This document shows, piece by piece, positions 1 to 64,000 of a stretch of DNA of 64,000 bases. Source of the DNA: Terriglobia bacterium (lineage in GTDB: Bacteria; Acidobacteriota; Terriglobia; Terriglobales; Acidobacteriaceae). Location: the NCBI GenBank assembly GCA_020073665.1, contig JAIQEU010000004.1:124001-188000 (forward strand). Direction: 5' to 3'. Made by a program: the position numbers and the translations under genes. Below the pieces are notes generated by a model, which worked only from the letters and a program-made list of their open reading frames with translations, had not been told where the DNA came from and did no database searches. The stretch's first letter is position 1. Each line of letters starts with the position of its first letter.

Positions 1-32
1 GGCGCAGAATCGCCGCTCTGAATTGCAAGGTG

Positions 33-2921
33 ATGTCCTCCCAAATTAAAGCCCGAACGATCAAGTCACGAGCGGCGAAGTTGCAGCCGGACCGTGGGCA
101 GGAACCTGGCGGCGGGCTCGCGGATTGCGGTGGCAGTTATCTGGCGGCGCGTTATGGCCTGGGCGTACTGGTCAGTCTGGGCAACATGCTGGTGCTGACC
201 TGGTGGATTGGGCCGCACGCCTACGGGCTGTTCGTGACCACGATCGGATTGGTCGCATTTCTGTCGAGCCTGGCGCGGGCGGGCGTGGATACGTACCTGG
301 TGCGCCGCGAGCCGGCTGCCGAAGATCGCGTGTACGACATGGCGGGCACCATCGTGCTGGTCATCTCCTTATTACTAGTGTTCGCGGGTGCCGCAGTGGT
401 GCCGCTGCTCATCCGCTGGTACGGCAGCCGGGAATTCGTTGCGCCGTATCTGGTGTTGCTGCTGAATATTCCGGTAACTGGTTTGACCGGAATTCCCACC
501 GCCAAGCTGGAGCGGGATTTGGATTTCCGCGCCGTCGCTGGGTTCGAAGTGGCCGGGCAGTTCCTCGGATTAATTGTCTCCGCGATTCTGGCCTGGTCAG
601 GTTCGGGGGTGTGGGCGGCCGTGGCCGGTCAAGTCGTCTGGCAAATATTTGTCGCTGTTGCTGCTTACCGCCGGGCAAGGATGATCCCACGCTGGCGATT
701 CGATGCCGGCGAAGCACGAGCGATGCTCACGTACAGGATTGGGCTGACCGCGTCCTTGCGAGCGTGGCAATTGCGCACCCTCGTCAATCCGCTGCTCGTG
801 GGGAGGTTCGTCGGCGCCGAGGGAGTGGCTTTCGTAGCGCTGGCGATTCGCGCCGCCGAAGCACTTGGCGCGGTGCGATTGGCTGCGGGGCGGCTTGCGA
901 TTGCCACTCTAGCGCGGTTGCGTGACCGGCACGAAGAATTTCGCTCAACTCTGGAGCGGGCCCTGTATCTGCAAGTGCTGGTGCTCGGCCCACTGCTCTG
1001 CGCCTTTGCTTTGTTCGGCCCCTTCGTCATGCGCCATGTCGTCGGCCTCCGGTGGATGCCCAGCCTGGCGGTGTATCCCTTTGTCGCCGCTGGAGTCCTG
1101 GTGAATTCGGTCTACAACCTGCAGGCTTCGGCGTTGTTCGTCATGGGAAGGCAATGGCTGGTGATGTGTTCCTACGTCGCGCATGTGGCGTTGCTCGGGG
1201 TCGGGACTGTGATGCTTGTGCCTCGGGTTGGAATCGCCGGCTATGGTTGGGCTGAGTTGCTGGCGTGCGGCGGCTACCTGCTCATTCATTTTGGTTTCCC
1301 GGGTCCGGCCGCAATCTCGTACCAAAAACTCGCACCCTTGGTCGCGGTCTTGCTTACACTTTTGTTCGCCAGTCACACCTGGGCGCCCGTGCTATGGTTC
1401 GCGCTGCTTGTTGGGATAGCCTGGAAATGGGTACCGGCATTTTCGCTTCAGAAATTCTGCAGGATTCTGGAGCGGGCTCCCGCCAAGGCTGGGTCTCTGT
1501 GCATCCTGGTTACGCTTGGCCTTGGGTTTTCGGTAGCTCCGCAAGTACACGCCCAGGAAGTTGCCAACCATCCACCGGAAACTATCCCGGCCACCTTGTT
1601 CGGTCTGCATTTCCGCCTCGACAAACTGTCGTGGCCAAGCGTGCCTTTCAGTGCGCTCCGGCTGTGGGACACCGACACTCGCTGGCAGAATCTCAATTCC
1701 AAACCAGGCGTCTATGATTTCGCCACTCTCGACCGCTACCTCTCCGCCGCCAAGCGCCACGGCCTCACAGACGTGCTTCTAACTTTGAGTTCCACGCCCG
1801 CATGGGCCTCGGCAGACCCGACTCACAAGAGGTGCGACTACGAGTTTGCCGGACTGGGGGACTGTGCCCCTCCGTCGGACTTGAACGCGGACGGCACCGG
1901 CGCCAACCAGTACTGGCGCGATTTCCTCTACAACCTGGGAGTGCACCTGGCGAGCCTCGATCCGGCGAAATATGCACCACTGAGTTACTTCCAGGTTGGG
2001 AACGAGTTTACCCGCGGAGGGGCATCCCCGCTGAGTTCGTGGCTTGGCACCAACCTTCAGCTGCAACGCATGGTTCAAGATGCCAACTGCATTCTGACCC
2101 GACGCGGTACCATCACCGCAACCGGCCAGCCCTGCACGGCGGCGAATATGCACGAGCGAGCCGTCGGGTTTCTGCCCGCGGCCAGGATGGCCACACCCGA
2201 CGCCGTCCCGAGGCCTTCCGATCTATTCATCTATCGCGACTACCTGGCGGGAGCCGGCGCGCTCGACGCAATCGACATCGTTGCCGTCCACGCCTATGCC
2301 TATCAGGGCCTGGGTGAGACCTTTCCCGACAGCGGACCGGCGGGATTGCCGAGCCTGTGGTCGAATACCACCGCCGCCTTGCCCCCAGCGGCAAGTGGTC
2401 TGCCGGTGTGGAGCACGGAAGGGAGTTGGGGCGACACGCTGCGCCGCCTGCCCGACACCGACCTTCAGGTGGGCTACCTGGCGCGCTACTACCTGGTGGG
2501 ATGGTCCGTCGGGTTCCGCCGGCTTTACTGGTATGCGGCCGACAATTCCTGGGGACGCCTCATCTACCAGAACGGTATTGGCGGTTGTCACGATCACGGA
2601 ACGGCGACGGGCTGTCCCACAGCCGCCGCAGCCGCTTGGACGCAAGTTTACCGGTGGATGGTCGGCAACCGTATGACACAGAATTGCGCCAGCGATTCGA
2701 CAGAAAGTGTCTGGACCTGTGGCCTGACCAAGGCTGACGGCACAAGAATGCTGGCGGTATGGGATGCATCGCAGACCTGCTCGCGCGGCGCGTGCACCAC
2801 TACTGGCTTCGCCTACCCCTCCAGCTACCGGCAGTACTTCACGCTGGTGAACGGAGTGCCTCATCCGCTAGTAGGTGGAAGGGTGCAAATCGGGTGGAAA
2901 CCAATTCTCTTGTCACCATGA
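33..2921 (+). CDS. Polysaccharide flippase (Wzx-like) fused to a clan GH-A-like glycoside hydrolase
   Basis: Residues about 20-480 form a multi-pass membrane domain of the oligosaccharide flippase/MATE-like type, which moves lipid-linked polysaccharide units across the inner membrane. Residues about 486-509 look like an internal signal peptide (hydrophobic run ending APQVHAQ). The remaining ~450 residues resemble a secreted TIM-barrel hydrolase: GNE (acid/base candidate) near residue 656 and WSTEGSWG (nucleophile candidate) near 795, the paired glutamates of clan GH-A. The frame is open throughout with no stop between the halves, so this is either a true fusion or a read-through of two ancestral genes. 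ATG at 33 is preferred over the GTG at 30; AAGG precedes it. Its stop overlaps the next start (ATGA). Substrate unknown. Confidence 0.75.
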   Translation: MSSQIKARTIKSRAAKLQPDRGQEPGGGLADCGGSYLAARYGLGVLVSLGNMLVLTWWIGPHAYGLFVTTIGLVAFLSSLARAGVDTYLVRREPAAEDRVYDMAGTIVLVISLLLVFAGAAVVPLLIRWYGSREFVAPYLVLLLNIPVTGLTGIPTAKLERDLDFRAVAGFEVAGQFLGLIVSAILAWSGSGVWAAVAGQVVWQIFVAVAAYRRARMIPRWRFDAGEARAMLTYRIGLTASLRAWQLRTLVNPLLVGRFVGAEGVAFVALAIRAAEALGAVRLAAGRLAIATLARLRDRHEEFRSTLERALYLQVLVLGPLLCAFALFGPFVMRHVVGLRWMPSLAVYPFVAAGVLVNSVYNLQASALFVMGRQWLVMCSYVAHVALLGVGTVMLVPRVGIAGYGWAELLACGGYLLIHFGFPGPAAISYQKLAPLVAVLLTLLFASHTWAPVLWFALLVGIAWKWVPAFSLQKFCRILERAPAKAGSLCILVTLGLGFSVAPQVHAQEVANHPPETIPATLFGLHFRLDKLSWPSVPFSALRLWDTDTRWQNLNSKPGVYDFATLDRYLSAAKRHGLTDVLLTLSSTPAWASADPTHKRCDYEFAGLGDCAPPSDLNADGTGANQYWRDFLYNLGVHLASLDPAKYAPLSYFQVGNEFTRGGASPLSSWLGTNLQLQRMVQDANCILTRRGTITATGQPCTAANMHERAVGFLPAARMATPDAVPRPSDLFIYRDYLAGAGALDAIDIVAVHAYAYQGLGETFPDSGPAGLPSLWSNTTAALPPAASGLPVWSTEGSWGDTLRRLPDTDLQVGYLARYYLVGWSVGFRRLYWYAADNSWGRLIYQNGIGGCHDHGTATGCPTAAAAAWTQVYRWMVGNRMTQNCASDSTESVWTCGLTKADGTRMLAVWDASQTCSRGACTTTGFAYPSSYRQYFTLVNGVPHPLVGGRVQIGWKPILLSP

Positions 2922-4177
2922 AAATGCCCACCATCGCCTACATCGCTAACCAGTTCCCTTCTCCGGTTGAACCGTACGTGGTGGAGGAAATCCGCGAACT
3001 GCGCAGCCGTGGAGTTGAAGTCATTCCGTGCAGCGGAGTGCAAGTTAATTTGGCATCACTCGATCCCGGGCTAGAGTTGCTCGCTGCTGAAACCCTGTAC
3101 CTGCAGCCGTTGCGTCCGAGGCTGCTGTTGCGAGCGGCATGGGTCGGCTTACGAAAGCTCCCCCTGCTCGCCGGTCTTCTTGAGCGAATCATAGTGCAGG
3201 GCAGCGAGTCACCGTTGCGCCGGGTCCGCGCGCTGCTTCATACCTGGCTCGGCGTCTACTACGCGCTGCTGCTCGAAGGACGAGGAATAGAGCACATCCA
3301 TGTGCACCATGGATATTTTGCATCCTGGATTGCCATGGTCGCGGCGCGCGTTCTGGGTGTGGGCTTCAGCATGACCCTGCATGGCTCGGACCTGTTGCTG
3401 CATGGCGCTTATCTCGACACTAAGCTGAAACATTGCAAGTTTGCGCTGACGGTTTCGGCCTACAACCGGCGGCATATCCTTGAGCACTATCCCGCCGCCC
3501 CGCCGGGTCGAGTGCTGGTGCAGCGAATGGGGGTCGACCCCTTTCGATCCCTGTGTCCGGCCACGCACCTCGAGCGCACGGCCTCGTGCCTGGTGATGCT
3601 GTCAGTGGGGCGGCTGCAACCGGTCAAGGATCATGCCTTTCTCCTCCGCGCCTGCCGTCGGCTGAAAGACCGGGGGATGAACTTCCTATGCCTGATTGCC
3701 GGAGAAGGACCGGAGCGTGGGCCGCTGCAGAGGTTGATTCACGAACTGGACCTGCTGCCCCAAGTTGAACTGCTCGGCCATGTTCCGCATGGCCATCTGG
3801 ATTCCTGCTACGCCATGGCCGACCTGGTGGTGCTTACCAGCCGCAGTGAAGGTATCCCGCTAGTGCTGATGGAAGCGATGGCGCGCGGGCGCACCGTGCT
3901 GGCGCCGGCAATCACGGGGATCCCGGAGCTGGTCGAAGACGGCAAGACCGGATTCCTGTACCGTGCCGGGTCGCTTGACGATTTTGTCACCCAGGTGGAG
4001 GCGGTCCATGGCTCGCGCCTCAGCCTGCAGCCGCTGCAGCAGGCGGCGCGTCAATACGTGCTCCAACATTACAACCGGGAGAAGAATCTGGCGGTGTTCG
4101 GCGATCTCTTTCTGGCTCGCATCAACCCCGCCGTGGAGAGGAACGATTATGAGAATTTTATACTGCAACAAATATAA
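2918..4177 (+). CDS. GT4-family glycosyltransferase
   Basis: A 419-residue GT-B glycosyltransferase, presumably adding a sugar to the exopolysaccharide repeat unit at the cytoplasmic membrane face. The N-terminal acceptor domain has the HVHHGYFASW and TLHGSD stretches. The C-terminal donor domain begins near SVGRLQPVKD, with AGEGPERG and the E-x7-E motif in SEGIPLVLMEAMARG. The start chosen is the ATG overlapping the upstream stop by four bases, giving translational coupling; a longer in-frame extension back to 2759 lies inside the upstream gene and is unlikely. The donor and acceptor sugars cannot be told from sequence. Confidence 0.85.
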   Translation: MKMPTIAYIANQFPSPVEPYVVEEIRELRSRGVEVIPCSGVQVNLASLDPGLELLAAETLYLQPLRPRLLLRAAWVGLRKLPLLAGLLERIIVQGSESPLRRVRALLHTWLGVYYALLLEGRGIEHIHVHHGYFASWIAMVAARVLGVGFSMTLHGSDLLLHGAYLDTKLKHCKFALTVSAYNRRHILEHYPAAPPGRVLVQRMGVDPFRSLCPATHLERTASCLVMLSVGRLQPVKDHAFLLRACRRLKDRGMNFLCLIAGEGPERGPLQRLIHELDLLPQVELLGHVPHGHLDSCYAMADLVVLTSRSEGIPLVLMEAMARGRTVLAPAITGIPELVEDGKTGFLYRAGSLDDFVTQVEAVHGSRLSLQPLQQAARQYVLQHYNREKNLAVFGDLFLARINPAVERNDYENFILQQI

Positions 4178-6581
4178 CTTTGCCTTCAGCGGCACCGAAG
4201 TCTACCTGTTTGAAGCCATGGACCTGATGCGCGCCCAAGGGCATGAGGTGGCGCTGTTCAGCATGGCCGATACTCGCGGCAAGCCAACCCCGTATGACCG
4301 CCATTTCGTTCCTCATACCGATTTCAAGAACGGCCATCACGGGATAATCGAGCAGGGCAAACTGGTCGCGCATGCAATCTACTCCGGCGATGCGCGGGAG
4401 CGGCTGCGACGGCTGATAGAGGAATTCCGTCCCGATGTGGCGCACGTGCGCAACATTTACCATCATCTGTCGCCTTCCATCCTCTGGGAGCTGCGGGCCC
4501 AAGGCGTGCCCGTCGTGTACCACCTTAACGACTTCAAGCTTCTCTGTCCCAGCTACAACATGGTGTCGAACGGTCACGCCTGCGAACGCTGTCGCGGCGG
4601 GCAATTCTGGCGGGTGGTGACGGAAGGTTGTTACCAGGGACGAGTCGGCGCAGGCGTAGTGTTGGCCGCGGAAGCTTATTTCCACCGCTGGCTGCGCACC
4701 TATGACAAGTGCGTGGACCGGTTCTTAGCACCGAGCCATTTCGTCAAACAAAAGCTGGTCGAAAACGGATGGGACGCCGCGCGCATCGATGTGCTGCCCC
4801 ACTTCCAGAGGTTGCCTGAACACCAACCTCAATCTCCGGCGCCGGATGCTCCCATCCTTTATTTCGGACGCCTGTCGGCGGAAAAGGGAATCACCGATCT
4901 TCTGCGGACCATGCAACGCCTGCCGCGTGTCCGCTTGCAGATTGCTGGAGACGGTCCTCAGCGCGCGGAGTTGGAGAGCCTGGTCAAACGGTTGAACCTG
5001 GCGAATGTGGAATTTCTCGGCTACCTCGCAGGCGCCGAACTGGACCAGACGATAGCATCCGCCAGCTTCACCGTACTGCCGTCTCGCGCCTACGAGACGA
5101 TGGGTAAGAGCATCCTGGAATCATATGCACAAGGCCGTCCGGTGGTGGCCTCCGATTTAGGTTCACGCCGTGAACTAGTCGAAGAAGGCAACACCGGCCT
5201 GCTGTTCAGGCCTGGCGACGTGGAACAAATGGCCGGAGCGATCTCGTTCTTGTACAAGCGTCCACGACTGGCGGAGGAAATGGGCGCGACCGGACGTGAA
5301 CTGGTGCGCCGGCGACATTCACCAGAAGCTCACTACCTGGCGCTCAACCACCTTTACGATGAGTTGGGAACGGCGCGCCGCAAGCCTTCAGACTTAGCTC
5401 CGATCGCCAAGGCGAAATTGCAAGTCGCGTTCATTGGAGGGCGGGGCGTAGTTTCAAAGTACAGCGGCATCGAGGCCTACTACGAGGAAGTGGGCAAGCG
5501 CCTGGCGGATATGGGACACGACGTGACCGTATACTGTCGCACCTACTTCACGCCGCCGCTCGGAAAGTATAACGGCATGCGGATTGTCCGCCTGCCCACC
5601 ATCCGCTCCAAGCACCTGGAAACCCTGGTACACACCGCGCTCAGCACTGCGCACGTGCTTTTCAGCAGCTGCAATATTGTTCACTACCACGCGCTGGGCC
5701 CGGCTCTGTTCTCCTTCATTCCGCGCCTGTTCGGAAAAAAGACGGTGGTCACCGTGCAAGGGCTGGATTGGCAGCGCAAGAAGTGGGGAGGGTTCGCCGC
5801 TGCCGTGCTGCGACTGGGGGAACGGGCTGCAGTCCGTCTGCCAAGCGCCACCATGGTGGTCTCGCGCGCTCTTGAACAGCACTACCGGAGCGGCTACGGC
5901 GCGGAGACAATCTACGTCCCCAACGGCGCCACCATGCGAGAGCAACGTAAGGTTACACACCTTGCTGACTGGGGACTCACACCGGGCGGATACATCCTAT
6001 TCCTCGGAAGGTTTTCTCCAGAGAAGAACTGCCACCTGTTGATCGAAGCCTACGAGAAATTGGACACCCCGGTGAAACTGGTCATGGCGGGTGGGTCAAG
6101 CTACTCGGATGCCTACATTGAAGGCCTGCGCAGTCACCAGAGCGAGCGGGTACGCCTGCTGGACTGGGTATCGGGCGAGGCGCTGGACGAACTGCTGACC
6201 AACGCCATGCTGTTTGTTCTGCCCTCTGACCTGGAAGGGCTGTCGCTGGCCCTGCTCGACGCCATGGGAGCAGGCGTGTGCGTGCTGACCAGCGACATTC
6301 CCGAGAACTGCGAAGTAGTCGCCGGAGCCGGGTTCACGTTCAAGCGGGGCGACGTCCCCGACCTCGAGCGCATGTTACGCCTGCTGATCGCGGAACGCGC
6401 AGTGCGGGAGTCGGCTGCACAGGCGGGCCAGCAGCGGGTCCAGGAGCATTATCTCTGGCCTCAGATTGCCCAGGACATTGAAAAAGCCTACTGGAAATTG
6501 ATTGGATGGCCAGACGCGGCGGGAGCGGTTCCCGAGGCGGTCCGGGTGGCGGAAGTTAAGACTCATGCGCAAGTAGCGTAG
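4149..6581 (+). CDS. Double glycosyltransferase: GT4 domain plus DUF1972-like GT4 domain
   Basis: An 810-residue protein with two complete GT-B glycosyltransferase modules. The first (about 1-400) opens with MRILYCNKYNF and carries YFGRLSAEKG and an E-x7-E motif (YETMGKSILES). The second (about 420-790) opens with AFIGGRGVVSKYSGIEAYYEE, which resembles the DUF1972 rhamnosyltransferase N-domain, and has LGRFSPEKN and an E-x7-D variant (LEGLSLALLD). Roughly twice the family length, it probably adds two successive sugars in one polypeptide. The ATG at 4149 overlaps the preceding gene by 29 bases; the longer open frame from 3963 is within that gene. The rfb genes downstream suggest rhamnose as one donor (inference). 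Confidence 0.85.
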   Translation: MRILYCNKYNFAFSGTEVYLFEAMDLMRAQGHEVALFSMADTRGKPTPYDRHFVPHTDFKNGHHGIIEQGKLVAHAIYSGDARERLRRLIEEFRPDVAHVRNIYHHLSPSILWELRAQGVPVVYHLNDFKLLCPSYNMVSNGHACERCRGGQFWRVVTEGCYQGRVGAGVVLAAEAYFHRWLRTYDKCVDRFLAPSHFVKQKLVENGWDAARIDVLPHFQRLPEHQPQSPAPDAPILYFGRLSAEKGITDLLRTMQRLPRVRLQIAGDGPQRAELESLVKRLNLANVEFLGYLAGAELDQTIASASFTVLPSRAYETMGKSILESYAQGRPVVASDLGSRRELVEEGNTGLLFRPGDVEQMAGAISFLYKRPRLAEEMGATGRELVRRRHSPEAHYLALNHLYDELGTARRKPSDLAPIAKAKLQVAFIGGRGVVSKYSGIEAYYEEVGKRLADMGHDVTVYCRTYFTPPLGKYNGMRIVRLPTIRSKHLETLVHTALSTAHVLFSSCNIVHYHALGPALFSFIPRLFGKKTVVTVQGLDWQRKKWGGFAAAVLRLGERAAVRLPSATMVVSRALEQHYRSGYGAETIYVPNGATMREQRKVTHLADWGLTPGGYILFLGRFSPEKNCHLLIEAYEKLDTPVKLVMAGGSSYSDAYIEGLRSHQSERVRLLDWVSGEALDELLTNAMLFVLPSDLEGLSLALLDAMGAGVCVLTSDIPENCEVVAGAGFTFKRGDVPDLERMLRLLIAERAVRESAAQAGQQRVQEHYLWPQIAQDIEKAYWKLIGWPDAAGAVPEAVRVAEVKTHAQVA

Positions 6582-6735
6582 TTGGGCACGCTGACGACGT
6601 GCAGGTTTGACGATCACGGAGGTTGCCCGCGGAATCCTAACTTTTGTCAGATAATAATAGTTATCAACCTCGACTCCACGGACATTTCACCCAGGCCGCG
6701 CTCCACTAAGCTGCCAACCATCCGTCGCGGCAAGA

Positions 6736-7060
6736 TTGGAAGCCACCAAGGGCGCCGCGGCCATTATGGGGACGAACAACGTCTATTACCGGTTTCTGCA
6801 CCTCACCTCGAATCACAATTACCAGGGCATGCCGGCGCGGACGGCGTTGACCAGGCGGACTTCGAATTGTGGTGCGCGGCGGTTTCGGTCATCAAAGGCT
6901 GCGCGGCCTGTCGACTCCCACGAGAAAGTGGTGCGCGACAAAGGCATGAGCGAAGAGTCGGTCTTGGCGGCGATCCGGCTGGCAGCGGTGATCCATGGCC
7001 TGGCGGCGGTTCTGGACGCGGAGAGGGTTGCAGCCACCCAGGCGGTCGGCGCGTGGTTAC
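6736..7060 (+). pseudogene. ahpD: Decayed ahpD-like (carboxymuconolactone decarboxylase family) gene
   Basis: Fragments of an AhpD-type peroxidase partner lie in two frames. Frame of 6736: GAAAIMGTNNVYYRF and then GMPAR. Frame of 6582: DQADFELWCAAVSVIKGCAAC, containing the redox CxxC. Back in the first frame: DSHEKVVRDKGMSEESV and IRLAAVIHG. Pieced together these follow the AhpD order, with a stretch of roughly nine residues missing after GMPA and about two bases missing after the second cysteine. The N-terminal half is absent. AhpD normally reduces AhpC or peroxides; no intact copy or ahpC is in the window. The remnant sits between two intact polysaccharide blocks, so it is a relic rather than an active gene. 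Confidence 0.8.
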
Positions 7061-7080
7061 TGTTTTTTCTTCGAAAGCAG

Positions 7081-7110
7081 GGCGGGAAGAACATTTCCCG
7101 CCTTTCTTTA
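7081..7110 (+). terminator. Rho-independent terminator after the ahpD remnant
   Basis: An 8-bp perfect stem (GGCGGGAA / TTCCCGCC) with a 6-base loop is followed by TTTCTTTA. It would close transcription from the glycosyltransferase/ahpD side and separate it from rfbB, which starts 57 bases later. Confidence 0.7.
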
Positions 7111-7166
7111 TTTAGAATCAAGGTGGGCCGCCGGCAACCCCCACAGGCGCCGGCGTCAGACCGCTA

Positions 7167-8231
7167 ATGGAAACGACAATTCTGGTGACCGGCGGAGCTG
7201 GGTTCATTGGGTCGAACTTCATCCTGCATTGGATGGCGCAGGAAAAGACCGGGGTGGTGAATCTCGACAAACTGACCTATGCCGGGAACCTGCATAACCT
7301 GCAGAGCATCTCCGCCGAGCAACCATATCAGTTCGTTCGGGGCGACATTTGTGACCGCGATGCCGTGCGCGAACTGTTCGCGCGCTGCCGCCCCCAGGCC
7401 GTAGTTCATTTCGCAGCCGAGAGCCACGTGGACCGTTCCATTCACGGGCCCGACGATTTCGTGCGCACCAATGTGAATGGCACATTCGCTTTGCTGGAAG
7501 AAGCGCGGGCCTACTGGGCGGGATTGAGCGCAAGCGAGCAAGAGCGCTTCCGGTTTCTGCATATTTCCACAGACGAAGTGTTTGGATCGCTGGGAGCGGA
7601 TGATCCACCGTTCTGCGAGATCACCCAGTATTCTCCGAATAGCCCGTATTCCGCGTCCAAGGCAGGCGCCGATCACCTGGTACGCGCCTACCATCACACT
7701 TACGGCTTACCGACCCTGACCACGAACTGCTCCAACAATTACGGTCCGTTCCAGTTTCCGGAGAAACTAATTCCGCTGGTGATCCTGAACGCGCGCAACG
7801 GCAAGCCGCTTCCGGTCTATGGAGACGGTCAGAACGTGCGGGACTGGCTGTTCGTGGAGGACCACTGCCGGGCAATTCGTACGGTCCTGTCCCGAGGAAA
7901 GAATGGGGAAACATATAACATCGGCGGCTGGAGCGAAAAGCGGAATATCGAGATCGTGGAAACCATCTGCTCGCTGCTGGACGAAATGTGCCCCAACGAC
8001 CCGGTCGTGCCGCACCGGCAATTGATCACGTTTGTGAAAGACCGTCCCGGACACGACCGCCGTTACGCCATGGATGCGCGTAAGATTGAACGCGAACTTG
8101 GCTGGAAACCACAGGAGACTTTCGAAAGCGGGATCCGCAAGACCATCCAGTGGTATCTGCAGAACGACCCGTGGGTCAAGGAAGTGACGGCGGGCAGCTA
8201 CCGGCAGTGGATTGCGACGCAGTATTCGTAG
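7167..8231 (+). CDS. rfbB: dTDP-glucose 4,6-dehydratase
   Basis: Second step of dTDP-L-rhamnose synthesis: converts dTDP-glucose to dTDP-4-keto-6-deoxyglucose in the cytoplasm, using tightly bound NAD. 354 residues, the usual family length. It has the N-terminal Rossmann motif [21 protein letters not shown], the [10 protein letters not shown] stretch with the catalytic Asp/Glu, and YSASKAGAD with the Tyr-x3-Lys pair. It is the first of four same-strand rhamnose genes (rfbB-A-C-D), a complete pathway from glucose-1-phosphate, and follows the glycosyltransferases likely to use the product. Confidence 0.95.
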
Positions 8232-8270
8232 AATCTTTTCGAGCTGACAGAGACGATTTCCGGGGAGGAT

Positions 8271-9173
8271 ATGGCGAAGGCGGCAGCGGGCAACCCGTAC
8301 AAAGGCATCATTCTCGCAGGCGGCTCGGGCACACGGCTCTATCCAGCGACTCAGGCGGTGGGCAAGAGCCTGCTGCCGCTCTACGACAAGCCCATGGTCT
8401 ACTACCCGCTTTCCACCCTGATGCTGGCGGGAATCCGGGAGATTCTAGTGATCTCCACTCCGGAAGACACGCCGCGCTTCCAGCACTTGCTGGGAAACGG
8501 ATCGCACCTTGGGCTGAGCTTTCAGTATGCCGTGCAGGAAAAACCGCAGGGTATCGCACAGGCGTTCCTGGTAGGAGACCGCTTCATCGGCAAGAGTTGC
8601 TGTGCACTGGTCCTGGGCGACAACATTTTCTACGGGCACGACTTTGCCAAGGACTTGCAGCAGGCGACGCAGACCACCAAAGGCGCGCGGGTATTTGCCT
8701 ATCCGGTGCATGATCCGGAACGATACGGCGTGGTTGAGTTCGACCAGGCCGGCAAGGCGCTTAGTCTCGAAGAGAAGCCGGCAAGGCCCAAGTCGCGCTA
8801 TGCGGTTACCGGGCTCTATTTTTATGACAACCAGGTAGTGGAGGTTGCGAAGTCGCTGAAGCCGTCTGCACGCGGCGAACTGGAAATCACGGATGTGAAC
8901 AAGGCCTACCTGCAGCGCGGCCAGTTGGAAGTGATGGTCATGGGACGCGGCATGGCGTGGCTGGATACCGGGACCCACGACTCAATGATGGAAGCATCGC
9001 TGTTCATCCAAACCATCGAACGGCGCCAGGGGCTGATGGTCGCCTGTCCGGAGGAGATTGCCTACCGCTACGGATACATCAGCGGGGAGCAACTCGCCGC
9101 CATCGGGAATTCCATGAAGAACAATGCCTACGGCGCGTACCTGCTGCAACTGCTGCAGGAGAGAGTATTTTGA
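8271..9173 (+). CDS. rfbA: Glucose-1-phosphate thymidylyltransferase
   Basis: First pathway step: dTTP plus glucose-1-phosphate gives dTDP-glucose and pyrophosphate. 300 residues. The nucleotide-binding signature [20 protein letters not shown] is near residue 17, followed by [45 protein letters not shown] and [11 protein letters not shown], all typical of RmlA. GGGGAGG sits about four bases before the ATG. The gene follows rfbB by 39 bases and its stop is about 30 bases before the rfbC start. Confidence 0.95.
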
Positions 9174-9202
9174 CCGCGGCGGGACCGGCAGGCAGCGCGT
9201 CG

Positions 9203-9745
9203 ATGAAAGTGATCCCAGCAAAGCTGGCGGGGGCATTGATCCTGGAGCCCAGAGTTTTTGGGGATGAGCGCGGCTTTTTCCTGGAAAGCTTCAATCAGAA
9301 AGTAATGGAAGAGGCTGGCATCCCAGCGCAGTTCGTTCAGGATAACCACTCCTATTCCGGCCGCAACGTGGTGCGCGGATTGCATTACCAGATACCGCAT
9401 GCGCAGGGCAAACTGGTGCGCGTGGTTGCTGGAGAAATTGTGGATGTGATGGTGGATATGCGCCGCCGGTCCCCGACTTGCGGAAAATGGGAAGGGGTGC
9501 GGCTCTCCGGCGCGAACCATCGCATGCTCTGGATTCCGGGCGGTTTCGCCCATGGCTTCCGCGTGGTCTCCGAAGGGGCGCACGTGCTCTATAAGGCAAC
9601 CGAATTTTATTCTCCGGAATCCGAGCGGACGGTCCTGTGGAATGATCCCGACCTGAAGATCGATTGGGAACTGGATGGCGAAGCAGTGGTTTCGACCAAG
9701 GACCGTGCCGGGGTGCCCTTCCGCCAGGCTGCGCTCTACGAATGA
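9203..9745 (+). CDS. rfbC: dTDP-4-dehydrorhamnose 3,5-epimerase
   Basis: Third step: epimerises dTDP-4-keto-6-deoxyglucose at C3 and C5. The 180-residue cupin protein begins MKVIPAKLAGALILEP, matching the usual RfbC start, so ATG 9203 is chosen over the long upstream extension, which lies inside rfbA. A TTG at 9170 is a less likely alternative. It has RGFFLESFN, QDNHSYSGRNVVRGLHYQ (with the catalytic His), and the GEIVDVMVDMRR and WIPGGFAHGF stretches. Confidence 0.95.
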   Translation: MKVIPAKLAGALILEPRVFGDERGFFLESFNQKVMEEAGIPAQFVQDNHSYSGRNVVRGLHYQIPHAQGKLVRVVAGEIVDVMVDMRRRSPTCGKWEGVRLSGANHRMLWIPGGFAHGFRVVSEGAHVLYKATEFYSPESERTVLWNDPDLKIDWELDGEAVVSTKDRAGVPFRQAALYE

Positions 9746-9770
9746 GGAACCTCAGGACCCAGGACTGACG

Positions 9771-10637
9771 ATGCGAGTCACGATTTTCGGCGCGGCCGGA
9801 TTGCTGGGCAACGCGCTGATGCGCGAATGGACGGGCGATGAAGTCACGGGAGTGGATATCGCCGATGGAGACATCCGCGATTCCCAGCAAGTGTCCTCCA
9901 TGGTGAACCGGTACCGGCCCGAGTGGATCGTGCTCGCCGCAGCCTACACCGACGTAGACGCCTGCGAGATTAACCGCAAGCTGGCTTTCGAAGTGAACTG
10001 CGGGGCCGCTGTCAACGTGGCCCAAGCGGCAAAGCAGACCGGGTCGCGACTGATTTTCCTCAGCACCGATTACGTTTTCAACGGATCTAGCTCGACCCCG
10101 TATGAAGTGGATGCCCCACGCGGGCCCCGTAGCGCCTACGGCGAGTCCAAGGCCGAGGCGGAAATCCAACTGCTTCAGATCTTGCCCGAGTGCTGCATCG
10201 TCCGGACGTCGTGGCTGTTCGGAGTTCGCGGAAAGTCGTTTCCAGACACTATCCTGAAGCTGGCCGCGACTCGAGCGGAGATCGATGTGGTCGACGACCA
10301 GCGAGGCTCGCCCACCTACGCGCCGGATCTGGCGCGCACCATCATTCAGCTTTGCCGCGCCGGCGCCAGCGGCATCGTACACGTGACTAATCGCGGCGAG
10401 TGTACCTGGTTTGAATTTGCTCGCGAGATTGTCCGCGCTGCCGGTCTAAATACGACAGTGCGCCCAACCACCAGCGACAAATTCGTGCGACCTGCCGAGC
10501 GGCCCAAGTATTCGGTGCTGTCTCCGAAAAGCCTGGAGAAATTCGGCATTACCATGCCCAGCTGGCAAGATGCCCTTCGCCGCTACCTGGCGGAGCGGAA
10601 TTCGGAAAACAGAGTTGAGTCCGGGCCTAGAAACTGA
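9771..10637 (+). CDS. rfbD: dTDP-4-dehydrorhamnose reductase
   Basis: Last step: NAD(P)H reduction to dTDP-L-rhamnose. 288 residues. Rossmann motif GAAGLLGNAL at the N-terminus, AAAYTDVDACE, LSTDYVFNG, and the catalytic YGESKAEAE (Tyr-x3-Lys). ATG 9771 is chosen because RfbD proteins start a few residues before the glycine-rich loop. It lies 25 bases after rfbC. Its last 11 bases overlap the end of the convergent receptor gene. Confidence 0.95.
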   Translation: MRVTIFGAAGLLGNALMREWTGDEVTGVDIADGDIRDSQQVSSMVNRYRPEWIVLAAAYTDVDACEINRKLAFEVNCGAAVNVAQAAKQTGSRLIFLSTDYVFNGSSSTPYEVDAPRGPRSAYGESKAEAEIQLLQILPECCIVRTSWLFGVRGKSFPDTILKLAATRAEIDVVDDQRGSPTYAPDLARTIIQLCRAGASGIVHVTNRGECTWFEFAREIVRAAGLNTTVRPTTSDKFVRPAERPKYSVLSPKSLEKFGITMPSWQDALRRYLAERNSENRVESGPRN

Positions 10638-13600
10638 CCCGCAGCGAGAGTTGAATGATGCGCGGCGGGAACGTGTTTAGCAACATTCCGAAGGTGGGAC
10701 TGCCCGGATTGGTATCGGGGTTGAGGAACTCGGTGTGGTTCAGCAGGTTGAAAAAATCCGCCCGGACTTCCAACTGGGCTTTATCGGACAGCGGCGTGCT
10801 CTTGGCGAAGGCCAGATTGAGGTTGACCAGACCGGGGCCGCGGAAGGAGTTGCGCGGCAGAGTGCCATAGGTGCGCACCGAGGGGTTAGCAACCGCCTGG
10901 CTGTCGCTGGGAAAGATGCCTGGTCCAGGCGTACAAGTCGGATCGCTCGGATCACATTGCACGGTTGAGAAGCTGTTAGGATTGAACCAATAGTTGCCGG
11001 TATGGTTATTGAAGGTCCGCACCGAGTGCGGATCAAAGAGTTGAACCGGTGCCACCAAGTTCGCGCGAACCAGGCCACTGTCTCCCGCAGCCGACGGTCC
11101 GGGACTATGAATGAAATCAAAGGCGCTCGGCAGGTTGGCGTAGACATCGAGGGGAAAGCCGGTGCGCCAGACCAGGATCGGAAACACTTTCCAACCCCCG
11201 GTAAGGCGCTTGGGGCCGGAACTCCACGCCCGATCGAAAGGCAACTCCCACCCACCACTCAACACGACCCGCTGTTGCATGTCCATGTCGGCGGAAGCGT
11301 GGAACCGATCGGGCTGGTAAGCGGGCACCGTATTGTTCCGGTTGGGGAAACCAGAGGCGTTATCGATGTTGTGGGAATAGGTGTAGGCCAGGGTGAAGTA
11401 AGAGCGGCCAAAGAGCCCATCCCCCGAAAGTTGCTTCTGCAGGCTGAGGAGCAAGCCGTTATAGCTGGCACTGGCTGCATTGCGGAATTCCGGAAGTGCG
11501 CCATAGCACACGAAGGTCGCGTTGACACCGCAGTTGGCAACGGGGGATGTGAGGTTGAGCACTCGGTTGGTGGTACCGAGCACGAAGGGGTTCACATCTA
11601 CCAGGGCGGTCAGCCGGTGTGAGCTGCTGCCGACATAACTGGCCTCAACCACGGTGTTAGCCGCCACCTCTCGCTGCAGCGTCAAATGATACTGGTAGGT
11701 ATAGGGCGTTCGCAGATGAGGGTCGACTACGAACGTGCTGCCCGAGGATCCGATGGGGAGGAAACCCTCGGCCGCAAAGTCGAGGTTGTGGGAAATCTGA
11801 TGCGACGGAAACGGATCCGGCGCTCCCACCGCCGCAAAGGGCTGAGTCAAGTAGTTCACCTCGCTGGTGGGATTGCCAGGAAGCGGCGGGAATTGGAAAC
11901 CCGCGCTGGCGTAGAAAGGCGGGTCGCCATTGAACTGCAGATTGTCTTCCGCTTTCAGAATGTCGTAAAAAACGCCGAACGCACCGCGCAGGCTGGTCTT
12001 TCCATCGCCGCGCGGGTCCCAGGCAAAACCGAGACGTGGCGCCCAGTCATTCCGGTCGGGGAAGTTGACCCCGTGCGGCGCTCCTGCGTCCCCGGGAAAG
12101 ATCATCCCCGGCGGAGCGTTGGGGAATATGGTCGACTGCTGCCCGGGCACGATGGAGAACGTGCGGCCCAGCGTGTCGGACTTGGGGGTGCTGTATTCAT
12201 AGCGCAGCCCCAAGGTGAGGGTCAGGTTCTTGCGGATCCGCCATTCGTCCTGCCCGAAGCCGTACATGAACTTGCTGCGGATGTTGGACGGCGCCGCCGC
12301 CAGTTGCGTGAACTGCAATGGGAGGCCAAGCAGAAAGTCCGCGAACGAGTTCTGGGAGCCGAGTGGCGTGGGGAAGAAAATGTACTGCCCGTTCACCACG
12401 AAAGCAAAGAAGGTATTGTTCTGGAAAGCTGAGAAACCACCCCCGAATTTCCAGCTATGTTTCCCTCGATTCCAAGTCAGGGAGTCGGAGTAGGAAAAAA
12501 TATTGTCAGTGAGAGTCTGCGGCCCGATGGTACTGAAGCCGAGCTGCAGGTTTTCGTCGAAAAAGACCAGATTTGTAGGGCCGGTGGGAAGATCGGGCGT
12601 AATCCCGATGCCGAGGTCCGCGGGTTTCGCCAGGTTCCGCGCCGGTTTCTCCGCCATGTTGTAGGTACGCTCCATGGTCACCCGCAGCTCGTTCAGAAGA
12701 TTCGACGAGAAGATGTGGGTGTAGGCAACGTTGAAGAAATAGTCATGACTGTCGGACGTGGTCGGAAATCCCAAAACATTGGAGGAGGTGTTGAAGGGCT
12801 CGTATGTATAGAATCGATCCCACCCCAAGGTGACTGCCAGCTTGTTTTCCGCATTCAGATCGAAATCGAACTTGCCGGTCAGCTCGTCGCTGTTGAAAGT
12901 GAACCGTCCTTGTGAGGTGAGTAGGCCGATGGGTGAAGTGGGAATCAGGCCTCCGGAGATGTAGTTCTGGGCCACGCTGTTGATCTGGCTGGGTGCGATG
13001 ATGGCTTGCGCCGCCAAAGTCGGGTCGGGCTGGAAAAAGGGATGCGACTGCAGAAACGAGGCCACGTTCGGATCGGCCGCGCCGTTGGGGCCGGAATGTG
13101 AGAAATCTCCGCCGAGTTCTTCTGCGGTGAATGTCGGGATGCCGGGAAACACCTGGTCTTGAGTCTGTCGCTGCCCCTGATAACCCACAAAGAAGAAATA
13201 GCGATCTTTGCCGTCGATGACGTGCGGAATGGTGAGTGGCCCGCCCAGGGTGCCGCCAAACTGGTTGCGCTTCAGAACGTCGCGGGGCAACCCGCCGTTC
13301 TTGTTGGCGAAACTGTTGGCGTCGAGAGCATCGTTGCGCAAGAAGTCGAAGACGCTGCCGTGCAGCTTATTGGTGCCGGACTGGGTTGCAACCGTGATCA
13401 CCCCGCCGGCGTTGCGTCCAAACTCCGCTGGGTAGTTGCTGGTCATGATGCGAAACTCGGAAACCATATCGGGATTGGGAGTGTAAATCGCCCGATTGTC
13501 AATCAAGTCGTTATTCAAGCCGCCGTCAAGCAGATAGGTGACCGAATCACCGCGGTTGCCGGTGACGCTAAACGTACCGCCGCCACGGAAGTCCTCGTCT

Positions 13601-14100
13601 GTCGGCGTCACCCCGGGCTGCAGCACCGCCAAGTCGCGGATGTTGCGCCCGTTCAGGGGAGCGTTGCGAACAACGTCGGCGGTGACCACCTGGCCCAACG
13701 TGGGGCTGACCGTCTCCACCTGCTGGGCTTTTCCCGAAACCTGGATTTGAACGGGAGTGGCGCTCACCTGCAGCCGGAGATTCAGGCCGAGCACGTCGCC
13801 GACGTGGAGAACAACGTTTTCAATCTCGGCAATCGCGAACCCATCCTTCTGGGCAGTGACCAGGTAGCGTCCGGGCTGAAGCAGAGGGACTGAGTAGTAA
13901 CCGCTCTCGTTGGTGATGGTGCTGCGCTTGAGCCCCTGGTCCAGATTGAGGAGAGTGAGGTGGACACCCGGCACCACGCCGCCGTTCTGGTCGAAAACCG
14001 CGCCTACCACGGTTGCGCGCTGGGCATTTGCCAGACCGCACATCGCGAGCAACAAGGCTCCCAGGAGAAACTGCCTGCGGACTCGGATCAATAGACTCAC
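10627..14100 (-). CDS. TonB-dependent receptor with carboxypeptidase-regulatory-like domain (Oar-type)
   Basis: A 1157-residue outer-membrane protein of the large acidobacterial Oar/TonB-dependent receptor class. A signal peptide ends at GLANAQ (about residue 26). Residues about 28-105 form a CarboxypepD_reg-like beta-sandwich (GAVFDQNGGVVPGVHLTL, NESGYYSVPLLQPGRY). A plug domain follows (VVTADVVRNAPLNGRNIRDL, YLLDGGLNNDL), then the beta-barrel, ending in the aromatic C-terminus SLRVSF. The start codon is GTG; an in-frame TTG three codons later is possible, and no other start precedes the signal peptide. The sigma and anti-sigma genes lie upstream on the same strand and may control it. The ligand is unknown. 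Confidence 0.9.
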   Translation of the reverse strand: MSLLIRVRRQFLLGALLLAMCGLANAQRATVVGAVFDQNGGVVPGVHLTLLNLDQGLKRSTITNESGYYSVPLLQPGRYLVTAQKDGFAIAEIENVVLHVGDVLGLNLRLQVSATPVQIQVSGKAQQVETVSPTLGQVVTADVVRNAPLNGRNIRDLAVLQPGVTPTDEDFRGGGTFSVTGNRGDSVTYLLDGGLNNDLIDNRAIYTPNPDMVSEFRIMTSNYPAEFGRNAGGVITVATQSGTNKLHGSVFDFLRNDALDANSFANKNGGLPRDVLKRNQFGGTLGGPLTIPHVIDGKDRYFFFVGYQGQRQTQDQVFPGIPTFTAEELGGDFSHSGPNGAADPNVASFLQSHPFFQPDPTLAAQAIIAPSQINSVAQNYISGGLIPTSPIGLLTSQGRFTFNSDELTGKFDFDLNAENKLAVTLGWDRFYTYEPFNTSSNVLGFPTTSDSHDYFFNVAYTHIFSSNLLNELRVTMERTYNMAEKPARNLAKPADLGIGITPDLPTGPTNLVFFDENLQLGFSTIGPQTLTDNIFSYSDSLTWNRGKHSWKFGGGFSAFQNNTFFAFVVNGQYIFFPTPLGSQNSFADFLLGLPLQFTQLAAAPSNIRSKFMYGFGQDEWRIRKNLTLTLGLRYEYSTPKSDTLGRTFSIVPGQQSTIFPNAPPGMIFPGDAGAPHGVNFPDRNDWAPRLGFAWDPRGDGKTSLRGAFGVFYDILKAEDNLQFNGDPPFYASAGFQFPPLPGNPTSEVNYLTQPFAAVGAPDPFPSHQISHNLDFAAEGFLPIGSSGSTFVVDPHLRTPYTYQYHLTLQREVAANTVVEASYVGSSSHRLTALVDVNPFVLGTTNRVLNLTSPVANCGVNATFVCYGALPEFRNAASASYNGLLLSLQKQLSGDGLFGRSYFTLAYTYSHNIDNASGFPNRNNTVPAYQPDRFHASADMDMQQRVVLSGGWELPFDRAWSSGPKRLTGGWKVFPILVWRTGFPLDVYANLPSAFDFIHSPGPSAAGDSGLVRANLVAPVQLFDPHSVRTFNNHTGNYWFNPNSFSTVQCDPSDPTCTPGPGIFPSDSQAVANPSVRTYGTLPRNSFRGPGLVNLNLAFAKSTPLSDKAQLEVRADFFNLLNHTEFLNPDTNPGSPTFGMLLNTFPPRIIQLSLRVSF

Positions 14101-14230
14101 TCGACGGCGGTGTCATGCGCTCTATCAGAGGAGGAGCGCCCAAGGTCAGCAAGAATACCACGCGCACATCTACATTTTCTCGGGGTTATGTGCGAGAGCA
14201 ATGGCCCGACGCTGGGTTGTGGAGGGCCGG

Positions 14231-16156
14231 TCAAACACCCATGCGATGGAGAACGGAAAGCAGTCGGGACAGGCCTTCACCTGTCTCCAGCGGCTGCGCC
14301 GAAGTGGTGAAAAGCGAGCGGACCAGGTCGTTCTGTTCCTGCGCCAGGCGCAACAGGGTGTCGCTGTCTTGCCGGCCGTTGCCGACTTCGGAAGCGCTCG
14401 CCACCAGATCACTGCCGGCAATCCGGGAGAGCATTTCAGCCTGGCGCTGAGCCAAGGTCGAAATCCAGCGGCGGTGGTCCTGGCGTATCTGTTCGATCTT
14501 CTGGAGAGCTGGGGCAGGCAATGCGGCGGTCCGTGGAGGAGAGAATTCCCGGTCCAGTTTCTTCAACGCCCAGGCGTGCAGGAAGGTCTGCCGGGCCAGT
14601 GTGACCACCTCATTGGAGAATATGACCACCTGCTTGTTGGTGTCGTCGGCAGAAGTCCCAGGCTGCGAAAACTGCTGGTACAGACGGTCATACAGCGGCA
14701 TCTTGGCGCTGGAGAGGTCGGCCAGGGTCGCGGTGGTGCTGGGCCCGCCGCTGACCGCGGGCTTTTCGTCAAACTGGTCAGGCGGGTCAAACAGTTCCGA
14801 ACCATTCTTCAGTTCGCGCGGCACGTACACTTCAATCCGCAGACTGCCGGGCACGGTGCGCAACGACTGCCGAATAGCCTCGCGGCGGGCAGCGGTATCC
14901 ACCAACCCTTGCACCAGCAATGAACCGTCCGACATCGGGAACAGGTAGACTTCTTCGCCCAGGCACGCGTCCGCACGGTGTAGAGCTTCAGCGACCGCGA
15001 CTTCCTGTTCCGTGGCGTGAGAATTCAGGTAGGAGAGAGGCGTGGGTCTTTGCGCTGGCGGAGTCGTCGTGGCATACCGGCCAGGCGGGATCGACACATC
15101 CGGTGGAGGCGCCAGGCGAGCCAGTGCGACTGACCGAGGCTCAACCTCGGAGGCGGTGCGGGTGAATCGGTATTCGCGGTCGAAGTTTTCGTGGGCCGCG
15201 ATGATACTGATGCTCTTGGGCGAATAGTCCTGGGAATCCACTCGCAACATGGCCTCGGCTATTCCCGAAGCATGCCCGGTGGCAAACGGGTAGTGCAGTT
15301 CGAAGATGTGCCCGTCTTTTCGGACAGCAGCGTCATGGTTGGCACGGGTCGCGATCAGGCTGCGGAATCCGGCCACCGACACATCCGGAACCCAATGCTG
15401 CTCGGTCAGATATTGCGCCAGCTGAGCGTCTTGCGGGTCATTCGATAAGACCGCGTGCAAAGCTCCCGTCGCCTGCGCGGGAGTGCTAGAACTTTGGCTT
15501 TCCGCGTTCCCTGGAACCGACCGTGCGCTCACGTAAGCGAGCGGGCCGGTGGAATCATGCATTACGGTGAGCGTACCCAGTTGCCGTGCAACCCCGCTCC
15601 GGCGATCGATCCGCTCCACCAGGACCGCCGTGCGAGTAACCTGGCCGGCGCCTGGGGCGTGAGTGGATTCGTAAGTCTCCGCACGCAGCAACACGGTGTC
15701 CGCCGAAACCCGGGTGCTAATCGCATCCGTAAACATCACTACAACCAGGGTCACCGCCAGGACGGTGGCCAGCGCTGCTTTGGGATACTGCAGAACCACG
15801 GAACCAGCACCGGACAGCCGATTGCGCCACACCGCCAAGCCATCTACAAACCGGTCGGCTAGCGAGGCAGCGGCGTCGGATTCGCCGGCGTGCCGCGCCA
15901 GGCGCTGGCGGAACTGTTCAACCCGCGACTCGTCGAACGGGGAGTCTGCTGGCAGCAAGTTCTTGCGAGTCTCAAGAAACCGGTCGATACTGCTTTGCAC
16001 CACGCTCACCCAGCTCCGGCAAGTCCAGCACTTCTCCAGGTGCGCGCGCACCATGTCCAGTTCAGCGCTCGGCAATTCGCCATCCAGATAAGCAATGATC
16101 TGGGCATTGTGCAGGTGCGGAGGGTTGAGCGGGCTCTGGTTATGCGCGGGCTTCAT
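14231..16156 (-). CDS. Large zinc-finger anti-sigma factor with periplasmic BON-like region
   Basis: A 641-residue membrane protein expected to hold the adjacent sigma factor inactive. The N-terminus has the anti-sigma zinc finger H-x3-C-x2-C (HLEKCWTCR) near residues 40-50. A single membrane segment (ATVLAVTLVVVMF) lies near residue 155. The remaining ~480 residues should be periplasmic; one part (GSLLVQGLVDTAARREAI) resembles a BON repeat. Most anti-sigma factors are far shorter. ATG 16156 overlaps the sigma gene end by 17 bases, the usual translational coupling; a start at 16198 would need a longer overlap. Confidence 0.8.
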   Translation of the reverse strand: MKPAHNQSPLNPPHLHNAQIIAYLDGELPSAELDMVRAHLEKCWTCRSWVSVVQSSIDRFLETRKNLLPADSPFDESRVEQFRQRLARHAGESDAAASLADRFVDGLAVWRNRLSGAGSVVLQYPKAALATVLAVTLVVVMFTDAISTRVSADTVLLRAETYESTHAPGAGQVTRTAVLVERIDRRSGVARQLGTLTVMHDSTGPLAYVSARSVPGNAESQSSSTPAQATGALHAVLSNDPQDAQLAQYLTEQHWVPDVSVAGFRSLIATRANHDAAVRKDGHIFELHYPFATGHASGIAEAMLRVDSQDYSPKSISIIAAHENFDREYRFTRTASEVEPRSVALARLAPPPDVSIPPGRYATTTPPAQRPTPLSYLNSHATEQEVAVAEALHRADACLGEEVYLFPMSDGSLLVQGLVDTAARREAIRQSLRTVPGSLRIEVYVPRELKNGSELFDPPDQFDEKPAVSGGPSTTATLADLSSAKMPLYDRLYQQFSQPGTSADDTNKQVVIFSNEVVTLARQTFLHAWALKKLDREFSPPRTAALPAPALQKIEQIRQDHRRWISTLAQRQAEMLSRIAGSDLVASASEVGNGRQDSDTLLRLAQEQNDLVRSLFTTSAQPLETGEGLSRLLSVLHRMGV

Positions 16157-16709
16157 TGCGCACCTCGAATTTCTTAAGCCCGCGGGCCAGGTAAACACTC
16201 ACAGCTTTCTGGCTGATTCCGAGCACATCGCCGATTTCCTGGTAACTGAGGCCTTCGGCCCGCAGCATCAGGCAATGTCTTTCCCTCTGGTTGAGAGCCA
16301 CCAGGGAATTGGCGATGCGTTGCTGAATGATGAGATTGTCTTCGGTGGAACGTACAGTTTCGGCCTGGCTGCGCTCGGAGAGCCATTCCGCGACCGCAAC
16401 CTGGTGGATGCCCTTTCTGCGGATGGCGTCGATGGCGAGGTTGTGGACGACGCGGTACAGCCAGCTGCGCACATTCAGGATCCGGGCCTTGCGCTTTCTC
16501 TGATCGAACAGTTTAAGAAACGCCATCTGGACCAGATCTTCGGCTTCGCCCTTGGAGCCAACGACCTGGCAGGCATACCCGAGCAGAGAGGGACGCATGC
16601 TCGCGTATAACTCCACGATGCTCTCTTCGAGCGGCTGGCTTTTCCGCGGGCTATCCGCGTGTTCAAAGCCGAGCATGTCCGATACGTTTAGAATTCGTTC
16701 CGTGCCCAT
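16140..16709 (-). CDS. ECF-type RNA polymerase sigma factor
   Basis: A 189-residue sigma-70-family protein with only regions 2 and 4. Region 2: AEDLVQMAFLKLF and RSWLYRVVHNLAIDAIRR. Region 4: LNQRERHCLMLRAEGLSYQEIGDVLGIS, the helix-turn-helix for the -35 element. It directs transcription of a regulon likely to include itself, the overlapping anti-sigma gene and possibly the receptor gene downstream. The signal is unknown. Confidence 0.9.
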   Translation of the reverse strand: MGTERILNVSDMLGFEHADSPRKSQPLEESIVELYASMRPSLLGYACQVVGSKGEAEDLVQMAFLKLFDQRKRKARILNVRSWLYRVVHNLAIDAIRRKGIHQVAVAEWLSERSQAETVRSTEDNLIIQQRIANSLVALNQRERHCLMLRAEGLSYQEIGDVLGISQKAVSVYLARGLKKFEVRNEARA

Positions 16710-16916
16710 GTTCGCGCGCTTTTTTGCGGGCTAATCCACCCTACCGGCGCCCACGGACTTGCCGTAGCCTGAGCCCACGCCGGGCAATGCCAGCACTCTG
16801 TATACCATTTGCCGCGCATTTTCAGAGCATCAAAAAGAAATAGTTTCCAACACCTTCTTACTGTTAGTAAATCGCCCTCCACGTCCGTCACAGGTAGATG
16901 AAAACAATTTCACGAC

Positions 16917-17204
16917 ATGTGCAAGCCCGCGGCCAAGCTTGACCAGGGGAATGCGGTGACAGCCTTTATCAAGGAATTGGGAACTCACATTCCGGATGCA
17001 ATCGGCCATGAGGAGTGGCTGCTTAGTGCGCCGGAGCGGACCGTGGTTCAACTGGTGGCCGAAGGGCTGCCCGACCGTGCCATTGCCCAGCGACTCAGGT
17101 TAAGCGAAGGCCAGGTGCGCGAGCAATTGCTGGTGATCTTCCGGAAGCTGGCGGTTGCAGGGCTGCTCGATCAACTTCTTTATGCGGGTGGCAAAACCAT
17201 TTGA
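16917..17204 (+). CDS. Small LuxR-type helix-turn-helix protein
   Basis: A 95-residue protein whose C-terminal half reads as a GerE/LuxR DNA-binding domain: LSAPERTVVQLVAEGLPDRAIAQ, then RLSEGQVREQLLVIFRKL. It has no receiver or sensor domain, so it is a stand-alone DNA-binding protein or the effector half of a split regulator. It is divergent from the sigma factor gene across about 200 bases. The target is unknown. Confidence 0.65.
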   Translation: MCKPAAKLDQGNAVTAFIKELGTHIPDAIGHEEWLLSAPERTVVQLVAEGLPDRAIAQRLRLSEGQVREQLLVIFRKLAVAGLLDQLLYAGGKTI

Positions 17205-17378
17205 CGACGTCGTTGCGGCCAAGCCCTGGGCGGCTGTGTCCGCACAACAGTGTCTCTGCTCCCTGCACGCAACGCGAGTTGGGTGCGGGTCTCACAGAAG
17301 CTCGCTCCACCCCTTGGGGCGGGCTTCTGCCTTCTGTAGCACCACCGGATTCCCGTTTGCCCAAATGGGAGCAACGCC

Positions 17379-17894
17379 ATGCCAATGACCGATCCCCACG
17401 TGCAGCAAGTGATCCGTGCCGCGGAAGAACAACTGCAGCAGTTGATGCGCCAGCGAGCCGATGTGACCAGGCGAATTGGTACGATCAAGCAGACCTTAGC
17501 TGGCCTGGCCAATCTCTTCGGCGACTCGGTGCTGAGCGATGACCTGCTGGAATTTCTCGACCGCAAGAGTGCCGGCCGTCAGCTTGGCTTCACCCGCGCT
17601 TGCCGAGTGGTGCTGATGAACTCGTCCACTCCGCTGGGCGCTCGCCAGATGTGCGATGAACTGCGGCGGCGATTTTCGGAGGTCATCGAACGTCACAAGG
17701 ACCCGCTCGCTTCGGTCACCACGGTGCTGAATCGGCTGACGGAGTATGGCGAAGCCCGCAGCTTCTCGAACGCCCATGGGCGACGGGTTTGGGAGTGGGT
17801 GGCCGACCGACCGGACCACCGGCCGCAAGATGGCTCCCTCGATCTATCGGTGAGAGCGACGACTCCTTCCGAACCAGGCAAGCGAAACCAATAG
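17379..17894 (+). CDS. Hypothetical protein with coiled-coil start and winged-helix-like core
   Basis: A 171-residue protein I do not recognise. The N-terminal ~45 residues are a Gln/Arg-rich amphipathic helix, probably a coiled coil. The middle (FTRACRVVLMNSSTPLGAR, then MCDELRRRF and LASVTTVLNRLTEYGEARS) looks like a winged-helix fold, by analogy with small regulators whose second helix pair reads this way. The C-terminus is polar. GGGAGC stands eight bases before the ATG. The gene is 174 bases downstream of the small LuxR-type gene on the same strand. No function is offered. Confidence 0.6.
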   Translation: MPMTDPHVQQVIRAAEEQLQQLMRQRADVTRRIGTIKQTLAGLANLFGDSVLSDDLLEFLDRKSAGRQLGFTRACRVVLMNSSTPLGARQMCDELRRRFSEVIERHKDPLASVTTVLNRLTEYGEARSFSNAHGRRVWEWVADRPDHRPQDGSLDLSVRATTPSEPGKRNQ

Positions 17895-18024
17895 AACGTC
17901 AGTTTGGTGGGGATACACTCTTTTCAGCTGTCACTCCTGATGGGCTGGCAGTTCCGCTGTCGCCAACGACGCGACCCGGCTTTCGAACTGCCCGCCTCGT
18001 CAGGCAATCCAGAGGCCCCGCAAG

Positions 18025-19692
18025 CTACGTCACCGTAAAGCTGGTTGCGCTCGAAGCCACCCCTCCCGGGGTGGTCACTTGAATCTTTCCAGTTACAGCG
18101 CCGGTAGGAACGGTGGCAGTGATCGTCATATCGGAGTTCACCGTGAACACGGTCGCCTTGACTCCGCCGAACGTCACCTTGGTGGCGCCGGTGAGGCTCA
18201 CTCCGGTAATGGTGACCGAGGTGCCGACAGGACCGCTGGGCGGACTGAAGCTCAGGATCTGGGGTGTGACCAGGAACTTCCGATTGCTCTTCAACGTCGC
18301 TCCGGGCGTGGTCACGGTGACAAATCCGGTAGTGGCGCCAGCTGGAACCGTGGCGGTGAGGTAGGTGTCAGACACGACCGTGAAAGCCGCCGACGTACCA
18401 TTGAACGAGACCTTGGTCGTTCCGGCGAAACCCTGACCCAGGATCTCGGCTGTCTTCCCAACTTTGGCCGTCCATGTCACCAGTCCGGCAAATGGTTTCA
18501 GGCCGGTGTCGAAACTAAAGAAAACGCCGCCGCCCAGAGAATTGCCGGTGGTGTTGCCGTAAAATTTTCCATTCGTGTGCTGTACCATGGGTGTCTGCGG
18601 AGCGAACCCGTTGCAGGTAGGATCACAGAAATTGAGGAGAACGGTCTCAGTACCCGTCGTAGTTGTTTCGTAAAGCGTTCCGAAGTTCTTCGTTCCACCG
18701 TCGAGAGTTCCTCCATACAAGTTGCCGTCGGTTCCCAGGGCCAAGCCAGACAGAGGGAAGGTGCCGTCGGTGGGGTAGCCGGAGAAACTGTGCAACACGA
18801 CATAGGTTTTTCCGTTAGTGGATATCTTGAAGATGGTTCCAAGGTTGTGGGCACCACCTTCGTAGGTTACTCCGTAGAGGAATCCGTCATTGCCCTGCAC
18901 CAGCGGCCCCTTTGGATACGTCCCGTCATTCGGATACCCAGTAAAGTTGTGAAGCACGGTGATCACACCGGCTGGCGTAGCCTTGTAAACGACACCAAGA
19001 TTGCTGCTGCCACCGAACTGGGCGGTTCCGTAGAAGCTTCCATCGGTGCCTTGCACCGGCAAAGCTGGCAGGGCGCCGTCAGTGAAGTTGAAGTCAGTAA
19101 GTGCCGTAAAAGCATTCGAGGAACTAATCTTGAAGAAAGCTCCGTACTGACCGACGTATTGTCCGTAGGACACGCCGTAATGGTTGCCGTCCTGTCCCTG
19201 CAAGATCGCGAAATAGGGGACACTTTCATCAGTTCCGTTGGCGAAGTCCCAGATCTTTGTCAGGGTGCCAGTGGGCGTGATCTTGAAAGCGGTTCCCGCC
19301 GCGTGCGCCCCGCCGATTTGCGTTGTACCCCACAGGTTCCCATCGAATCCGAGCATCACCCCGCCTTGGGGGTCTGCTCCGTCGACACAGCCAGCCACGG
19401 GACAGAAGCTATAGATAATGGTCATTTGCCCGCCGGTGGTCATCTTGAACACGCTTCCCTGGTTGTTGGTTCCATCGTAGGCATCGGTGGTATAGAAAGC
19501 ACCGTCCTGTCCCTGCGACATTACATCCGGCGACAAAATGCCAGTGTTGCCGCCACTGGTCTGCGGGTACGTGAAAAGCACGGTGTAGGTTTGTGCGCTT
19601 GCGGCGGTCGCGCCGCCCACGAGCGCCACGGCCACCAGCATCGCAACGATTTCCCGCTTGAAGACTGATCCCAAGGCGCTGCTGACTTTCAT
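18025..19692 (-). CDS. Secreted GloVer-repeat protein with two C-terminal TIG/IPT domains
   Basis: A 555-residue exported protein. A signal peptide ends at ATAASAQ. About eight repeats of ~40 residues follow with the GloVer pattern (TIGR03803 type), for example GNLYGGTLDGGTKNFGTLYE and GFLYGVTYEGGAHNLGTIFK, predicted as a beta-propeller. Residues about 400-555 hold two TIG/IPT Ig-like domains (LSFSPPSGPVGTSVTITG in the second). ATG 19692 is chosen over longer starts because AGGAGG is seven bases upstream and a clean signal peptide begins there. It is divergent from the ECF sigma gene. The role is unknown; such proteins are numerous in acidobacteria. Confidence 0.85.
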   Translation of the reverse strand: MKVSSALGSVFKREIVAMLVAVALVGGATAASAQTYTVLFTYPQTSGGNTGILSPDVMSQGQDGAFYTTDAYDGTNNQGSVFKMTTGGQMTIIYSFCPVAGCVDGADPQGGVMLGFDGNLWGTTQIGGAHAAGTAFKITPTGTLTKIWDFANGTDESVPYFAILQGQDGNHYGVSYGQYVGQYGAFFKISSSNAFTALTDFNFTDGALPALPVQGTDGSFYGTAQFGGSSNLGVVYKATPAGVITVLHNFTGYPNDGTYPKGPLVQGNDGFLYGVTYEGGAHNLGTIFKISTNGKTYVVLHSFSGYPTDGTFPLSGLALGTDGNLYGGTLDGGTKNFGTLYETTTTGTETVLLNFCDPTCNGFAPQTPMVQHTNGKFYGNTTGNSLGGGVFFSFDTGLKPFAGLVTWTAKVGKTAEILGQGFAGTTKVSFNGTSAAFTVVSDTYLTATVPAGATTGFVTVTTPGATLKSNRKFLVTPQILSFSPPSGPVGTSVTITGVSLTGATKVTFGGVKATVFTVNSDMTITATVPTGAVTGKIQVTTPGGVASSATSFTVT

Positions 19693-19889
19693 CTGATCCT
19701 CCTGTGCCCCTTCTCCGTTGCCGTCGCTGTAGCCATCGCCTTCCAGGCACACACCTACACCGCACAAAGCAGTTGTCTGCCAGCGCCGTTGAGTGATAGC
19801 ATCCCGCCCCAGAAGGACCAATCCTCTCCCCCAAGGTCCCGGGAACCGGCATTCACTACGCATTGCGTAAACACGCAGGAAAAACCATC

Positions 19890-20468
19890 ATGCCGTTGCG
19901 AAATATTCGACGGGACGCGGACCCCGAGGCTGACGAATCGGGTGCGACGCCGGGTGAGCAAGTAGCGCTAAACGACCTGTTTAGTGTGGCTTACGAAGAA
20001 CTGCGTCGCCTCGCCTCCAGCGTGCGACGGAGTGATCCGAGAGCCACACTCAGTCCCACGGCCCTGGTCAATGAGGCCTGGTTGAAGCTGGCCAACTCGC
20101 CGCGTTTCGCCACCACTTCCCGCCTCCACTTCAAAAGAATCGCCGCCCGGGCCATGCGCCAGTTACTGATTGACGCAGCCCGGCGCCGGAAAGCCGACAA
20201 GCGCGGTGGCGAATTCGACGTGGTTACTTTTGACGAGTCACTTGAACAGACCGCATCGTGCGGAAAAGAACTGCTGGCGTTGGACACTGCCCTGCAAGAG
20301 CTCGCGCGGATTCACCCGCGGCAAGCCATGATGGTCGAAAGCCGCTTCTTCGGAGGTCTCGATATCACCGAAACCGCGGCCTTGCTCGACGTATCCGAAG
20401 CCACCATTCTGCGCGACTGGCGGGCAGCCAAGGCTTGGCTGTCGCACGAGCTTCGGCAGGGCCGCTGA
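19890..20468 (+). CDS. ECF sigma factor, Sig-70_X6-like
   Basis: A 192-residue sigma factor of the type often paired with Ser/Thr kinases (TIGR02999-like). Region 2: LNDLFSVAYEELRRLASSVRR, SPTALVNEAWLKL, FKRIAARAMRQLLIDAARR. Region 4: ESRFFGGLDITETAALLDVSEATILRDWR. ATG 19890 with AGGA upstream is preferred to a TTG at 19863. The kinase gene begins 38 bases after the stop, so the two probably form an operon in which the kinase controls the sigma factor (established for related pairs, inferred here). Confidence 0.85.
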   Translation: MPLRNIRRDADPEADESGATPGEQVALNDLFSVAYEELRRLASSVRRSDPRATLSPTALVNEAWLKLANSPRFATTSRLHFKRIAARAMRQLLIDAARRRKADKRGGEFDVVTFDESLEQTASCGKELLALDTALQELARIHPRQAMMVESRFFGGLDITETAALLDVSEATILRDWRAAKAWLSHELRQGR

Positions 20469-20506
20469 CTCACAGCGGATTTTCGATTCGCCGATCAAAG
20501 AAGATC

Positions 20507-23194
20507 ATGGACAGCACTCGCTGGGAACGAATCCAGACCTTGTTTCACGGTGCAGCGGATCTTCCCCGGCCCGAGCAAGCGGCGTTCTTGCAAGCCGCTT
20601 GTGGCGAGGATGCCGGGCTTATGGCGGACGTGCTAGCCATGCTGGAGGAGGACGCCCGTGGCGCCTCCCTGCTGGACCGCGACATGGCCCAGGTCGCGCA
20701 TCAGGTGCTTGAGGAGGCGAGTTCCCCCCTGCCTTTCAAGGAATTCGGCCCTTACCGGCTGAAAGAAATGCTCGGCGAGGGCGGAATGGGCGTGGTGTAT
20801 CTCGCCGAGCGCAAAGATCTGGGCAGCCTGGTCGCCGTCAAAGTTCTGCGCGATGCCTGGCTCTCACCCGCCCGTCGCGAACGCTTCGCCAGCGAGCAGC
20901 GCACTCTGGCCCAGCTCAATCACCCTTCCATCGCTCGGCTCTACGATGCGGACACCTTGGACGACGGGACGCCGTGGTTCGTCATGGAATACGTTGAAGG
21001 CGTCCCGCTCACTGAATACTGCCGTCAGCACCAGTGCCCGGTCGAGGAGCGTCTGCAGCTATTTGGCTCAGTGTGCGAGGCTGTTCAGTACGCTCATCAG
21101 CATGCTGTTATTCACCGCGACCTCAAGCCGTCGAACATCCTGGTGAAGCGGGATGGAACCGTGAGGCTGTTGGATTTCGGGATCGCCAAGCAGATCGAGG
21201 GCCTGGGCGGGCAGCCGGGGCAGACCCGAATCGACCAGACGCTGACGGGCCTGCGCCTGATGACCCCCGCGTATGCGTCCCCCGAACAGATTCGCGGCGA
21301 CGGAGTGGGGATTCAAGCCGACGTCTACTCCCTTGGCGTCATTCTCTATGAGCTGCTGGCTGGAGAGCGGCCTTTCGATTTTTCCAACCTCACGCCCGGA
21401 GAAGCCGAAACCCTCATCGTGGAGCACGAACCGGCGAAGCCTTCCTCCACGGCCACCCGGATTGCGGAATCGCCCGGCGCGGATGTTCCCATCGTCAGCA
21501 AAGCTGCATGGGACGACCTGGACGTGTTGTGTCTCACCGCAATGCACAAGGACCTGCAGCGGCGTTACCGCTCGGTAGAAGCGTTGATCCGCGATGTGGA
21601 TCACTATTTGAAGGGCGAGCCGCTGGAGGCTCGGGCTGATACCGTCCGCTACCGTCTGGGCAAGTTCGTAAAGCGCAACCTGCGAGCTGTGTCAGTGGCA
21701 GCTCTGGTGTTCACCGTCGTCGTCGGTATGGCGATCTTCTTCACCGTGCGGCTTGCCAAAGCCCGCAATGCTGACCTGGCGGAGGCGGCGCGGACCGAGC
21801 GCATCCAGCGCTTCATGCTCAATCTGTTCCAGGGTGGCGATGAAGCCGCTGGTCCCTCGGACACCCTCCGCGTGGTCACTCTTCTCGACCGCGGCGTGCA
21901 GGAGGCGCGGGCGCTGGATTCAGATCCCGCCGTGCAGGCCGAACTCTACGAAACTCTGGGGAGTATTTACCAGAAGCTGGCCAAGTTCGATCGCGCGAAT
22001 TCGCTGCTGGATTCCGCTTTGCAGCAGCGCACCCGGCTTTTCGGGCCAGACAGTCCCGAAGTCGCCCAGAGTCTGGTGGCGCTGGGGCTGCTGCGGTCTG
22101 ATCAGGCAGAGTACGAGGATGCCGAGCGGTTGGTCCGTCGTGGACTCGATATCAGCAAGCGCAAGCTGCCATCCAGCCACCCGGCGGTAGCGAAGGCTAC
22201 GTTCGCACTGGGAAAGGTGCTGGAGAATCGGGGCGCCTACGACCAAGCCGCACACGAGCTTGAGGAAGCGGTACGGCTGCAGTCATTGCCAGGCGCCGTA
22301 ACCACCGACCTCGCCGCCAGCCTCTCCGAACTGGCAAACACCCACTTCTACGCTGGGCACTACGACGTCTCTGATTCTCTCAATCGTCAAGTGCTGGCAA
22401 TGCAGCGCCAGCTCTACGGCGAACGGCACCCGCTGGTGGCCGATACGCTCATCAACCTGGGGAGCATCCAATTCCAGCTGGGACATTACAGCGATGCCGA
22501 GCGCTACAACCGGCAAGCGTTGGACATCGTGCAATCCTTCTACGGCAAGGATCATCCCGAAACCGCCGACACCATGACCATCCTCGGCCAGTCGCTCACC
22601 TCTCAGCAGCGCTTTGATGAGGCATCGGCACTCCTTCACCAGTCCTTGACGATTCTGGAGCACGTTTATGGGCCAGTGCATCCTCGGGTGGCATACGCGC
22701 TCAATGAGTTGGGTAACGTAGCCTTACGGCAGCGGAAGTTGGACGATGCCGAGGCAGACTTCAGCCGGGTGGTCGACATCTACCGGTCGGTCTATGGTGA
22801 CAACCACTACCAGATCGGCATTGCCCAGTCCAATCTGGGCGGCGTGTATGTAGAGCGCAAAGAGTACGTTCAGGCCGAGCGGCTTTTCCGTGAAGCGCTG
22901 CTGCGCTATAGCAAAACGCTTCCCGCCGATCACCTGAACGTGGGGGTCACACGGATCAGGCTCGGAAGCGCGCTCGTCGGCGAGCAACGCTACGCGGAGG
23001 CGGAGGTAGAGAGTCGCGCTGGCTACGTCATCTTGACCAAGCAAACCAGCCCCAAGGTGAAATGGCTGCAGACCGCGCGCAAGGATCTGGCGACCGAGTA
23101 CGAAGCCTTGCACCAGCCGGAGGCCGCGGCCAAGTTTCGAGCCGAGTTGGCCGCCACCGAGGGCAAGACGCCCGAGTTGGCCAGCAAAAAATGA
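20507..23194 (+). CDS. Transmembrane Ser/Thr protein kinase with C-terminal TPR repeats
   Basis: An 895-residue Hanks-type kinase. Residues 1-60 are the helical leader usual in sigma-linked kinases (STRWERIQTLFHGAADL). The kinase domain spans about 80-370: glycine loop GEGGMGVVY, catalytic HRDLKPSN near 202, DFG in LLDFGIAK near 222, and APE-like YASPEQ. A membrane segment lies near 390-412 (VAALVFTVVVGMAIFFTV). From about 465 to the end are tetratricopeptide repeats of the 42-residue type (HPLVADTLINLGSIQFQLGH and similar), placed outside the membrane. ATG 20507 is chosen because the longer frame covers the sigma gene. Confidence 0.9.
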   Translation: MDSTRWERIQTLFHGAADLPRPEQAAFLQAACGEDAGLMADVLAMLEEDARGASLLDRDMAQVAHQVLEEASSPLPFKEFGPYRLKEMLGEGGMGVVYLAERKDLGSLVAVKVLRDAWLSPARRERFASEQRTLAQLNHPSIARLYDADTLDDGTPWFVMEYVEGVPLTEYCRQHQCPVEERLQLFGSVCEAVQYAHQHAVIHRDLKPSNILVKRDGTVRLLDFGIAKQIEGLGGQPGQTRIDQTLTGLRLMTPAYASPEQIRGDGVGIQADVYSLGVILYELLAGERPFDFSNLTPGEAETLIVEHEPAKPSSTATRIAESPGADVPIVSKAAWDDLDVLCLTAMHKDLQRRYRSVEALIRDVDHYLKGEPLEARADTVRYRLGKFVKRNLRAVSVAALVFTVVVGMAIFFTVRLAKARNADLAEAARTERIQRFMLNLFQGGDEAAGPSDTLRVVTLLDRGVQEARALDSDPAVQAELYETLGSIYQKLAKFDRANSLLDSALQQRTRLFGPDSPEVAQSLVALGLLRSDQAEYEDAERLVRRGLDISKRKLPSSHPAVAKATFALGKVLENRGAYDQAAHELEEAVRLQSLPGAVTTDLAASLSELANTHFYAGHYDVSDSLNRQVLAMQRQLYGERHPLVADTLINLGSIQFQLGHYSDAERYNRQALDIVQSFYGKDHPETADTMTILGQSLTSQQRFDEASALLHQSLTILEHVYGPVHPRVAYALNELGNVALRQRKLDDAEADFSRVVDIYRSVYGDNHYQIGIAQSNLGGVYVERKEYVQAERLFREALLRYSKTLPADHLNVGVTRIRLGSALVGEQRYAEAEVESRAGYVILTKQTSPKVKWLQTARKDLATEYEALHQPEAAAKFRAELAATEGKTPELASKK

Positions 23195-23241
23195 GGCTTC
23201 ACTTGCGCGCCCTCGCTGGGTCTTGACGGACCTGCTGATTG

Positions 23242-24483
23242 TTAGTGAGAAGTGACCTTCTGGACGATTTCGCTGATCTCGGCTGGAGAGAGTAGTTGGG
23301 CAGAGTTCTTAGCCGCCTGCATTACGGCCTGCACCACCTCGGGTGGACTGGGCAGGCCGCGGGTAGTCAGGTAATACACCACGTTGGAGTTTCCCGACAT
23401 CGGGCCGATCTCGATCTCCTGCACCCGCCCCAGCCATGTGGCTGGGACACCGGAATAGACGCGATCAGCGAGCCAGCGGTCACCTTTCTTCTGCGCCTTG
23501 ATCACCGCCGCGGCATGGACCCCGGTGGCAGTGCGGAAAGCATCGCGGCCCACCACCGGACTGTTGGCCGGCATCCGCACGCCGGTGGCCTGCGATACCA
23601 GTTCCGCATATTCCATCAACCGGCTGAGGTCGTCGTCGCGCATCCCGAGAAGCTTCAGGTTGACCAGTAACTGTTCGATCGGGGTATTGCCCACGCGCTC
23701 GCCGATCCCGAGTGCGGTGCCGTGAACGCGGGTGGCGCCAGCCTCGATGGCGGCCAGCGTGTTGGCCATGTCGAGAGCGCGGTCGCGATGGCCGTGCCAG
23801 TCAATCCCGATCTCCGCGCCGGAATCCTCCACCAGTGCCTTTACCCACGAGACCAGGTTCCAGACCGCATCGGGTACCGCAGCCCCGCAGGTGTCGCAAA
23901 GGCAGAGCCGTTTGGCACCCGCTTCAATGGCTGCCGTAAACAAAGTCTTCAAGTGCTCCGGGGACGAGCGCACCGTATCCTCGGTTACGTACATGACGTC
24001 GAGACCCTGCCGGACCGCGAACGTGATGGCCTCGCGCGTGTGGCGAAGAATATCTTGCAGCGACCACTCTTCCGCGTACTGGCGGATCGGGCTGCTGCCG
24101 ATGAACAGACATGCTTCGATGGGAACGCCGGTCATCTGGGAAACGTCCGCGATCGGCTGGATATCGACGATCATGGTGCGAGCGGCGCAGTTGGCGCGGA
24201 TGTGCAGATGTCCACGGTCAATCTCGCGGCACAGGGCGGTGACAGCTTCACGCTGGCGCGGCCCCGCACCCGGCAAGCCGACATCGGCAGTTTCAATGCC
24301 CAGGCTCTCCATGAGATGGAGGATCGCGACTTTGCTGTCGAGGGAAGGATCCTTGACCGATGGACTCTGCAAACCATCGCGCAAGGTCTCATCGTCGATC
24401 ATCACATGATTGGGCCAGCGGGCGCGGCGGGGGCCGCGCTCGGCCCAGTCAAATACCAGCTCATTCCTGTTTGCGCCGGTCAT
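23242..24483 (-). CDS. DRE-TIM metallolyase (LeuA/homocitrate-synthase-like), specificity unknown
   Basis: A 413-residue TIM-barrel enzyme of the 2-isopropylmalate/homocitrate synthase and HMG-CoA lyase superfamily. IDDETLRDGLQSP near residue 30 carries the catalytic Arg35-Asp36. WHGH near 230 supplies the two metal-binding histidines. GIGERVGNTP matches the synthase consensus. It has no separate C-terminal leucine-feedback domain, unlike standard LeuA. It is the last gene of the benzoyl-CoA reductase operon, 28 bases after the TPR gene, and no leucine genes are nearby. It could condense acetyl-CoA with an oxo acid (a Re-citrate-synthase-like role would fit the acetyl-CoA released by ring degradation); that is inference. 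Confidence 0.8.
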   Translation of the reverse strand: MTGANRNELVFDWAERGPRRARWPNHVMIDDETLRDGLQSPSVKDPSLDSKVAILHLMESLGIETADVGLPGAGPRQREAVTALCREIDRGHLHIRANCAARTMIVDIQPIADVSQMTGVPIEACLFIGSSPIRQYAEEWSLQDILRHTREAITFAVRQGLDVMYVTEDTVRSSPEHLKTLFTAAIEAGAKRLCLCDTCGAAVPDAVWNLVSWVKALVEDSGAEIGIDWHGHRDRALDMANTLAAIEAGATRVHGTALGIGERVGNTPIEQLLVNLKLLGMRDDDLSRLMEYAELVSQATGVRMPANSPVVGRDAFRTATGVHAAAVIKAQKKGDRWLADRVYSGVPATWLGRVQEIEIGPMSGNSNVVYYLTTRGLPSPPEVVQAVMQAAKNSAQLLSPAEISEIVQKVTSH

Positions 24484-24511
24484 GGCGGTCCGTTCTCAAT
24501 CAGAAAGACAG

Positions 24512-25249
24512 TTACTGAGCGACTTTTTGCGTCTGGCAAAACTCGCGGGCTCGACGGAGCAATTCCTTGGCTCCTGCCTCGTCGTTTTGCGCGCGGCGAA
24601 TCATGGCCAGGTGGTACAGACTGCTGACTTCTCCGATGGCTTCCTCGCAGCTGTGCTCGAATTCGCGGGCTGCGGATTCGGTGTCTCCCTTCCTCTCGTG
24701 AATCACGCCCAGGTGGTAATGCGCCATCAGGTATTCCGGAGTGAGCACCAGAGACTGTTCGAAGTGCTCGCGAGCTTCCTCCAGCCGGCCGGAGTGGAAC
24801 ATCGCGATCGCAAGCCGGTAGTGAGCGGCGCGGTAGTTCGGGTCGATTTCCAGGCAACGCTGGAATGCCTGTGCGGCCTCCGGCATGTTGCCGCGGTGAT
24901 ACCAGGCGACACCGAGGTCGTAATAGCCCAGCACGAAGCAGGGAGCATGCTTGAGGGCCCGTTGGTAGTGCGCGATGGCGAGATCGAGGGTGCCCTGGTG
25001 GAAGTGAAGCGTCCCCAGCAGATGATTCGCGAGCACATGATCGGGCTCCGCCTGCAGAAGCCTTTCCAGTTCGCGACGTGCCTCCTCGCCGCGCCCTTCC
25101 GATTCGTGAACCAGCGCCAGCAGAAGCCGCTGGTCAATGTAAGCATCCCGCAGGAAGAGGCCGCACTCGGCGCAGAACTTGTCGTTGGCGGCGGCCATTC
25201 GTCCGCAGCGGGTGCAGCGTTGTGTTGTAACCGGGGACGCATTCGGCAT
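24512..25249 (-). CDS. Zinc-ribbon TPR protein
   Basis: A 245-residue protein. The N-terminus has two CxxC pairs (CTRCGRM, CAECGLF), a zinc ribbon. Residues about 38-230 hold five or six tetratricopeptide repeats, such as YYDLGVAWYHRGNMPEAAQA and AHYRLAIAMFHSGRLEEARE. It has no catalytic motif or signal peptide, so it is cytoplasmic and probably a scaffold or assembly factor. It sits inside the benzoyl-CoA operon between the SDR and the LeuA-like gene. An almost ideal Shine-Dalgarno (GGAGGTGATC) precedes the ATG, so strong translation is expected. The partner is unknown. Confidence 0.8.
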   Translation of the reverse strand: MPNASPVTTQRCTRCGRMAAANDKFCAECGLFLRDAYIDQRLLLALVHESEGRGEEARRELERLLQAEPDHVLANHLLGTLHFHQGTLDLAIAHYQRALKHAPCFVLGYYDLGVAWYHRGNMPEAAQAFQRCLEIDPNYRAAHYRLAIAMFHSGRLEEAREHFEQSLVLTPEYLMAHYHLGVIHERKGDTESAAREFEHSCEEAIGEVSSLYHLAMIRRAQNDEAGAKELLRRAREFCQTQKVAQ

Positions 25250-25274
25250 GGATCACCTCCGTAGAAACAGCAAT

Positions 25275-26003
25275 TCAATAAGCCCCAAGATACTGGCCGC
25301 CATCCACCCGGAACAGTTGTCCCGTGATCCGCCGGGCGCCGGGGCCGCACAGGAAGCGCACCGCAGCAGCCACATCGGAGGGATCGAGGAGTTGGCCAAT
25401 GGGGCTCTCGGCCGCTGCCGCTTCCTGAATTTCTTTGGGCAGAGCTTCCGTCAGCGGAGTCCGCACCCATCCGGGTTCCACTACGTTCACCAGAATCCCG
25501 AAGCGGCCGGTTTCGCGGGCCACGCTCTTGGCCAATCCCAGCAGGCCTGCCTTGCTGGCTGAGTAGGCCGAGGTGCCAAACTTTCCGCGCGACCCGTTAA
25601 TCGATCCGATAAGCACAGCGCGTCCACCGGAACCCTGGCGCATTATCGGAATGGTGTGCCGCAGCAGCAGGAAGGCACCGCGAAGATTCACCGACTGAAT
25701 GAAGTCCCAGTCATCCACGGCCAGCTTCCAAACCACGCTCTCGCGCGAGACCCCTGCGCCGTGGATGGCGACGTCAATCCGGCGGTGAGCCGCGACCACG
25801 TTGGCGATGGCCGCCTGCACCGACGCATCATCGCGCACATCGCACTTCACCCATAGGGTTTCGGGCCCCTTTGGTGGAGACACGTCCAGCGAGACGGCGA
25901 CAGCGCCGGCAAGGCGCAGGGCCTCAAGGATGGCAGTCCCGATACCTCCCGACCCGCCGGTGACGACAGCTACCTGGCCCGACAATTCGGAGTTCGCGTT
26001 CAT
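25275..26003 (-). CDS. SDR-family oxidoreductase in benzoyl-CoA operon (BzdZ-like position)
   Basis: A 242-residue short-chain dehydrogenase. Cofactor loop TGGSGGIGTA near residue 13, HGAGVS, the active-site Ser in IGSINGS, and YSASKAGLLGLAKS (Tyr-x3-Lys). The C-terminus GQLFRVDGGQYLG is typical of FabG-like members. ATG 26003 lies four bases after dch. In Azoarcus the bzd operon also has an SDR gene (bzdZ) of uncertain role. A candidate substrate is 3-hydroxypimelyl-CoA or the 6-hydroxy ring intermediate; the sequence alone does not decide. Confidence 0.85.
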   Translation of the reverse strand: MNANSELSGQVAVVTGGSGGIGTAILEALRLAGAVAVSLDVSPPKGPETLWVKCDVRDDASVQAAIANVVAAHRRIDVAIHGAGVSRESVVWKLAVDDWDFIQSVNLRGAFLLLRHTIPIMRQGSGGRAVLIGSINGSRGKFGTSAYSASKAGLLGLAKSVARETGRFGILVNVVEPGWVRTPLTEALPKEIQEAAAAESPIGQLLDPSDVAAAVRFLCGPGARRITGQLFRVDGGQYLGAY

Positions 26004-26007
26004 TCTC

Positions 26008-26793
26008 TTACCTGGACGCCGTGCTGGGCTCTGCCCATTGTGGCTGGCGCTTTTCCAGAAAAGCCCGAATCCCTTCCACCGCATCGGGCTCGGCCATGAG
26101 GTCGCGCAAATACATGGACTCCAGGACTGGCAGGTCCGATTCTAACGCTCGTAGTGTGGCCAGCCGGATGGCATTCGCCGCGTGGCGAAGAGCGGCGGGC
26201 GAGCGCGGAAGGAAGTCGCTTCGCAGCCAGCTAGCGAGGGCCGTATCCAGTTCACCTGCTGGTGCTAGACGAGACACCAGGCCGCATTGCGCTGCGGCGG
26301 TGCCCGACCACGTATTTCCAGTGAGGACCAGAGCGGCGGCGCGGGCCGTGCCGAGTTTCACCGGCAGCAGTGCCGACGCCGCCGGAGGAAAGACTGCCAG
26401 CTTGATTTCGGGACAACCGAATTGGGCGTCCTCTTCCGCAATGATCAGGTCGCAACCCAGCGCCAGTTCGAATCCACCGCCCAGACATTGGCCGCGGACT
26501 GTGGCAATGGTCGGAGCGGGCACCCTCGCCAGCAGGAGCAGAAGCTCGCGCAAGTCGCGCAGGGTCTCATGAATTTGCTCAGGCAGATGTTCGGTTACGC
26601 TGGCACCATAGCTGAAGCTGGGACCGTCCGCGCCTACCACCACGGCTTTCAGATCATGTCGCGACGAGAGTTCAGCGAGGATACAGCGGATCTCGCCCAT
26701 CATCGCCCGGTCGAGGATGTTCGCCTTGGGGGCTGCCAGGACGACTTTCGCCACCTCTCCATCGCCCAGGAACTCGAGCCTGGTTCTTGGCAT
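26008..26793 (-). CDS. dch: Cyclohexa-1,5-diene-1-carbonyl-CoA hydratase (enoyl-CoA hydratase family)
   Basis: Adds water to the dienoyl-CoA made by benzoyl-CoA reductase, giving 6-hydroxycyclohex-1-ene-1-carbonyl-CoA. The 261-residue crotonase-fold protein starts MPRTRLEFLGDGEVAKVVL. It has the oxyanion-hole segments SYGASVTEHLPE and RGQCLGGGFELALGCDLI, and FGCPEIKLAVFPPAA in place of the usual EITLGLFPG-type stretch. The gene lies two bases after oah and four before the SDR gene. The specific assignment rests on motif resemblance to Dch/BzdW/BadK-type proteins plus its place among the other pathway genes; a general enoyl-CoA hydratase is the alternative. Confidence 0.85.
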   Translation of the reverse strand: MPRTRLEFLGDGEVAKVVLAAPKANILDRAMMGEIRCILAELSSRHDLKAVVVGADGPSFSYGASVTEHLPEQIHETLRDLRELLLLLARVPAPTIATVRGQCLGGGFELALGCDLIIAEEDAQFGCPEIKLAVFPPAASALLPVKLGTARAAALVLTGNTWSGTAAAQCGLVSRLAPAGELDTALASWLRSDFLPRSPAALRHAANAIRLATLRALESDLPVLESMYLRDLMAEPDAVEGIRAFLEKRQPQWAEPSTASR

Positions 26794-26795
26794 AC

Positions 26796-27899
26796 CTATC
26801 CACCCACCTTTATTTCCTGGTCCACCCAGGGGGCGATCTCTCGGATCAGGTCTTCATTCCAGCGCGCACCCTGTGCCAGGCGCTGTCGCAACAGGATGAA
26901 GTTGGCCTCGCGTTCATTCTTGGTTCCGTAATGGAAAGCGCGGAATCCCGCATTGGCTTCGGTCATCATGTTGAGGGCGAGCCATGCGCGATTGGTTTCG
27001 CGGTTCCGGTCCCAATGCTCGAGTTTGTGCTTGCGCAGGCTTTCCAGCGTCTTGGTGAGGCAATCGGGCATGGTGTAGAGCAGGCGCGTGCACAACTTTT
27101 CTACGGCTTCATCGAGCAGCGAGAGGTCGGTGACCGCTTTCGCCATCTGAGCCTTGGCTTGCAGCAGCGCTTCGCCTTTTTTCCATTCGCCTAAGACGAT
27201 TCGGCCGAATTCGTCCAGCAGTCGATCAGTGACGACCATCGGGTTGGCGATCCAGTTGCCATCCAGTCTCAGAACCGGGACGATCTCGGTCAGGCCGCCG
27301 AGGTAGTAGAAGCGGTGCGCGCTCCACGGCTCGCACATAGTGGCGCTGTACATGGCGTGTTCAATACCCACAAATAGCGGCAGGAAGTCGGTCGCGCCTC
27401 CATCCGGCGCGGAGCCGTGCTTGGGGCCGGCCTGGCTGAAGAGGGCAAGATCGCTGGCCACCGAGAAGTCACAGGCAGTGCCGATCTCCTGCCCGCCGCC
27501 AACCCTGATCCCGTTTACGCGGCAAATCACCGGCTTGTCGCTTTGTAGCACGGTCGAGACCATGTCGTTGAACAATCGCATGTACTGCCGGTACTCCGCC
27601 GGCGCTCCGGCGTAGACTTCTGCATACTCACGCGTGTTCCCACCCGCGCAGAACGCGCGTGTACCAGCGCCCGTTAGGACGACGGCGACGGCCGCGCGGT
27701 CGTTGCTCGCCTCCCGCAAGGCAAGAATGATCTCCTTGAGCATGGTCGTTGTGTATGCATTCAGTTCCTTGGGATTGTTCAGCGTGATCCAAACGTTATG
27801 CAGTCCGTCGACAGGCTGGCCGGAGTGATCCAGGGCTGGACGGTGTTCCACAAGAATTTCACGCGGCTCGAAGCACTCGACAAGATTATGGTTCTTCAT
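26796..27899 (-). CDS. oah: 6-oxocyclohex-1-ene-1-carbonyl-CoA hydrolase (ring-opening)
   Basis: Opens the alicyclic ring by hydrating and hydrolysing the C-C bond, yielding 3-hydroxypimelyl-CoA; this is the marker enzyme (Oah/BamA/BzdY) of benzoyl-CoA degradation. The 367-residue crotonase-fold protein has the family's diagnostic stretches: VWITLNNPKELNAYTT, AFCAGGNTREYAEVYAG, EYRQYMRLFNDMVS, GGGQEIGTACDFSVA, AGPKHGSAPDGGATDFLP, MYSATMCEPWSAH and TNRAWLALNMMTEANAGFRA. It is about 100 residues longer than ordinary enoyl-CoA hydratases, as expected. The ATG overlaps the had stop (ATGA). Confidence 0.95.
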   Translation of the reverse strand: MKNHNLVECFEPREILVEHRPALDHSGQPVDGLHNVWITLNNPKELNAYTTTMLKEIILALREASNDRAAVAVVLTGAGTRAFCAGGNTREYAEVYAGAPAEYRQYMRLFNDMVSTVLQSDKPVICRVNGIRVGGGQEIGTACDFSVASDLALFSQAGPKHGSAPDGGATDFLPLFVGIEHAMYSATMCEPWSAHRFYYLGGLTEIVPVLRLDGNWIANPMVVTDRLLDEFGRIVLGEWKKGEALLQAKAQMAKAVTDLSLLDEAVEKLCTRLLYTMPDCLTKTLESLRKHKLEHWDRNRETNRAWLALNMMTEANAGFRAFHYGTKNEREANFILLRQRLAQGARWNEDLIREIAPWVDQEIKVGG

Positions 27900-29017
27900 G
27901 GTTGCCTCAAACTGATTGGTGGTACCAGGATGGCGCGGCGGCGCAGCGCATGCTGCCCAACCGCTTGCAACACTTCAGCCGCCGATTCCAGGGGATGCTG
28001 TTCGACGTACGGTCCAAGAGTGACTTTCCCCTCAAGCACCAGTGCCAGTGCGCTGGGATAGTGTTCCGGGGGACAGCCCCAGTTCCCCCGCGCGACGGCG
28101 TCAAATGCCATCAGGTTGGAAAGCCGCAACTCAATCGCTTTCGGCGAGTAGCCGACGACGGCCAAGTAGGCTCCGTGGTCGAGGAGGGCAAATGCAGTGG
28201 CCTGTCCCGCGGGTGTACCACTGGTTTCAAAGATCTTCAGTCCGATCCCGCGCCGGCCTGATTGTTTGACGAATCCTCGCACCGCCGCTTTAATTTCCTT
28301 CTCGCTCGATTGGCTGGCATCCAGCGTGAGAGCAGCACCGTGGGCAGCAGCCATCTCCAGGCGGTTTCGATCAATATCGATGGCGATCACGGCAGCTCCG
28401 AGCGCGGCCGCAATCTGCACACCGAAGCCACCGATTCCCCCCACGCCCGTAAACACGGCCACATCGTCTGATCCCAGCTGAGCTCGCCGGATCGCTTCGA
28501 AAGGAGTCGAGACTGCATCGGCCACGACCGAGAGCATGGCAAGAGTAATGCCGGCCGGCAAGGGACGAGGCACAGGGCACAACCCGCGGCCCGGCACGAT
28601 CACATGCGTGGCGAATCCGCCGTCGCCATCGTTACCTGGCATGAACTGTCGGCGGCAAATAGTCGCCCGTCCTGACTTGCAGGCAGCGCACTCGCCGCAG
28701 GGAATCACGGCAGGAACAATTACGTCCCGGCCCAGCCACTCCTGAGCCCGTTCTCCCGCCGCCACCACTAGGCCGGAAATTTCGTGTCCCAGAACCAGCG
28801 GCAGCGGATGCCGCGTAGGTACGCCGTCCAGGGCGTAGCCGATGTCGGTGTGGCAAACCCCGCACCCGGCCACCTGCACCACGACCTGATCTGGCGCGGG
28901 CTCCAGCGGAGGCAATTCCACCCGCTGCAACCGCTGTCCTACGGCGTTAAGCCGAAACCCGTATGCTCCCTGGATTGGAGCTGGTTGGTGAATGACTGCG
29001 CTATTGGCAAGAGACAT
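27896..29017 (-). CDS. had: 6-hydroxycyclohex-1-ene-1-carbonyl-CoA dehydrogenase
   Basis: Oxidises the 6-hydroxy intermediate to the 6-oxo compound with NAD+. A 373-residue zinc alcohol dehydrogenase. CGVCHTDIGYALDG and GHEISG carry catalytic-zinc ligands; CGECAACKSGRATIC holds the four structural-zinc cysteines; GVGGIGGFG is the NAD loop. MPGNDGDGGFATHVIVPGRG and NWGCPPEHYPSAL resemble Had/BamQ. ATG 29017, seven bases after bcrD, is chosen; the longer frame would overlap bcrD by over 100 bases. Confidence 0.9.
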   Translation of the reverse strand: MSLANSAVIHQPAPIQGAYGFRLNAVGQRLQRVELPPLEPAPDQVVVQVAGCGVCHTDIGYALDGVPTRHPLPLVLGHEISGLVVAAGERAQEWLGRDVIVPAVIPCGECAACKSGRATICRRQFMPGNDGDGGFATHVIVPGRGLCPVPRPLPAGITLAMLSVVADAVSTPFEAIRRAQLGSDDVAVFTGVGGIGGFGVQIAAALGAAVIAIDIDRNRLEMAAAHGAALTLDASQSSEKEIKAAVRGFVKQSGRRGIGLKIFETSGTPAGQATAFALLDHGAYLAVVGYSPKAIELRLSNLMAFDAVARGNWGCPPEHYPSALALVLEGKVTLGPYVEQHPLESAAEVLQAVGQHALRRRAILVPPISLRQP

Positions 29018-29024
29018 GATGTCC

Positions 29025-29852
29025 TCACGAGACCTGGGAAACGCTCGCCAGCTTTTCCTTGATGGCCAGACGCTTGTGGCCGAGTAACGCTGCTCCCAGA
29101 GCGCACACAAAATCACAGTGGGGCGGAACATTAACTTTTGTCGTCAAACGGTCTTCGAGTGCTTTGACGATTCCGTTCTGCAGGGCCACGCCGCCGATGA
29201 ACGTGACCTCACCCTCGATTCCGACCCGCTTCAGCAATCCTACAGCGCGTTCCGCGAGAGACTCGTGGATGCCGCGCAGGATGTTCTCCACCGTGACACC
29301 CGCACTTACGTGGTTGATGATTTCGCTTTCAGCGAGGACGGCGCACACACTGCTGATGGGCTGCGGATTCGTGGCCCGCATGGACAATGGGCCGACATCC
29401 TCAATGGGGATTTCCAGGTACTTGGCCGCGCGGGCGATGAACATTCCCGAACCGGCGGCGCACTTGTCGTTGGTCTTGAAGGTTCTTACCTTGCCGGTAT
29501 CGCGCATGGTAATCGAGCGCGTAGATTGGCTGCCGATATCCAGAACGCAGCGAGATGCCGGAAACAGGTATTGGGCGCCGCGTGCGCCGCTGGTAATTTC
29601 GGTGATCTGGATGTCGCGGAATCCCACGCCGTAGCGGCCGAATCCGGTGGTTGCTACATAATCCAACTCTTCCCGGGTCACGCCGGACTCCAGCAGACAC
29701 GCCTGTAGAGCTTGCATTGCGGCTTCTTCCACATTAATGCCGCTCTTCGCCCGGCCGCGTCCCAGCACCGTAAAACGAGAGGAGTCGTCCTGCTGGAGCA
29801 GAACTGCCTTCGTAAAGCCGGTTCCGCAATCAATGCCCGCTACCAGCCGCAT
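29025..29852 (-). CDS. bcrD: Benzoyl-CoA reductase ATPase subunit (BcrD/BzdQ-like)
   Basis: One of two ATP-binding activator subunits that drive low-potential electrons to the ring-reducing module. 275 residues of the BadF/BadG/BcrA/BcrD family: phosphate loop GIDCGTGFTKAV, TTGFGRYGVGF, TNDKCAAGSGMFIA with Cys131 and AVLAESEI after Cys170, which should bind the bridging [4Fe-4S] cluster, and a second phosphate motif FIGGVALQNG. The segment LDIGSQSTRSI differs from the GGQD-type sequence of its partner. ATG 29852 overlaps bcrA by 23 bases. Confidence 0.9.
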   Translation of the reverse strand: MRLVAGIDCGTGFTKAVLLQQDDSSRFTVLGRGRAKSGINVEEAAMQALQACLLESGVTREELDYVATTGFGRYGVGFRDIQITEITSGARGAQYLFPASRCVLDIGSQSTRSITMRDTGKVRTFKTNDKCAAGSGMFIARAAKYLEIPIEDVGPLSMRATNPQPISSVCAVLAESEIINHVSAGVTVENILRGIHESLAERAVGLLKRVGIEGEVTFIGGVALQNGIVKALEDRLTTKVNVPPHCDFVCALGAALLGHKRLAIKEKLASVSQVS

Positions 29853-30669
29853 GTTCGGGCCTCCAGGTTGAGGATTCGAAACTCTGGTCCATTTTTTCCA
29901 GCGCGAACACGGCCGCCCCAATCGCGCCCATGAAGTGGGCGTCTGGGCTGATTTGCATGGTGGTTCCCAGGACCTCTTCGAGCGCTCGCACCATGCCACT
30001 ATTGCGAGCTACGCCGCCAGTCATGGTGATCTGTGGCTCGATGGGGACGCGACGGGCGAGCGAGAGGGTTCGCTTGGCAATTGCCAGATGCACGCCACCC
30101 AGGATGTCTTCGGCCTTTTTGCCTTGGGCCAGGTAGGAAAGAATGTCGGACTCAACGAAAACCGTGCAGACAGTCGTGATCCTCACCGGGCGCGACGCGC
30201 GCAGCGACAGCGGGCCAATCTCATCCAGCCCGATGCCCATGACATCGGCCGCATTCGCCAGGAAGCGGCCAGTCCCGGCAGCGCACTTGTCATTCATAAC
30301 GAAGTCCATGACTTGCCCGTCTCCGCCGACGCTGATCGCCTTGGAGTCCTGTCCACCCATGTCGATGACGGTGCGGGTGGAGGGATAGACGAAGTGCGCC
30401 CCGCGGGCATGACAACTGATCTCGGTCATCTGGGTGTTTCCGAAAGAGATGTTGTAGCGGCCGTATCCCGTACCCACCACGAACCCCACTTCGGGTGTGG
30501 CAATCCCAGCGCTATGGCAGGCAGCCAGGAAGGCGTTTTCAGCCGCCTTGCGCACGTTGGCTCCGGTATCCACCAAGGCGCGAGCGAGGATTTCGCGGCC
30601 GCCATTTTCCGCCATGACCACTGCCTTGGTCTGGGTCGAACCCACGTCCACGCCAGCGGCAATTCTCAT
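29830..30669 (-). CDS. bcrA: Benzoyl-CoA reductase ATPase subunit (BcrA/BzdP-like)
   Basis: The second ATP-hydrolysing activator subunit. 279 residues: GVDVGSTQTKAVV (phosphate 1), GTGYGRYNISF, IDMGGQDSKAI (phosphate 2), NDKCAAGTGRFLANA with cluster ligand Cys129, Cys168 in VCTVFVES, and TGGVARNSGMVRALE (adenosine). Thauera BcrA is much longer (over 400 residues as I recall), whereas Azoarcus BzdP is near this size, so the reductase resembles the Azoarcus type. AGGAGG is seven bases before the ATG. A 2-hydroxyacyl-CoA dehydratase activator is the family alternative; the adjacent had-oah-dch genes argue against it. Confidence 0.9.
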   Translation of the reverse strand: MRIAAGVDVGSTQTKAVVMAENGGREILARALVDTGANVRKAAENAFLAACHSAGIATPEVGFVVGTGYGRYNISFGNTQMTEISCHARGAHFVYPSTRTVIDMGGQDSKAISVGGDGQVMDFVMNDKCAAGTGRFLANAADVMGIGLDEIGPLSLRASRPVRITTVCTVFVESDILSYLAQGKKAEDILGGVHLAIAKRTLSLARRVPIEPQITMTGGVARNSGMVRALEEVLGTTMQISPDAHFMGAIGAAVFALEKMDQSFESSTWRPEHAAGSGH

Positions 30670-30685
30670 GGTCCTCCTCGTCGAG

Positions 30686-31954
30686 CTAAACCGCCGTAGC
30701 GGTCATCTTGGAATGTTCGAGCGCTTCGAAGAACGCGTCGATGCGGTTCCTGGTCTGCGCTTCCGCAAAGTAGCGGGGATCTTCGAGATCCGATTCGATG
30801 TAAAGCGTCGGAATGCCGAGGGTGCGCGTGGCGTAATCTCGCATGTCCCCCTGCCCCGCGGAAAAGAGCCGGCAGCTCTTAACGAAATGGATGATCAGGC
30901 CATCGGCATTCCAGTCCTTCACGTAGCGGCCGATCTGTTCGTAGCGCTGCAGGAAATTACGGTTGGTAACGTTCTGGGCCAGCATATGCATCGCCACAGA
31001 TTCGAACGGGTGGTCGGGATCGTGGCGGGCGCCAAACTCCCACAGCCCGCCCACCGTGGAGTAAGTTGAGGCCACAGTACAGGCCTTCCATTTGGCAAAC
31101 ATATCGCGGAAGGTCCGGAAAAAGGGATAGGGAGGTGGGCCTTCAATGACCAGGCGGAACTTCTCCTGGTCAAAGACTCCCTGGCCAGCCGCGACCTTCG
31201 CCTGCATCTCGTCGAGAGCGGCGCGGAAGAAGTTGAGTCCTTCCGGGGTGGCGCGATAGACGTAGAGCGGACCCATCAAGGTGATGGCGTCAAAGTAGGC
31301 GTCGAATGGAGAGGGCGAACGGCGCGCCAGATGCTTAATTTGGGACCAGAGCTCCTCGACCTGTGCCGAACATCTCACAGCTTGAACGAAGCGATCGTAA
31401 TCGAATTTCTTGCCCGTAATGTTTTCGAGGATGGTAACCAGTTCTTTCAACTGCCGCACGACGTAATCAATATCGTCGCGGGAAGGCTCATCCAGACGAA
31501 GAAATGGGACATCCAGCACGTAGAGACGGGATCCGGTCAGGACAGCCGTGTGCTCGAACCACTTCACGTAGGTGTTGCAACCCACGAAGTTGCACAGCAC
31601 TAGCGATGGCTTGGGAAGCTTGCCCCCGGTAGGCGTGATGCCCTTCAGGTAGCAGCCGATGTCGGCTTTGACGTAGGCACAGTTGTCCGCGGCGTAGCCG
31701 ATTTCTTCGGCCGCCAGGATGGGATCGAGCGACTGGTGCCGGATTGCCAGCTGCAGCGCGTTCACTTCCGGGTAGATCGGCACCACCCCAAACGCTTCCA
31801 GGAGTTCGACGCAATTGCCGGAAATCATCAGGGACGCGGTATGCGGCGTGCCCGTCTCGGCTGCCTGGTTCAGCCGCTCATACCACTTCTGCATCAGCTC
31901 TTTCTGCAGCTGATGAATGTTTCCGCGGTACTCGGTATGCCTGACATCCGCCAT
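30686..31954 (-). CDS. bcrB: Benzoyl-CoA reductase ring-reducing subunit (BcrB/BzdO-like)
   Basis: Forms with the C subunit the module that binds benzoyl-CoA and transfers single electrons to the ring. 422 residues of the HgdB/BcrB/BcrC (2-hydroxyglutaryl-CoA dehydratase D-component) family. Cysteines suited to [4Fe-4S] binding are at 92, 101, 121 and 126 (CNFVGCNTYVKWFEH) and 361 (FVKSCRLFSAGQGD). YPEVNALQLAIRHQ is typical of the N-domain. The gene starts 34 bases after bcrC and ends 16 before bcrA. Confidence 0.9.
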   Translation of the reverse strand: MADVRHTEYRGNIHQLQKELMQKWYERLNQAAETGTPHTASLMISGNCVELLEAFGVVPIYPEVNALQLAIRHQSLDPILAAEEIGYAADNCAYVKADIGCYLKGITPTGGKLPKPSLVLCNFVGCNTYVKWFEHTAVLTGSRLYVLDVPFLRLDEPSRDDIDYVVRQLKELVTILENITGKKFDYDRFVQAVRCSAQVEELWSQIKHLARRSPSPFDAYFDAITLMGPLYVYRATPEGLNFFRAALDEMQAKVAAGQGVFDQEKFRLVIEGPPPYPFFRTFRDMFAKWKACTVASTYSTVGGLWEFGARHDPDHPFESVAMHMLAQNVTNRNFLQRYEQIGRYVKDWNADGLIIHFVKSCRLFSAGQGDMRDYATRTLGIPTLYIESDLEDPRYFAEAQTRNRIDAFFEALEHSKMTATAV

Positions 31955-31988
31955 GCTGTCACCATCCTCAAGGCTCTGGTGCCCGCGC

Positions 31989-33143
31989 TTAGTCGAAGAC
32001 CAGCGACTCTACGAAGGTTTCCACTTCAGTCCGCACGCGATCGAAGGTGAACTGCTTTTCCTCGAATTCCAGCAGAAGGTGCGGAACTCCGATTTCATCC
32101 AGTTTCTTCTTGAACAAAACGTAGTCGAAATATGCCGGCTCACAGAACTTGGCAATCAGGAACAGGACAGCATCCGCCCGTGCCTGCTTCACCTTGGTGG
32201 CTAGGCCCTCCCAACGCGGGGCCCGGAAGTCATGCCGGACGGAGGAGTACACCGCCCGGTTCACATAACTCTCGGCCAAGGCATGAATGGGATCATCTTC
32301 GGTTGGGACGTCTTCCACGAACCAGCTGCGTCCGATCGCAAAATCGTCGTCCACCACGTAGCAACCAACGTCTTCCACCAGTTTGATCAGGTCCAGCGGC
32401 GGCTGCTCGCAGAATGCGCCTTCCGCCACTATGCGAATGGAATCGCGCGGCCGGCCGCTGCGACTCGGGAGTTGCGCCAAGGCATCCTGCAACAGCTGGT
32501 TGTGCTCCTCCACAGGGATCACGTTCCCGGCGCGGACCAGCACGTAGGATTCCCAGGCCCGCAGCAGGTGCGGATTCTGGCAGCGGAAGCGATACAGATC
32601 GCGGGTCAACTGGCGGTTGCGGTTATAAAGAAGGATGGATTCATTCAAGGCCTCAGCAGTGACCGGCCGTCCCCCCATCCGCTCCAGTTCCTGAATCAGG
32701 CGGCGATACTCGCTGGCCAGGAAGTCGATGCTGGCCGCGGAACTGGGATTGTGCGGTAGATGGAGGAAATCCGTATAGAGTGCAGGAAAGTTCCGCTTCA
32801 TGACGAAGCAGAGATTGCGGGCGGAGTCACAGATCGAACTGAAGAGCACGCCATCAAACACCGTCAGGTGCTCGCGTAACCCCATCTCCAGCGTGGTCTT
32901 GATGATAGAGCAGATGAACGAACCGAAGCGCGCGTCGGCGTGCTGGATGTCCAGGCGGTCTCCCCCACCGCTCAGGGCCACGGGCAGCATGCCGGCGGCA
33001 TGGATGATTTCTGCGGGAGCGTAGACCGGGAAGTACCCTATGACTGCGCCGCCGGGGTGCTGGTCTTTCCACTGGCGGACGCGGGCGAAGTCGAGGTCCG
33101 AAACCAGGTCCGTGCCTATATCGAACGTTCGTTCGAAGTCCAT
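31989..33143 (-). CDS. bcrC: Benzoyl-CoA reductase ring-reducing subunit (BcrC/BzdN-like)
   Basis: Partner of the B subunit and first gene of the operon. 384 residues, the same length I recall for characterised BcrC/BzdN proteins. Motifs: GYFPVYAPAEIIHAAGMLPV at residues ~36-55, Cys78 in GSFICSIIKTTLEMG, Cys105 and Cys112 in SSICDSARNLCFVMKRNFP, and Cys334 in FLIAKFCEPAYFDY. These are the conserved cluster-ligand positions of the family. The ATG has only a weak upstream ribosome site. A TGTGA-N6-TCACA palindrome lies 34-52 bases upstream of it. Confidence 0.9.
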   Translation of the reverse strand: MDFERTFDIGTDLVSDLDFARVRQWKDQHPGGAVIGYFPVYAPAEIIHAAGMLPVALSGGGDRLDIQHADARFGSFICSIIKTTLEMGLREHLTVFDGVLFSSICDSARNLCFVMKRNFPALYTDFLHLPHNPSSAASIDFLASEYRRLIQELERMGGRPVTAEALNESILLYNRNRQLTRDLYRFRCQNPHLLRAWESYVLVRAGNVIPVEEHNQLLQDALAQLPSRSGRPRDSIRIVAEGAFCEQPPLDLIKLVEDVGCYVVDDDFAIGRSWFVEDVPTEDDPIHALAESYVNRAVYSSVRHDFRAPRWEGLATKVKQARADAVLFLIAKFCEPAYFDYVLFKKKLDEIGVPHLLLEFEEKQFTFDRVRTEVETFVESLVFD

Positions 33144-33177
33144 GCGCCGCCATCATCTGGCATTTTGCCGGCCCCGG

Positions 33178-33195
33178 CTGTGACCGGAATCACAG
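33178..33195. promoter_or_regulatory. CRP/FNR-family operator upstream of the benzoyl-CoA reductase operon
   Basis: The perfect 18-bp palindrome CTGTGACCGGAATCACAG contains TGTGA-N6-TCACA, the consensus half-sites of CRP-type regulators. Its centre is about 43 bases upstream of the bcrC ATG. The leader length is unknown, so it cannot be said whether it would activate or repress. No regulator gene is in the window. Confidence 0.6.
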
Positions 33196-33241
33196 GTCGA
33201 GGTGACGCCGAAAATCGAGGGGAAACGCGGGCAACGTTCCC

Positions 33242-33289
33242 GTCTGGGTGCAAGGGCTGAAACCCAGACAGCGGGAGTTTATCCCGCTG
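33242..33289. repeat. Two adjacent hairpins in the bcrC/DinB intergenic region
   Basis: Hairpin one: GTCTGGGT / ACCCAGAC, 8-bp arms and a 12-base loop holding GGGCTGAA. Hairpin two overlaps its last base: CAGCGGGA / TCCCGCTG, 8-bp arms, loop GTTTA. They sit between two minus-strand genes and could be a terminator region for the DinB gene or a dispersed palindromic element. Confidence 0.6.
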
Positions 33290-33342
33290 TCCGGGTAAAG
33301 CCGCACCTATCCTGGCGGAAGCGGCAACTGAGTTCGGGTTGC

Positions 33343-33897
33343 TTACGGAGCGCTATGACCACTGCACTGCAGCACGCCCAGATAGGCGCTCCACGGTCCG
33401 ACGGCGTCCCGATACTGGTGGGCCATCACGCGGGATAGCTGATGCACATGGGTAAGGTCGTGAACGGCCCATGCCGCCAGAAGTTCCGATAGCGTCACCA
33501 CTCCCAGCGCAGGATGCCTTCCACGCCGGGCCAAGTCTGCGTCCTGTAAATTCAGCGCCTGCAGCGCAGCCAGATTCTCTCTTCGCAGGCGAGCGAAATC
33601 GTCCAAGAGTTGCTCCAGCGATTTGCCTTGGCTCTCCTTGAACTGCGCAAAGCGGTCAAAGGGATCAAATGGCCGCGCTTCGCCGTTCTCCAGCAGGATC
33701 CGCACCCGCGGCATCCAGTCGGTCCGCTCCCCGAAGATCAGGTGGCCCACGATGTCGAACGCGCTCCAGGTATCTTTTCCTTCGTTGCAGCGCACCCAGA
33801 GGTTGGGCAGCCCGCGCAATAGCGCATTCAGGGTTGCGGGAGTGCGGGTGAGAACGGCGCCGGCCTCGGCCAGGCTGAATTCCGTCAACTTTGCCAT
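33343..33897 (-). CDS. DinB-superfamily protein
   Basis: A 184-residue four-helix-bundle protein of the DinB/YfiT type. WSAFDIVGHLIFGERTDWMPR carries the first conserved His; TLSELLAAWAVHDLTHVHQLSR holds the HDLTH metal-binding pair. Members are metal-dependent thiol transferases or damage-induced proteins; the substrate is unknown. ATG 33897 gives the usual N-terminus (MAKLTEFSLAEAG). It lies upstream of the benzoyl-CoA operon on the same strand, 199 bases from it, and is the last clearly chromosomal gene before the island. Confidence 0.8.
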   Translation of the reverse strand: MAKLTEFSLAEAGAVLTRTPATLNALLRGLPNLWVRCNEGKDTWSAFDIVGHLIFGERTDWMPRVRILLENGEARPFDPFDRFAQFKESQGKSLEQLLDDFARLRRENLAALQALNLQDADLARRGRHPALGVVTLSELLAAWAVHDLTHVHQLSRVMAHQYRDAVGPWSAYLGVLQCSGHSAP

Positions 33898-34253
33898 GCC
33901 TACGTAGATGCATGCCTGGCGCTTTGGACTCAAGCGACGGAGGGGAGGCTGGCCTGACAATCCCTAGTCATCCAGCGTCGCCATCCCTGATCCTTGACGA
34001 TAGTCCCCGAGTGACGCTAACCGGAAGTAACCCGTGTGAAGGGCGAACGAGCTTGCAGAACACCATGAGGTTCAGAAGCGCGGAAGGCTTTGCTTGCAGA
34101 TCTCTGAAGAATCAGGCTGAAGTTATTGGCCGGCCATGCAGTACCAGTTTGAACCAGATTGTCCAGTTGCGTGGGTTCCTGATGAGGTTACCCGCGTAAT
34201 CACACATCAGTGCCGTGGCACACTGTACGCGCAAACTCTATGCTGGCCTTTAA

Positions 34254-34625
34254 ATGACCTTCAACATTCCAGGGTCGTGGCCAGTGCTCGTCCTCGACGA
34301 CAGCGAGGATCGCATTTCGTGGTTCCGGCAGCGCCTTCGCAGCGTACAGTTCGCCAAGACGAGTGCAGGAGCAATCAACCTGTTATCGCAGCACAGATTC
34401 AAGGTTGCTTTCCTAGACCACGACCTGCACTGGATGGACGCGGGGTTCCCAAACCGACAGCATGGCAACGGGAAAGAAGTTGCTCGCTACCTTGCAAGCC
34501 AGGGCTTCGACGGAATTGTGGTGATCCATTCTCGCTCCGACCAGGCTGAAGTGATGGCGAAGATTTTGCCTCAAGCTAAGGTTTGCCCGTTCGGCGACTT
34601 TGACATCGCGCAATGCTCCGAGTAA
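34254..34625 (+). CDS. Cyclic-phosphate-processing receiver (cREC)-like protein
   Basis: A 123-residue single-domain protein. LVLDDSEDRISWFRQRL gives the acidic pair of a receiver fold, FLDHDLHWMDAG the phospho-acceptor region with extra acidic and His residues, and GKEVARYLASQGFDGIVVIHS the later strands. This pattern matches the cyclic-phosphate-processing receiver domain proposed to act on cyclic nucleotides or RNA ends in conflict systems (family knowledge; activity not shown here). 293 bases of unassigned DNA lie upstream. Confidence 0.65.
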   Translation: MTFNIPGSWPVLVLDDSEDRISWFRQRLRSVQFAKTSAGAINLLSQHRFKVAFLDHDLHWMDAGFPNRQHGNGKEVARYLASQGFDGIVVIHSRSDQAEVMAKILPQAKVCPFGDFDIAQCSE

Positions 34626-34652
34626 GGCATTACCGACACCAGGATGACGACT

Positions 34653-35312
34653 CTAACGCCGTGGCTTCCGCCGAGTCTGAGCCTGTTCCTTCTTTGTCGC
34701 CCATCGACAGTTCTCCGGCGAGTACGGGCCATTCGGGTCACGGCGGTCTATGGTTTTTCCCTCCGGCCTTCGTCCCATGTCTTGCACGAAGGTCGAGAAG
34801 CTCCTCCGCCATCGGTCACTGACGTAGATTCCTCGTCCTCCGTAATCGTCGTACTGGTCATGGTTTTTGTTTGTGCACCTGAGAATCATCTGCCGAAAGC
34901 TGGTGTACGTATCCGCCAAACAGACACAGCGTTTGGTGCCTGCGCGTATCTGCTTTGTCGTGGCGGAGAAGCAGCGGTGGCGGCATATCTTACAAACGAC
35001 GATCCATTGTGTTGAAGGCTTCGAGTCAGGCTTGTCGTCAACCTTCCCCAAGACGAACAAGTTTCCGAATACCTTCATGAACATTCTTATGCGACGGTCC
35101 TTGGCAACTACGGCTCTGAGGCAGCCACAACTCTTGCTGTGCCCACTGCGAAGGTCTGCGCCTCGGACAAGGCATTCCGCTCCGCAATTGCATTGACACC
35201 GAAACACGACACGTCCTGCCGCGTCGCTGCCCGAGCGTTCGATCACAGTCAAACGGTCGAATTTTGACCCAACGGGCAGGTGACCACGCCGACCAGAGGT
35301 GCTGAACTTCAT
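34653..35312 (-). CDS. Phage-like zinc-finger/HNH-AP2-type protein
   Basis: A 219-residue protein of the kind found in phages and prophages. The N-terminus ([14 protein letters not shown], then CQCNCG and [12 protein letters not shown]) is a zinc-binding module. A middle segment has further CxxC-like pairs (CKICRHRC). The C-terminus ([20 protein letters not shown], followed by [12 protein letters not shown]) is the conserved tail seen in phage HNH/AP2-type homing-endonuclease relatives. No full H-N-H triad could be assigned with confidence, so nuclease activity is uncertain. Confidence 0.6.
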
Positions 35313-35877
35313 TGCAAATGAGCTTACGGTGACGACCTTCAGGAAGTCTGCTTACCGTCGTCACTCGGAACTGCCGACAGTTGCGTAGGTAGCTTGGTAA
35401 GTGATTGATAACAAAGAAACGACGCTTTTGCACGATCTAGCCTGGTCCCTCGTGGGTAGTTCACCGTAAGTACATGATTCTTAACATTTTAACGCAATTA
35501 GATACCTAGGTCAGAGCCGCTCGGCGATATGGGTATTGGTATCGCTTGGTGGTGTTCTGCCTGGTACCTAGTCTGCTAAGGTCCGAAATGCTTGGCCTCG
35601 GACCCCTCTCCGACAATTTCTCCCTTTGCCGTCCCCTGTCACAGGTTCCGTGTAACTATCTAACAATAAACAACTTGATGAAGATGACTCGTTAGCATTG
35701 TGAGGCAGCTCGGAGTCAATTCGGACTCGAATAATGTCCGGTTTTTCGGGGTGCATGCGTGGCGATTCTTCTGGAAAACGAAGTCCACATCCCAGACCGT
35801 ACCCCGATCCCTCAGGGCTGCGACGGCACATAGGAAAGGCACGGTGGTCAGCTCGCTGCCCTGGGCGGTCTAGCTCA
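35313..35877. other. Island stretch without a convincing gene
   Basis: About 565 bases between the phage-like gene and the DUF262 gene. A short open frame (35568-35900, minus) has low-complexity content and no recognisable domain, and overlaps the end of the DUF262 gene. The region is AT-richer than the rest (for example near 35470-35500 and 35650-35700). Nothing else seen. Confidence 0.5.
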
Positions 35878-37569
35878 TCAAGAGGCGGCGTCTTCGCCAC
35901 TTAAGTCCGGCTGGCTTGGGCGACTCAACTCTGGAAGGCCGCTGCTGAGCGCCGCGAGATACTTGTTTGCCTCGCTTGCCAGACGTGAAGCTCTCGCTTC
36001 CAGAAAACCGTCGTACTGCTCAACGGTAAAATCGGTGCGGTTCCAGTTGACGAATTGTTGATCGAGCTTCTCTTTAGTTATCGAATATTTGTCGAGGTAC
36101 TTCATCGGGTCCTGGTTGCTGATGCGAATGTTGATGTCCGGCCCGATGACGGCGATATTCGCCAGCGAGTCGATCTTTTCCGATTCGACTTTCTTGTGCA
36201 GGAATTTTTGTGGGTAGATGTGATGCCACTGCGGACGAAAATCTGTCAACAACTCCTTGCCCTCAAATCCGAGTCGAGTGCCGACCTTGTCCCAGTCTTG
36301 TGCTCCGTTCTTGTGAACCAGCAAGTAGAGCAAAAATCGCCAGAACTTTCCGTCTGTGTAATCTCTCTTGAAATCATCTGCCTCGATTGGCTGATTCACG
36401 GGGAATCGCCTGAGTAGTCGAGAGACTGTTTCGGATAAACTACTGCTGGTCGCTACGTCCTTCAGGTCCTCCTCAAGAGCCGTGGTGCTGCCTCCGCTAT
36501 AGCGCCCGAATCGTGACGCCTGAACAAACCAGTAGAAAGCCGCGTCAAAGCCGCCCTCCGCAGGGAACCGATCCAACAATGCTACGAGGGTAACGAGAGC
36601 GGCTTGGGTCGGCAAAGGATCATCGGAAAGAACGCCATAGGCTTGCAAGCGGTGTATTGTGTTCTTCCATCCTGCTTGACACTTCTTCCACGCTGGTTCG
36701 ATCTGTTCGCGTCGCCAGAATCCTTCATCGATTTCCTTAAACCGAACCTTCTTGATACCCACCGCAGTCAAACTCCTGAACAACAGGTTTGGGTCAAGAT
36801 GGAAGCCCGAATCGGCGAGCACATTCAAGAACGGCAGGAACTCGTCACGCACCCAACCGGGGTTCTTGGAAGCGACAACGCCCAGGTAAATGTCGGCTTC
36901 CGTGACTCGTGTCCCACGACTGTTCAGCCGCGAAAAGATTTCGACCACATCTTCCAATTCGTGATTAACCGTGACGCTCAGGATGTCCTTCTCGCGGATT
37001 TTGCGAACACGGTCAAGCCGTGCATACACCTCCATTGCGTCCATACCGTCACACAACCCCTGAACCTTGATTTCCTTTGCGAGGCTAACAAGGGTCTTCT
37101 GATCAGCATCTCGACCGACCACATCCAGGACAAGTAGGCGGCTGAGCGAAATATAGCGATCCCCTTTCGTCTTGCGGATCGCGGCATTAGCCACAAGAAA
37201 GTGCGCTTCATTTTTTGCAGCGACATCAAACCGTATGTCATATCGCTTGAGTACCTTGTTCCAATCGTCTGCCGAGGCCCACCAGTATGGCTTGCGGCCA
37301 AAAAGAATAGCCAGCGCAGTTGTACGTTGCTGTCCATCGACGATCCAAAGCGATGGCGTTGCACCGTCCTTTGCGACTCGTTCCTCTTGGTGAGTCTCGC
37401 TGTTCCAGAGGAGCAGACTCCCAACGGGGAAATCCAGCCACAACGATTCTGCCAAATCCCTGACCTGCGTCGCCTTCCAGACAAAACCCCGTTGAAATTC
37501 CGGCACGCTCCACTTGTGTGACACTGCCCTATCAACGAGTTCCCAGATTTTGATCGGTTCCAGAGCCAT
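35878..37569 (-). CDS. DUF262/DUF1524 (GmrSD-like) nuclease-family protein
   Basis: A 563-residue protein. The N-terminal DUF262 domain has VPEFQRGFVWK near residue 22 and the signature IVDGQQRTTAL near 79, the ParB-like nucleotide-using motif. The C-terminal DUF1524-type HNH region has WHHIYPQKFLHKK and SLANIAVIGPDINIRISN. GmrSD, BrxU and SspE relatives with this pairing restrict modified or phage DNA (family knowledge). It is the last gene of the five-gene minus-strand operon, 48 bases after the CBS-HEPN gene. GAGGAG is seven bases before the ATG. Confidence 0.8.
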   Translation of the reverse strand: MALEPIKIWELVDRAVSHKWSVPEFQRGFVWKATQVRDLAESLWLDFPVGSLLLWNSETHQEERVAKDGATPSLWIVDGQQRTTALAILFGRKPYWWASADDWNKVLKRYDIRFDVAAKNEAHFLVANAAIRKTKGDRYISLSRLLVLDVVGRDADQKTLVSLAKEIKVQGLCDGMDAMEVYARLDRVRKIREKDILSVTVNHELEDVVEIFSRLNSRGTRVTEADIYLGVVASKNPGWVRDEFLPFLNVLADSGFHLDPNLLFRSLTAVGIKKVRFKEIDEGFWRREQIEPAWKKCQAGWKNTIHRLQAYGVLSDDPLPTQAALVTLVALLDRFPAEGGFDAAFYWFVQASRFGRYSGGSTTALEEDLKDVATSSSLSETVSRLLRRFPVNQPIEADDFKRDYTDGKFWRFLLYLLVHKNGAQDWDKVGTRLGFEGKELLTDFRPQWHHIYPQKFLHKKVESEKIDSLANIAVIGPDINIRISNQDPMKYLDKYSITKEKLDQQFVNWNRTDFTVEQYDGFLEARASRLASEANKYLAALSSGLPELSRPSQPDLSGEDAAS

Positions 37570-37617
37570 GTCTTTCTCCTCTAGCGCACTTTCTGTTTCG
37601 CAAGTAACCCGACTGGG

Positions 37618-38781
37618 CTAGGGCAAGAGTTCATAAAGCTGCTGCATGAACTTTGCAGCACCCTTGAGCGCATCTAGCTGCTTGGCGGTCATGGGATCAG
37701 GATCAAAATGCATGACATCGTTACGAATTTGACGAACTTCCTCCAACTGAAGAGTCAAGGAGCCTTGGTCAATGTTCAACGAAAGTTTTGCCCACACCTC
37801 AGGTCGCTGTAGCAGTCGTATGTGTTGTCCGAAACTCAGATCGGAGATCGACTTGGGTTTAGGGGCCGAATTGTCGGACACTGCAAGTGAGTCGAGATCG
37901 CCAGCAGACACCTTGTCCTGAAGCAACTGTCGAATGTGCAGTTCTATCTCTCTGAGAAGTAGGAACGGCTCGGCTAGCTGCTGGAATTGCAGACTCAAGT
38001 CGCTCGCCGTAACAATTCCGATTATTCTCCGGTCCTGCTGATCGCGCACAAGCACGTAGCCGTGTTTCACAATGGTCGGGATCGCGTCAAAAAGAGTTCC
38101 ATTCGCATCGATGACCTGTGCATCTTCGCGGCAGTGCTGGACTTTGTGGCACTCCCCACCGATGGCGTAGCGCGATCCGATGGACTTCCAGGAGATCATG
38201 CCCTTTACCTCGCGTTCGCCATGCATGATCGGCAGTTGGGAATAGTCGCACTGCAACATCTTCGTGACAGCCTTTTTCAAGGTGTCGTCTTGACCAACGG
38301 TAGTCAATTGTTTGTTGGCTGCGGGAAGGCTTCCGATTCGGTAGGTTGGGTCTGCTGGTTCACCGAGTATCGTTTCTACGATTCCTTCAGATGCTACGAC
38401 GATTGCAGGTAGAGAAACTTCTCCTGAGGCGAGCTGCGCTGAATCAGGACCCTCTAGCTCATCCTGAGAGGAGGATTGGTTGTCCTCCAGTTCGTCCTCT
38501 TCCGTTAGCTCGGCGGGTTCGGCGGACATTGCGCCGTGATCGACGCCGTCATGGGCGTCTTTGAGGCGAATCCTGATCCGGCCATCGATCCACGCCGACT
38601 CGAAGTCCGGGTCGGTTTCCAAACCCAAACTCTCTAGCGCGGTCCGAATGTCATGCACTTTGTTTAAGCCACGTCGTTCAGCTTTGAACATCCGCAAAAG
38701 TTCCCGAACGCTAATGCGGTTTACGCGATGGCCGCTATTTAAGCGCGTTGCGATCCGGCCAATCTCTTTTGGAATCCACAT
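37618..38781 (-). CDS. CBS-pair protein with C-terminal HEPN-like domain
   Basis: A 387-residue protein. Residues ~1-75 are a DNA-binding-like or wHTH-like segment, and ~85-120 an acidic linker. Residues ~150-265 form two CBS repeats (DDTLKKAVTKMLQCDYSQLP and GTLFDAIPTIVKHGYVLVRD), which usually bind adenine nucleotides. Residues ~275-387 are helical with RNDVMH (Arg353-x4-His358), the RNase motif of HEPN domains. A nucleotide-sensing RNase toxin or effector is a reasonable reading, by inference. GGGAGC precedes ATG 38781; the res gene ends 20 bases upstream. Confidence 0.7.
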   Translation of the reverse strand: MWIPKEIGRIATRLNSGHRVNRISVRELLRMFKAERRGLNKVHDIRTALESLGLETDPDFESAWIDGRIRIRLKDAHDGVDHGAMSAEPAELTEEDELEDNQSSSQDELEGPDSAQLASGEVSLPAIVVASEGIVETILGEPADPTYRIGSLPAANKQLTTVGQDDTLKKAVTKMLQCDYSQLPIMHGEREVKGMISWKSIGSRYAIGGECHKVQHCREDAQVIDANGTLFDAIPTIVKHGYVLVRDQQDRRIIGIVTASDLSLQFQQLAEPFLLLREIELHIRQLLQDKVSAGDLDSLAVSDNSAPKPKSISDLSFGQHIRLLQRPEVWAKLSLNIDQGSLTLQLEEVRQIRNDVMHFDPDPMTAKQLDALKGAAKFMQQLYELLP

Positions 38782-38801
38782 ATCTTGCTCCCTTGTTTCT
38801 G

Positions 38802-41800
38802 TTACTCCGAGGCAATTCTGTTTTCGGAAGCCGCAGCGGTAATGATCCCGCTCACGTCCGTGGTTTTCTTGGCAATGCGGTAGGCCCATCGGCCATAGCT
38901 ACCCTCCGCGTTCACAGCGGCAACCCATCGCTCAGCAGCGGCCCGCTTTACGTCCTCTAGGGGATCGTAGCCTTTGGTTTCCAAGATCACGTGCGATGGT
39001 GAGTCGCCTTGCAGTCGGATGATGAAGTCCGGCATGTAATCGTGCATCTGGCCGTTGTACAAGTACGGCACCGCAAATCCCAGTCCCGCGTTCTTTACGA
39101 ACGAATGCACGGAGTTGTGCTTGTCAACGTAGTAGGCGGCAGACTGTTCCCATCTCTTCGTGTCCGGTACGACGTAATTGACGTGGCTCCTCACGATTTC
39201 GACAGGGTCTCGGCTCGTCCAGTAGTCCACGTCAGCAGTGGAACCTGGGCCACGTGTGGACTCGTAGCGGGGAACTTCCGGCGCTTCTCCCTCAGACGTG
39301 TCGGGCCGCAAAGCCTCCAAAAGAATTTCAACCAGCCAGCCGTAGTATGGAGCCAGGAACAAGTCTTTCAGATCGGCAGGAGGATGCACCCTGACCTTCT
39401 CGTTCAAGTAGCGCGAAACGATCTTTACAAGCTGAGGAAAGAGGACGTGGCTTGGCACCGTGCATTGAGGTTGTGCCAGACAATCCCGCGTGAAGGATTT
39501 CGCCAGGTCAAACGTCAACTCTTGCAGCCGTCGTTTCTCTCGAAACTCCTTAAGAGACACATCACTGGCACGTCCAGGCCCGCTCAGCGACAGGCGGCCC
39601 ATGTTGTTTACGTTCAGGCCCTTCATTTCGACTTCAGGCGGGATGCGGTCGGGCTGAAGGACCAGCGAGGGGACGCTTGCCCAGTCAATCGTGATCCTGT
39701 TTCGGATCGCCTGCGTGTAGCCCTCAACACGGGGAAAGCGTATTTCGTACTGTGCTCGATTGGGTAAGGAGTGGACGTGGTAACGCTTGATTCTCGGAGC
39801 CGATGCTCCGGCTTTACTTGCTTTGAATGGGATGACTTCAAACGGGACGCCGAAGACCTGAGCAATCTCTTCGGTGAACTTTCCGTTATCGCCCAATTCG
39901 TAACTGGCCCGCCGTAGACCGCGACCGACCACCTGCTCGCAGAGCAACTGCGACATGAACGGACGCAGCCCAACAATGTGGGTCACGGTATTGCAATCCC
40001 AACCTTCTGTCAGCATCCCCACACTGACGATGCACCGGACATCACGGCCCGGAGGATGTAGGGGCCTCTCTAGTTTCTTCGCCAGTTCCTCGAAGCCTTC
40101 AGGAAAAATCGACCTGCCCTGGCGGTCACTAGGCCAGTCCGTTTTTCCGACCGTATCGAGAGTCTGCCGCATCCACCGTGACTCGTCGCTCTTGGCTTCT
40201 CCGGTGTCCGTCTCGTGAACGACTTTTGAGTCAACGCGGATCGTGTTTATCTTGCCGTTCAAATTGCGGAAGCCTTCGATTTTTGCGGGCGGAATACCGA
40301 TGGGAGCTACGTCGTTAGCCAACCAGTCATAGAACACCTTGGCAATCGTCGTGTTCTTGCAGACGAGAATGAAAACGGGCGGGCGCGGATCGCTTCCAGT
40401 CTTTTGCCATTCCTCTCTCAAATCCTCCCACCTCGCACCCAAGATTGCGATGGGGTGATGTGCATACTTGAGAATGGCTTCTGGCTTTGGACTTCCCTTT
40501 CTGCCCCCACGTTCGGCGGGCGTTAGCTGCGGCAGAATCCATTGCCACACATTGAAGTAGCCCGGTATCTCGGCTCCCGTGGTGTCTCTCACAGCCAACT
40601 GCGGAATCTTTACCAAGCCTGCTTCAATTGCGTCAATCAGTCCGAAGTCGCTGACCACCCACGGAAAGGGTTTATTCGTCTCCTGTCCCACTCTGCCGAG
40701 AAAATACGGTGTGGCAGAAAGGTCAATGCAGACGTTGATCCCGCGTAGCTTTTGAATCTTGTCTAGACCATTGATCCAGACGGTTGCCTCCTGGAAGAAC
40801 TCCTCGGCTTCCTCTGTCTCTCCAAATTCGTCTTCTTCCTCAAGGTCCGGCTCGTCTCGTCTGATTCGATATGCGTGATGGGCCTCGTCATTGAACACGA
40901 GGATGTTTTGTTTTCCGCCAACTTCGCGGCCAAGCACGCGATTGAGGACGGACGTATCGCTCTCGACGTAGCGGGTAGATTCGACTTTTACCTTTTTGAG
41001 ATTTCCTTGCTTGTCCCGATCTTCTTCAAGCACAGTCAATATGCCAGCGACTACTTGATGCTCGTAGTCCTTCACGCTAAGGTATCGGCTGCCACGAGCC
41101 GTTGTTGTCTTGCTGCCGATGTTGATCGTCTCTTTCACTCGAACTGGCACACCCGCTTTAATGACCCTTCCTCCTACGCCGCCCGACTGCATTGATTGCG
41201 GCTCGAACACGTGCCAGTTGGTAACCAGCACTTTGCCCTGTGTCAATAGCGGCATGAGGTGAGGGGGAACAAGATCACGGCTGCGATAGATACTCGCTTC
41301 ACCGTTCTCAGGATTTAGCTCGGCAAGCCGTTGTCGAATCGTGACGTTTGGGCAGACCACTAGAGCAACATCAGAAAATCTGGCGTCACCGCGATTGTTG
41401 ACTTTGTTGAGAATGCTCCAAGACGCAAGCATCCCCATCACGGTCGTTTTCCCGCCGCCCGTTGCCATCTTGCAGGCGTAGCGCAGAAATCCGGCATAGC
41501 CTTCCGCCTTGCGCTCATCACTGGGATCATCGCGTGGCACTTCGATGCCTTGGAGAAAGTCCGCTCTGGCTTCCGTGAGAAAGACGATAGTCAGCGCAGC
41601 TTCGAGCTGAGCAAAGAACAACCTCTTCTCTCTGCCATCGCGTGTCCACCATTGGATCAGCTCTAGAGTCGTCCGGCTTACGCCAGGGTATCCCTGAGCC
41701 TTCCACGCCTCCACGCGCTCTCGCACGAGGTTTACAAGAACCAGTTCGTACCCGGACGGATATTCCTTCGATGGCCGAAGGAGTTTTTCGTTGGTCTTCC

Positions 41801-41966
41801 AAGGTTCTTTCTGGTCACGCGGAGGGAACACAAAAGACGGACGCCGACCGTCAGCCAGGATCGGCGTTTCGCCTTCCTTGATGTACCAGTATTGAGTGGG
41901 CTTCTCAAACGGGCTGTTGAGAATCGGCTCGTTGACTTCCGCGACTATGCTTGAGGATACGGTCAT
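38802..41966 (-). CDS. Type III-like restriction enzyme Res subunit (helicase-nuclease)
   Basis: A 1054-residue SF2 helicase with a nuclease end. Walker A ATGGGKTT near 169, DEAH in FNDEAHHAYR near 358, and later helicase motifs including CIVSVGMLTEGWD and QVVGRGLRR. A PD-(D/E)xK nuclease site sits at the C-terminus: MPDFIIRL near 978 and VILETKGYD near 998. It would translocate on DNA and cut it when Mod detects unmodified sites. ATG 41966 overlaps the DUF3553 stop by four bases; the longer frame has no support. Confidence 0.88.
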   Translation of the reverse strand: MTVSSSIVAEVNEPILNSPFEKPTQYWYIKEGETPILADGRRPSFVFPPRDQKEPWKTNEKLLRPSKEYPSGYELVLVNLVRERVEAWKAQGYPGVSRTTLELIQWWTRDGREKRLFFAQLEAALTIVFLTEARADFLQGIEVPRDDPSDERKAEGYAGFLRYACKMATGGGKTTVMGMLASWSILNKVNNRGDARFSDVALVVCPNVTIRQRLAELNPENGEASIYRSRDLVPPHLMPLLTQGKVLVTNWHVFEPQSMQSGGVGGRVIKAGVPVRVKETINIGSKTTTARGSRYLSVKDYEHQVVAGILTVLEEDRDKQGNLKKVKVESTRYVESDTSVLNRVLGREVGGKQNILVFNDEAHHAYRIRRDEPDLEEEDEFGETEEAEEFFQEATVWINGLDKIQKLRGINVCIDLSATPYFLGRVGQETNKPFPWVVSDFGLIDAIEAGLVKIPQLAVRDTTGAEIPGYFNVWQWILPQLTPAERGGRKGSPKPEAILKYAHHPIAILGARWEDLREEWQKTGSDPRPPVFILVCKNTTIAKVFYDWLANDVAPIGIPPAKIEGFRNLNGKINTIRVDSKVVHETDTGEAKSDESRWMRQTLDTVGKTDWPSDRQGRSIFPEGFEELAKKLERPLHPPGRDVRCIVSVGMLTEGWDCNTVTHIVGLRPFMSQLLCEQVVGRGLRRASYELGDNGKFTEEIAQVFGVPFEVIPFKASKAGASAPRIKRYHVHSLPNRAQYEIRFPRVEGYTQAIRNRITIDWASVPSLVLQPDRIPPEVEMKGLNVNNMGRLSLSGPGRASDVSLKEFREKRRLQELTFDLAKSFTRDCLAQPQCTVPSHVLFPQLVKIVSRYLNEKVRVHPPADLKDLFLAPYYGWLVEILLEALRPDTSEGEAPEVPRYESTRGPGSTADVDYWTSRDPVEIVRSHVNYVVPDTKRWEQSAAYYVDKHNSVHSFVKNAGLGFAVPYLYNGQMHDYMPDFIIRLQGDSPSHVILETKGYDPLEDVKRAAAERWVAAVNAEGSYGRWAYRIAKKTTDVSGIITAAASENRIASE

Positions 41967-42448
41967 AACAGTCGTTTCCGCCTTAACTCGGTCTTCGTTG
42001 GTACCCTTCCATAGAGCGCAGTGCAAATTTGTTGGGCGAGGTCTACTCCTTCTTGGTATGAGGCTCCGGTATGGCACCAAGAGAACAGTTGCTTCATCGT
42101 GGATACCGAAAGGCAATTCTTCTTCTCAAGGTCATCTAATACTCTAAGTGCCATCTTGCCGTCGTCTGTCGTTGAACGACGATCTTTCAACTGCTCATGG
42201 AATTGATCGCAGAGTCGTTTCACCTCAGCAGGGTCTATGTCGGGACGAATGGGGTGTCCTAGCCGATCGATTTCCACCCCCAAAGGGGCTTGTGTCTCTT
42301 CGAGTTGGACAAACCGCGTGTCAATCGTCTTCTCGCCCGCAACCGAAAAACAAACTTGAACCCTGTCGGCGTCCTTACCCAAGACTTCACCCACGCCCCA
42401 ATCTGGTCGCTTCGGGTGTCTAACCCATGATCCGACAAGAATCTCCAT
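41963..42448 (-). CDS. DUF3553-domain protein between Mod and Res
   Basis: A 161-residue protein. The N-terminal ~55 residues (GSWVRHPKRPDWGVGEVLGK, then RVQVCFSVAGEKTI) fit DUF3553, a small beta-barrel also found near helicases. The C-terminal part is helical and Lys/Arg-rich (TALYGRVPTKTELRRKRLL). It starts three bases after mod and its stop overlaps the res start (ATGA), so it is co-translated with the restriction enzyme and is probably a cofactor of it. No enzymatic motif. Confidence 0.7.
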   Translation of the reverse strand: MEILVGSWVRHPKRPDWGVGEVLGKDADRVQVCFSVAGEKTIDTRFVQLEETQAPLGVEIDRLGHPIRPDIDPAEVKRLCDQFHEQLKDRRSTTDDGKMALRVLDDLEKKNCLSVSTMKQLFSWCHTGASYQEGVDLAQQICTALYGRVPTKTELRRKRLL

Positions 42449-42451
42449 TGC

Positions 42452-45184
42452 TTACGATTTCGCCTCACTCACAGACTTCACGATCAGAAGTTCGTTCCCT
42501 CGGTCATCAATCACCTTGACAGCAATCTGCCCGTTTTCTCCGATCTCGAAGGGAGCACTCACCGTTCCTGCCAAATGATCCCAAACTGTTTCTTCGTAAT
42601 CGCCCTTGAGTGCTTTCTTGAGGTTTTCCCATGCTCCCGTTCGCGGGAAAAATGCCTGTGAAGTGTGGAAGCACAGGGCGTTGTAGTCCGAGTCGAGAAA
42701 CCATGCGGGAACGTCCTCGCCTGTACGATGGTGAACCTCTAATGTTGTGGGATCGAAAACGTCCATGCCGAGAAGTTCCACCTCGTACCTCGTTGGTTCG
42801 TCCTTTTCTTTGACCTTCATGATCCGAAGCTCTACTTCGGGCATTCCGCAGACGCTAAAGACTTGGCTGGAACGAGTGCTCTTCAGTAGGTCACTCATCA
42901 TCAGGTCTGGTGTGGCCTGTACGTAGGTGGCAGGGATGTTCACCACGCTGTCGCACTTCTCGATGAGTTGACGAGCATTGGGCTGAATCGCAAACCCGAC
43001 AACGTACAGATGCGTATAGCTCTTTGCTCGTGCTTCGCGGGCAGCTTCGTACACCAATTTTTCGCTGACAGCACCGTTCTCCGGCCCGAAAACGAAAGCG
43101 ACAGCCTTTTCCGCTCCATTCGCCACAATCGCTTCAGCGGAAAGGGAGAGACTTTTTGCGGGAGGGCGAACGCTTTTGAGCGTGACCGTGCGATTACCTT
43201 CGAGACGCAGCACAGGAGTTTTTCGCAAAATTTCAACCATGCGGTCAACAAAAGACCCGTCTGCTGTACCCACTAAATCCGGTGATGTGCTGACCTCCAC
43301 CCAGTCTTGTGGCGTCGGAATCGTCGCTTCCACGCAGAACGGCCCGGTCACGCGAGTTATCTTGCCATCCTGCTCAGGACGGTCAACCAAGACTTCTTCT
43401 TGCGGCTGCTCACTGTTTGCAATAGTTTCAAGTTTGACGTGGGGTACAATGCCGCCAACCTCATCCCCTTTCTTGTTTTGTCGGCGTTGATATTCGAAAC
43501 CGCCCGCTGGACCTCTTGATGTGTCTCTGAGTTGGTACCACGCGAATGTGGCGGTCAAGAGCCGTTGTCTCGCTAGGGCAAGCGGTACACGACTGGTATC
43601 AATCGTGATCCAGCGTCGTCCCCACTGCTCAGCGACGTAAGCTGTTGTGCCGCTGCCACAAGTGGGGTCTAGTACAAGATCGCCGGGTTGCGTCGCCATC
43701 AACATGCAACGCTGAACGGCAATGTTCGCAGTTTGCACAGCATAGACCTTTCCTCCCGGTCCAAACTGATTTTGACCCACAGTGTCCGTCCAAATGTTGT
43801 TCACCTCAAAGCAAGGAAAATCCTCTAGCAAGCGGATGTAGCCGAGTGTTTTTCGGCCAGCATAAACTCGGTTTGCAGCGATTAGTCGTTGCATTCCATC
43901 TTCGCCAGTTTTCCAATAACCCTTCGTGGGCCTCCACGTTTTTCCTGCAAACTGAACGGGAAAATCGCCGGGAGGTTTTGAGGAAGTCAAGTCACCCGTG
44001 GTACAAATTCGTGCGCCGCTCGGCAAACCTTCCTCTTCATAGGCAGAAAGAGGTTCAATGCTTCCATCCGGCAAAAGAACCTTCGTGTACCCCGTACCAC
44101 CTGTCTCGCCCGGCTTCTTGGCCTTATACAGCATTCGCACGAAGGGATCACGCTCAGCGTCCCGGAAATACCAAAGGATGTAGTCGTTCACAACTGATAG
44201 GTCGTCACCTGTGGTTGATGTTGTCTTCGAGTAGCTAATCACTGCGGAGAAATTCTTAGAGCCGAACACCTCATCCATGACTTCTCTGACGTGATGCAGG
44301 TTCTGATCTCCGATTTGTACGAAGATACTTCCCCGAGAATTAAGAAGGTCGCGGGCGAGAATCAAACGGTCCCGAAGGTAGGTTAGGTAAGTGTGTACTC
44401 CAAGTTCCCAAGTATCACGGTAAGCCTGGACCATCTCCGGCTCACGGGTCATGTCTTCATCATCGTTGTGGGTCACATCCCGCTTGCGAACGAACGGTTG
44501 GAAGTTGGAGCCGAATTTGACGCCGTATGGCGGGTCAAAATAGATCATCTGCACCTGCCCGCCCAACCCTTCGTAGTGCAGCAGTGAGTTCATGACCACT
44601 AGCGAGTCACCGAGGATCATTCGGTTAACCCACTTGTCCTTGTGTTCATAGGCGCGGAGCACTTGGTCGGTGATTGAATGCTGAGGATCACCAAACAGAT
44701 CAAACATGTCTGCCTGCTTGTCCCGCTTGTGGCCTTTGAGAGTTTCGAGAATTGCCTTAGTTGACAGACGCTCGTGGATGAATAGGGGTAGTGTGGGTAC
44801 GTCGAACGACAGCCGCTCAGCCTTACCTGACCAATTCAGAAACGGTTTGCTCATCGCCTTGAGTTCACTCACGGCCTTCTGGGCGGCACTGACGTGGGCA
44901 GCAACTTCCTTCGTGTCGGGCTTGCCGTTTAGCTCTTTCCTGGCGTCTGCGAGTTCCGCTTCAGCCGTTGCGATTCGGGCTTCGCCGTGCTCACGGGCAG
45001 GGTTCTGACCATCCCATTCAAGGACAGGCGAGAGCGAATCGTCGTAACGGTACTTCTTTGGCGGAAGTTTTTTCTTGAACTCAGACTGCGTGCCGACTTC
45101 AGGCCGCATCGGGCTTTCCGATTCAGGGTGCTTGTATGACTTTGCAGGTTTACTTGGTGGAGAGCCACTGCGAGTGCGTGCCAT
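42452..45184 (-). CDS. Type III-like DNA methyltransferase Mod subunit
   Basis: A 910-residue beta-class N6-adenine or N4-cytosine methyltransferase. The catalytic DPPY comes first (MIYFDPPYGVKFGSN, near residue 212) and the SAM-binding motif later (VLDPTCGSGTTAYVAEQWG, near 505), the order of type III Mod proteins. The long N-terminal leader and C-terminal ~300 residues probably contain target recognition and Res contacts. It heads the operon mod-DUF3553-res-CBS/HEPN-DUF262. The target sequence cannot be read from the protein. Confidence 0.88.
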   Translation of the reverse strand: MARTRSGSPPSKPAKSYKHPESESPMRPEVGTQSEFKKKLPPKKYRYDDSLSPVLEWDGQNPAREHGEARIATAEAELADARKELNGKPDTKEVAAHVSAAQKAVSELKAMSKPFLNWSGKAERLSFDVPTLPLFIHERLSTKAILETLKGHKRDKQADMFDLFGDPQHSITDQVLRAYEHKDKWVNRMILGDSLVVMNSLLHYEGLGGQVQMIYFDPPYGVKFGSNFQPFVRKRDVTHNDDEDMTREPEMVQAYRDTWELGVHTYLTYLRDRLILARDLLNSRGSIFVQIGDQNLHHVREVMDEVFGSKNFSAVISYSKTTSTTGDDLSVVNDYILWYFRDAERDPFVRMLYKAKKPGETGGTGYTKVLLPDGSIEPLSAYEEEGLPSGARICTTGDLTSSKPPGDFPVQFAGKTWRPTKGYWKTGEDGMQRLIAANRVYAGRKTLGYIRLLEDFPCFEVNNIWTDTVGQNQFGPGGKVYAVQTANIAVQRCMLMATQPGDLVLDPTCGSGTTAYVAEQWGRRWITIDTSRVPLALARQRLLTATFAWYQLRDTSRGPAGGFEYQRRQNKKGDEVGGIVPHVKLETIANSEQPQEEVLVDRPEQDGKITRVTGPFCVEATIPTPQDWVEVSTSPDLVGTADGSFVDRMVEILRKTPVLRLEGNRTVTLKSVRPPAKSLSLSAEAIVANGAEKAVAFVFGPENGAVSEKLVYEAAREARAKSYTHLYVVGFAIQPNARQLIEKCDSVVNIPATYVQATPDLMMSDLLKSTRSSQVFSVCGMPEVELRIMKVKEKDEPTRYEVELLGMDVFDPTTLEVHHRTGEDVPAWFLDSDYNALCFHTSQAFFPRTGAWENLKKALKGDYEETVWDHLAGTVSAPFEIGENGQIAVKVIDDRGNELLIVKSVSEAKS

Positions 45185-45293
45185 TCAAGAGAACTCCGGT
45201 TAAGTGAAAATGGGAGTACGACGACAGCTTACACCAGACACACTGCTCCGGTGCATAACTGAGAGGATGCCATGCTTCATGGATTGAGCAGCA

Positions 45294-46034
45294 CTAACTT
45301 GCGATTACGTCTCGGCTAAGTACACGAGCAACTTGTTTCTCGTACCACTTCGCTCCGACTCGCGCCCTGCGTCCTTCTGCGGTCAATTTGTCTGCGATCC
45401 TGGCAAGAGAGAGGCCAGCAGCGCGGAGTTGCTTCATGCGGGCAATCGTGGATTGTTCTGTAGGCTCTGGCACACGCACAGGGATGCCGTCATGCTTCAC
45501 TACCCTGTACCCGAACGGTACGCGGCCTTCGACATAGCTGGCACCCCGCTTGGCAGCAGCCCGCAGACGTGCTCCTTTCAACTTCAACGAGATCATCGTG
45601 CATTCGTACTCAGCGAATGCACCAAGCATCTGGCGAAGCAGTTTGCGAGTCGGATCGTCACTGCACATATCTGGCTCCGTGACGGAGATAAGCTCGAAAC
45701 CGTTGCGTCGGAAATCGGCAATCACGGACTCCTGGATCATCAGGTCGCGGGCCAGGCGATCTAGCTTTTCGATCAGCACAAGCTTCGTGCCGTTACCGTG
45801 CAATGCGGTCATCAGCTCTTGTAGTGCTGGACGGTTCTCAAGCTCTTTCTTCCCGCTCACTGTGTCCTCGAACCATTGCACGATCCTGATGTTGTTGGCA
45901 GCCGCATGCTTGCGTATAGCGGCCTTCTGACGAGGGATACCGTCGCGTTCCTCAGCACCCTGACCAGCACTGGAAACCCTAACGTAACCGAAGGCCCGAC
46001 GCATCTTGTTCGTGTTTTCCATGCATCGGAGCAT
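45294..46034 (-). CDS. Serine recombinase (resolvase/invertase type)
   Basis: A 246-residue site-specific recombinase. The N-terminal catalytic domain has FGYVRVSSAGQ with the nucleophilic Ser, then VLIEKLDRLARDLM and LRQMLGAFAEYECTMISLKL. The C-terminal ~60 residues (RMKQLRAAGLSLARIADKL) form a small helix-turn-helix. It lacks the zinc ribbon and coiled coil of large integrases. The start is uncertain: ATG 46034, 46022 and 46004 are all in frame and none has a clear ribosome site. It lies divergent from the large recombinase, 110 bases beyond the mod start. Confidence 0.85.
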   Translation of the reverse strand: MLRCMENTNKMRRAFGYVRVSSAGQGAEERDGIPRQKAAIRKHAAANNIRIVQWFEDTVSGKKELENRPALQELMTALHGNGTKLVLIEKLDRLARDLMIQESVIADFRRNGFELISVTEPDMCSDDPTRKLLRQMLGAFAEYECTMISLKLKGARLRAAAKRGASYVEGRVPFGYRVVKHDGIPVRVPEPTEQSTIARMKQLRAAGLSLARIADKLTAEGRRARVGAKWYEKQVARVLSRDVIAS

Positions 46035-46348
46035 GACAGGGAGGCGGCTTCTCAGTCAAGACAAATCGTACACGATTAGACAAATCTGTGACACTAAAGG
46101 CTTGACTGTCGATGTGACTCAAACGACGTTTCAGGTGACCTTAGCCGAGGGGAACTTGGAATGAGACGGGAGTCCCAACCTGGGACCTCTCGTGGCAGAG
46201 CTTAGCACGCGGGACGATGGTAGGGCGAGGGTGAAGCCTACGTCTAGGCGTCGGTGGGCTGGAAGTTATGCAAGCGCCTGGCGGCGTCTACAGCGAACCT
46301 CCCGCCGCTTCGAGAAATCCCTAGAAATGCACATGCTATTCTTCGGTC
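46035..46348. other. Intergenic region between the divergent recombinase genes
   Basis: 314 bases holding the repeat cluster at 46059-46086 and presumably both recombinase promoters. A short open frame at 46192-46452 overlaps the large recombinase in another frame and is not credible. No terminator seen. Confidence 0.5.
46059..46086. promoter_or_regulatory. Repeat/palindrome cluster upstream of the small recombinase
   Basis: AGACAAATC occurs twice, at 46059 and 46078, nineteen bases apart. Between them AATCGT-AC-ACGATT forms a perfect palindrome (46064-46077). The spacing suits binding of a recombinase or regulator dimer; candidate operator or crossover subsite. Confidence 0.45.
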
Positions 46349-47903
<1,555 letters not shown>

Positions 47904-48106
47904 ACTAAGGCGGACACTGCAGAGGATTCCGGAACGTACCAGGCGCGGACCGCGCCTGCGCGCCCGAGTCCGTTCAGATTATAGCATCCGACTCAGCAGC
48001 CTTGGCGCTCTCCACCCAGCGCAGCTCAGCTTTCGCGTTTCCTGCGGTCAAGGTCAAGCCACCAATTTCCTATAGAATGAGTTCGCCGAACTGCGTTTTT
48101 CTTCTC

Positions 48107-49270
48107 ATGATTGCTCTTACTGCCGCGACTTTGTTCACGCCGCTCGAGCGGATCGAGCGGCCCTTGCTGCTGCTCGATGATGGCGTGATCGCGGAAGTCG
48201 CTTCGCAAGCCTCCCGGGAGTTGCCGAAGGGCAGTCGCGTCATTGACCTTGCCGACGGCATCCTGGCGCCTGGCTTCATTGATATTCACAATCATGGTGG
48301 TGGCGGCCACGATGTGATGGAGGCTGATCCGCTCGCCCTGCCGATCGTTGAGCGCCTGCTGGCGGCGCACGGCGTCACCGGGTATTTGCCAACCACGGTG
48401 ACGGCTCCGGTAGACAGCACTCTTGCCGCTCTGGCGCGGTTGGCTGATGCGATCGAGGCGGGGACGCCAACCGATGGAGCGAACGGCCTGCGGGCGCGTC
48501 CGCTTGGCATCCACATTGAAGGGCCCTTTCTGAGCCATGCTCGCCGAGGCGTGCATCCTCCCGAGAATCTGCTGCGGCCCACGGTTGCGATGTTTGAGCG
48601 ATTCTGGCAGGCCGCGCGAGGTCACATTCGAATGATGACAATTGCCCCCGAGTTGGAGGGCGCGCCCGACGTGATAGCCGCAGCGGCGAGTCGCGGGGTT
48701 ACGGTCAGCATCGGGCACTCGGATGCCGACATGAAGGCTGCCCGGGCAGCGGTCGTGGCCGGCGCCCGACATGCCACGCACACCTTCAACGCCATGCGGC
48801 CGTTCGCCCATCGCGATCCGGGCATCATCGGCGAAGTGCTGACTGACTCGCGGCTCACGGCCGACATCATTGCCGATGGAGTGCATCTCGATCCTGCGGT
48901 GGTTCAGTTATTTCTGCAGGCCAAGGGTCCCGAGCGTGCAGTGCTGATCAGCGATGCTACAGCCGCGACTGGAATGCCCGAAGGACGATATCGTCTCGGC
49001 GACTTCGAATTTGAGGTGAAAGACGGCAAGTGCCTGGTCGACGGCACACTGGCCGGAAGCGTGTTGACCCTGGATCGCGCAGTTCGTAATGCGATGGAGT
49101 TTGCCCAGTGGGATTTGCAGCTGGCCCTGCGGCCGGCAACGCTGAATCCGGCTCGGGTGGTCAACTTGGACGGCAGGGGTTTGCTGAAAGCAGGTGCGGT
49201 CGCCGATCTGGCGGGGTTGAACGCCAGCGGAGAAGTGATAATGACGTGTGTGGGTGGCAAGGGCCTGTAA
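48107..49270 (+). CDS. nagA: N-acetylglucosamine-6-phosphate deacetylase
   Basis: Removes acetate from GlcNAc-6-P in amino-sugar and peptidoglycan recycling. 387 residues of the amidohydrolase superfamily: metal site DIHNHGGGG, the HIEGPF motif, SIGHSDAD, ATHTFNAM, and the catalytic Asp in LISDATAATG. Start 48107 (MIALTAATLFTPLERI) matches the family N-terminus; ATG 48077 and an upstream start at 48002 are in frame, but none has a good ribosome site. The SIS-domain gene follows by 27 bases. Confidence 0.92.
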   Translation: MIALTAATLFTPLERIERPLLLLDDGVIAEVASQASRELPKGSRVIDLADGILAPGFIDIHNHGGGGHDVMEADPLALPIVERLLAAHGVTGYLPTTVTAPVDSTLAALARLADAIEAGTPTDGANGLRARPLGIHIEGPFLSHARRGVHPPENLLRPTVAMFERFWQAARGHIRMMTIAPELEGAPDVIAAAASRGVTVSIGHSDADMKAARAAVVAGARHATHTFNAMRPFAHRDPGIIGEVLTDSRLTADIIADGVHLDPAVVQLFLQAKGPERAVLISDATAATGMPEGRYRLGDFEFEVKDGKCLVDGTLAGSVLTLDRAVRNAMEFAQWDLQLALRPATLNPARVVNLDGRGLLKAGAVADLAGLNASGEVIMTCVGGKGL

Positions 49271-49297
49271 CACACCCGCATGATTTCAGGAGACAGG

Positions 49298-50425
49298 ATG
49301 GCCGATAAGGGCGGGTTTCCGCACTACATGGTGAAGGAGATCTTCGAGCAGCCGCAAGGGCTGCGCAACACCATTGCGCCGCGGGTTTTTCTGGACGAAG
49401 GCGTGGTGCGGCTCGACGATGTGCGCATCAGCGCCGAAGAATTGCGGGCGCTGCGACGCATCAACATTGTGGCCTCAGGCACCAGCCGGCACGCTGGCAT
49501 GGCCGGCCAGTACATGATCCAGGACCTGGCGGACCTGCCGGTCGAAGTTGACTACGCCAGCGAGTTTGAGTATCGCAATCCGCTGATCGGACGAAGTGAA
49601 CTCACCATCGTGATCACCCAATCCGGCGAAACGGCCGATACCACTGCGGCCCAACGCGAAGCCAGGGCCAAGGGTTCGCGCACCGTAGCCATCTCAAATG
49701 TAGAGGGATCGACCATTGCGCGCGAGGCGGACGGGGTGCTCTACACCCATGCCGGACCCGAGATCAGCATTGCCTCGACCAAAGCCTTCACCGCACAGAT
49801 GGCCGTGCTTTTCATGTTTGCGGTGTATCTGGGGCAGGTGCGTGGCAAGCTGAGCAAAGAGCAGGTACGAAGTCATATTCGCGAACTGCTCGACCTGCCG
49901 GGCAAAGTCGAAGCTGTGCTGGGCTGTGCGCCGGACTGCGAACGCCTGGCCGACAAATTTCATCGAGTGCAGGACTTCCTCTTCATGGGCCGCGCCATCC
50001 ACTACCCCGTCGCCATGGATGGCGCGCTCAAGCTGAAAGAGGTTTCCTACGTCCATGCCGAGGGTTATCCGACGGGTGAGACCAAACATGGTCCCAACGC
50101 GCTCATCGATGAAAGCCTGCCGGTCATGATCATCGCCACCTGCGACCGCAACGATGCCGGCTCAGTGCTGCGCTACGAGAAGAGCATGGCCAACATCAAG
50201 GGATTCAAACAGCAGTCAGGACGGGTGATTGCGATTGCGTCGCAAGGCGATGAAGCGCTGCGCAAGCTGGCCGATCACACCATCTTTGTGCCGACGGCGA
50301 CGGAACTGCTGTTGCCCATCCTGGAGATTGTGCCGCTGCAGCTCTTCGCTTACTACATGGCGGTGCGGCGCGGCTTGGATGTGGACCGGCCCCGGAACCT
50401 GGTGAAGTCGGTCACGCGGGAGTAG
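49298..50425 (+). CDS. SIS-domain glucosamine-6-phosphate deaminase (NagB-II type)
   Basis: A 375-residue double-SIS protein equal to the isomerase half of GlmS: ASGTSRHAGMAGQ, ITQSGETADTT, SIASTKAFTAQ, HAEGYPTGETKHGPNALID, and the C-terminal PRNLVKSVTRE. It lacks the N-terminal glutaminase domain and its Cys1, so it should deaminate GlcN-6-P to Fru-6-P (or run with ammonia) rather than use glutamine. Directly after nagA it completes GlcNAc-6-P catabolism. Start chosen by AGGAGA before ATG 49298; an ATG at 49280 also fits. Confidence 0.85.
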   Translation: MADKGGFPHYMVKEIFEQPQGLRNTIAPRVFLDEGVVRLDDVRISAEELRALRRINIVASGTSRHAGMAGQYMIQDLADLPVEVDYASEFEYRNPLIGRSELTIVITQSGETADTTAAQREARAKGSRTVAISNVEGSTIAREADGVLYTHAGPEISIASTKAFTAQMAVLFMFAVYLGQVRGKLSKEQVRSHIRELLDLPGKVEAVLGCAPDCERLADKFHRVQDFLFMGRAIHYPVAMDGALKLKEVSYVHAEGYPTGETKHGPNALIDESLPVMIIATCDRNDAGSVLRYEKSMANIKGFKQQSGRVIAIASQGDEALRKLADHTIFVPTATELLLPILEIVPLQLFAYYMAVRRGLDVDRPRNLVKSVTRE

Positions 50426-50442
50426 GGATCGCTACCTGTCGG

Positions 50443-50835
50443 TTAGTTCGGCTTTCGGTTCTTGCCGTCAGATAAGTGCCGGGGAAAGATGGACCCGCCA
50501 GCAAAGCGGTATTTCTCGAGAAACGACGTGTCTGGACTGACCACCGTATCTTCGGAATCCTTCTGCCTCAGGCTTTCGCGCAGTTTCTCGCCCGCCTCCG
50601 ATTCATTCGTCATCACCTGCATGTAGAACCAGAGGAAGTGACGCATCTGATCAACCGCCGATTTCAAAACCTGGACGGCCTCCATCTCCGGTAACTGGCT
50701 AAGCGCCTCCAGCAGTTCCGGATCGCCAGGCGCTTCCATAGCAGCAAAGTTCAATTCCCGTTGAATGGCGCGCAGATCTTCGGTCACGCGCAGGATGCGG
50801 ATTTGGATATCTTCCAGGTAATCGTCACGTTCCAT
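50443..50835 (-). CDS. Hypothetical helical protein
   Basis: A 130-residue acidic, mostly helical protein (DYLEDIQIRILRVTEDLRAI, then VLKSAVDQMRHFLWFYMQVM). No signal peptide or motif recognised. It is convergent with the SIS-domain gene, 17 bases apart. ATG 50835 (MERDDYLED) is preferred to 50871, which adds a basic, non-conserved-looking leader. Confidence 0.55.
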   Translation of the reverse strand: MERDDYLEDIQIRILRVTEDLRAIQRELNFAAMEAPGDPELLEALSQLPEMEAVQVLKSAVDQMRHFLWFYMQVMTNESEAGEKLRESLRQKDSEDTVVSPDTSFLEKYRFAGGSIFPRHLSDGKNRKPN

Positions 50836-51353
50836 GCTGGTTCGCTTTCTCCGGCAAAGACACATCAACATCTCACCCGGAGAAACAAGCGAATAGATGT
50901 CCCACGGGCATGCGCTTTGGTAATTCCGGCTGTTACTTTGGTCTGACGTCGGAATTCAGGCGAGACTCGCAGCCTCTGTCTTCGAAAACCCGCTACTGGT
51001 GCGGATTTCAGGGACCCCGACCGTGTGTACCCCAGACAGCGGATTCTCGACTGCCCGAACCAGCGCACCCACCATCTGTTCCAAAGTAATCAAGCCCAGG
51101 CAGCCGAGCGCCCTCGCGGGTCGCGGGAATCAGGCCCATGAGCCCGTGGGACAGCAGCGCATAGGGCCAGCGGTGGCCGGGTTTGAGAACGTACCAGGGC
51201 TGGATAACAGTTGCGTAGTGCCGCTCTCGCGGATCTTCTTGCAAGCGGATCTCCCCGGATTAATGTGATGAATCTGACACCGTCATTCCCGCACTCCATC
51301 TCCTCCAGGTTCTTACCCATGTACATTTGATGGCTTTGTGGTACAAACGCCCG
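50836..51353. other. Intergenic region before the APC permease
   Basis: About 520 bases. A 78-codon minus-strand frame (51008-51244) has a protein-like patch (WYVLKPGHRWPYALLSHG) but no homologue I recognise; it may be a gene remnant. No hairpin terminator or clear promoter seen. Confidence 0.4.
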
Positions 51354-52649
51354 ATGTCTGAAAGCGGACAAACTGGCCTGGTGCGGGCGATTGGGCGCTG
51401 GAGCCTGGCTGCGTTGATGGTCAATTCCATCATCGGCAGCGGAGTTTTCGGGCTGCCGTCGGTTGTGGCCGGACTGCTCGGTAAAGGCAGTCCATGGGCG
51501 GTTCTGCTGGCTGGGGCAGCCATTGGCGTAATCATGGCGTGCTTCGCGGAGGTGGCCTCGCAGTTCAGCGAAGCCGGCGGACCTTACTTGTACGTGCGCG
51601 TGGCCTTCGGCCGTCTCATGGGCATTCAAACCGGGTGGATGCTGTGGCTGGCCCAGATAGCAGCGCCGGCCGCCAACGCCAACCTGTTCGTCATCTACCT
51701 GGGCGAATTCTGGCCGCACGCGAAAGATCCCATTCCACGGTTGATCATTTTGACGCTGCTGATCGGAATCTTGACGTTGATCAACTACCGCGGCGTGCGC
51801 GCCGGCGCGCGGGTCAGCGACGTTTTCACCCTGGCCAAGCTGTTGCCGCTCGGAATCGTGATTGTGGGAGGAGCAGTCTACCTGATGGCTACCCATCATG
51901 CGGCAGTCGCCGCCCCTACGGTGGCGGATGGGCACAGCTGGCTGAAAACGCTTCTGCTGCTGGTGTTCGCCTACGGTGGCTTCGAAACCGCTCTCACTCC
52001 TATGGGCGAGGCCAAGGATCCGCGGCGCGATGTCGCATTCAGTCTTTTTGCTGCGCTAGCGACTTGCACCGTGGCATACACGCTGATTCAGTGGGTAGTG
52101 GTGGGAGCGTTGTCTGACCCGGCGCACAGCGACCGCCCTTTAGCCGATGTGGCGCGGCTCTTCATGGGGACGGGGGGCGCTGCGCTGGTCGCCATTGGCG
52201 CCCTGGTTTCGCTTTATGGATATATCAGCGCGAAGGTTCTGGCCGTTCCTCGCCTCACCTACGCGCTCGCCGAGGGCGGAGACCTCCCGCGTTTTTTCGG
52301 TGCCATCCATCCCCGGTTTAGCACACCATATTTCTCGATTCTGGTTTATGCGGTGCTCACCTGGGTGCTGGCGATTTCCGCCAGCTTTGCCTGGAACGTG
52401 ACTCTCTCCGCCGTAGCTCGGCTGTTTTATTACGCAGCGGGATGCGCGGCGTTGCCGGCCTTGCGCCGCAAGCAGCCGGGAGCGGCGGTGTTTCGATTGC
52501 CGGGTGGAGATTTCTTTGCAGTGCTGGGGGTGCTGATCTGCCTGGTGCTGTTGACCCAGGTAGACCGGAGTGGGTCACTCATTCTCCTGGCGACGATCGC
52601 AGTCGCGCTGCTCAACTGGATGGCCGTGAGGAACCGTAGGCCAGCCTGA
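51354..52649 (+). CDS. APC-family amino-acid permease
   Basis: A 431-residue inner-membrane transporter with about 12 membrane segments. TM1 holds LMVNSIIGSGVFGLPS, the GSG-type substrate-binding break of the APC superfamily. The AdiC/YjeM-like pattern continues with FSEAGGPYLYVRVAFG, FAYGGFETALTPMGEAKDP and SAKVLAVPRLTYALAEGGDLP. It likely imports or exchanges an amino acid or amine; the substrate is unknown. Start uncertain between 51354 and 51330. Confidence 0.85.
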   Translation: MSESGQTGLVRAIGRWSLAALMVNSIIGSGVFGLPSVVAGLLGKGSPWAVLLAGAAIGVIMACFAEVASQFSEAGGPYLYVRVAFGRLMGIQTGWMLWLAQIAAPAANANLFVIYLGEFWPHAKDPIPRLIILTLLIGILTLINYRGVRAGARVSDVFTLAKLLPLGIVIVGGAVYLMATHHAAVAAPTVADGHSWLKTLLLLVFAYGGFETALTPMGEAKDPRRDVAFSLFAALATCTVAYTLIQWVVVGALSDPAHSDRPLADVARLFMGTGGAALVAIGALVSLYGYISAKVLAVPRLTYALAEGGDLPRFFGAIHPRFSTPYFSILVYAVLTWVLAISASFAWNVTLSAVARLFYYAAGCAALPALRRKQPGAAVFRLPGGDFFAVLGVLICLVLLTQVDRSGSLILLATIAVALLNWMAVRNRRPA

Positions 52650-52711
52650 GGTGGCAGTTTACCGATTTTGTTGTTGTGCCCCGGAGCGAAGTGCTAGGCT
52701 ACGCCTTCCCC

Positions 52712-54490
52712 ATGAAACCGCCAGTTTTGATTCTGCTCCTCTTACTCGGCGTGGCTGTTGTTCCTTCGCCTGCGCAGCAGCCACCTGCTTCAGATCAATC
52801 CCCAACTTTCCTGACCGACAATGACGTCGCCGTCCCTATGCGTGACGGGGTCGTGCTTCGGGCTGATGTTCTGCGGCCTCGCGGTGACGGCCCCTTTCCC
52901 GTACTCGTATACCGCACGCCGTACGGCAAAGAGTTCGCGCTGAAGGATTACACCACTTTCCGGCGCGCGGTGGAGCGCGGATACGCCGTGGTGGTGCAGG
53001 ATGTTCGCGGTCGGTACGCCTCGTCCGGCGAATTCCGCCCCTACCAGAACGAAGGGCACGACGGTTACGACACCATTGAATGGGCGGCGGCGCAGCCCTG
53101 GTCGAATGGCGCGGTCGGCACATTCGGATTGTCGTATCCTGGCGCCGACCAATGGCTGGCGGCAGTTGAAGATCCGCCACACCTGAAGGCCATGGTTCCG
53201 GCCATGACCTTCTCCACGCCGCAGAATTTCTTCTACACCTGGGGCGTGTGGGACATGTCGTGGATGCAGTGGATCTGGGACAACATCGCTCCCGATGTGC
53301 GCGTGAAGAAGAACCTGCCCGGCCCAAAGACTTACGAGGAAGCCCTTGCCGCCTGGGGCAAAGTCGGGCCGAAGATGCTCGATACGCTTCCTTTGAATCA
53401 GCTTGAAGAGCTGCACGGCATTGCTCCCTACTACTACGATTGGCTCAGCCATCCGCCAGAAGATCCCTGGTGGGACTGGTGCGAATTGCACGGCAGGTAC
53501 GGCCGCACCCAGGCTGCTGTGCTGAATTTTTCCGCCTGGTATGACGACAACTACGGCCCCGAAGGCGCCACGACTAATTTTGCCGGGCTGCTCAAAGCGC
53601 GCGCTGCCAGCAAAGATCCCCGGACCCATCTGCTGCTTGGGCCGTGGGTCCACGGCGTCGACTCCACCGCCAAGACGAAATCCGGCGAGCGCGAGTTTGG
53701 CGCGGCGGCGGCTATCGACTACGACGAGGTCATCCTGCGCTGGATGGATCACTACCTGCGTGGCGTTGACAACGGAGTGGAGAAACAAAAACCGGTTCGC
53801 TACTTCGTCATGGGCGACAACCAGTGGCGGGACGCGGATGCGTGGCCACCGCCTGCGTCGCCGACCTCCTACTATCTGGGGCATCCGAAAGAAGGCAAGT
53901 TGCCTGGCGAGCTCTCGACGGATGCTCCCACGGTATCAACCAGCTTCAGTTCCTTCATTTCCGATCCAGCGAAACCCGTAACCAACGCCTACGACTCCTC
54001 GGGGGCACACGATTACCGGGCTCTGGCAACGCGCAACGACGTTCTGGCGTTCGACTCCGCTCCGCTCGAACACGATATGGAAGTCACCGGCCCCATTCAG
54101 GCGCAAATCTATCTGGCGTGCGATTGCCGCGATACCGATCTCTGGGTGCGCCTGCTGGATGTGGCTCCGGACGGAACGGCTTTCAATCAGATGAGTCCGG
54201 GGCTCGATGTACTGCGCGCCAGCTATCGTGACCTCAGGCGCGGCCGCCAGCTTCTGAAGCCTCACCAAATTTATGAATTGCGGCTGGATCACCTGATCAC
54301 CAGCAACGTTTTTCAGAAAGGTCACCGCATTCAAGTGCAGATTTCAGCGACGTTCTTCCCGAATTTCTCGCGCAACCTGCACAATGGTGAATTGGAGACT
54401 GCATCGGCAAGAATGCAGAAGGCGGATATCTTTATCTATACCGACCGCAAGCACCCGTCACGCATCATCTTGCCAGTGGTCTCGCGGTAA
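52712..54490 (+). CDS. Exported CocE/NonD-family hydrolase (X-Pro dipeptidyl-peptidase-like)
   Basis: A 592-residue alpha/beta-hydrolase. A signal peptide ends near PSPAQQ. N-domain: MRDGVVLRADVLRP, YRTPYGK, and the nucleophile in GTFGLSYPGADQ near residue 138. LLLGPWVHGVD near 308 carries the catalytic His. The C-terminal ~200 residues (LEHDMEVTGPIQAQIYLACD, HRIQVQISATFFPNFSRN) are the jelly-roll domain of the family. It cleaves esters, amides or Xaa-Pro peptides in the periplasm; the substrate is unknown. The permease gene just upstream may take up the products. Confidence 0.88.
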   Translation: MKPPVLILLLLLGVAVVPSPAQQPPASDQSPTFLTDNDVAVPMRDGVVLRADVLRPRGDGPFPVLVYRTPYGKEFALKDYTTFRRAVERGYAVVVQDVRGRYASSGEFRPYQNEGHDGYDTIEWAAAQPWSNGAVGTFGLSYPGADQWLAAVEDPPHLKAMVPAMTFSTPQNFFYTWGVWDMSWMQWIWDNIAPDVRVKKNLPGPKTYEEALAAWGKVGPKMLDTLPLNQLEELHGIAPYYYDWLSHPPEDPWWDWCELHGRYGRTQAAVLNFSAWYDDNYGPEGATTNFAGLLKARAASKDPRTHLLLGPWVHGVDSTAKTKSGEREFGAAAAIDYDEVILRWMDHYLRGVDNGVEKQKPVRYFVMGDNQWRDADAWPPPASPTSYYLGHPKEGKLPGELSTDAPTVSTSFSSFISDPAKPVTNAYDSSGAHDYRALATRNDVLAFDSAPLEHDMEVTGPIQAQIYLACDCRDTDLWVRLLDVAPDGTAFNQMSPGLDVLRASYRDLRRGRQLLKPHQIYELRLDHLITSNVFQKGHRIQVQISATFFPNFSRNLHNGELETASARMQKADIFIYTDRKHPSRIILPVVSR

Positions 54491-54562
54491 GGAATGCGGG
54501 TCGCGCAGTGGCCGGGAAGGTTCGATATAATTCCCGCCTTCAGCCGGAATTCGGAGGGCCGC

Positions 54563-57121
54563 TTGTCTACGCAACGTCGGAGCAGTCTGCTGCTAGCTCT
54601 GCTGTTCGCTTCCCTGCCGCTGTTTTCACAGCAACGCGAGCCCGTGCTCAAGCAGGTGGACGTGCCGCATCGCTATTACTACCGGGAGATGTATTTGCCG
54701 CAACTCACCACCGGTCCGAGCGCAACGGCCTGGTCTCCCGATTCGCGTTCTCTCGTGTACTCGATGGCAGGCTCGCTGTGGCGGCAGAATTTGGATTCGG
54801 TATCGACAGACCAGTTGACCTCGGGCGCCGGCTACGATTACCAGCCCGATGTCTCTTCTGACGGACACTGGGTCGTGTACAGCTCGTATCTGAAGGACGC
54901 GATCGAATTGTGGGCGCTGAATCTCGGAACCAAGCAAACCCAGCAGCTCACTTGGGGCGGGGCGGTGAATGTTGATCCCCGATTCTCTCCCGACGGCAAG
55001 CGGGTCGTTTTCGTTTCTACCTCTTATAAAGGGCACTTCCACATTTTTGAGGGCGAGTTCGGCAACGGCGAATTGAAGAATGTTCAACGACTGACGGGCG
55101 AAACCCGCACCAGCCTGCCACGTTTCTACTACAGCCCGATCGATCACGAGATCAGCCCGGCATGGTCGCCGGACGGGAAAGAAATCGTCTTTGTCTGCAA
55201 CCACGGACATATCTACGGCACCGGCGGATTCTGGCGGATGAAAGCGGAACCCGGCGCCGAAGCGCGCGAGATCCATAGCGAAGAGACAGCGTGGAGAGCG
55301 CATCCGGAATTTTCTCCGGACGGCAAGCGCATCGTTTACGCGTCGTACTTGGGCCAACCTTGGCACCAGTTGTGGGTGATGCCTTCGCAGGGCGGCGACG
55401 CTTTCCCGCTGTCCTATGGTGACTTTGACAATGTCTCTCCGCGCTGGTCGCCTGACGGAAAACGGATTGCGTTCATCTCGAACCGGGGCGGAAACACGTC
55501 GCTTTGGATTCAGGACGTTCTAAGCGGCGCCCAGACCCAGCTTGTGGTCAAACAAAAGCATTTCCTCAAGCCCACGGGCGGGCTCGCCATCAAAGTTGTG
55601 GACGCCGCTGGACGCCCGACGGCCGCTCGAGTTTTCGTCACCGGCGAGGACGGCCGCGCCTATGCGCCTGATGACGCCTGGATGCGCGCCGAAGACAATT
55701 TCGTTCGCACAGAACGCCCCTTTGAGGCGCATTACTTTCACACGTCGGGCCCGGCGGACATGACCGTTCCGGCTGGGAAGTTCGACGTTGAAGTAATGAA
55801 GGGGTACGAATATCGCGTAGAGAAGAAAACAGTCGAGGTCGCTGCCGGGCAGCATGCGGCTGTCGTTATCAAACTCGAGGCGCTGAACTTGCCGCCCGAT
55901 CCCCATTCGCGATGGGTAAGCGCCGATCTCCACGTGCACATGAATTACGGAGGCCTGTATCGCGACACGCCGAAGATTTTGCTGGCGCAAGCGGCGGCGG
56001 AAAATCTTTCGGTGGTTGCGAACCTGGTCGTGAACAAAGAGCAGCGCATTCCTGATATCGCTTACTTCAGCACCAAGCCCGATCCGGCATCGACCGCGAC
56101 CAACCTGCTGCTCCACGGTCAGGAATTCCACACCAGTTACTGGGGACACCTCGGCCTGCTGAATCTGACGCGTAACTTACTAATTCCAGACTATGCGACC
56201 TATGGCAATACCGCGGCGGCCAGCCTGTTTCCCGCCAATGCGACCGTGGCCGACATGGCGCATGAACAGCAGGGCGTGGTCGGCTATGTCCATCCTTTCG
56301 ATTTTGTTCCTGACCCGGTGAAAGATCCGTCGCTCACCCACAACGAACCGTTAGATGTGGCGCTGGAACTGCCGGTCGATGTGGCGCTGGGCAAGGTGGA
56401 TTACATTGAGGTGACCGGCTTCAGCGACCACAAGTCGACCGCCGACGTCTGGTACCGGCTGCTGAATTGCGGGTTCCGTCTACCCACGGGCGCGGGTTCG
56501 GATGCGATGGCGAATTACGCGTCGCTGCGCGGACCGGTTGGCCTGACCCGGGTTTACGCCAAAGTGCCTAATGGCCCGCTCGACATTCATCCGTGGCTGA
56601 CCGCGCTGAAGCAAGGCCACACCTTTGCCACCAATGGACCGCTGCTGGGCTTCTCGCTAGGAGGAACGCAGTTAGGCGATGACCTGCGCCTGCCTGCGGG
56701 CGAGAACAAAGTGAAGTTCACCGCGTGGCTGCGGTCGTTCGTGCCCGTGGATCACGCGCAACTGGTGTGCAACGGAGACGTGGTGAAAGAGTTGAAGTTG
56801 AGCAGCGACCGCCAAGGCGCGGACATAGAAGATACCGTTTCCATCTCCCGCACGGGATGGTGCGTGCTGCGCGCCTACAGCGAAAAGGCCGAGCACCCGG
56901 TCCTGGACGATTATGTGTACGCGACCACGAGTCCTATCTATGTAACGGTCGCGGGTTCAACTATTCATCCTACCGAGGATGCGGCTTATTTCATTGCCTG
57001 GATTGATCACTTGATCGAGCACGCGAAGGGTAACAATGATTGGAATACGGAGGCGGAGAAGCAGGCGACGCTGGATCTGCTTTCGTATGCGCGGGAAATC
57101 TACGTGCGGCTGCAGAAGTAG
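54563..57121 (+). CDS. Exported PD40 beta-propeller protein with CehA/McbA-type metallohydrolase domain
   Basis: An 852-residue three-part protein. A signal peptide (LLLALLFASLPLFSQQ) is followed by TolB-like PD40 propeller repeats to ~340 (ATAWSPDSRSLVYS, DPRFSPDGKRVVFVS, HPEFSPDGKRIVYAS, SPRWSPDGKRIAFIS). A beta-sandwich spans ~340-440. A PHP-like CehA/McbA domain spans ~445-780 with ADLHVHMN, GYVHPFDF and GSDAMANYA. Start: a TTG at 54563, with GGAGG six bases upstream and a clean signal peptide; the longer ATG frame from 54494 lacks both. It follows the hydrolase gene by about 70 bases. Confidence 0.85.
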   Translation: MSTQRRSSLLLALLFASLPLFSQQREPVLKQVDVPHRYYYREMYLPQLTTGPSATAWSPDSRSLVYSMAGSLWRQNLDSVSTDQLTSGAGYDYQPDVSSDGHWVVYSSYLKDAIELWALNLGTKQTQQLTWGGAVNVDPRFSPDGKRVVFVSTSYKGHFHIFEGEFGNGELKNVQRLTGETRTSLPRFYYSPIDHEISPAWSPDGKEIVFVCNHGHIYGTGGFWRMKAEPGAEAREIHSEETAWRAHPEFSPDGKRIVYASYLGQPWHQLWVMPSQGGDAFPLSYGDFDNVSPRWSPDGKRIAFISNRGGNTSLWIQDVLSGAQTQLVVKQKHFLKPTGGLAIKVVDAAGRPTAARVFVTGEDGRAYAPDDAWMRAEDNFVRTERPFEAHYFHTSGPADMTVPAGKFDVEVMKGYEYRVEKKTVEVAAGQHAAVVIKLEALNLPPDPHSRWVSADLHVHMNYGGLYRDTPKILLAQAAAENLSVVANLVVNKEQRIPDIAYFSTKPDPASTATNLLLHGQEFHTSYWGHLGLLNLTRNLLIPDYATYGNTAAASLFPANATVADMAHEQQGVVGYVHPFDFVPDPVKDPSLTHNEPLDVALELPVDVALGKVDYIEVTGFSDHKSTADVWYRLLNCGFRLPTGAGSDAMANYASLRGPVGLTRVYAKVPNGPLDIHPWLTALKQGHTFATNGPLLGFSLGGTQLGDDLRLPAGENKVKFTAWLRSFVPVDHAQLVCNGDVVKELKLSSDRQGADIEDTVSISRTGWCVLRAYSEKAEHPVLDDYVYATTSPIYVTVAGSTIHPTEDAAYFIAWIDHLIEHAKGNNDWNTEAEKQATLDLLSYAREIYVRLQK

Positions 57122-57176
57122 GAGCAAGACAATCTGTACCGCTGGAGTGTGCCCGCGCACCCCTTTAGACAAGAAA

Positions 57177-57202
57177 CTCCCCCGGGATCTTTCCCGGGGG
57201 AG
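57177..57202 (-). terminator. Strong hairpin between convergent genes
   Basis: An 11-bp perfect stem (CTCCCCCGGGA / TCCCGGGGGAG) with a 4-base loop. On the minus strand it is followed by TTTCTTGTCT, so it ends the Ig-like lipoprotein transcript and may also stop the convergent plus-strand gene. Confidence 0.75.
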
Positions 57203-57211
57203 CCCAATCCA

Positions 57212-60013
57212 CTACTTCTCCAGGATAGTCACCGTGGCCGCATTGTTGCCGGGGTCCACGTTGAGCATGAAAATCCTGGAAGAGGATACAGGGTAGAAGA
57301 TGGCTTTCGAGTTGGTTGGCTGGGTATACATCGCTGTCCCTTTGCCGTCGTTGGGCCTCGAGGGCGACCCGGTCACCGTGTACGTCCCGGCGAACGGCTG
57401 ATCAGCGATGTTCCCACTGATGCTGTTTATATCCGCCTCGCCTGCGAAGGAGGTTACACCGTCCCAGGTCCATGAGCCACTGGTAGTGATGGCATTGCTG
57501 GTCGGCATTTCCGCCGTGCCCATGAAGTAGTCCCCGATGAAGGTGGCGCTCTTAAACCCTCCGCTCGGGACCACCTGCTTCTCAAACATGCCAAAAGCGA
57601 CCTCGTCCAGGCCTCCCGGGTCCAGCAAGAAACCGGTGCTCGGGCTCACCATGTAGAAGGAATAGTTTCCGAAGGTGTTGGAATTGAATGTTCCTCGTCC
57701 GTACTGGTCAATGCTGTAGGTGGTGCTCCCGTTCCCGAACTCCGCAATGAGTCCGGCCCAGTTGCGGGCGTATTCGACATATTGGCTCTGGGCTCCATCG
57801 GACTCGATGTAGCCCACCAGCACCGCCGGAGCGAGCGGCTGTCCGACGACCCCCGTCAGGTGGTACACGCTCCCGCCACTCCAGGATGCAGCGGAGAACG
57901 GCATCCCCGACTGGCGCAACGCCGTTCCACTCAGCAGCGGCGCGTTCAGGTTCACCGTGTCCGTCGTGAGCAGGAGCACCTCGTCCGCGTCCACCATGTA
58001 GAAACTGGTGTGGATCAAGGCTAATCCTCCGGCCATACTGATCGTCATGGTGCCCCGCCCGTTGTTCGTCCCGTACGTCGAGTCCATGGCAAGCGTGCCC
58101 GAGAAGGCCACGTTCAGCATGGCGGCTTCCCCGGCGGTCTTGCTGTCCAGTTTGCCGTTCGTTATAGCTCCCGCATTGTCGCTATGGAAGCGTCCCATGC
58201 CGACGTTGCGTTCGCCACCCACCGAAGTTCCTACCATTCCGAACGCAAAATCACCTGCGCTCAAGTGGAAGTCCGCCTGGGTCTGTTTTTCGATCACTCC
58301 CGAACCGCGTTGGCCCGTAGTGTCGAACTGAACCAAGTAGGCTTTCTCACCCGTATCCTTCACGGCCAGGCGGAACACCGGGAAGGGGGCAAGCGTGGTA
58401 TTCACCTGTCCGCGGCGGTCTGCCCCGATGTTGTAAGTTGCTGTAAACGGCATCTGCACCGCCTTGCTCCCTGAGACGGTGTTGTAGTCCAGCAGGCCGT
58501 TGGTGATGTTTCCATTCCCGTCCGCCGTGAAGCTGCCTACTGCCATGACTTTCTTACCGGCGGCGTCAGACCCCATAAACCGAAGAGCGTAGTGCCCATT
58601 CAGCAGGATGTTGGTGTTGAGCACGATGGTGACCGAGGCCGTCCCCGACTTGGTGATATCGGCAGCCGAGGTGGCTTTCACCGTCACCGTGGGCGGACTT
58701 GGTTCGCTCGACGGAGCCTGGTAGAGGCCCGTGGAGTTGATGGTGCCGCAGGCGCTGCCGGAACAACCCGTGCCGCTGACTGACCAGGTGACGGAGGTGT
58801 TCGAGGTGCCGGTGACGGTGGCGTTGAACTGCTGGGTTCCATCCACGACCACACTCGCCGTGGCTGGTGAGACGCTCACCGTAATCGGAATCAGGGTGAC
58901 GGCGGCAGAAGCCGACCTCGTGGAATCTACAACGGACGTAGCCTTCACCGTCGCTGTGGTCTGGTTCGCTACCACCGGCGGTGCGGTGTACAGGCCACTG
59001 TTGCTCACCGACCCCTGCCCCGAGACGGACCAGGTGACCGCCGTGTTGCTGTGATGAGTGATGGTCGCTGTGAACTGCTGGGTTTGCCCGCCCCCCAGCG
59101 TAGCCGTGGTGGGCGAGATGGAAATCAACAACGGCACCAGCGTCACTGTGGCTGACGCAGACTTTGTCGGGTCCGCCACCGAAGTTGCTATCACCGTAGC
59201 CGTTGTCTGGCTGAGATTGACCATAGGAGCTGAGTACAGACCGGTGTTGCTGACCAAGCCCAGACCCGACACTGACCAGGTGACCACCGTATTGCTGTGA
59301 TGGCTCACTGTGGCGGTGAACTGCCTGCTCTGTCCACCATCCAGGGAGGCCGTGGTGGGCGAGATGGTCATGGAAATCGGCATCAATGTAATAGTGCAGG
59401 TGTCTAACTTTGTGGGATCGGCCACCGAGGTGGCGGTGATGGTTATCGTAGCCTGAGTGGGAACTAGGGCGGGCGCAGTATAGACCAAGGTGTTACTGTC
59501 AAATGTGCCGCAGGCTGCGCCGGTGCAACCTGTGCCGCTCATGCTCCAGGTGAGGGCAGTGTTCGTGTGATGCGTGATTGTGGCCGAAACCGTGTAGGTC
59601 ATACCCGCATCCAGGCTGTAAGTCTTGGGACTCATGGTCACAGCCAGCGGGTTGAGGGTTACCGTCGAAGACATGGTAAGGCCCGTGTTGGCCTGCGACG
59701 TGGCCGAAACTTTCACGGTAGCGTTGCTGGGGATCAGGGTGGGGGACGTGTACAGTCCATTGGCGTCAATCGTGCCGCAAGCTGCACCGCTGCAGCCCGT
59801 CCCGGAGATGGCCCAAGTGACGGCCGTATTCTTTGTACCGGTTACCGTTGCCGTGAATTGTTGCGTCTGGCCTGCATCCAGGCTGACTTGAAAGGGAGTG
59901 ATCGACATCTGCACGTTCGGGAGATCGTTGCTGGCGCCGCCACTTCCACAAGCCGCAAGCAGGGCCATCAACAACAGGGAAACGCACAGTCTCAGAGCCG
60001 GAGAGAGTCTCAT
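57212..60013 (-). CDS. Lipoprotein with five Ig-like repeats
   Basis: A 933-residue exported lipoprotein. The signal peptide ends in a lipobox (LLAAC-GSGG, Cys about residue 22). Five Ig-like (BIG2-type) repeats of ~85 residues follow, each with a phrase such as QTQQFTATVTGTKNTAVTW and a WSVSG- or WSMSG-type core. Residues ~460-933 form acidobacterial-type beta-rich blocks (GHYALRFMGSDAAGKKVM, then SFTADGNGNITNGLLDYN). AGGAGG is eight bases before ATG 60013; the longer frame has no signal peptide. Probably a surface adhesin or binding protein; the ligand is unknown. Confidence 0.85.
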   Translation of the reverse strand: MRLSPALRLCVSLLLMALLAACGSGGASNDLPNVQMSITPFQVSLDAGQTQQFTATVTGTKNTAVTWAISGTGCSGAACGTIDANGLYTSPTLIPSNATVKVSATSQANTGLTMSSTVTLNPLAVTMSPKTYSLDAGMTYTVSATITHHTNTALTWSMSGTGCTGAACGTFDSNTLVYTAPALVPTQATITITATSVADPTKLDTCTITLMPISMTISPTTASLDGGQSRQFTATVSHHSNTVVTWSVSGLGLVSNTGLYSAPMVNLSQTTATVIATSVADPTKSASATVTLVPLLISISPTTATLGGGQTQQFTATITHHSNTAVTWSVSGQGSVSNSGLYTAPPVVANQTTATVKATSVVDSTRSASAAVTLIPITVSVSPATASVVVDGTQQFNATVTGTSNTSVTWSVSGTGCSGSACGTINSTGLYQAPSSEPSPPTVTVKATSAADITKSGTASVTIVLNTNILLNGHYALRFMGSDAAGKKVMAVGSFTADGNGNITNGLLDYNTVSGSKAVQMPFTATYNIGADRRGQVNTTLAPFPVFRLAVKDTGEKAYLVQFDTTGQRGSGVIEKQTQADFHLSAGDFAFGMVGTSVGGERNVGMGRFHSDNAGAITNGKLDSKTAGEAAMLNVAFSGTLAMDSTYGTNNGRGTMTISMAGGLALIHTSFYMVDADEVLLLTTDTVNLNAPLLSGTALRQSGMPFSAASWSGGSVYHLTGVVGQPLAPAVLVGYIESDGAQSQYVEYARNWAGLIAEFGNGSTTYSIDQYGRGTFNSNTFGNYSFYMVSPSTGFLLDPGGLDEVAFGMFEKQVVPSGGFKSATFIGDYFMGTAEMPTSNAITTSGSWTWDGVTSFAGEADINSISGNIADQPFAGTYTVTGSPSRPNDGKGTAMYTQPTNSKAIFYPVSSSRIFMLNVDPGNNAATVTILEK
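58620..59915 (-). repeat. Tandem DNA repeat encoding the five Ig-like domains
   Basis: Five ~255-base units within the lipoprotein gene. Units 2, 3 and 4 share the phrase HHTNT or HHSNT; units 3 and 4 are the most alike, units 1 and 5 share TGTxNT and SGTGCSG. Confidence 0.7.
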
Positions 60014-60557
60014 AGAAGGCCTCCTGTGTGGGATGTCCCACCGGCGGCCACACGGGGCGCTGCGGAAGGCCGAGCGAAGTTCCACCAATCCAGCGCAACT
60101 ACTACAAGACGCCGCCGGTCGCTGCAGGACGTCGGTGAACCTGCGACTTCAGGCACAGCGTCTCACCATCCCCAGGCCCAGCGCAGTGATGCGGGGCAAG
60201 AAACTCGCTCACCAGCGCCAATTTCGTTTTCCGGCTTTGGCGCAAATAGAGCGCTTTCCCGCGATGGAACTCGGGCTTGGGATCAATACGGGCACACACG
60301 GTGAGGCAATGCGGGGTGGCGTGTGTTCCCGTTCGCCCCGATACAAGGGAATACTTAGCGAATCAGATTCGACGGACTTTTCGCCCCGGTCCCGTTACTG
60401 CGGATGCGGGCCGGAGACCGGTTGGGTGAAGGCCATCCGATAAACAGCCATTGGGTTGGTTTAATAATGCTGCTTGCCGGCTAAAGACGAAGCTATTGCG
60501 GGCGCGACTGAAGTCGCGCCCTTCAAAGCAACGCGGTTCGTGGATGACTTGTCGAGG
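60014..60557. other. Intergenic region between ada and the Ig-like lipoprotein
   Basis: 544 bases holding the lipoprotein promoter side and a perfect palindrome near ada (annotated separately). Open frames across it show no domain. Nothing else seen. Confidence 0.5.
60500..60521. repeat. Perfect 22-bp palindrome 3' of ada
   Basis: GGGCGCGACT-GA-AGTCGCGCCC, 10-bp arms. It lies 36 bases past the ada stop and could end that transcript, though no T-run follows. The CTGAAG centre recalls the loop at 33256-33261. Confidence 0.6.
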
Positions 60558-61613
60558 CTAGACGCCCGGCCGCGACTCTTCCATCTCCAGCAGTGCCTTC
60601 TTGCGTTCCACGCCCCAGCGATAGCCGCCCAGGTCTCCGTTCTCGCGAACCACACGGTGACACGGAATGGCGACGGCCACGGGATTGGTGGCACACGCGC
60701 GCGCTACGGCTCGGCTCGCCGTCGGATGGCCGATCGCTTTCGCAACCTGGCCGTAGGAGCGAGTCTTGCCGAACGGAATGGACTGCAGATACGCCCACAC
60801 CCGGCGCTGGAAGGCGGTCGCCTGGATGTCGAGCGGAAGCGTGGCATGCAACTTCTGCCCGCGCATCTGGCGCAGCAGGTGGTCTCGCCAGGGTTGCATG
60901 GCGTGGTCGTCGCGCCGGCGCTGGGCGAACGGGAATTCGTGTTTCAGCCCGTGTTCCAGTTCATCGTCGGAATCGGCGAACTGGATGGTGCAGATGCCCT
61001 TGTCGGTGGCCGCGACCAGCATGCGTCCCAAGGGAGAATTCGCGAAGGTGTAACGAATTGGTGCTGCCACCGCACCGCGGCGGTACTTGTCGGGCGTCAT
61101 GCCTAGTTGCGACGCGGTGCGCTCGTAGAGACGACTGCTGGAACTGTACCCGGCGTCGTACATGGCGTGGGTCACGGAACGGCCAGCGCGAAGATTCTCC
61201 TTTAACTGGTTCAACCGGCACGACTCCGCGTAAGCTCGCGGCGAGATTCCCAGGACCGCCTTGAACGTGCGTTGCAGATGAAACGGGCTCTGGCGGAATT
61301 CGGCACCCAGCCGGGCCAGGGTGACGTTTTCATCGAGGTGCTGCTCGATGTATCGGCACACCGCCTTCACCATTTCCGTCTGCGAGTTGCCGCCAGCCGC
61401 TTTCGGACGGCAGCGCAAACAGGCGCGGTAGCCGGCCTTTTCGGCTTCGTCAGGACGGTGAAAGAAGGTAACGTTTTCGCGCCGTGGACGCCGCGAGGGG
61501 CAAGATGGACGGCAATACACGCCCGTCGAAGAGACCGCGAATACAAAGCGGCCGTCCCGGCTTGAGTCGCGCTCGAGCACGGCGTGCCACTGAGCGTCGT
61601 TGTTATGCGCCAT
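60558..61613 (-). CDS. ada: Bifunctional Ada: methylphosphotriester/O6-methylguanine repair and AraC-type regulator
   Basis: A 351-residue alkylation-damage protein. The N-terminal zinc domain has YCRPSCPSR and CLRCRPK, the four cysteines of Ada, one of which takes the methyl from phosphotriesters. The AraC-type helix-turn-helix region is near 95-170 (LARLGAEFRQSPFHLQRTFK, YSSSSRLYERTASQLGMTP). The O6-methyltransferase domain has IPCHRVVRENGDLGGYRWG with the acceptor Cys. GGAG is nine bases before ATG 61613; ATG 61652 is an alternative. It is divergent from the CBM9-like gene. Confidence 0.93.
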   Translation of the reverse strand: MAHNNDAQWHAVLERDSSRDGRFVFAVSSTGVYCRPSCPSRRPRRENVTFFHRPDEAEKAGYRACLRCRPKAAGGNSQTEMVKAVCRYIEQHLDENVTLARLGAEFRQSPFHLQRTFKAVLGISPRAYAESCRLNQLKENLRAGRSVTHAMYDAGYSSSSRLYERTASQLGMTPDKYRRGAVAAPIRYTFANSPLGRMLVAATDKGICTIQFADSDDELEHGLKHEFPFAQRRRDDHAMQPWRDHLLRQMRGQKLHATLPLDIQATAFQRRVWAYLQSIPFGKTRSYGQVAKAIGHPTASRAVARACATNPVAVAIPCHRVVRENGDLGGYRWGVERKKALLEMEESRPGV

Positions 61614-61683
61614 CTTTACTAGCTCCGTCGAGTTGAGTATCGCATTGGCTGTCATGAAAACAAAGATACGGCTCGCGATTGCC

Positions 61684-62472
61684 ATGGGCTATCCGGATCT
61701 TGCGCTCAAACCGCTTTTCCTGCGCTATGCTGTTACGCCAGTGCCGCCAGCTCTGAAAATCGTTGCAACCGTGCTGTTCAGCCCGCTTCTTATGATGTCG
61801 CAGACCAAGGTTCCGATACATTGCACCCCGCGGCCGGGCGAGATTGTTGCCGCCCCGATTACCGGAGAAATCAAGCTGGACGCCGCCCACCCGGCGGGAG
61901 AGTGGCAGAAAGCCAGCCCGGTGACGTTCTGTTCCGATTGGCAAGGCAAGAACCCCGATCCCGGACGGGAGACTCAGGTACGAGTCCTGTGGTCCGCGAA
62001 GACGCTGTATCTGCGCTTCGAGTGCCGCTACCGCGAGTTGAATGTTTTCACCGACGCTGACCCCAACGGCCGCCGCGATCATCTCTGGGACCGTGACGTG
62101 GCCGAGGCTTTCCTGCAGCCCGATCCCACTCGCGAGCGCTACTACAGGGAATTCGAAGTAAGCCCCAACGGTATGTGGATTGATCTCGCTATTTCCCCGG
62201 GCACTCTGTCCGATCTCAAGAGCGGACTGAAGCACTCCGTTGTGCTGGATGAAAAGTCGCATACCTGGGCGGCTGAGCTGGCCATCCCGCTCAAGGCGCT
62301 GACCGCGAACTTCGATCCGGGTGCCGTCTGGCGAGCGAACTTCTATCGGGTCGAAGGGACAAAGGAACCGCGGGCCTACCTGGCTTGGCAACCCACCGGC
62401 ACCCCAGAACCTAATTTCCACGTGCCCCGGGTGTTCGGACGATTGCGTTTCGCTGCACCGGTTCGCCCTTGA
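61684..62472 (+). CDS. CBM9-like carbohydrate-binding protein
   Basis: A ~262-residue protein with a family-9-type beta-sandwich: AGEWQKASPVTF, VRVLWSAKTLYLRFECRYRE, LWDRDVAEAFLQPD, YYREFEVSPNGMWIDLAI, WAAELAIPLKAL and WRANFYRVEG. These match the DOMON-like/CBM9 consensus, which binds sugars in exported proteins. The start is uncertain: 61654 and 61684 are both plausible and no ribosome site is obvious, so export cannot be judged. Confidence 0.7.
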   Translation: MGYPDLALKPLFLRYAVTPVPPALKIVATVLFSPLLMMSQTKVPIHCTPRPGEIVAAPITGEIKLDAAHPAGEWQKASPVTFCSDWQGKNPDPGRETQVRVLWSAKTLYLRFECRYRELNVFTDADPNGRRDHLWDRDVAEAFLQPDPTRERYYREFEVSPNGMWIDLAISPGTLSDLKSGLKHSVVLDEKSHTWAAELAIPLKALTANFDPGAVWRANFYRVEGTKEPRAYLAWQPTGTPEPNFHVPRVFGRLRFAAPVRP

Positions 62473-62554
62473 CTCGCCTGCAGGTTTGCTCTGTCCGGTT
62501 CGCAGGCGTACTCTGGGTGGCATCTTCTACTACAAGACCTTTGGAGGAACCATC

Positions 62555-63064
62555 ATGCGGCAACGCAATCGTCTGCCAGTTCTTGCCTTTCTGCTGTGCC
62601 TCATCGTCCCGCTGATCACGTCCGCGCAAGCCAAACCCGGCCTGCTCAACAACGACGAACTCAAGAAAGCAGTTCCCAGCAGCTATTTCTTTAGCGGTCA
62701 ATCCGCTCCGGTGCAGCTGCGCAATTCCGCCGGGTTCCGCACCAGCGGCGGAAAGCTTGTTCTCGCGGGGCTGGTGGACACGTCCGGTTACGCCTCTGAC
62801 GTGGCGCAGAAGTACCAGGGATTCCTGATCACCGAGATAAAGCTTACCGTCGGGGGATCGGCGCTACCGGTGGGGACCTACGGCTTTGGCTTCAGCAAAG
62901 ACGGCAAGTTCATGGTGATGGATGTAGCCGGCAACGATGTGCTCAGTATCTCCGCCAGCACCGACGACAAGATGGCGCACCCGGTGCCCTTGAAGATGGT
63001 GGAGGATGGCGGCGCGTACAAGCTCTACTCCGGAAAGAAGTGGGTCAGCTTGAAAGCAGAATGA
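62555..63064 (+). CDS. Small secreted protein, function unknown
   Basis: A 169-residue exported protein. The signal peptide MRQRNRLPVLAFLLCLIVPL ends at SAQA. The mature part (VPSSYFFSGQSAPVQLRNSA, TEIKLTVGGSALPVGTYGFG, YSGKKWVSLKAE) looks beta-rich. No domain recognised; similar secreted proteins recur in acidobacteria (my recollection). GGAGGAAC eight bases before the ATG gives good translation. It is the last plus-strand gene, convergent with the transporter. Confidence 0.75.
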   Translation: MRQRNRLPVLAFLLCLIVPLITSAQAKPGLLNNDELKKAVPSSYFFSGQSAPVQLRNSAGFRTSGGKLVLAGLVDTSGYASDVAQKYQGFLITEIKLTVGGSALPVGTYGFGFSKDGKFMVMDVAGNDVLSISASTDDKMAHPVPLKMVEDGGAYKLYSGKKWVSLKAE

Positions 63065-63085
63065 GTTGCTGTGCCTGGCTGCGCC

Positions 63086-64000
63086 CTACGCCAGCAATTG
63101 CGCCAGAATAATCTTGGCAATCATGGCCGCGGGATAGATGCTGGCGTAGGCCAGGTTAGTGTTGTCCGATTTTGACAGGTTACCGGCGAAGGCGAGACAC
63201 GCGGGTTGCGTCTGCAATCCCGCCACAAGTCCCAGCAGCGAATCCATGGGAATCTTCAGTATCTTGTAACCGACTAACAAGGTTGCGCCCGCCACAGAGA
63301 ATGTCACAACCGCCCCGGCCGCCAGCAGCATCAGCCCGTTGCTGCGCATAGTTTCGACGAAAGCAAACCCTGCCTTGGTTCCTACGCCCGCAAGGAACAG
63401 CAAAAGTCCAATCTGGCGCAGAGTTAGGTTGGCGCTGACCGGCATGACCCAGGCAATCTGCCCGGTGCGTTCGATCTTGCCCAGCACCAATGCCACCAGC
63501 AGCGGGCCTCCGGCCAGCCCCAGGCGGATGGTAGTCCCACCGGGTACGGGGATCGGCAGCATGCCGGCTAACACTCCAAGCACCATTCCTAACGCCACGG
63601 AACCGAAATCGGTCTCAGCGGTCCCGCGGATGGAGTCGCCAAAAAACTTTACTACCATACCGAAGTTTTCTTTGCGGGTCAGCACGCGGATGCGGTCGCC
63701 GAACTCCAGCCGGGTGTCGGGTGTAGGCACCACGTCGGTATCCGCGCGGCGCAAGCGAGTGATGGTCGCGGAGAGTGTGTTCTCCAGATCAAGATCACGA
63801 ATACGCTTGCCCACCACTTGCTTGCTGGAAATCAACACGCGTCGAAAATCGAGGCGAGCACGATCCTGCTCCAGCCGCTGGTCGCTGGGCTCGCCAAAAA
63901 TCAGGCGCGCCCGCTCCAGGGATTCGTCATCTCCCACCACCGCAACCACGTCTCCCAGGGCAAGCACAGTATCGGGCTGCACCAGATCCACTCGGCCCTC
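63086..64000 (-). CDS. AspT/YidE-type transporter, C-terminal part (cut by window end)
   Basis: About 304 codons are visible; the N-terminal membrane half lies beyond the window. Two RCK_C/TrkA-C domains come first (ALGDVVAVVGDDESLERARL, then LEFGDRIRVLTRKENF), followed by five or six membrane segments (GSVALGMVLGVLAGMLPIPV, LRQIGLLLFLAGVGTKAG, LGLVAGLQTQPACLAFA). This is the TM-RCK-TM layout of the aspartate:alanine exchanger family. The frame stays open to base 64000. Substrate unknown. Confidence 0.85.
   Translation of the reverse strand, partial: EGRVDLVQPDTVLALGDVVAVVGDDESLERARLIFGEPSDQRLEQDRARLDFRRVLISSKQVVGKRIRDLDLENTLSATITRLRRADTDVVPTPDTRLEFGDRIRVLTRKENFGMVVKFFGDSIRGTAETDFGSVALGMVLGVLAGMLPIPVPGGTTIRLGLAGGPLLVALVLGKIERTGQIAWVMPVSANLTLRQIGLLLFLAGVGTKAGFAFVETMRSNGLMLLAAGAVVTFSVAGATLLVGYKILKIPMDSLLGLVAGLQTQPACLAFAGNLSKSDNTNLAYASIYPAAMIAKIILAQLLA

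Follow-up and report, generated by a model that had tools for sequence, protein, structure and literature searches.

The ten-gene operon at positions 33143 to 23242 of the 64,000-nucleotide acidobacterial stretch analysed here (the window) probably encodes an ATP-dependent class I aryl-CoA reductase, most likely acting on benzoyl-CoA, together with Dch-Had-Oah, and its reductase appears to form a separate lineage that moved into a resident operon and displaced a BCR-type enzyme; judged from sequence, this reading is given a probability of roughly 0.78. The ten genes are co-directional on the minus strand, and the coordinates and close spacing reported in a first-pass annotation were verified, with gaps between neighbours in operon order of 34, 16, −23, 7, −4, 2, 4, 25 and 28 bp. 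The best Pfam matches, all above the gathering cut-offs, were two HGD-D, two BcrAD_BadFG, a zinc ADH, two crotonase, an SDR, a TPR and an HMGL-like family. Scans for promoters and terminators in the operon gave no more hits than shuffled sequence did. The arrangement is not attributable to chance, because the core gene order recurs in relatives.

The reductase is encoded by the first four genes, all on the minus strand: subunit C, similar to MbdN and BcrC (384 aa, 31989..33143; HGD-D, 241 bits), the substrate-binding subunit B, similar to MbdO and BcrB (422 aa, 30686..31954; HGD-D, 226 bits), the ATPase or electron-activating subunit A, a short form without the N-terminal part of BcrA (279 aa, 29830..30669; BcrAD_BadFG, 223 bits), and the ATPase subunit D (275 aa, 29025..29852; BcrAD_BadFG, 189 bits), whose gene overlaps that of subunit A by 23 bp. 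They are followed on the same strand by had (27896..29017; TIGR03201, 452.1 bits, above the cut-off of 338.65), oah (26796..27899; TIGR03200, 532.5 bits, above 464.45) and a gene for a Dch-like hydratase (26008..26793), whose best family is TIGR03189 yet whose score of 205.8 bits lies below the cut-off of 292.5. The last three genes, also on the minus strand, encode an SDR (25275..26003; adh_short_C2, 170 bits), a zinc-ribbon and TPR protein (24512..25249; TPR models) and a LeuA/homocitrate-synthase-like DRE-TIM enzyme (23242..24483; HMGL-like, 149 bits). The earlier gene identities stand for Had and Oah at the level of their cut-offs and for all Pfam families, while that of Dch falls short of its own. 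A PDB search with Oah returned crotonases of other functions among the best 60 of 185 matches.

The accessory genes vary among relatives of the same family. The dch gene was present in 13 of 16 window-type loci (those carrying the reductase type of the window) and in 6 of 13 BCR-type loci; it was absent from its place in 3/16 window-type loci, and for L135 and L141, the two closest relatives, this absence is genuine. The tpr and leu genes occurred together in 8/16 window-type and 8/13 BCR-type loci. The zinc-ribbon/TPR protein begins with RCxRCG...DKFCxECG, invariant in 10 aligned rows, and the LeuA-like enzyme, which matched homocitrate synthase 6ktq with 126 bits, carries a DETLRDG motif that does not vary across 15 aligned rows. 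The SDR matched FabG/PHB-type NCBIfam models, none over its cut-off among the 25 best matches.

In the proposed pathway, benzoyl-CoA would be held in subunit B at a three-Cys [4Fe-4S] cluster with a conserved Glu, and the dienoyl-CoA product would be hydrated by Dch, oxidised by Had and opened by Oah to 3-hydroxypimeloyl-CoA; further oxidation may be carried out by the SDR, perhaps as the 3-hydroxyacyl-CoA dehydrogenase of the lower pathway. The substrate and activity of the reductase are predicted from the subunit set, the cluster and active-site residues, the identity of Had and Oah, and a benzoate-CoA ligase encoded at another place in the genome. This ligase family protein scored 616 bits (cut-off 375); a ligase over the cut-off was absent in 2/10 other carriers tested and in a further carrier (G398), and occurred in 4/29 non-carriers. 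A 2-oxoacid:acceptor oxidoreductase subunit scored 569 bits (cut-off 483). Neither model is specific, since one control archaeon also exceeded the ligase cut-off and 6/14 controls that of the oxidoreductase. No BoxB over the cut-off was found in the genome (best 197 against 499). The operon had been called complete, which is correct only from benzoyl-CoA to the ring-opened product, since it contains neither a ligase nor a ferredoxin and few of the lower-pathway genes. The proposed acidobacterial host was confirmed, its genome belonging to the family that includes Ca. Sulfotelmatobacter, and an anaerobic aromatic pathway in this host is likely.

Three types of class I BCR have been named, BCR, MBR and BZD (PMC11971306). 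The subunit set of the window is that of the class, with two HGD-D catalytic and two BcrAD/BadFG ATPase subunits encoded by adjacent genes, and benzoyl-CoA reductase models were among the top NCBIfam matches of all four subunits. None of the four reached the BCR equivalog cut-offs (TIGR02259-02261 and TIGR02263), with 337 against 421 bits for C, 312 against 487 for B, 215 against 578 for A and 198 against 313 for D, and the BZD equivalog cut-offs were likewise missed (BzdN 133 against 454, BzdO 125 against 449 and BzdQ 185 against 380 bits), so a plain BCR or BZD type was rejected. Subunit A covers just positions 214-432 of the 432-position BcrA model TIGR02259 and is not a long BcrA. MBR subunits were the nearest solved relatives of all four subunits, ahead of parts of 2-hydroxyacyl-CoA dehydratases: subunit C matched MbdN (9g87_B) with 313 bits, HadC with 188 and BzdN with 129; subunit A matched MbdQ (9gai_D) with 329 bits; and subunit D matched MbdQ, MbdP and HadI with 220, 185 and 175 bits, respectively. 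The best Foldseek match of the AF2 model of subunit B was MbdO (9g87_A), the model having a mean pLDDT of 73 and low-confidence loops around the active site. A plasmid search with subunit C returned 11 records, the best at 33.6% identity.

In subunit C, C78, C105, C245, C261 and C334 were invariant in 14/14 window-type rows; of these, C245 and C261 also occur in the BCR and MBR rows but not in the BZD and HadC rows. The active-site residues of BzdO, Glu65, Cys95, Tyr97, Cys128 and Cys380 (PMC11971306), have their counterparts in E63, C92, Y94, C126 and C361 of subunit B, found in 14/14 window-type rows. These were also matched in the BCR, MBR and BZD rows, the Glu match in BZD referring to two metagenome rows, as the BzdO stretch used begins past this residue. 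In addition, C48, C101 and C121 of subunit B were invariant. Counting against the reading, the position of BzdO His131 was occupied by Tyr in the window type and MBR rows and by Phe in the BCR rows and MbdO. With the family scores, the MBR-closest structures and the C+B tree, the conserved residues uphold the earlier assignment to the ATP-dependent class I.

In the C+B tree (55 rows), the window type (14 rows), MBR (5 rows) and BCR (32 rows) each formed a clade with support of 100/100, and the window type grouped with MBR at 98/93. It fell outside the MbdNO clade and is not counted as MBR. The catalytic pair was 32-45% identical to those of BCR and MBR. A sister relation to MBR is tentative: the rival topologies gave p-AU values of 0.032 (window with BCR) and 0.078 (MBR with BCR), and long branches meet. 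Compared with known systems, the enzyme shares with MbdNOPQ of Thauera chlorobenzoica (9g87, 9gai) the four subunits with a short A and the five-Cys pattern in C, but lies in a separate clade, its C and B subunits being 33-45% identical to those of MBR; MBR proper includes KSB1 and some Acidobacteriota. With BcrCBAD of the Thauera kind, the type present in sister operons, it shares the C-B-A-D order and the presence of Had-Oah within the operon, but it lacks the long N-terminal part of BcrA and stays under all four equivalog cut-offs. With BzdNOPQ of Aromatoleum CIB (8s02; PMC11971306) it has in common the superfamily and the three-Cys catalytic site with Glu in the substrate subunit, but the identity is about 26%, equivalents of C245/C261 are missing from BZD and the bzd cut-offs are not reached.

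A divergent MBR-type enzyme acting on methyl- or otherwise substituted benzoyl-CoA is possible though doubtful. The nearest solved relatives, MbdNOPQ, and the 98/93 grouping speak for it, but MBR proper (Thauera MbdNO, KSB1 and acidobacterial members) stands apart as a long-stemmed clade with 100/100 support, and identity to MBR is 39-45% for subunit C and 33-37% for subunit B, the latter below the 37-43% of B to BCR. Moreover, the Had-Oah genes are the ones that accompany BCR-type reductases in the family, and the genome encodes a benzoate-CoA ligase family protein. That the reductase belongs to neither the BCR nor the BZD type and lies outside the MBR clade, and that a BCR-type module takes its place in sister operons, had been missed in the first-pass annotation. 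By its sequence it probably constitutes a separate class I lineage, sister to the MBR type, and it is read here as a fourth class I BCR lineage, seen in Acidobacteriota only, its profile having been run within that phylum. Window-type reductases were sought in 396 genomes of the phylum, 30 genomes of the family and the surroundings of the 80 best named Oah loci. In the available portions of the main texts of the open-licence literature (among them PMC10936416, PMC4268860, PMC4992971, PMC10803450, PMC12016498, PMC1924859, PMC2907700, PMC8099898, PMC10116835, PMC9418001 and PMC12329716), no class I BCR operon in Acidobacteriota and no window-type reductase is described.

Among the 30 Oah loci of the family, 16 carried the window type and 13 the BCR type, and one was cut by a contig end; for L138, L159, L154 and L162, which are among the loci counted, the assignment used an incomplete gene set. 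The BCR-type relatives have the same Had-Oah backbone with the reductase at another operon position, and one such sister operon (L065) passed all four BCR equivalog cut-offs. C-B-A-D stands ahead of had in all window-type operons among the loci analysed, and both reductase types occur within one genus code, g6. Because the same backbone carries a BCR-type reductase at a different place in relatives, a BCR-type reductase was probably displaced by the window-type module in a resident had-oah-(dch)-[bcrCBAD]-(sdr-tpr-leu) operon, the incoming module having presumably taken the position upstream of had.

A single origin of the window-type operons was not rejected with had+oah (42 rows; p-AU 0.40) or with had+oah+sdr+tpr+leu (23 rows; p-AU 0.47). 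The trees were built without nine duplicates of named contigs, and the 23-row tree comprised loci with at least four of the five genes, without L134, L136, L140, L141, L142 and L152, which are included in the had+oah tree. With Oah only, the window-type rows as a clade were rejected (p-AU 1.2e-7), but the constrained group then excluded L055, a fragmentary contig that nests within these rows; the had+oah test, in which the group included L055, gave no rejection. One replacement event is permitted but not demonstrated, because the window/BCR forks of the backbone trees are open and two changes of type were counted. Had-Oah operons could accordingly have captured the window type several times independently, the more so as one genus code holds both types, but this is unlikely given the uniform placement before had, a backbone clade that is not rejected and reductases that form one clade (100/100 in the C+B tree; 95/87 against the amidohydrolase rows).

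The displacing module probably came from within the phylum, out of a cassette associated with an amidohydrolase. The window-type reductase also occurs in such cassettes, in genomes without Oah over the cut-off, and these reductases branch below those of the Oah operons, with one context change among 20 rows; the Oah-operon reductases formed one clade (95/87) against the amidohydrolase rows. Forcing the six amidohydrolase rows into one clade was rejected (p-AU 2.5e-6), in a test post hoc to the tree; in the reductase tree of 52 rows, BCR rows were thinned to about a quarter beforehand. The amidohydrolase, a conserved member of Amidohydro_2, lacks the customary first HxH metal motif; it is 73-85% identical to the first row and adjoins window-, MBR- and BCR-type reductases in 11 loci, and Oah over the cut-off was found in 0/11 of these genomes. 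As a tentative suggestion, the fourth type might be native to a cassette in which the amidohydrolase replaces Oah in ring opening, and have later moved into the Had-Oah operon of one family, displacing the BCR type. Two amidohydrolases of anaerobic aromatic clusters offer a comparison: Geobacter metallireducens BamU, to which no function is assigned, is listed with increased levels on benzoate (PMC1924859), and ThnN is presented as a candidate ring hydrolase (PMC12016498). The parallel lies in an amidohydrolase adjoining aromatic CoA genes, and the acidobacterial protein differs in lying outside the window's operon.

The first-pass annotation took the operon to have probably come by transfer; that a compact version is exceptional here and came from the known degraders is not supported. 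Oah over the cut-off was found in 36/396 sampled Acidobacteriota genomes and in 30/398 genomes of the family. The reductase near Oah in 35 loci of the phylum was of the window type in 2, BCR in 17, MBR in 4 and BZD-like in 2, partial or divergent in 3 (G046, G203 and G246), and absent or unclear in 7 (G041, G245, G223, G069, G393, G113 and G274); the neighbourhoods covered 35 of the 36 Oah genomes, G253 being left out, and genes of at least 90 bits were tabulated. Reductase genes lay on other contigs in G041 and G223 and just beyond the stretch analysed in G203, and Oah loci without a nearby class I reductase may hold a class II reductase. Among the 80 best named Oah loci, other-phylum records were 60-67% identical to the window Oah and 18 acidobacterial ones 73-79%, with one record without phylum name (L109) at 74%. 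Recent import of the whole operon from a betaproteobacterium or another known benzoate degrader, to which the patchy presence in the family and the two reductase types in g6 might point, was rejected on these identities and is very improbable; in addition, tpr was found only in acidobacterial loci among those analysed, leu also in one Acidimicrobiia locus (55%), and the GC content of the operon (59-63%) matches most of the window, a low-GC island at its right being the exception. Older transfers within or into Acidobacteriota are possible, because identity falls to 45-65% for Oah proteins from other families of the phylum and the presence of Oah is patchy.

Least probable is a 2-hydroxyacyl-CoA dehydratase-like radical enzyme that belongs to another pathway and stands beside Had-Oah by happenstance. 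(R)-2-hydroxyisocaproyl-CoA dehydratase HadBCI (3o3m) shares the superfamily fold and the B-subunit Cys ligands but performs other chemistry, and among solved structures HadC and HadB rank second for subunits C and B. This reading was rejected on the lower scores to Had than to MBR parts for all four subunits (the clustering named as a refutation in the first-pass annotation not being found) and on the absence of C245/C261 in HadC, to which the two ATPase genes and the Had-Oah linkage in 16 family loci are added.

The curated NCBIfam BCR and BZD models place the window type below their cut-offs, and, with a fourth branch in this phylum of soil and peat, where it is common, the range in which ATP-dependent aromatic ring reduction is sought would become wider. 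The same backbone with different reductases amounts to a natural swap experiment that could relate substrate range to reductase sequence, and a testable alternative to Oah is offered by the amidohydrolase cassettes.

The ten minus-strand genes that the first-pass annotation had described at 23242-33143 were confirmed by their coordinates and by profile placement. The operon runs from 33143 to 23242 on the minus strand, with the gene order C, B, A, D (the four subunits of a class I benzoyl-CoA reductase), had, oah, dch, sdr, tpr and leu, with intergenic gaps of -23 to +34 bp and gene identities taken from Pfam and NCBIfam matches. Oah and Had passed their NCBIfam equivalog cut-offs (532 vs 464 bits and 452 vs 339 bits, respectively). 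The best match of Dch was its own family, yet at 206 bits, below the cut-off of 292.5, and the reductase subunits fell below the BCR and BZD cut-offs. The TPR protein starts with a conserved double CxxC. The LeuA-like protein belongs to the DRE-TIM enzymes; its closest solved chain is a homocitrate synthase (126 bits), and no NCBIfam model was above cut-off. LeuA-like relatives (53-55% identity) lie near Oah in Acidimicrobiia (L132) and another acidobacterial family (L173), with no reductase listed near them. The host genome (5.42 Mb in 62 contigs) is acidobacterial, as had been proposed, and the flanking genes fit such a host: one at 10627-14100 encodes an outer-membrane barrel receptor that starts with a carboxypeptidase-regulatory part, and one at 20258-23194 encodes a kinase-TPR protein. 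The operon GC of 59-63% is similar to that of the left part of the window. A low-GC island (52-57%) was observed to the right of the operon at 34653-47903. It encodes two serine recombinases, the second overlapping a tRNA-Pro gene (47827-47903), together with a GmrSD-type protein, a CBS-domain protein and a type III methyltransferase, which adjoins a protein that weakly matches restriction enzymes. The only direct repeats found inside the island are short and imperfect.

Assignment of the reductase to the BCR or BZD type was ruled out, with scores below the cut-offs for C, B, A and D (337/421, 312/487, 215/578 and 198/313 bits) and for BzdN and BzdO (133/454 and 125/449 bits). The BCR models work in this phylum, since L065, a BCR-type operon of the same family, passed all four cut-offs. 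The closest solved relatives were the MBR subunits, namely MbdN for C (313 bits), MbdO for B (232 bits) and MbdQ for A (329 bits), while D matched MbdQ at 220 and MbdP at 185 bits. An AF2 model of subunit B (14 sequences, mean pLDDT 73) had MbdO as its first match (TM 0.84), followed by HadB, a 2-hydroxyacyl-CoA dehydratase subunit, and BzdO. In a concatenated C+B tree of 55 rows, the window type, MBR (MbdNO, three KSB1 loci and one acidobacterial locus), BCR (metagenome rows assigned to this type from model and score) and BZD each formed a clade with support of 100/100, and the window type joined MBR at 98/93. Identities were 65-93% (C) and 78-99% (B) inside the window type, 39-45% and 33-37% to MBR, and 32-43% and 37-43% to BCR. 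With p-AU values of 0.032 for the alternative window+BCR and 0.078 for MBR+BCR, the pairing with MBR is tentative, while the separate window-type clade is firm. The added tests left the overall assessment unchanged: they fit the single-clade reading, and the sister-group claim is the one point that they weaken. MBR-type reductases also occur in KSB1 and several acidobacterial families (L080, L107, L127, L170, L182, L186, L193, L210). Eight Bacteroidota/Ignavibacteria Oah loci (L073, L078, L082, L084, L088, L097, L104, L117) carry ATPases that resemble BcrA and BcrD, or BcrD only in the case of L084. Separately from these, a further activase and a catalytic subunit that matches weakly (171-218 bits) lie near had-oah-dch, with no C subunit listed.

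The BzdO residues named in PMC11971306 (Cys95, Cys128, Cys380, Glu65 and Tyr97) correspond to C92, C126, C361, E63 and Y94 of subunit B in 14/14 window-type rows, all from Had-Oah operons. Among these rows C48, C101 and C121 are also invariant; C121 has a Cys counterpart in HadB only, and the other groups compared have none for C48 or C101. In subunit C, rows of the window, BCR and MBR types have C78, C105, C245, C261 and C334 in common, apart from a gap at C334 in a single BCR row, whereas BZD and HadC rows have no counterparts of C245 and C261.

Within the family, the window-type reductase lies upstream of had (C-B-A-D-had-oah) in 16 of the 30 loci with Oah, the window included, and the BCR type lies downstream of oah, as had-oah-(dch)-C-B-A-D, in 13; the remaining locus (L161) is interrupted by a contig end. 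Genus g6 holds both types. The accompanying genes were found in window-type vs BCR-type loci in proportions of 13/16 vs 6/13 (dch at its place), 12/16 vs 10/13 (sdr) and 8/16 vs 8/13 (tpr with leu), contig ends accounting for part of the absences. Beside oah, dch is truly absent in the window's nearest relatives, L135 and L141, and the stretches read of these, of L139 and of the BCR-type L137, L143-L145, L147 and L149 held none despite had and oah; in such loci the hydratase must be elsewhere or replaced. Keeping the window-type operons as one group was not rejected with had+oah (42 rows, p-AU 0.40) or with five genes (23 rows, p-AU 0.47). The had+oah test supersedes an Oah-only one (p-AU 1.2e-7) in which the nested fragment L055 stood outside the held group. 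Two changes of reductase type were counted on the backbone trees, with forks open. The simplest account would be that the window type replaced the BCR type once, after which some operons were exchanged as a whole.

The window-type reductase was also found outside Oah operons. A profile of its subunit C (A2) matched 39/396 phylum genomes at E <= 1e-100; apart from the two whose Oah operon carries the window type, ten genomes scored 473-656 bits. In six of those ten and in G398, a genome of the window's own family, it adjoins an amidohydrolase (L200-L205, L224; PF04909 in two rows tested, the others by similarity), mostly with an SDR and once with Dch- and Had-like genes. The same amidohydrolase lies beside MBR-type (L211, L213, L214) and BCR-type reductases (L215, opposite strand). 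Oah was above cut-off in none of the 11 genomes with these cassettes, a biased sample because the loci were chosen by reductase profile. Cassettes with three reductase types and no Oah above cut-off possibly represent an alternative ring-opening route; near that of L204 lies a MenB/BadI-like crotonase, which might be the ring opener instead. A tree of 52 rows places amidohydrolase rows, along with L206 and L207, which have neither partner, at the base of the window-type clade (22 rows, 100/99), and the Oah operons nested inside it (14 rows, 95/87), with L202 of the window's own family nearest to them (97/91). A single clade of the six amidohydrolase rows, a group defined after tree inspection, was rejected (p-AU 2.5e-6), and one context change suffices among 20 window-type rows. 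Two other reductases in this tree, L208 and L209, are of unsure placement (80/52), the latter adjoining a 363-aa crotonase whose matches to the Oah model and to the BadI model both fall below cut-off. The 11 amidohydrolase rows (73-85% identity to the first row) read IDxMYYV at the place of the usual HxH motif. Two amidohydrolases of anaerobic aromatic clusters are described in PMC12016498: ThnN, as the best candidate for the first naphthalene ring opening, and BamU, from the benzoate cluster of Geobacter, whose function is given as unknown; PMC1924859 tabulates bamU at 10.4 on benzoate.

On another contig of the host genome (C10, locus L220), a benzoate-CoA ligase family protein scored 616 bits against a cut-off of 375, with a model that also passes in one control archaeon. 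Its neighbours include PcaB and PcaDC, each scoring above the cut-off of one of its models, and, likewise above cut-off, an iron-sulphur subunit of the type II DMSO reductase family. The ligase lies near these protocatechuate genes and two molybdopterin enzyme clusters, which suggests that one organism uses aromatics both with and without oxygen. No BoxB was above cut-off in the host genome (best 197 vs 499). A 2-oxoacid:acceptor oxidoreductase subunit (569 vs 483 bits, with a model that passes in 6/14 controls) could supply reduced ferredoxin. Ligases above cut-off were found in 9/12 reductase carriers vs 4/29 same-family genomes without reductase (Fisher p 3e-4, ignoring kinship and from non-random genomes).

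Oah was above cut-off in 36/396 genomes of the phylum and 30/398 of the family, and diverse (45-78% identity to that of the window among 21 aligned rows from the phylum); the pathway is patchy, yet widespread within Acidobacteriota. The ring-reduction operon is real and recurrent in this phylum. That such operons exist in one more phylum was to be expected. Unexpected are the separate lineage formed by the reductase and the apparent swapping of reductase modules beside a stable Had-Oah core.
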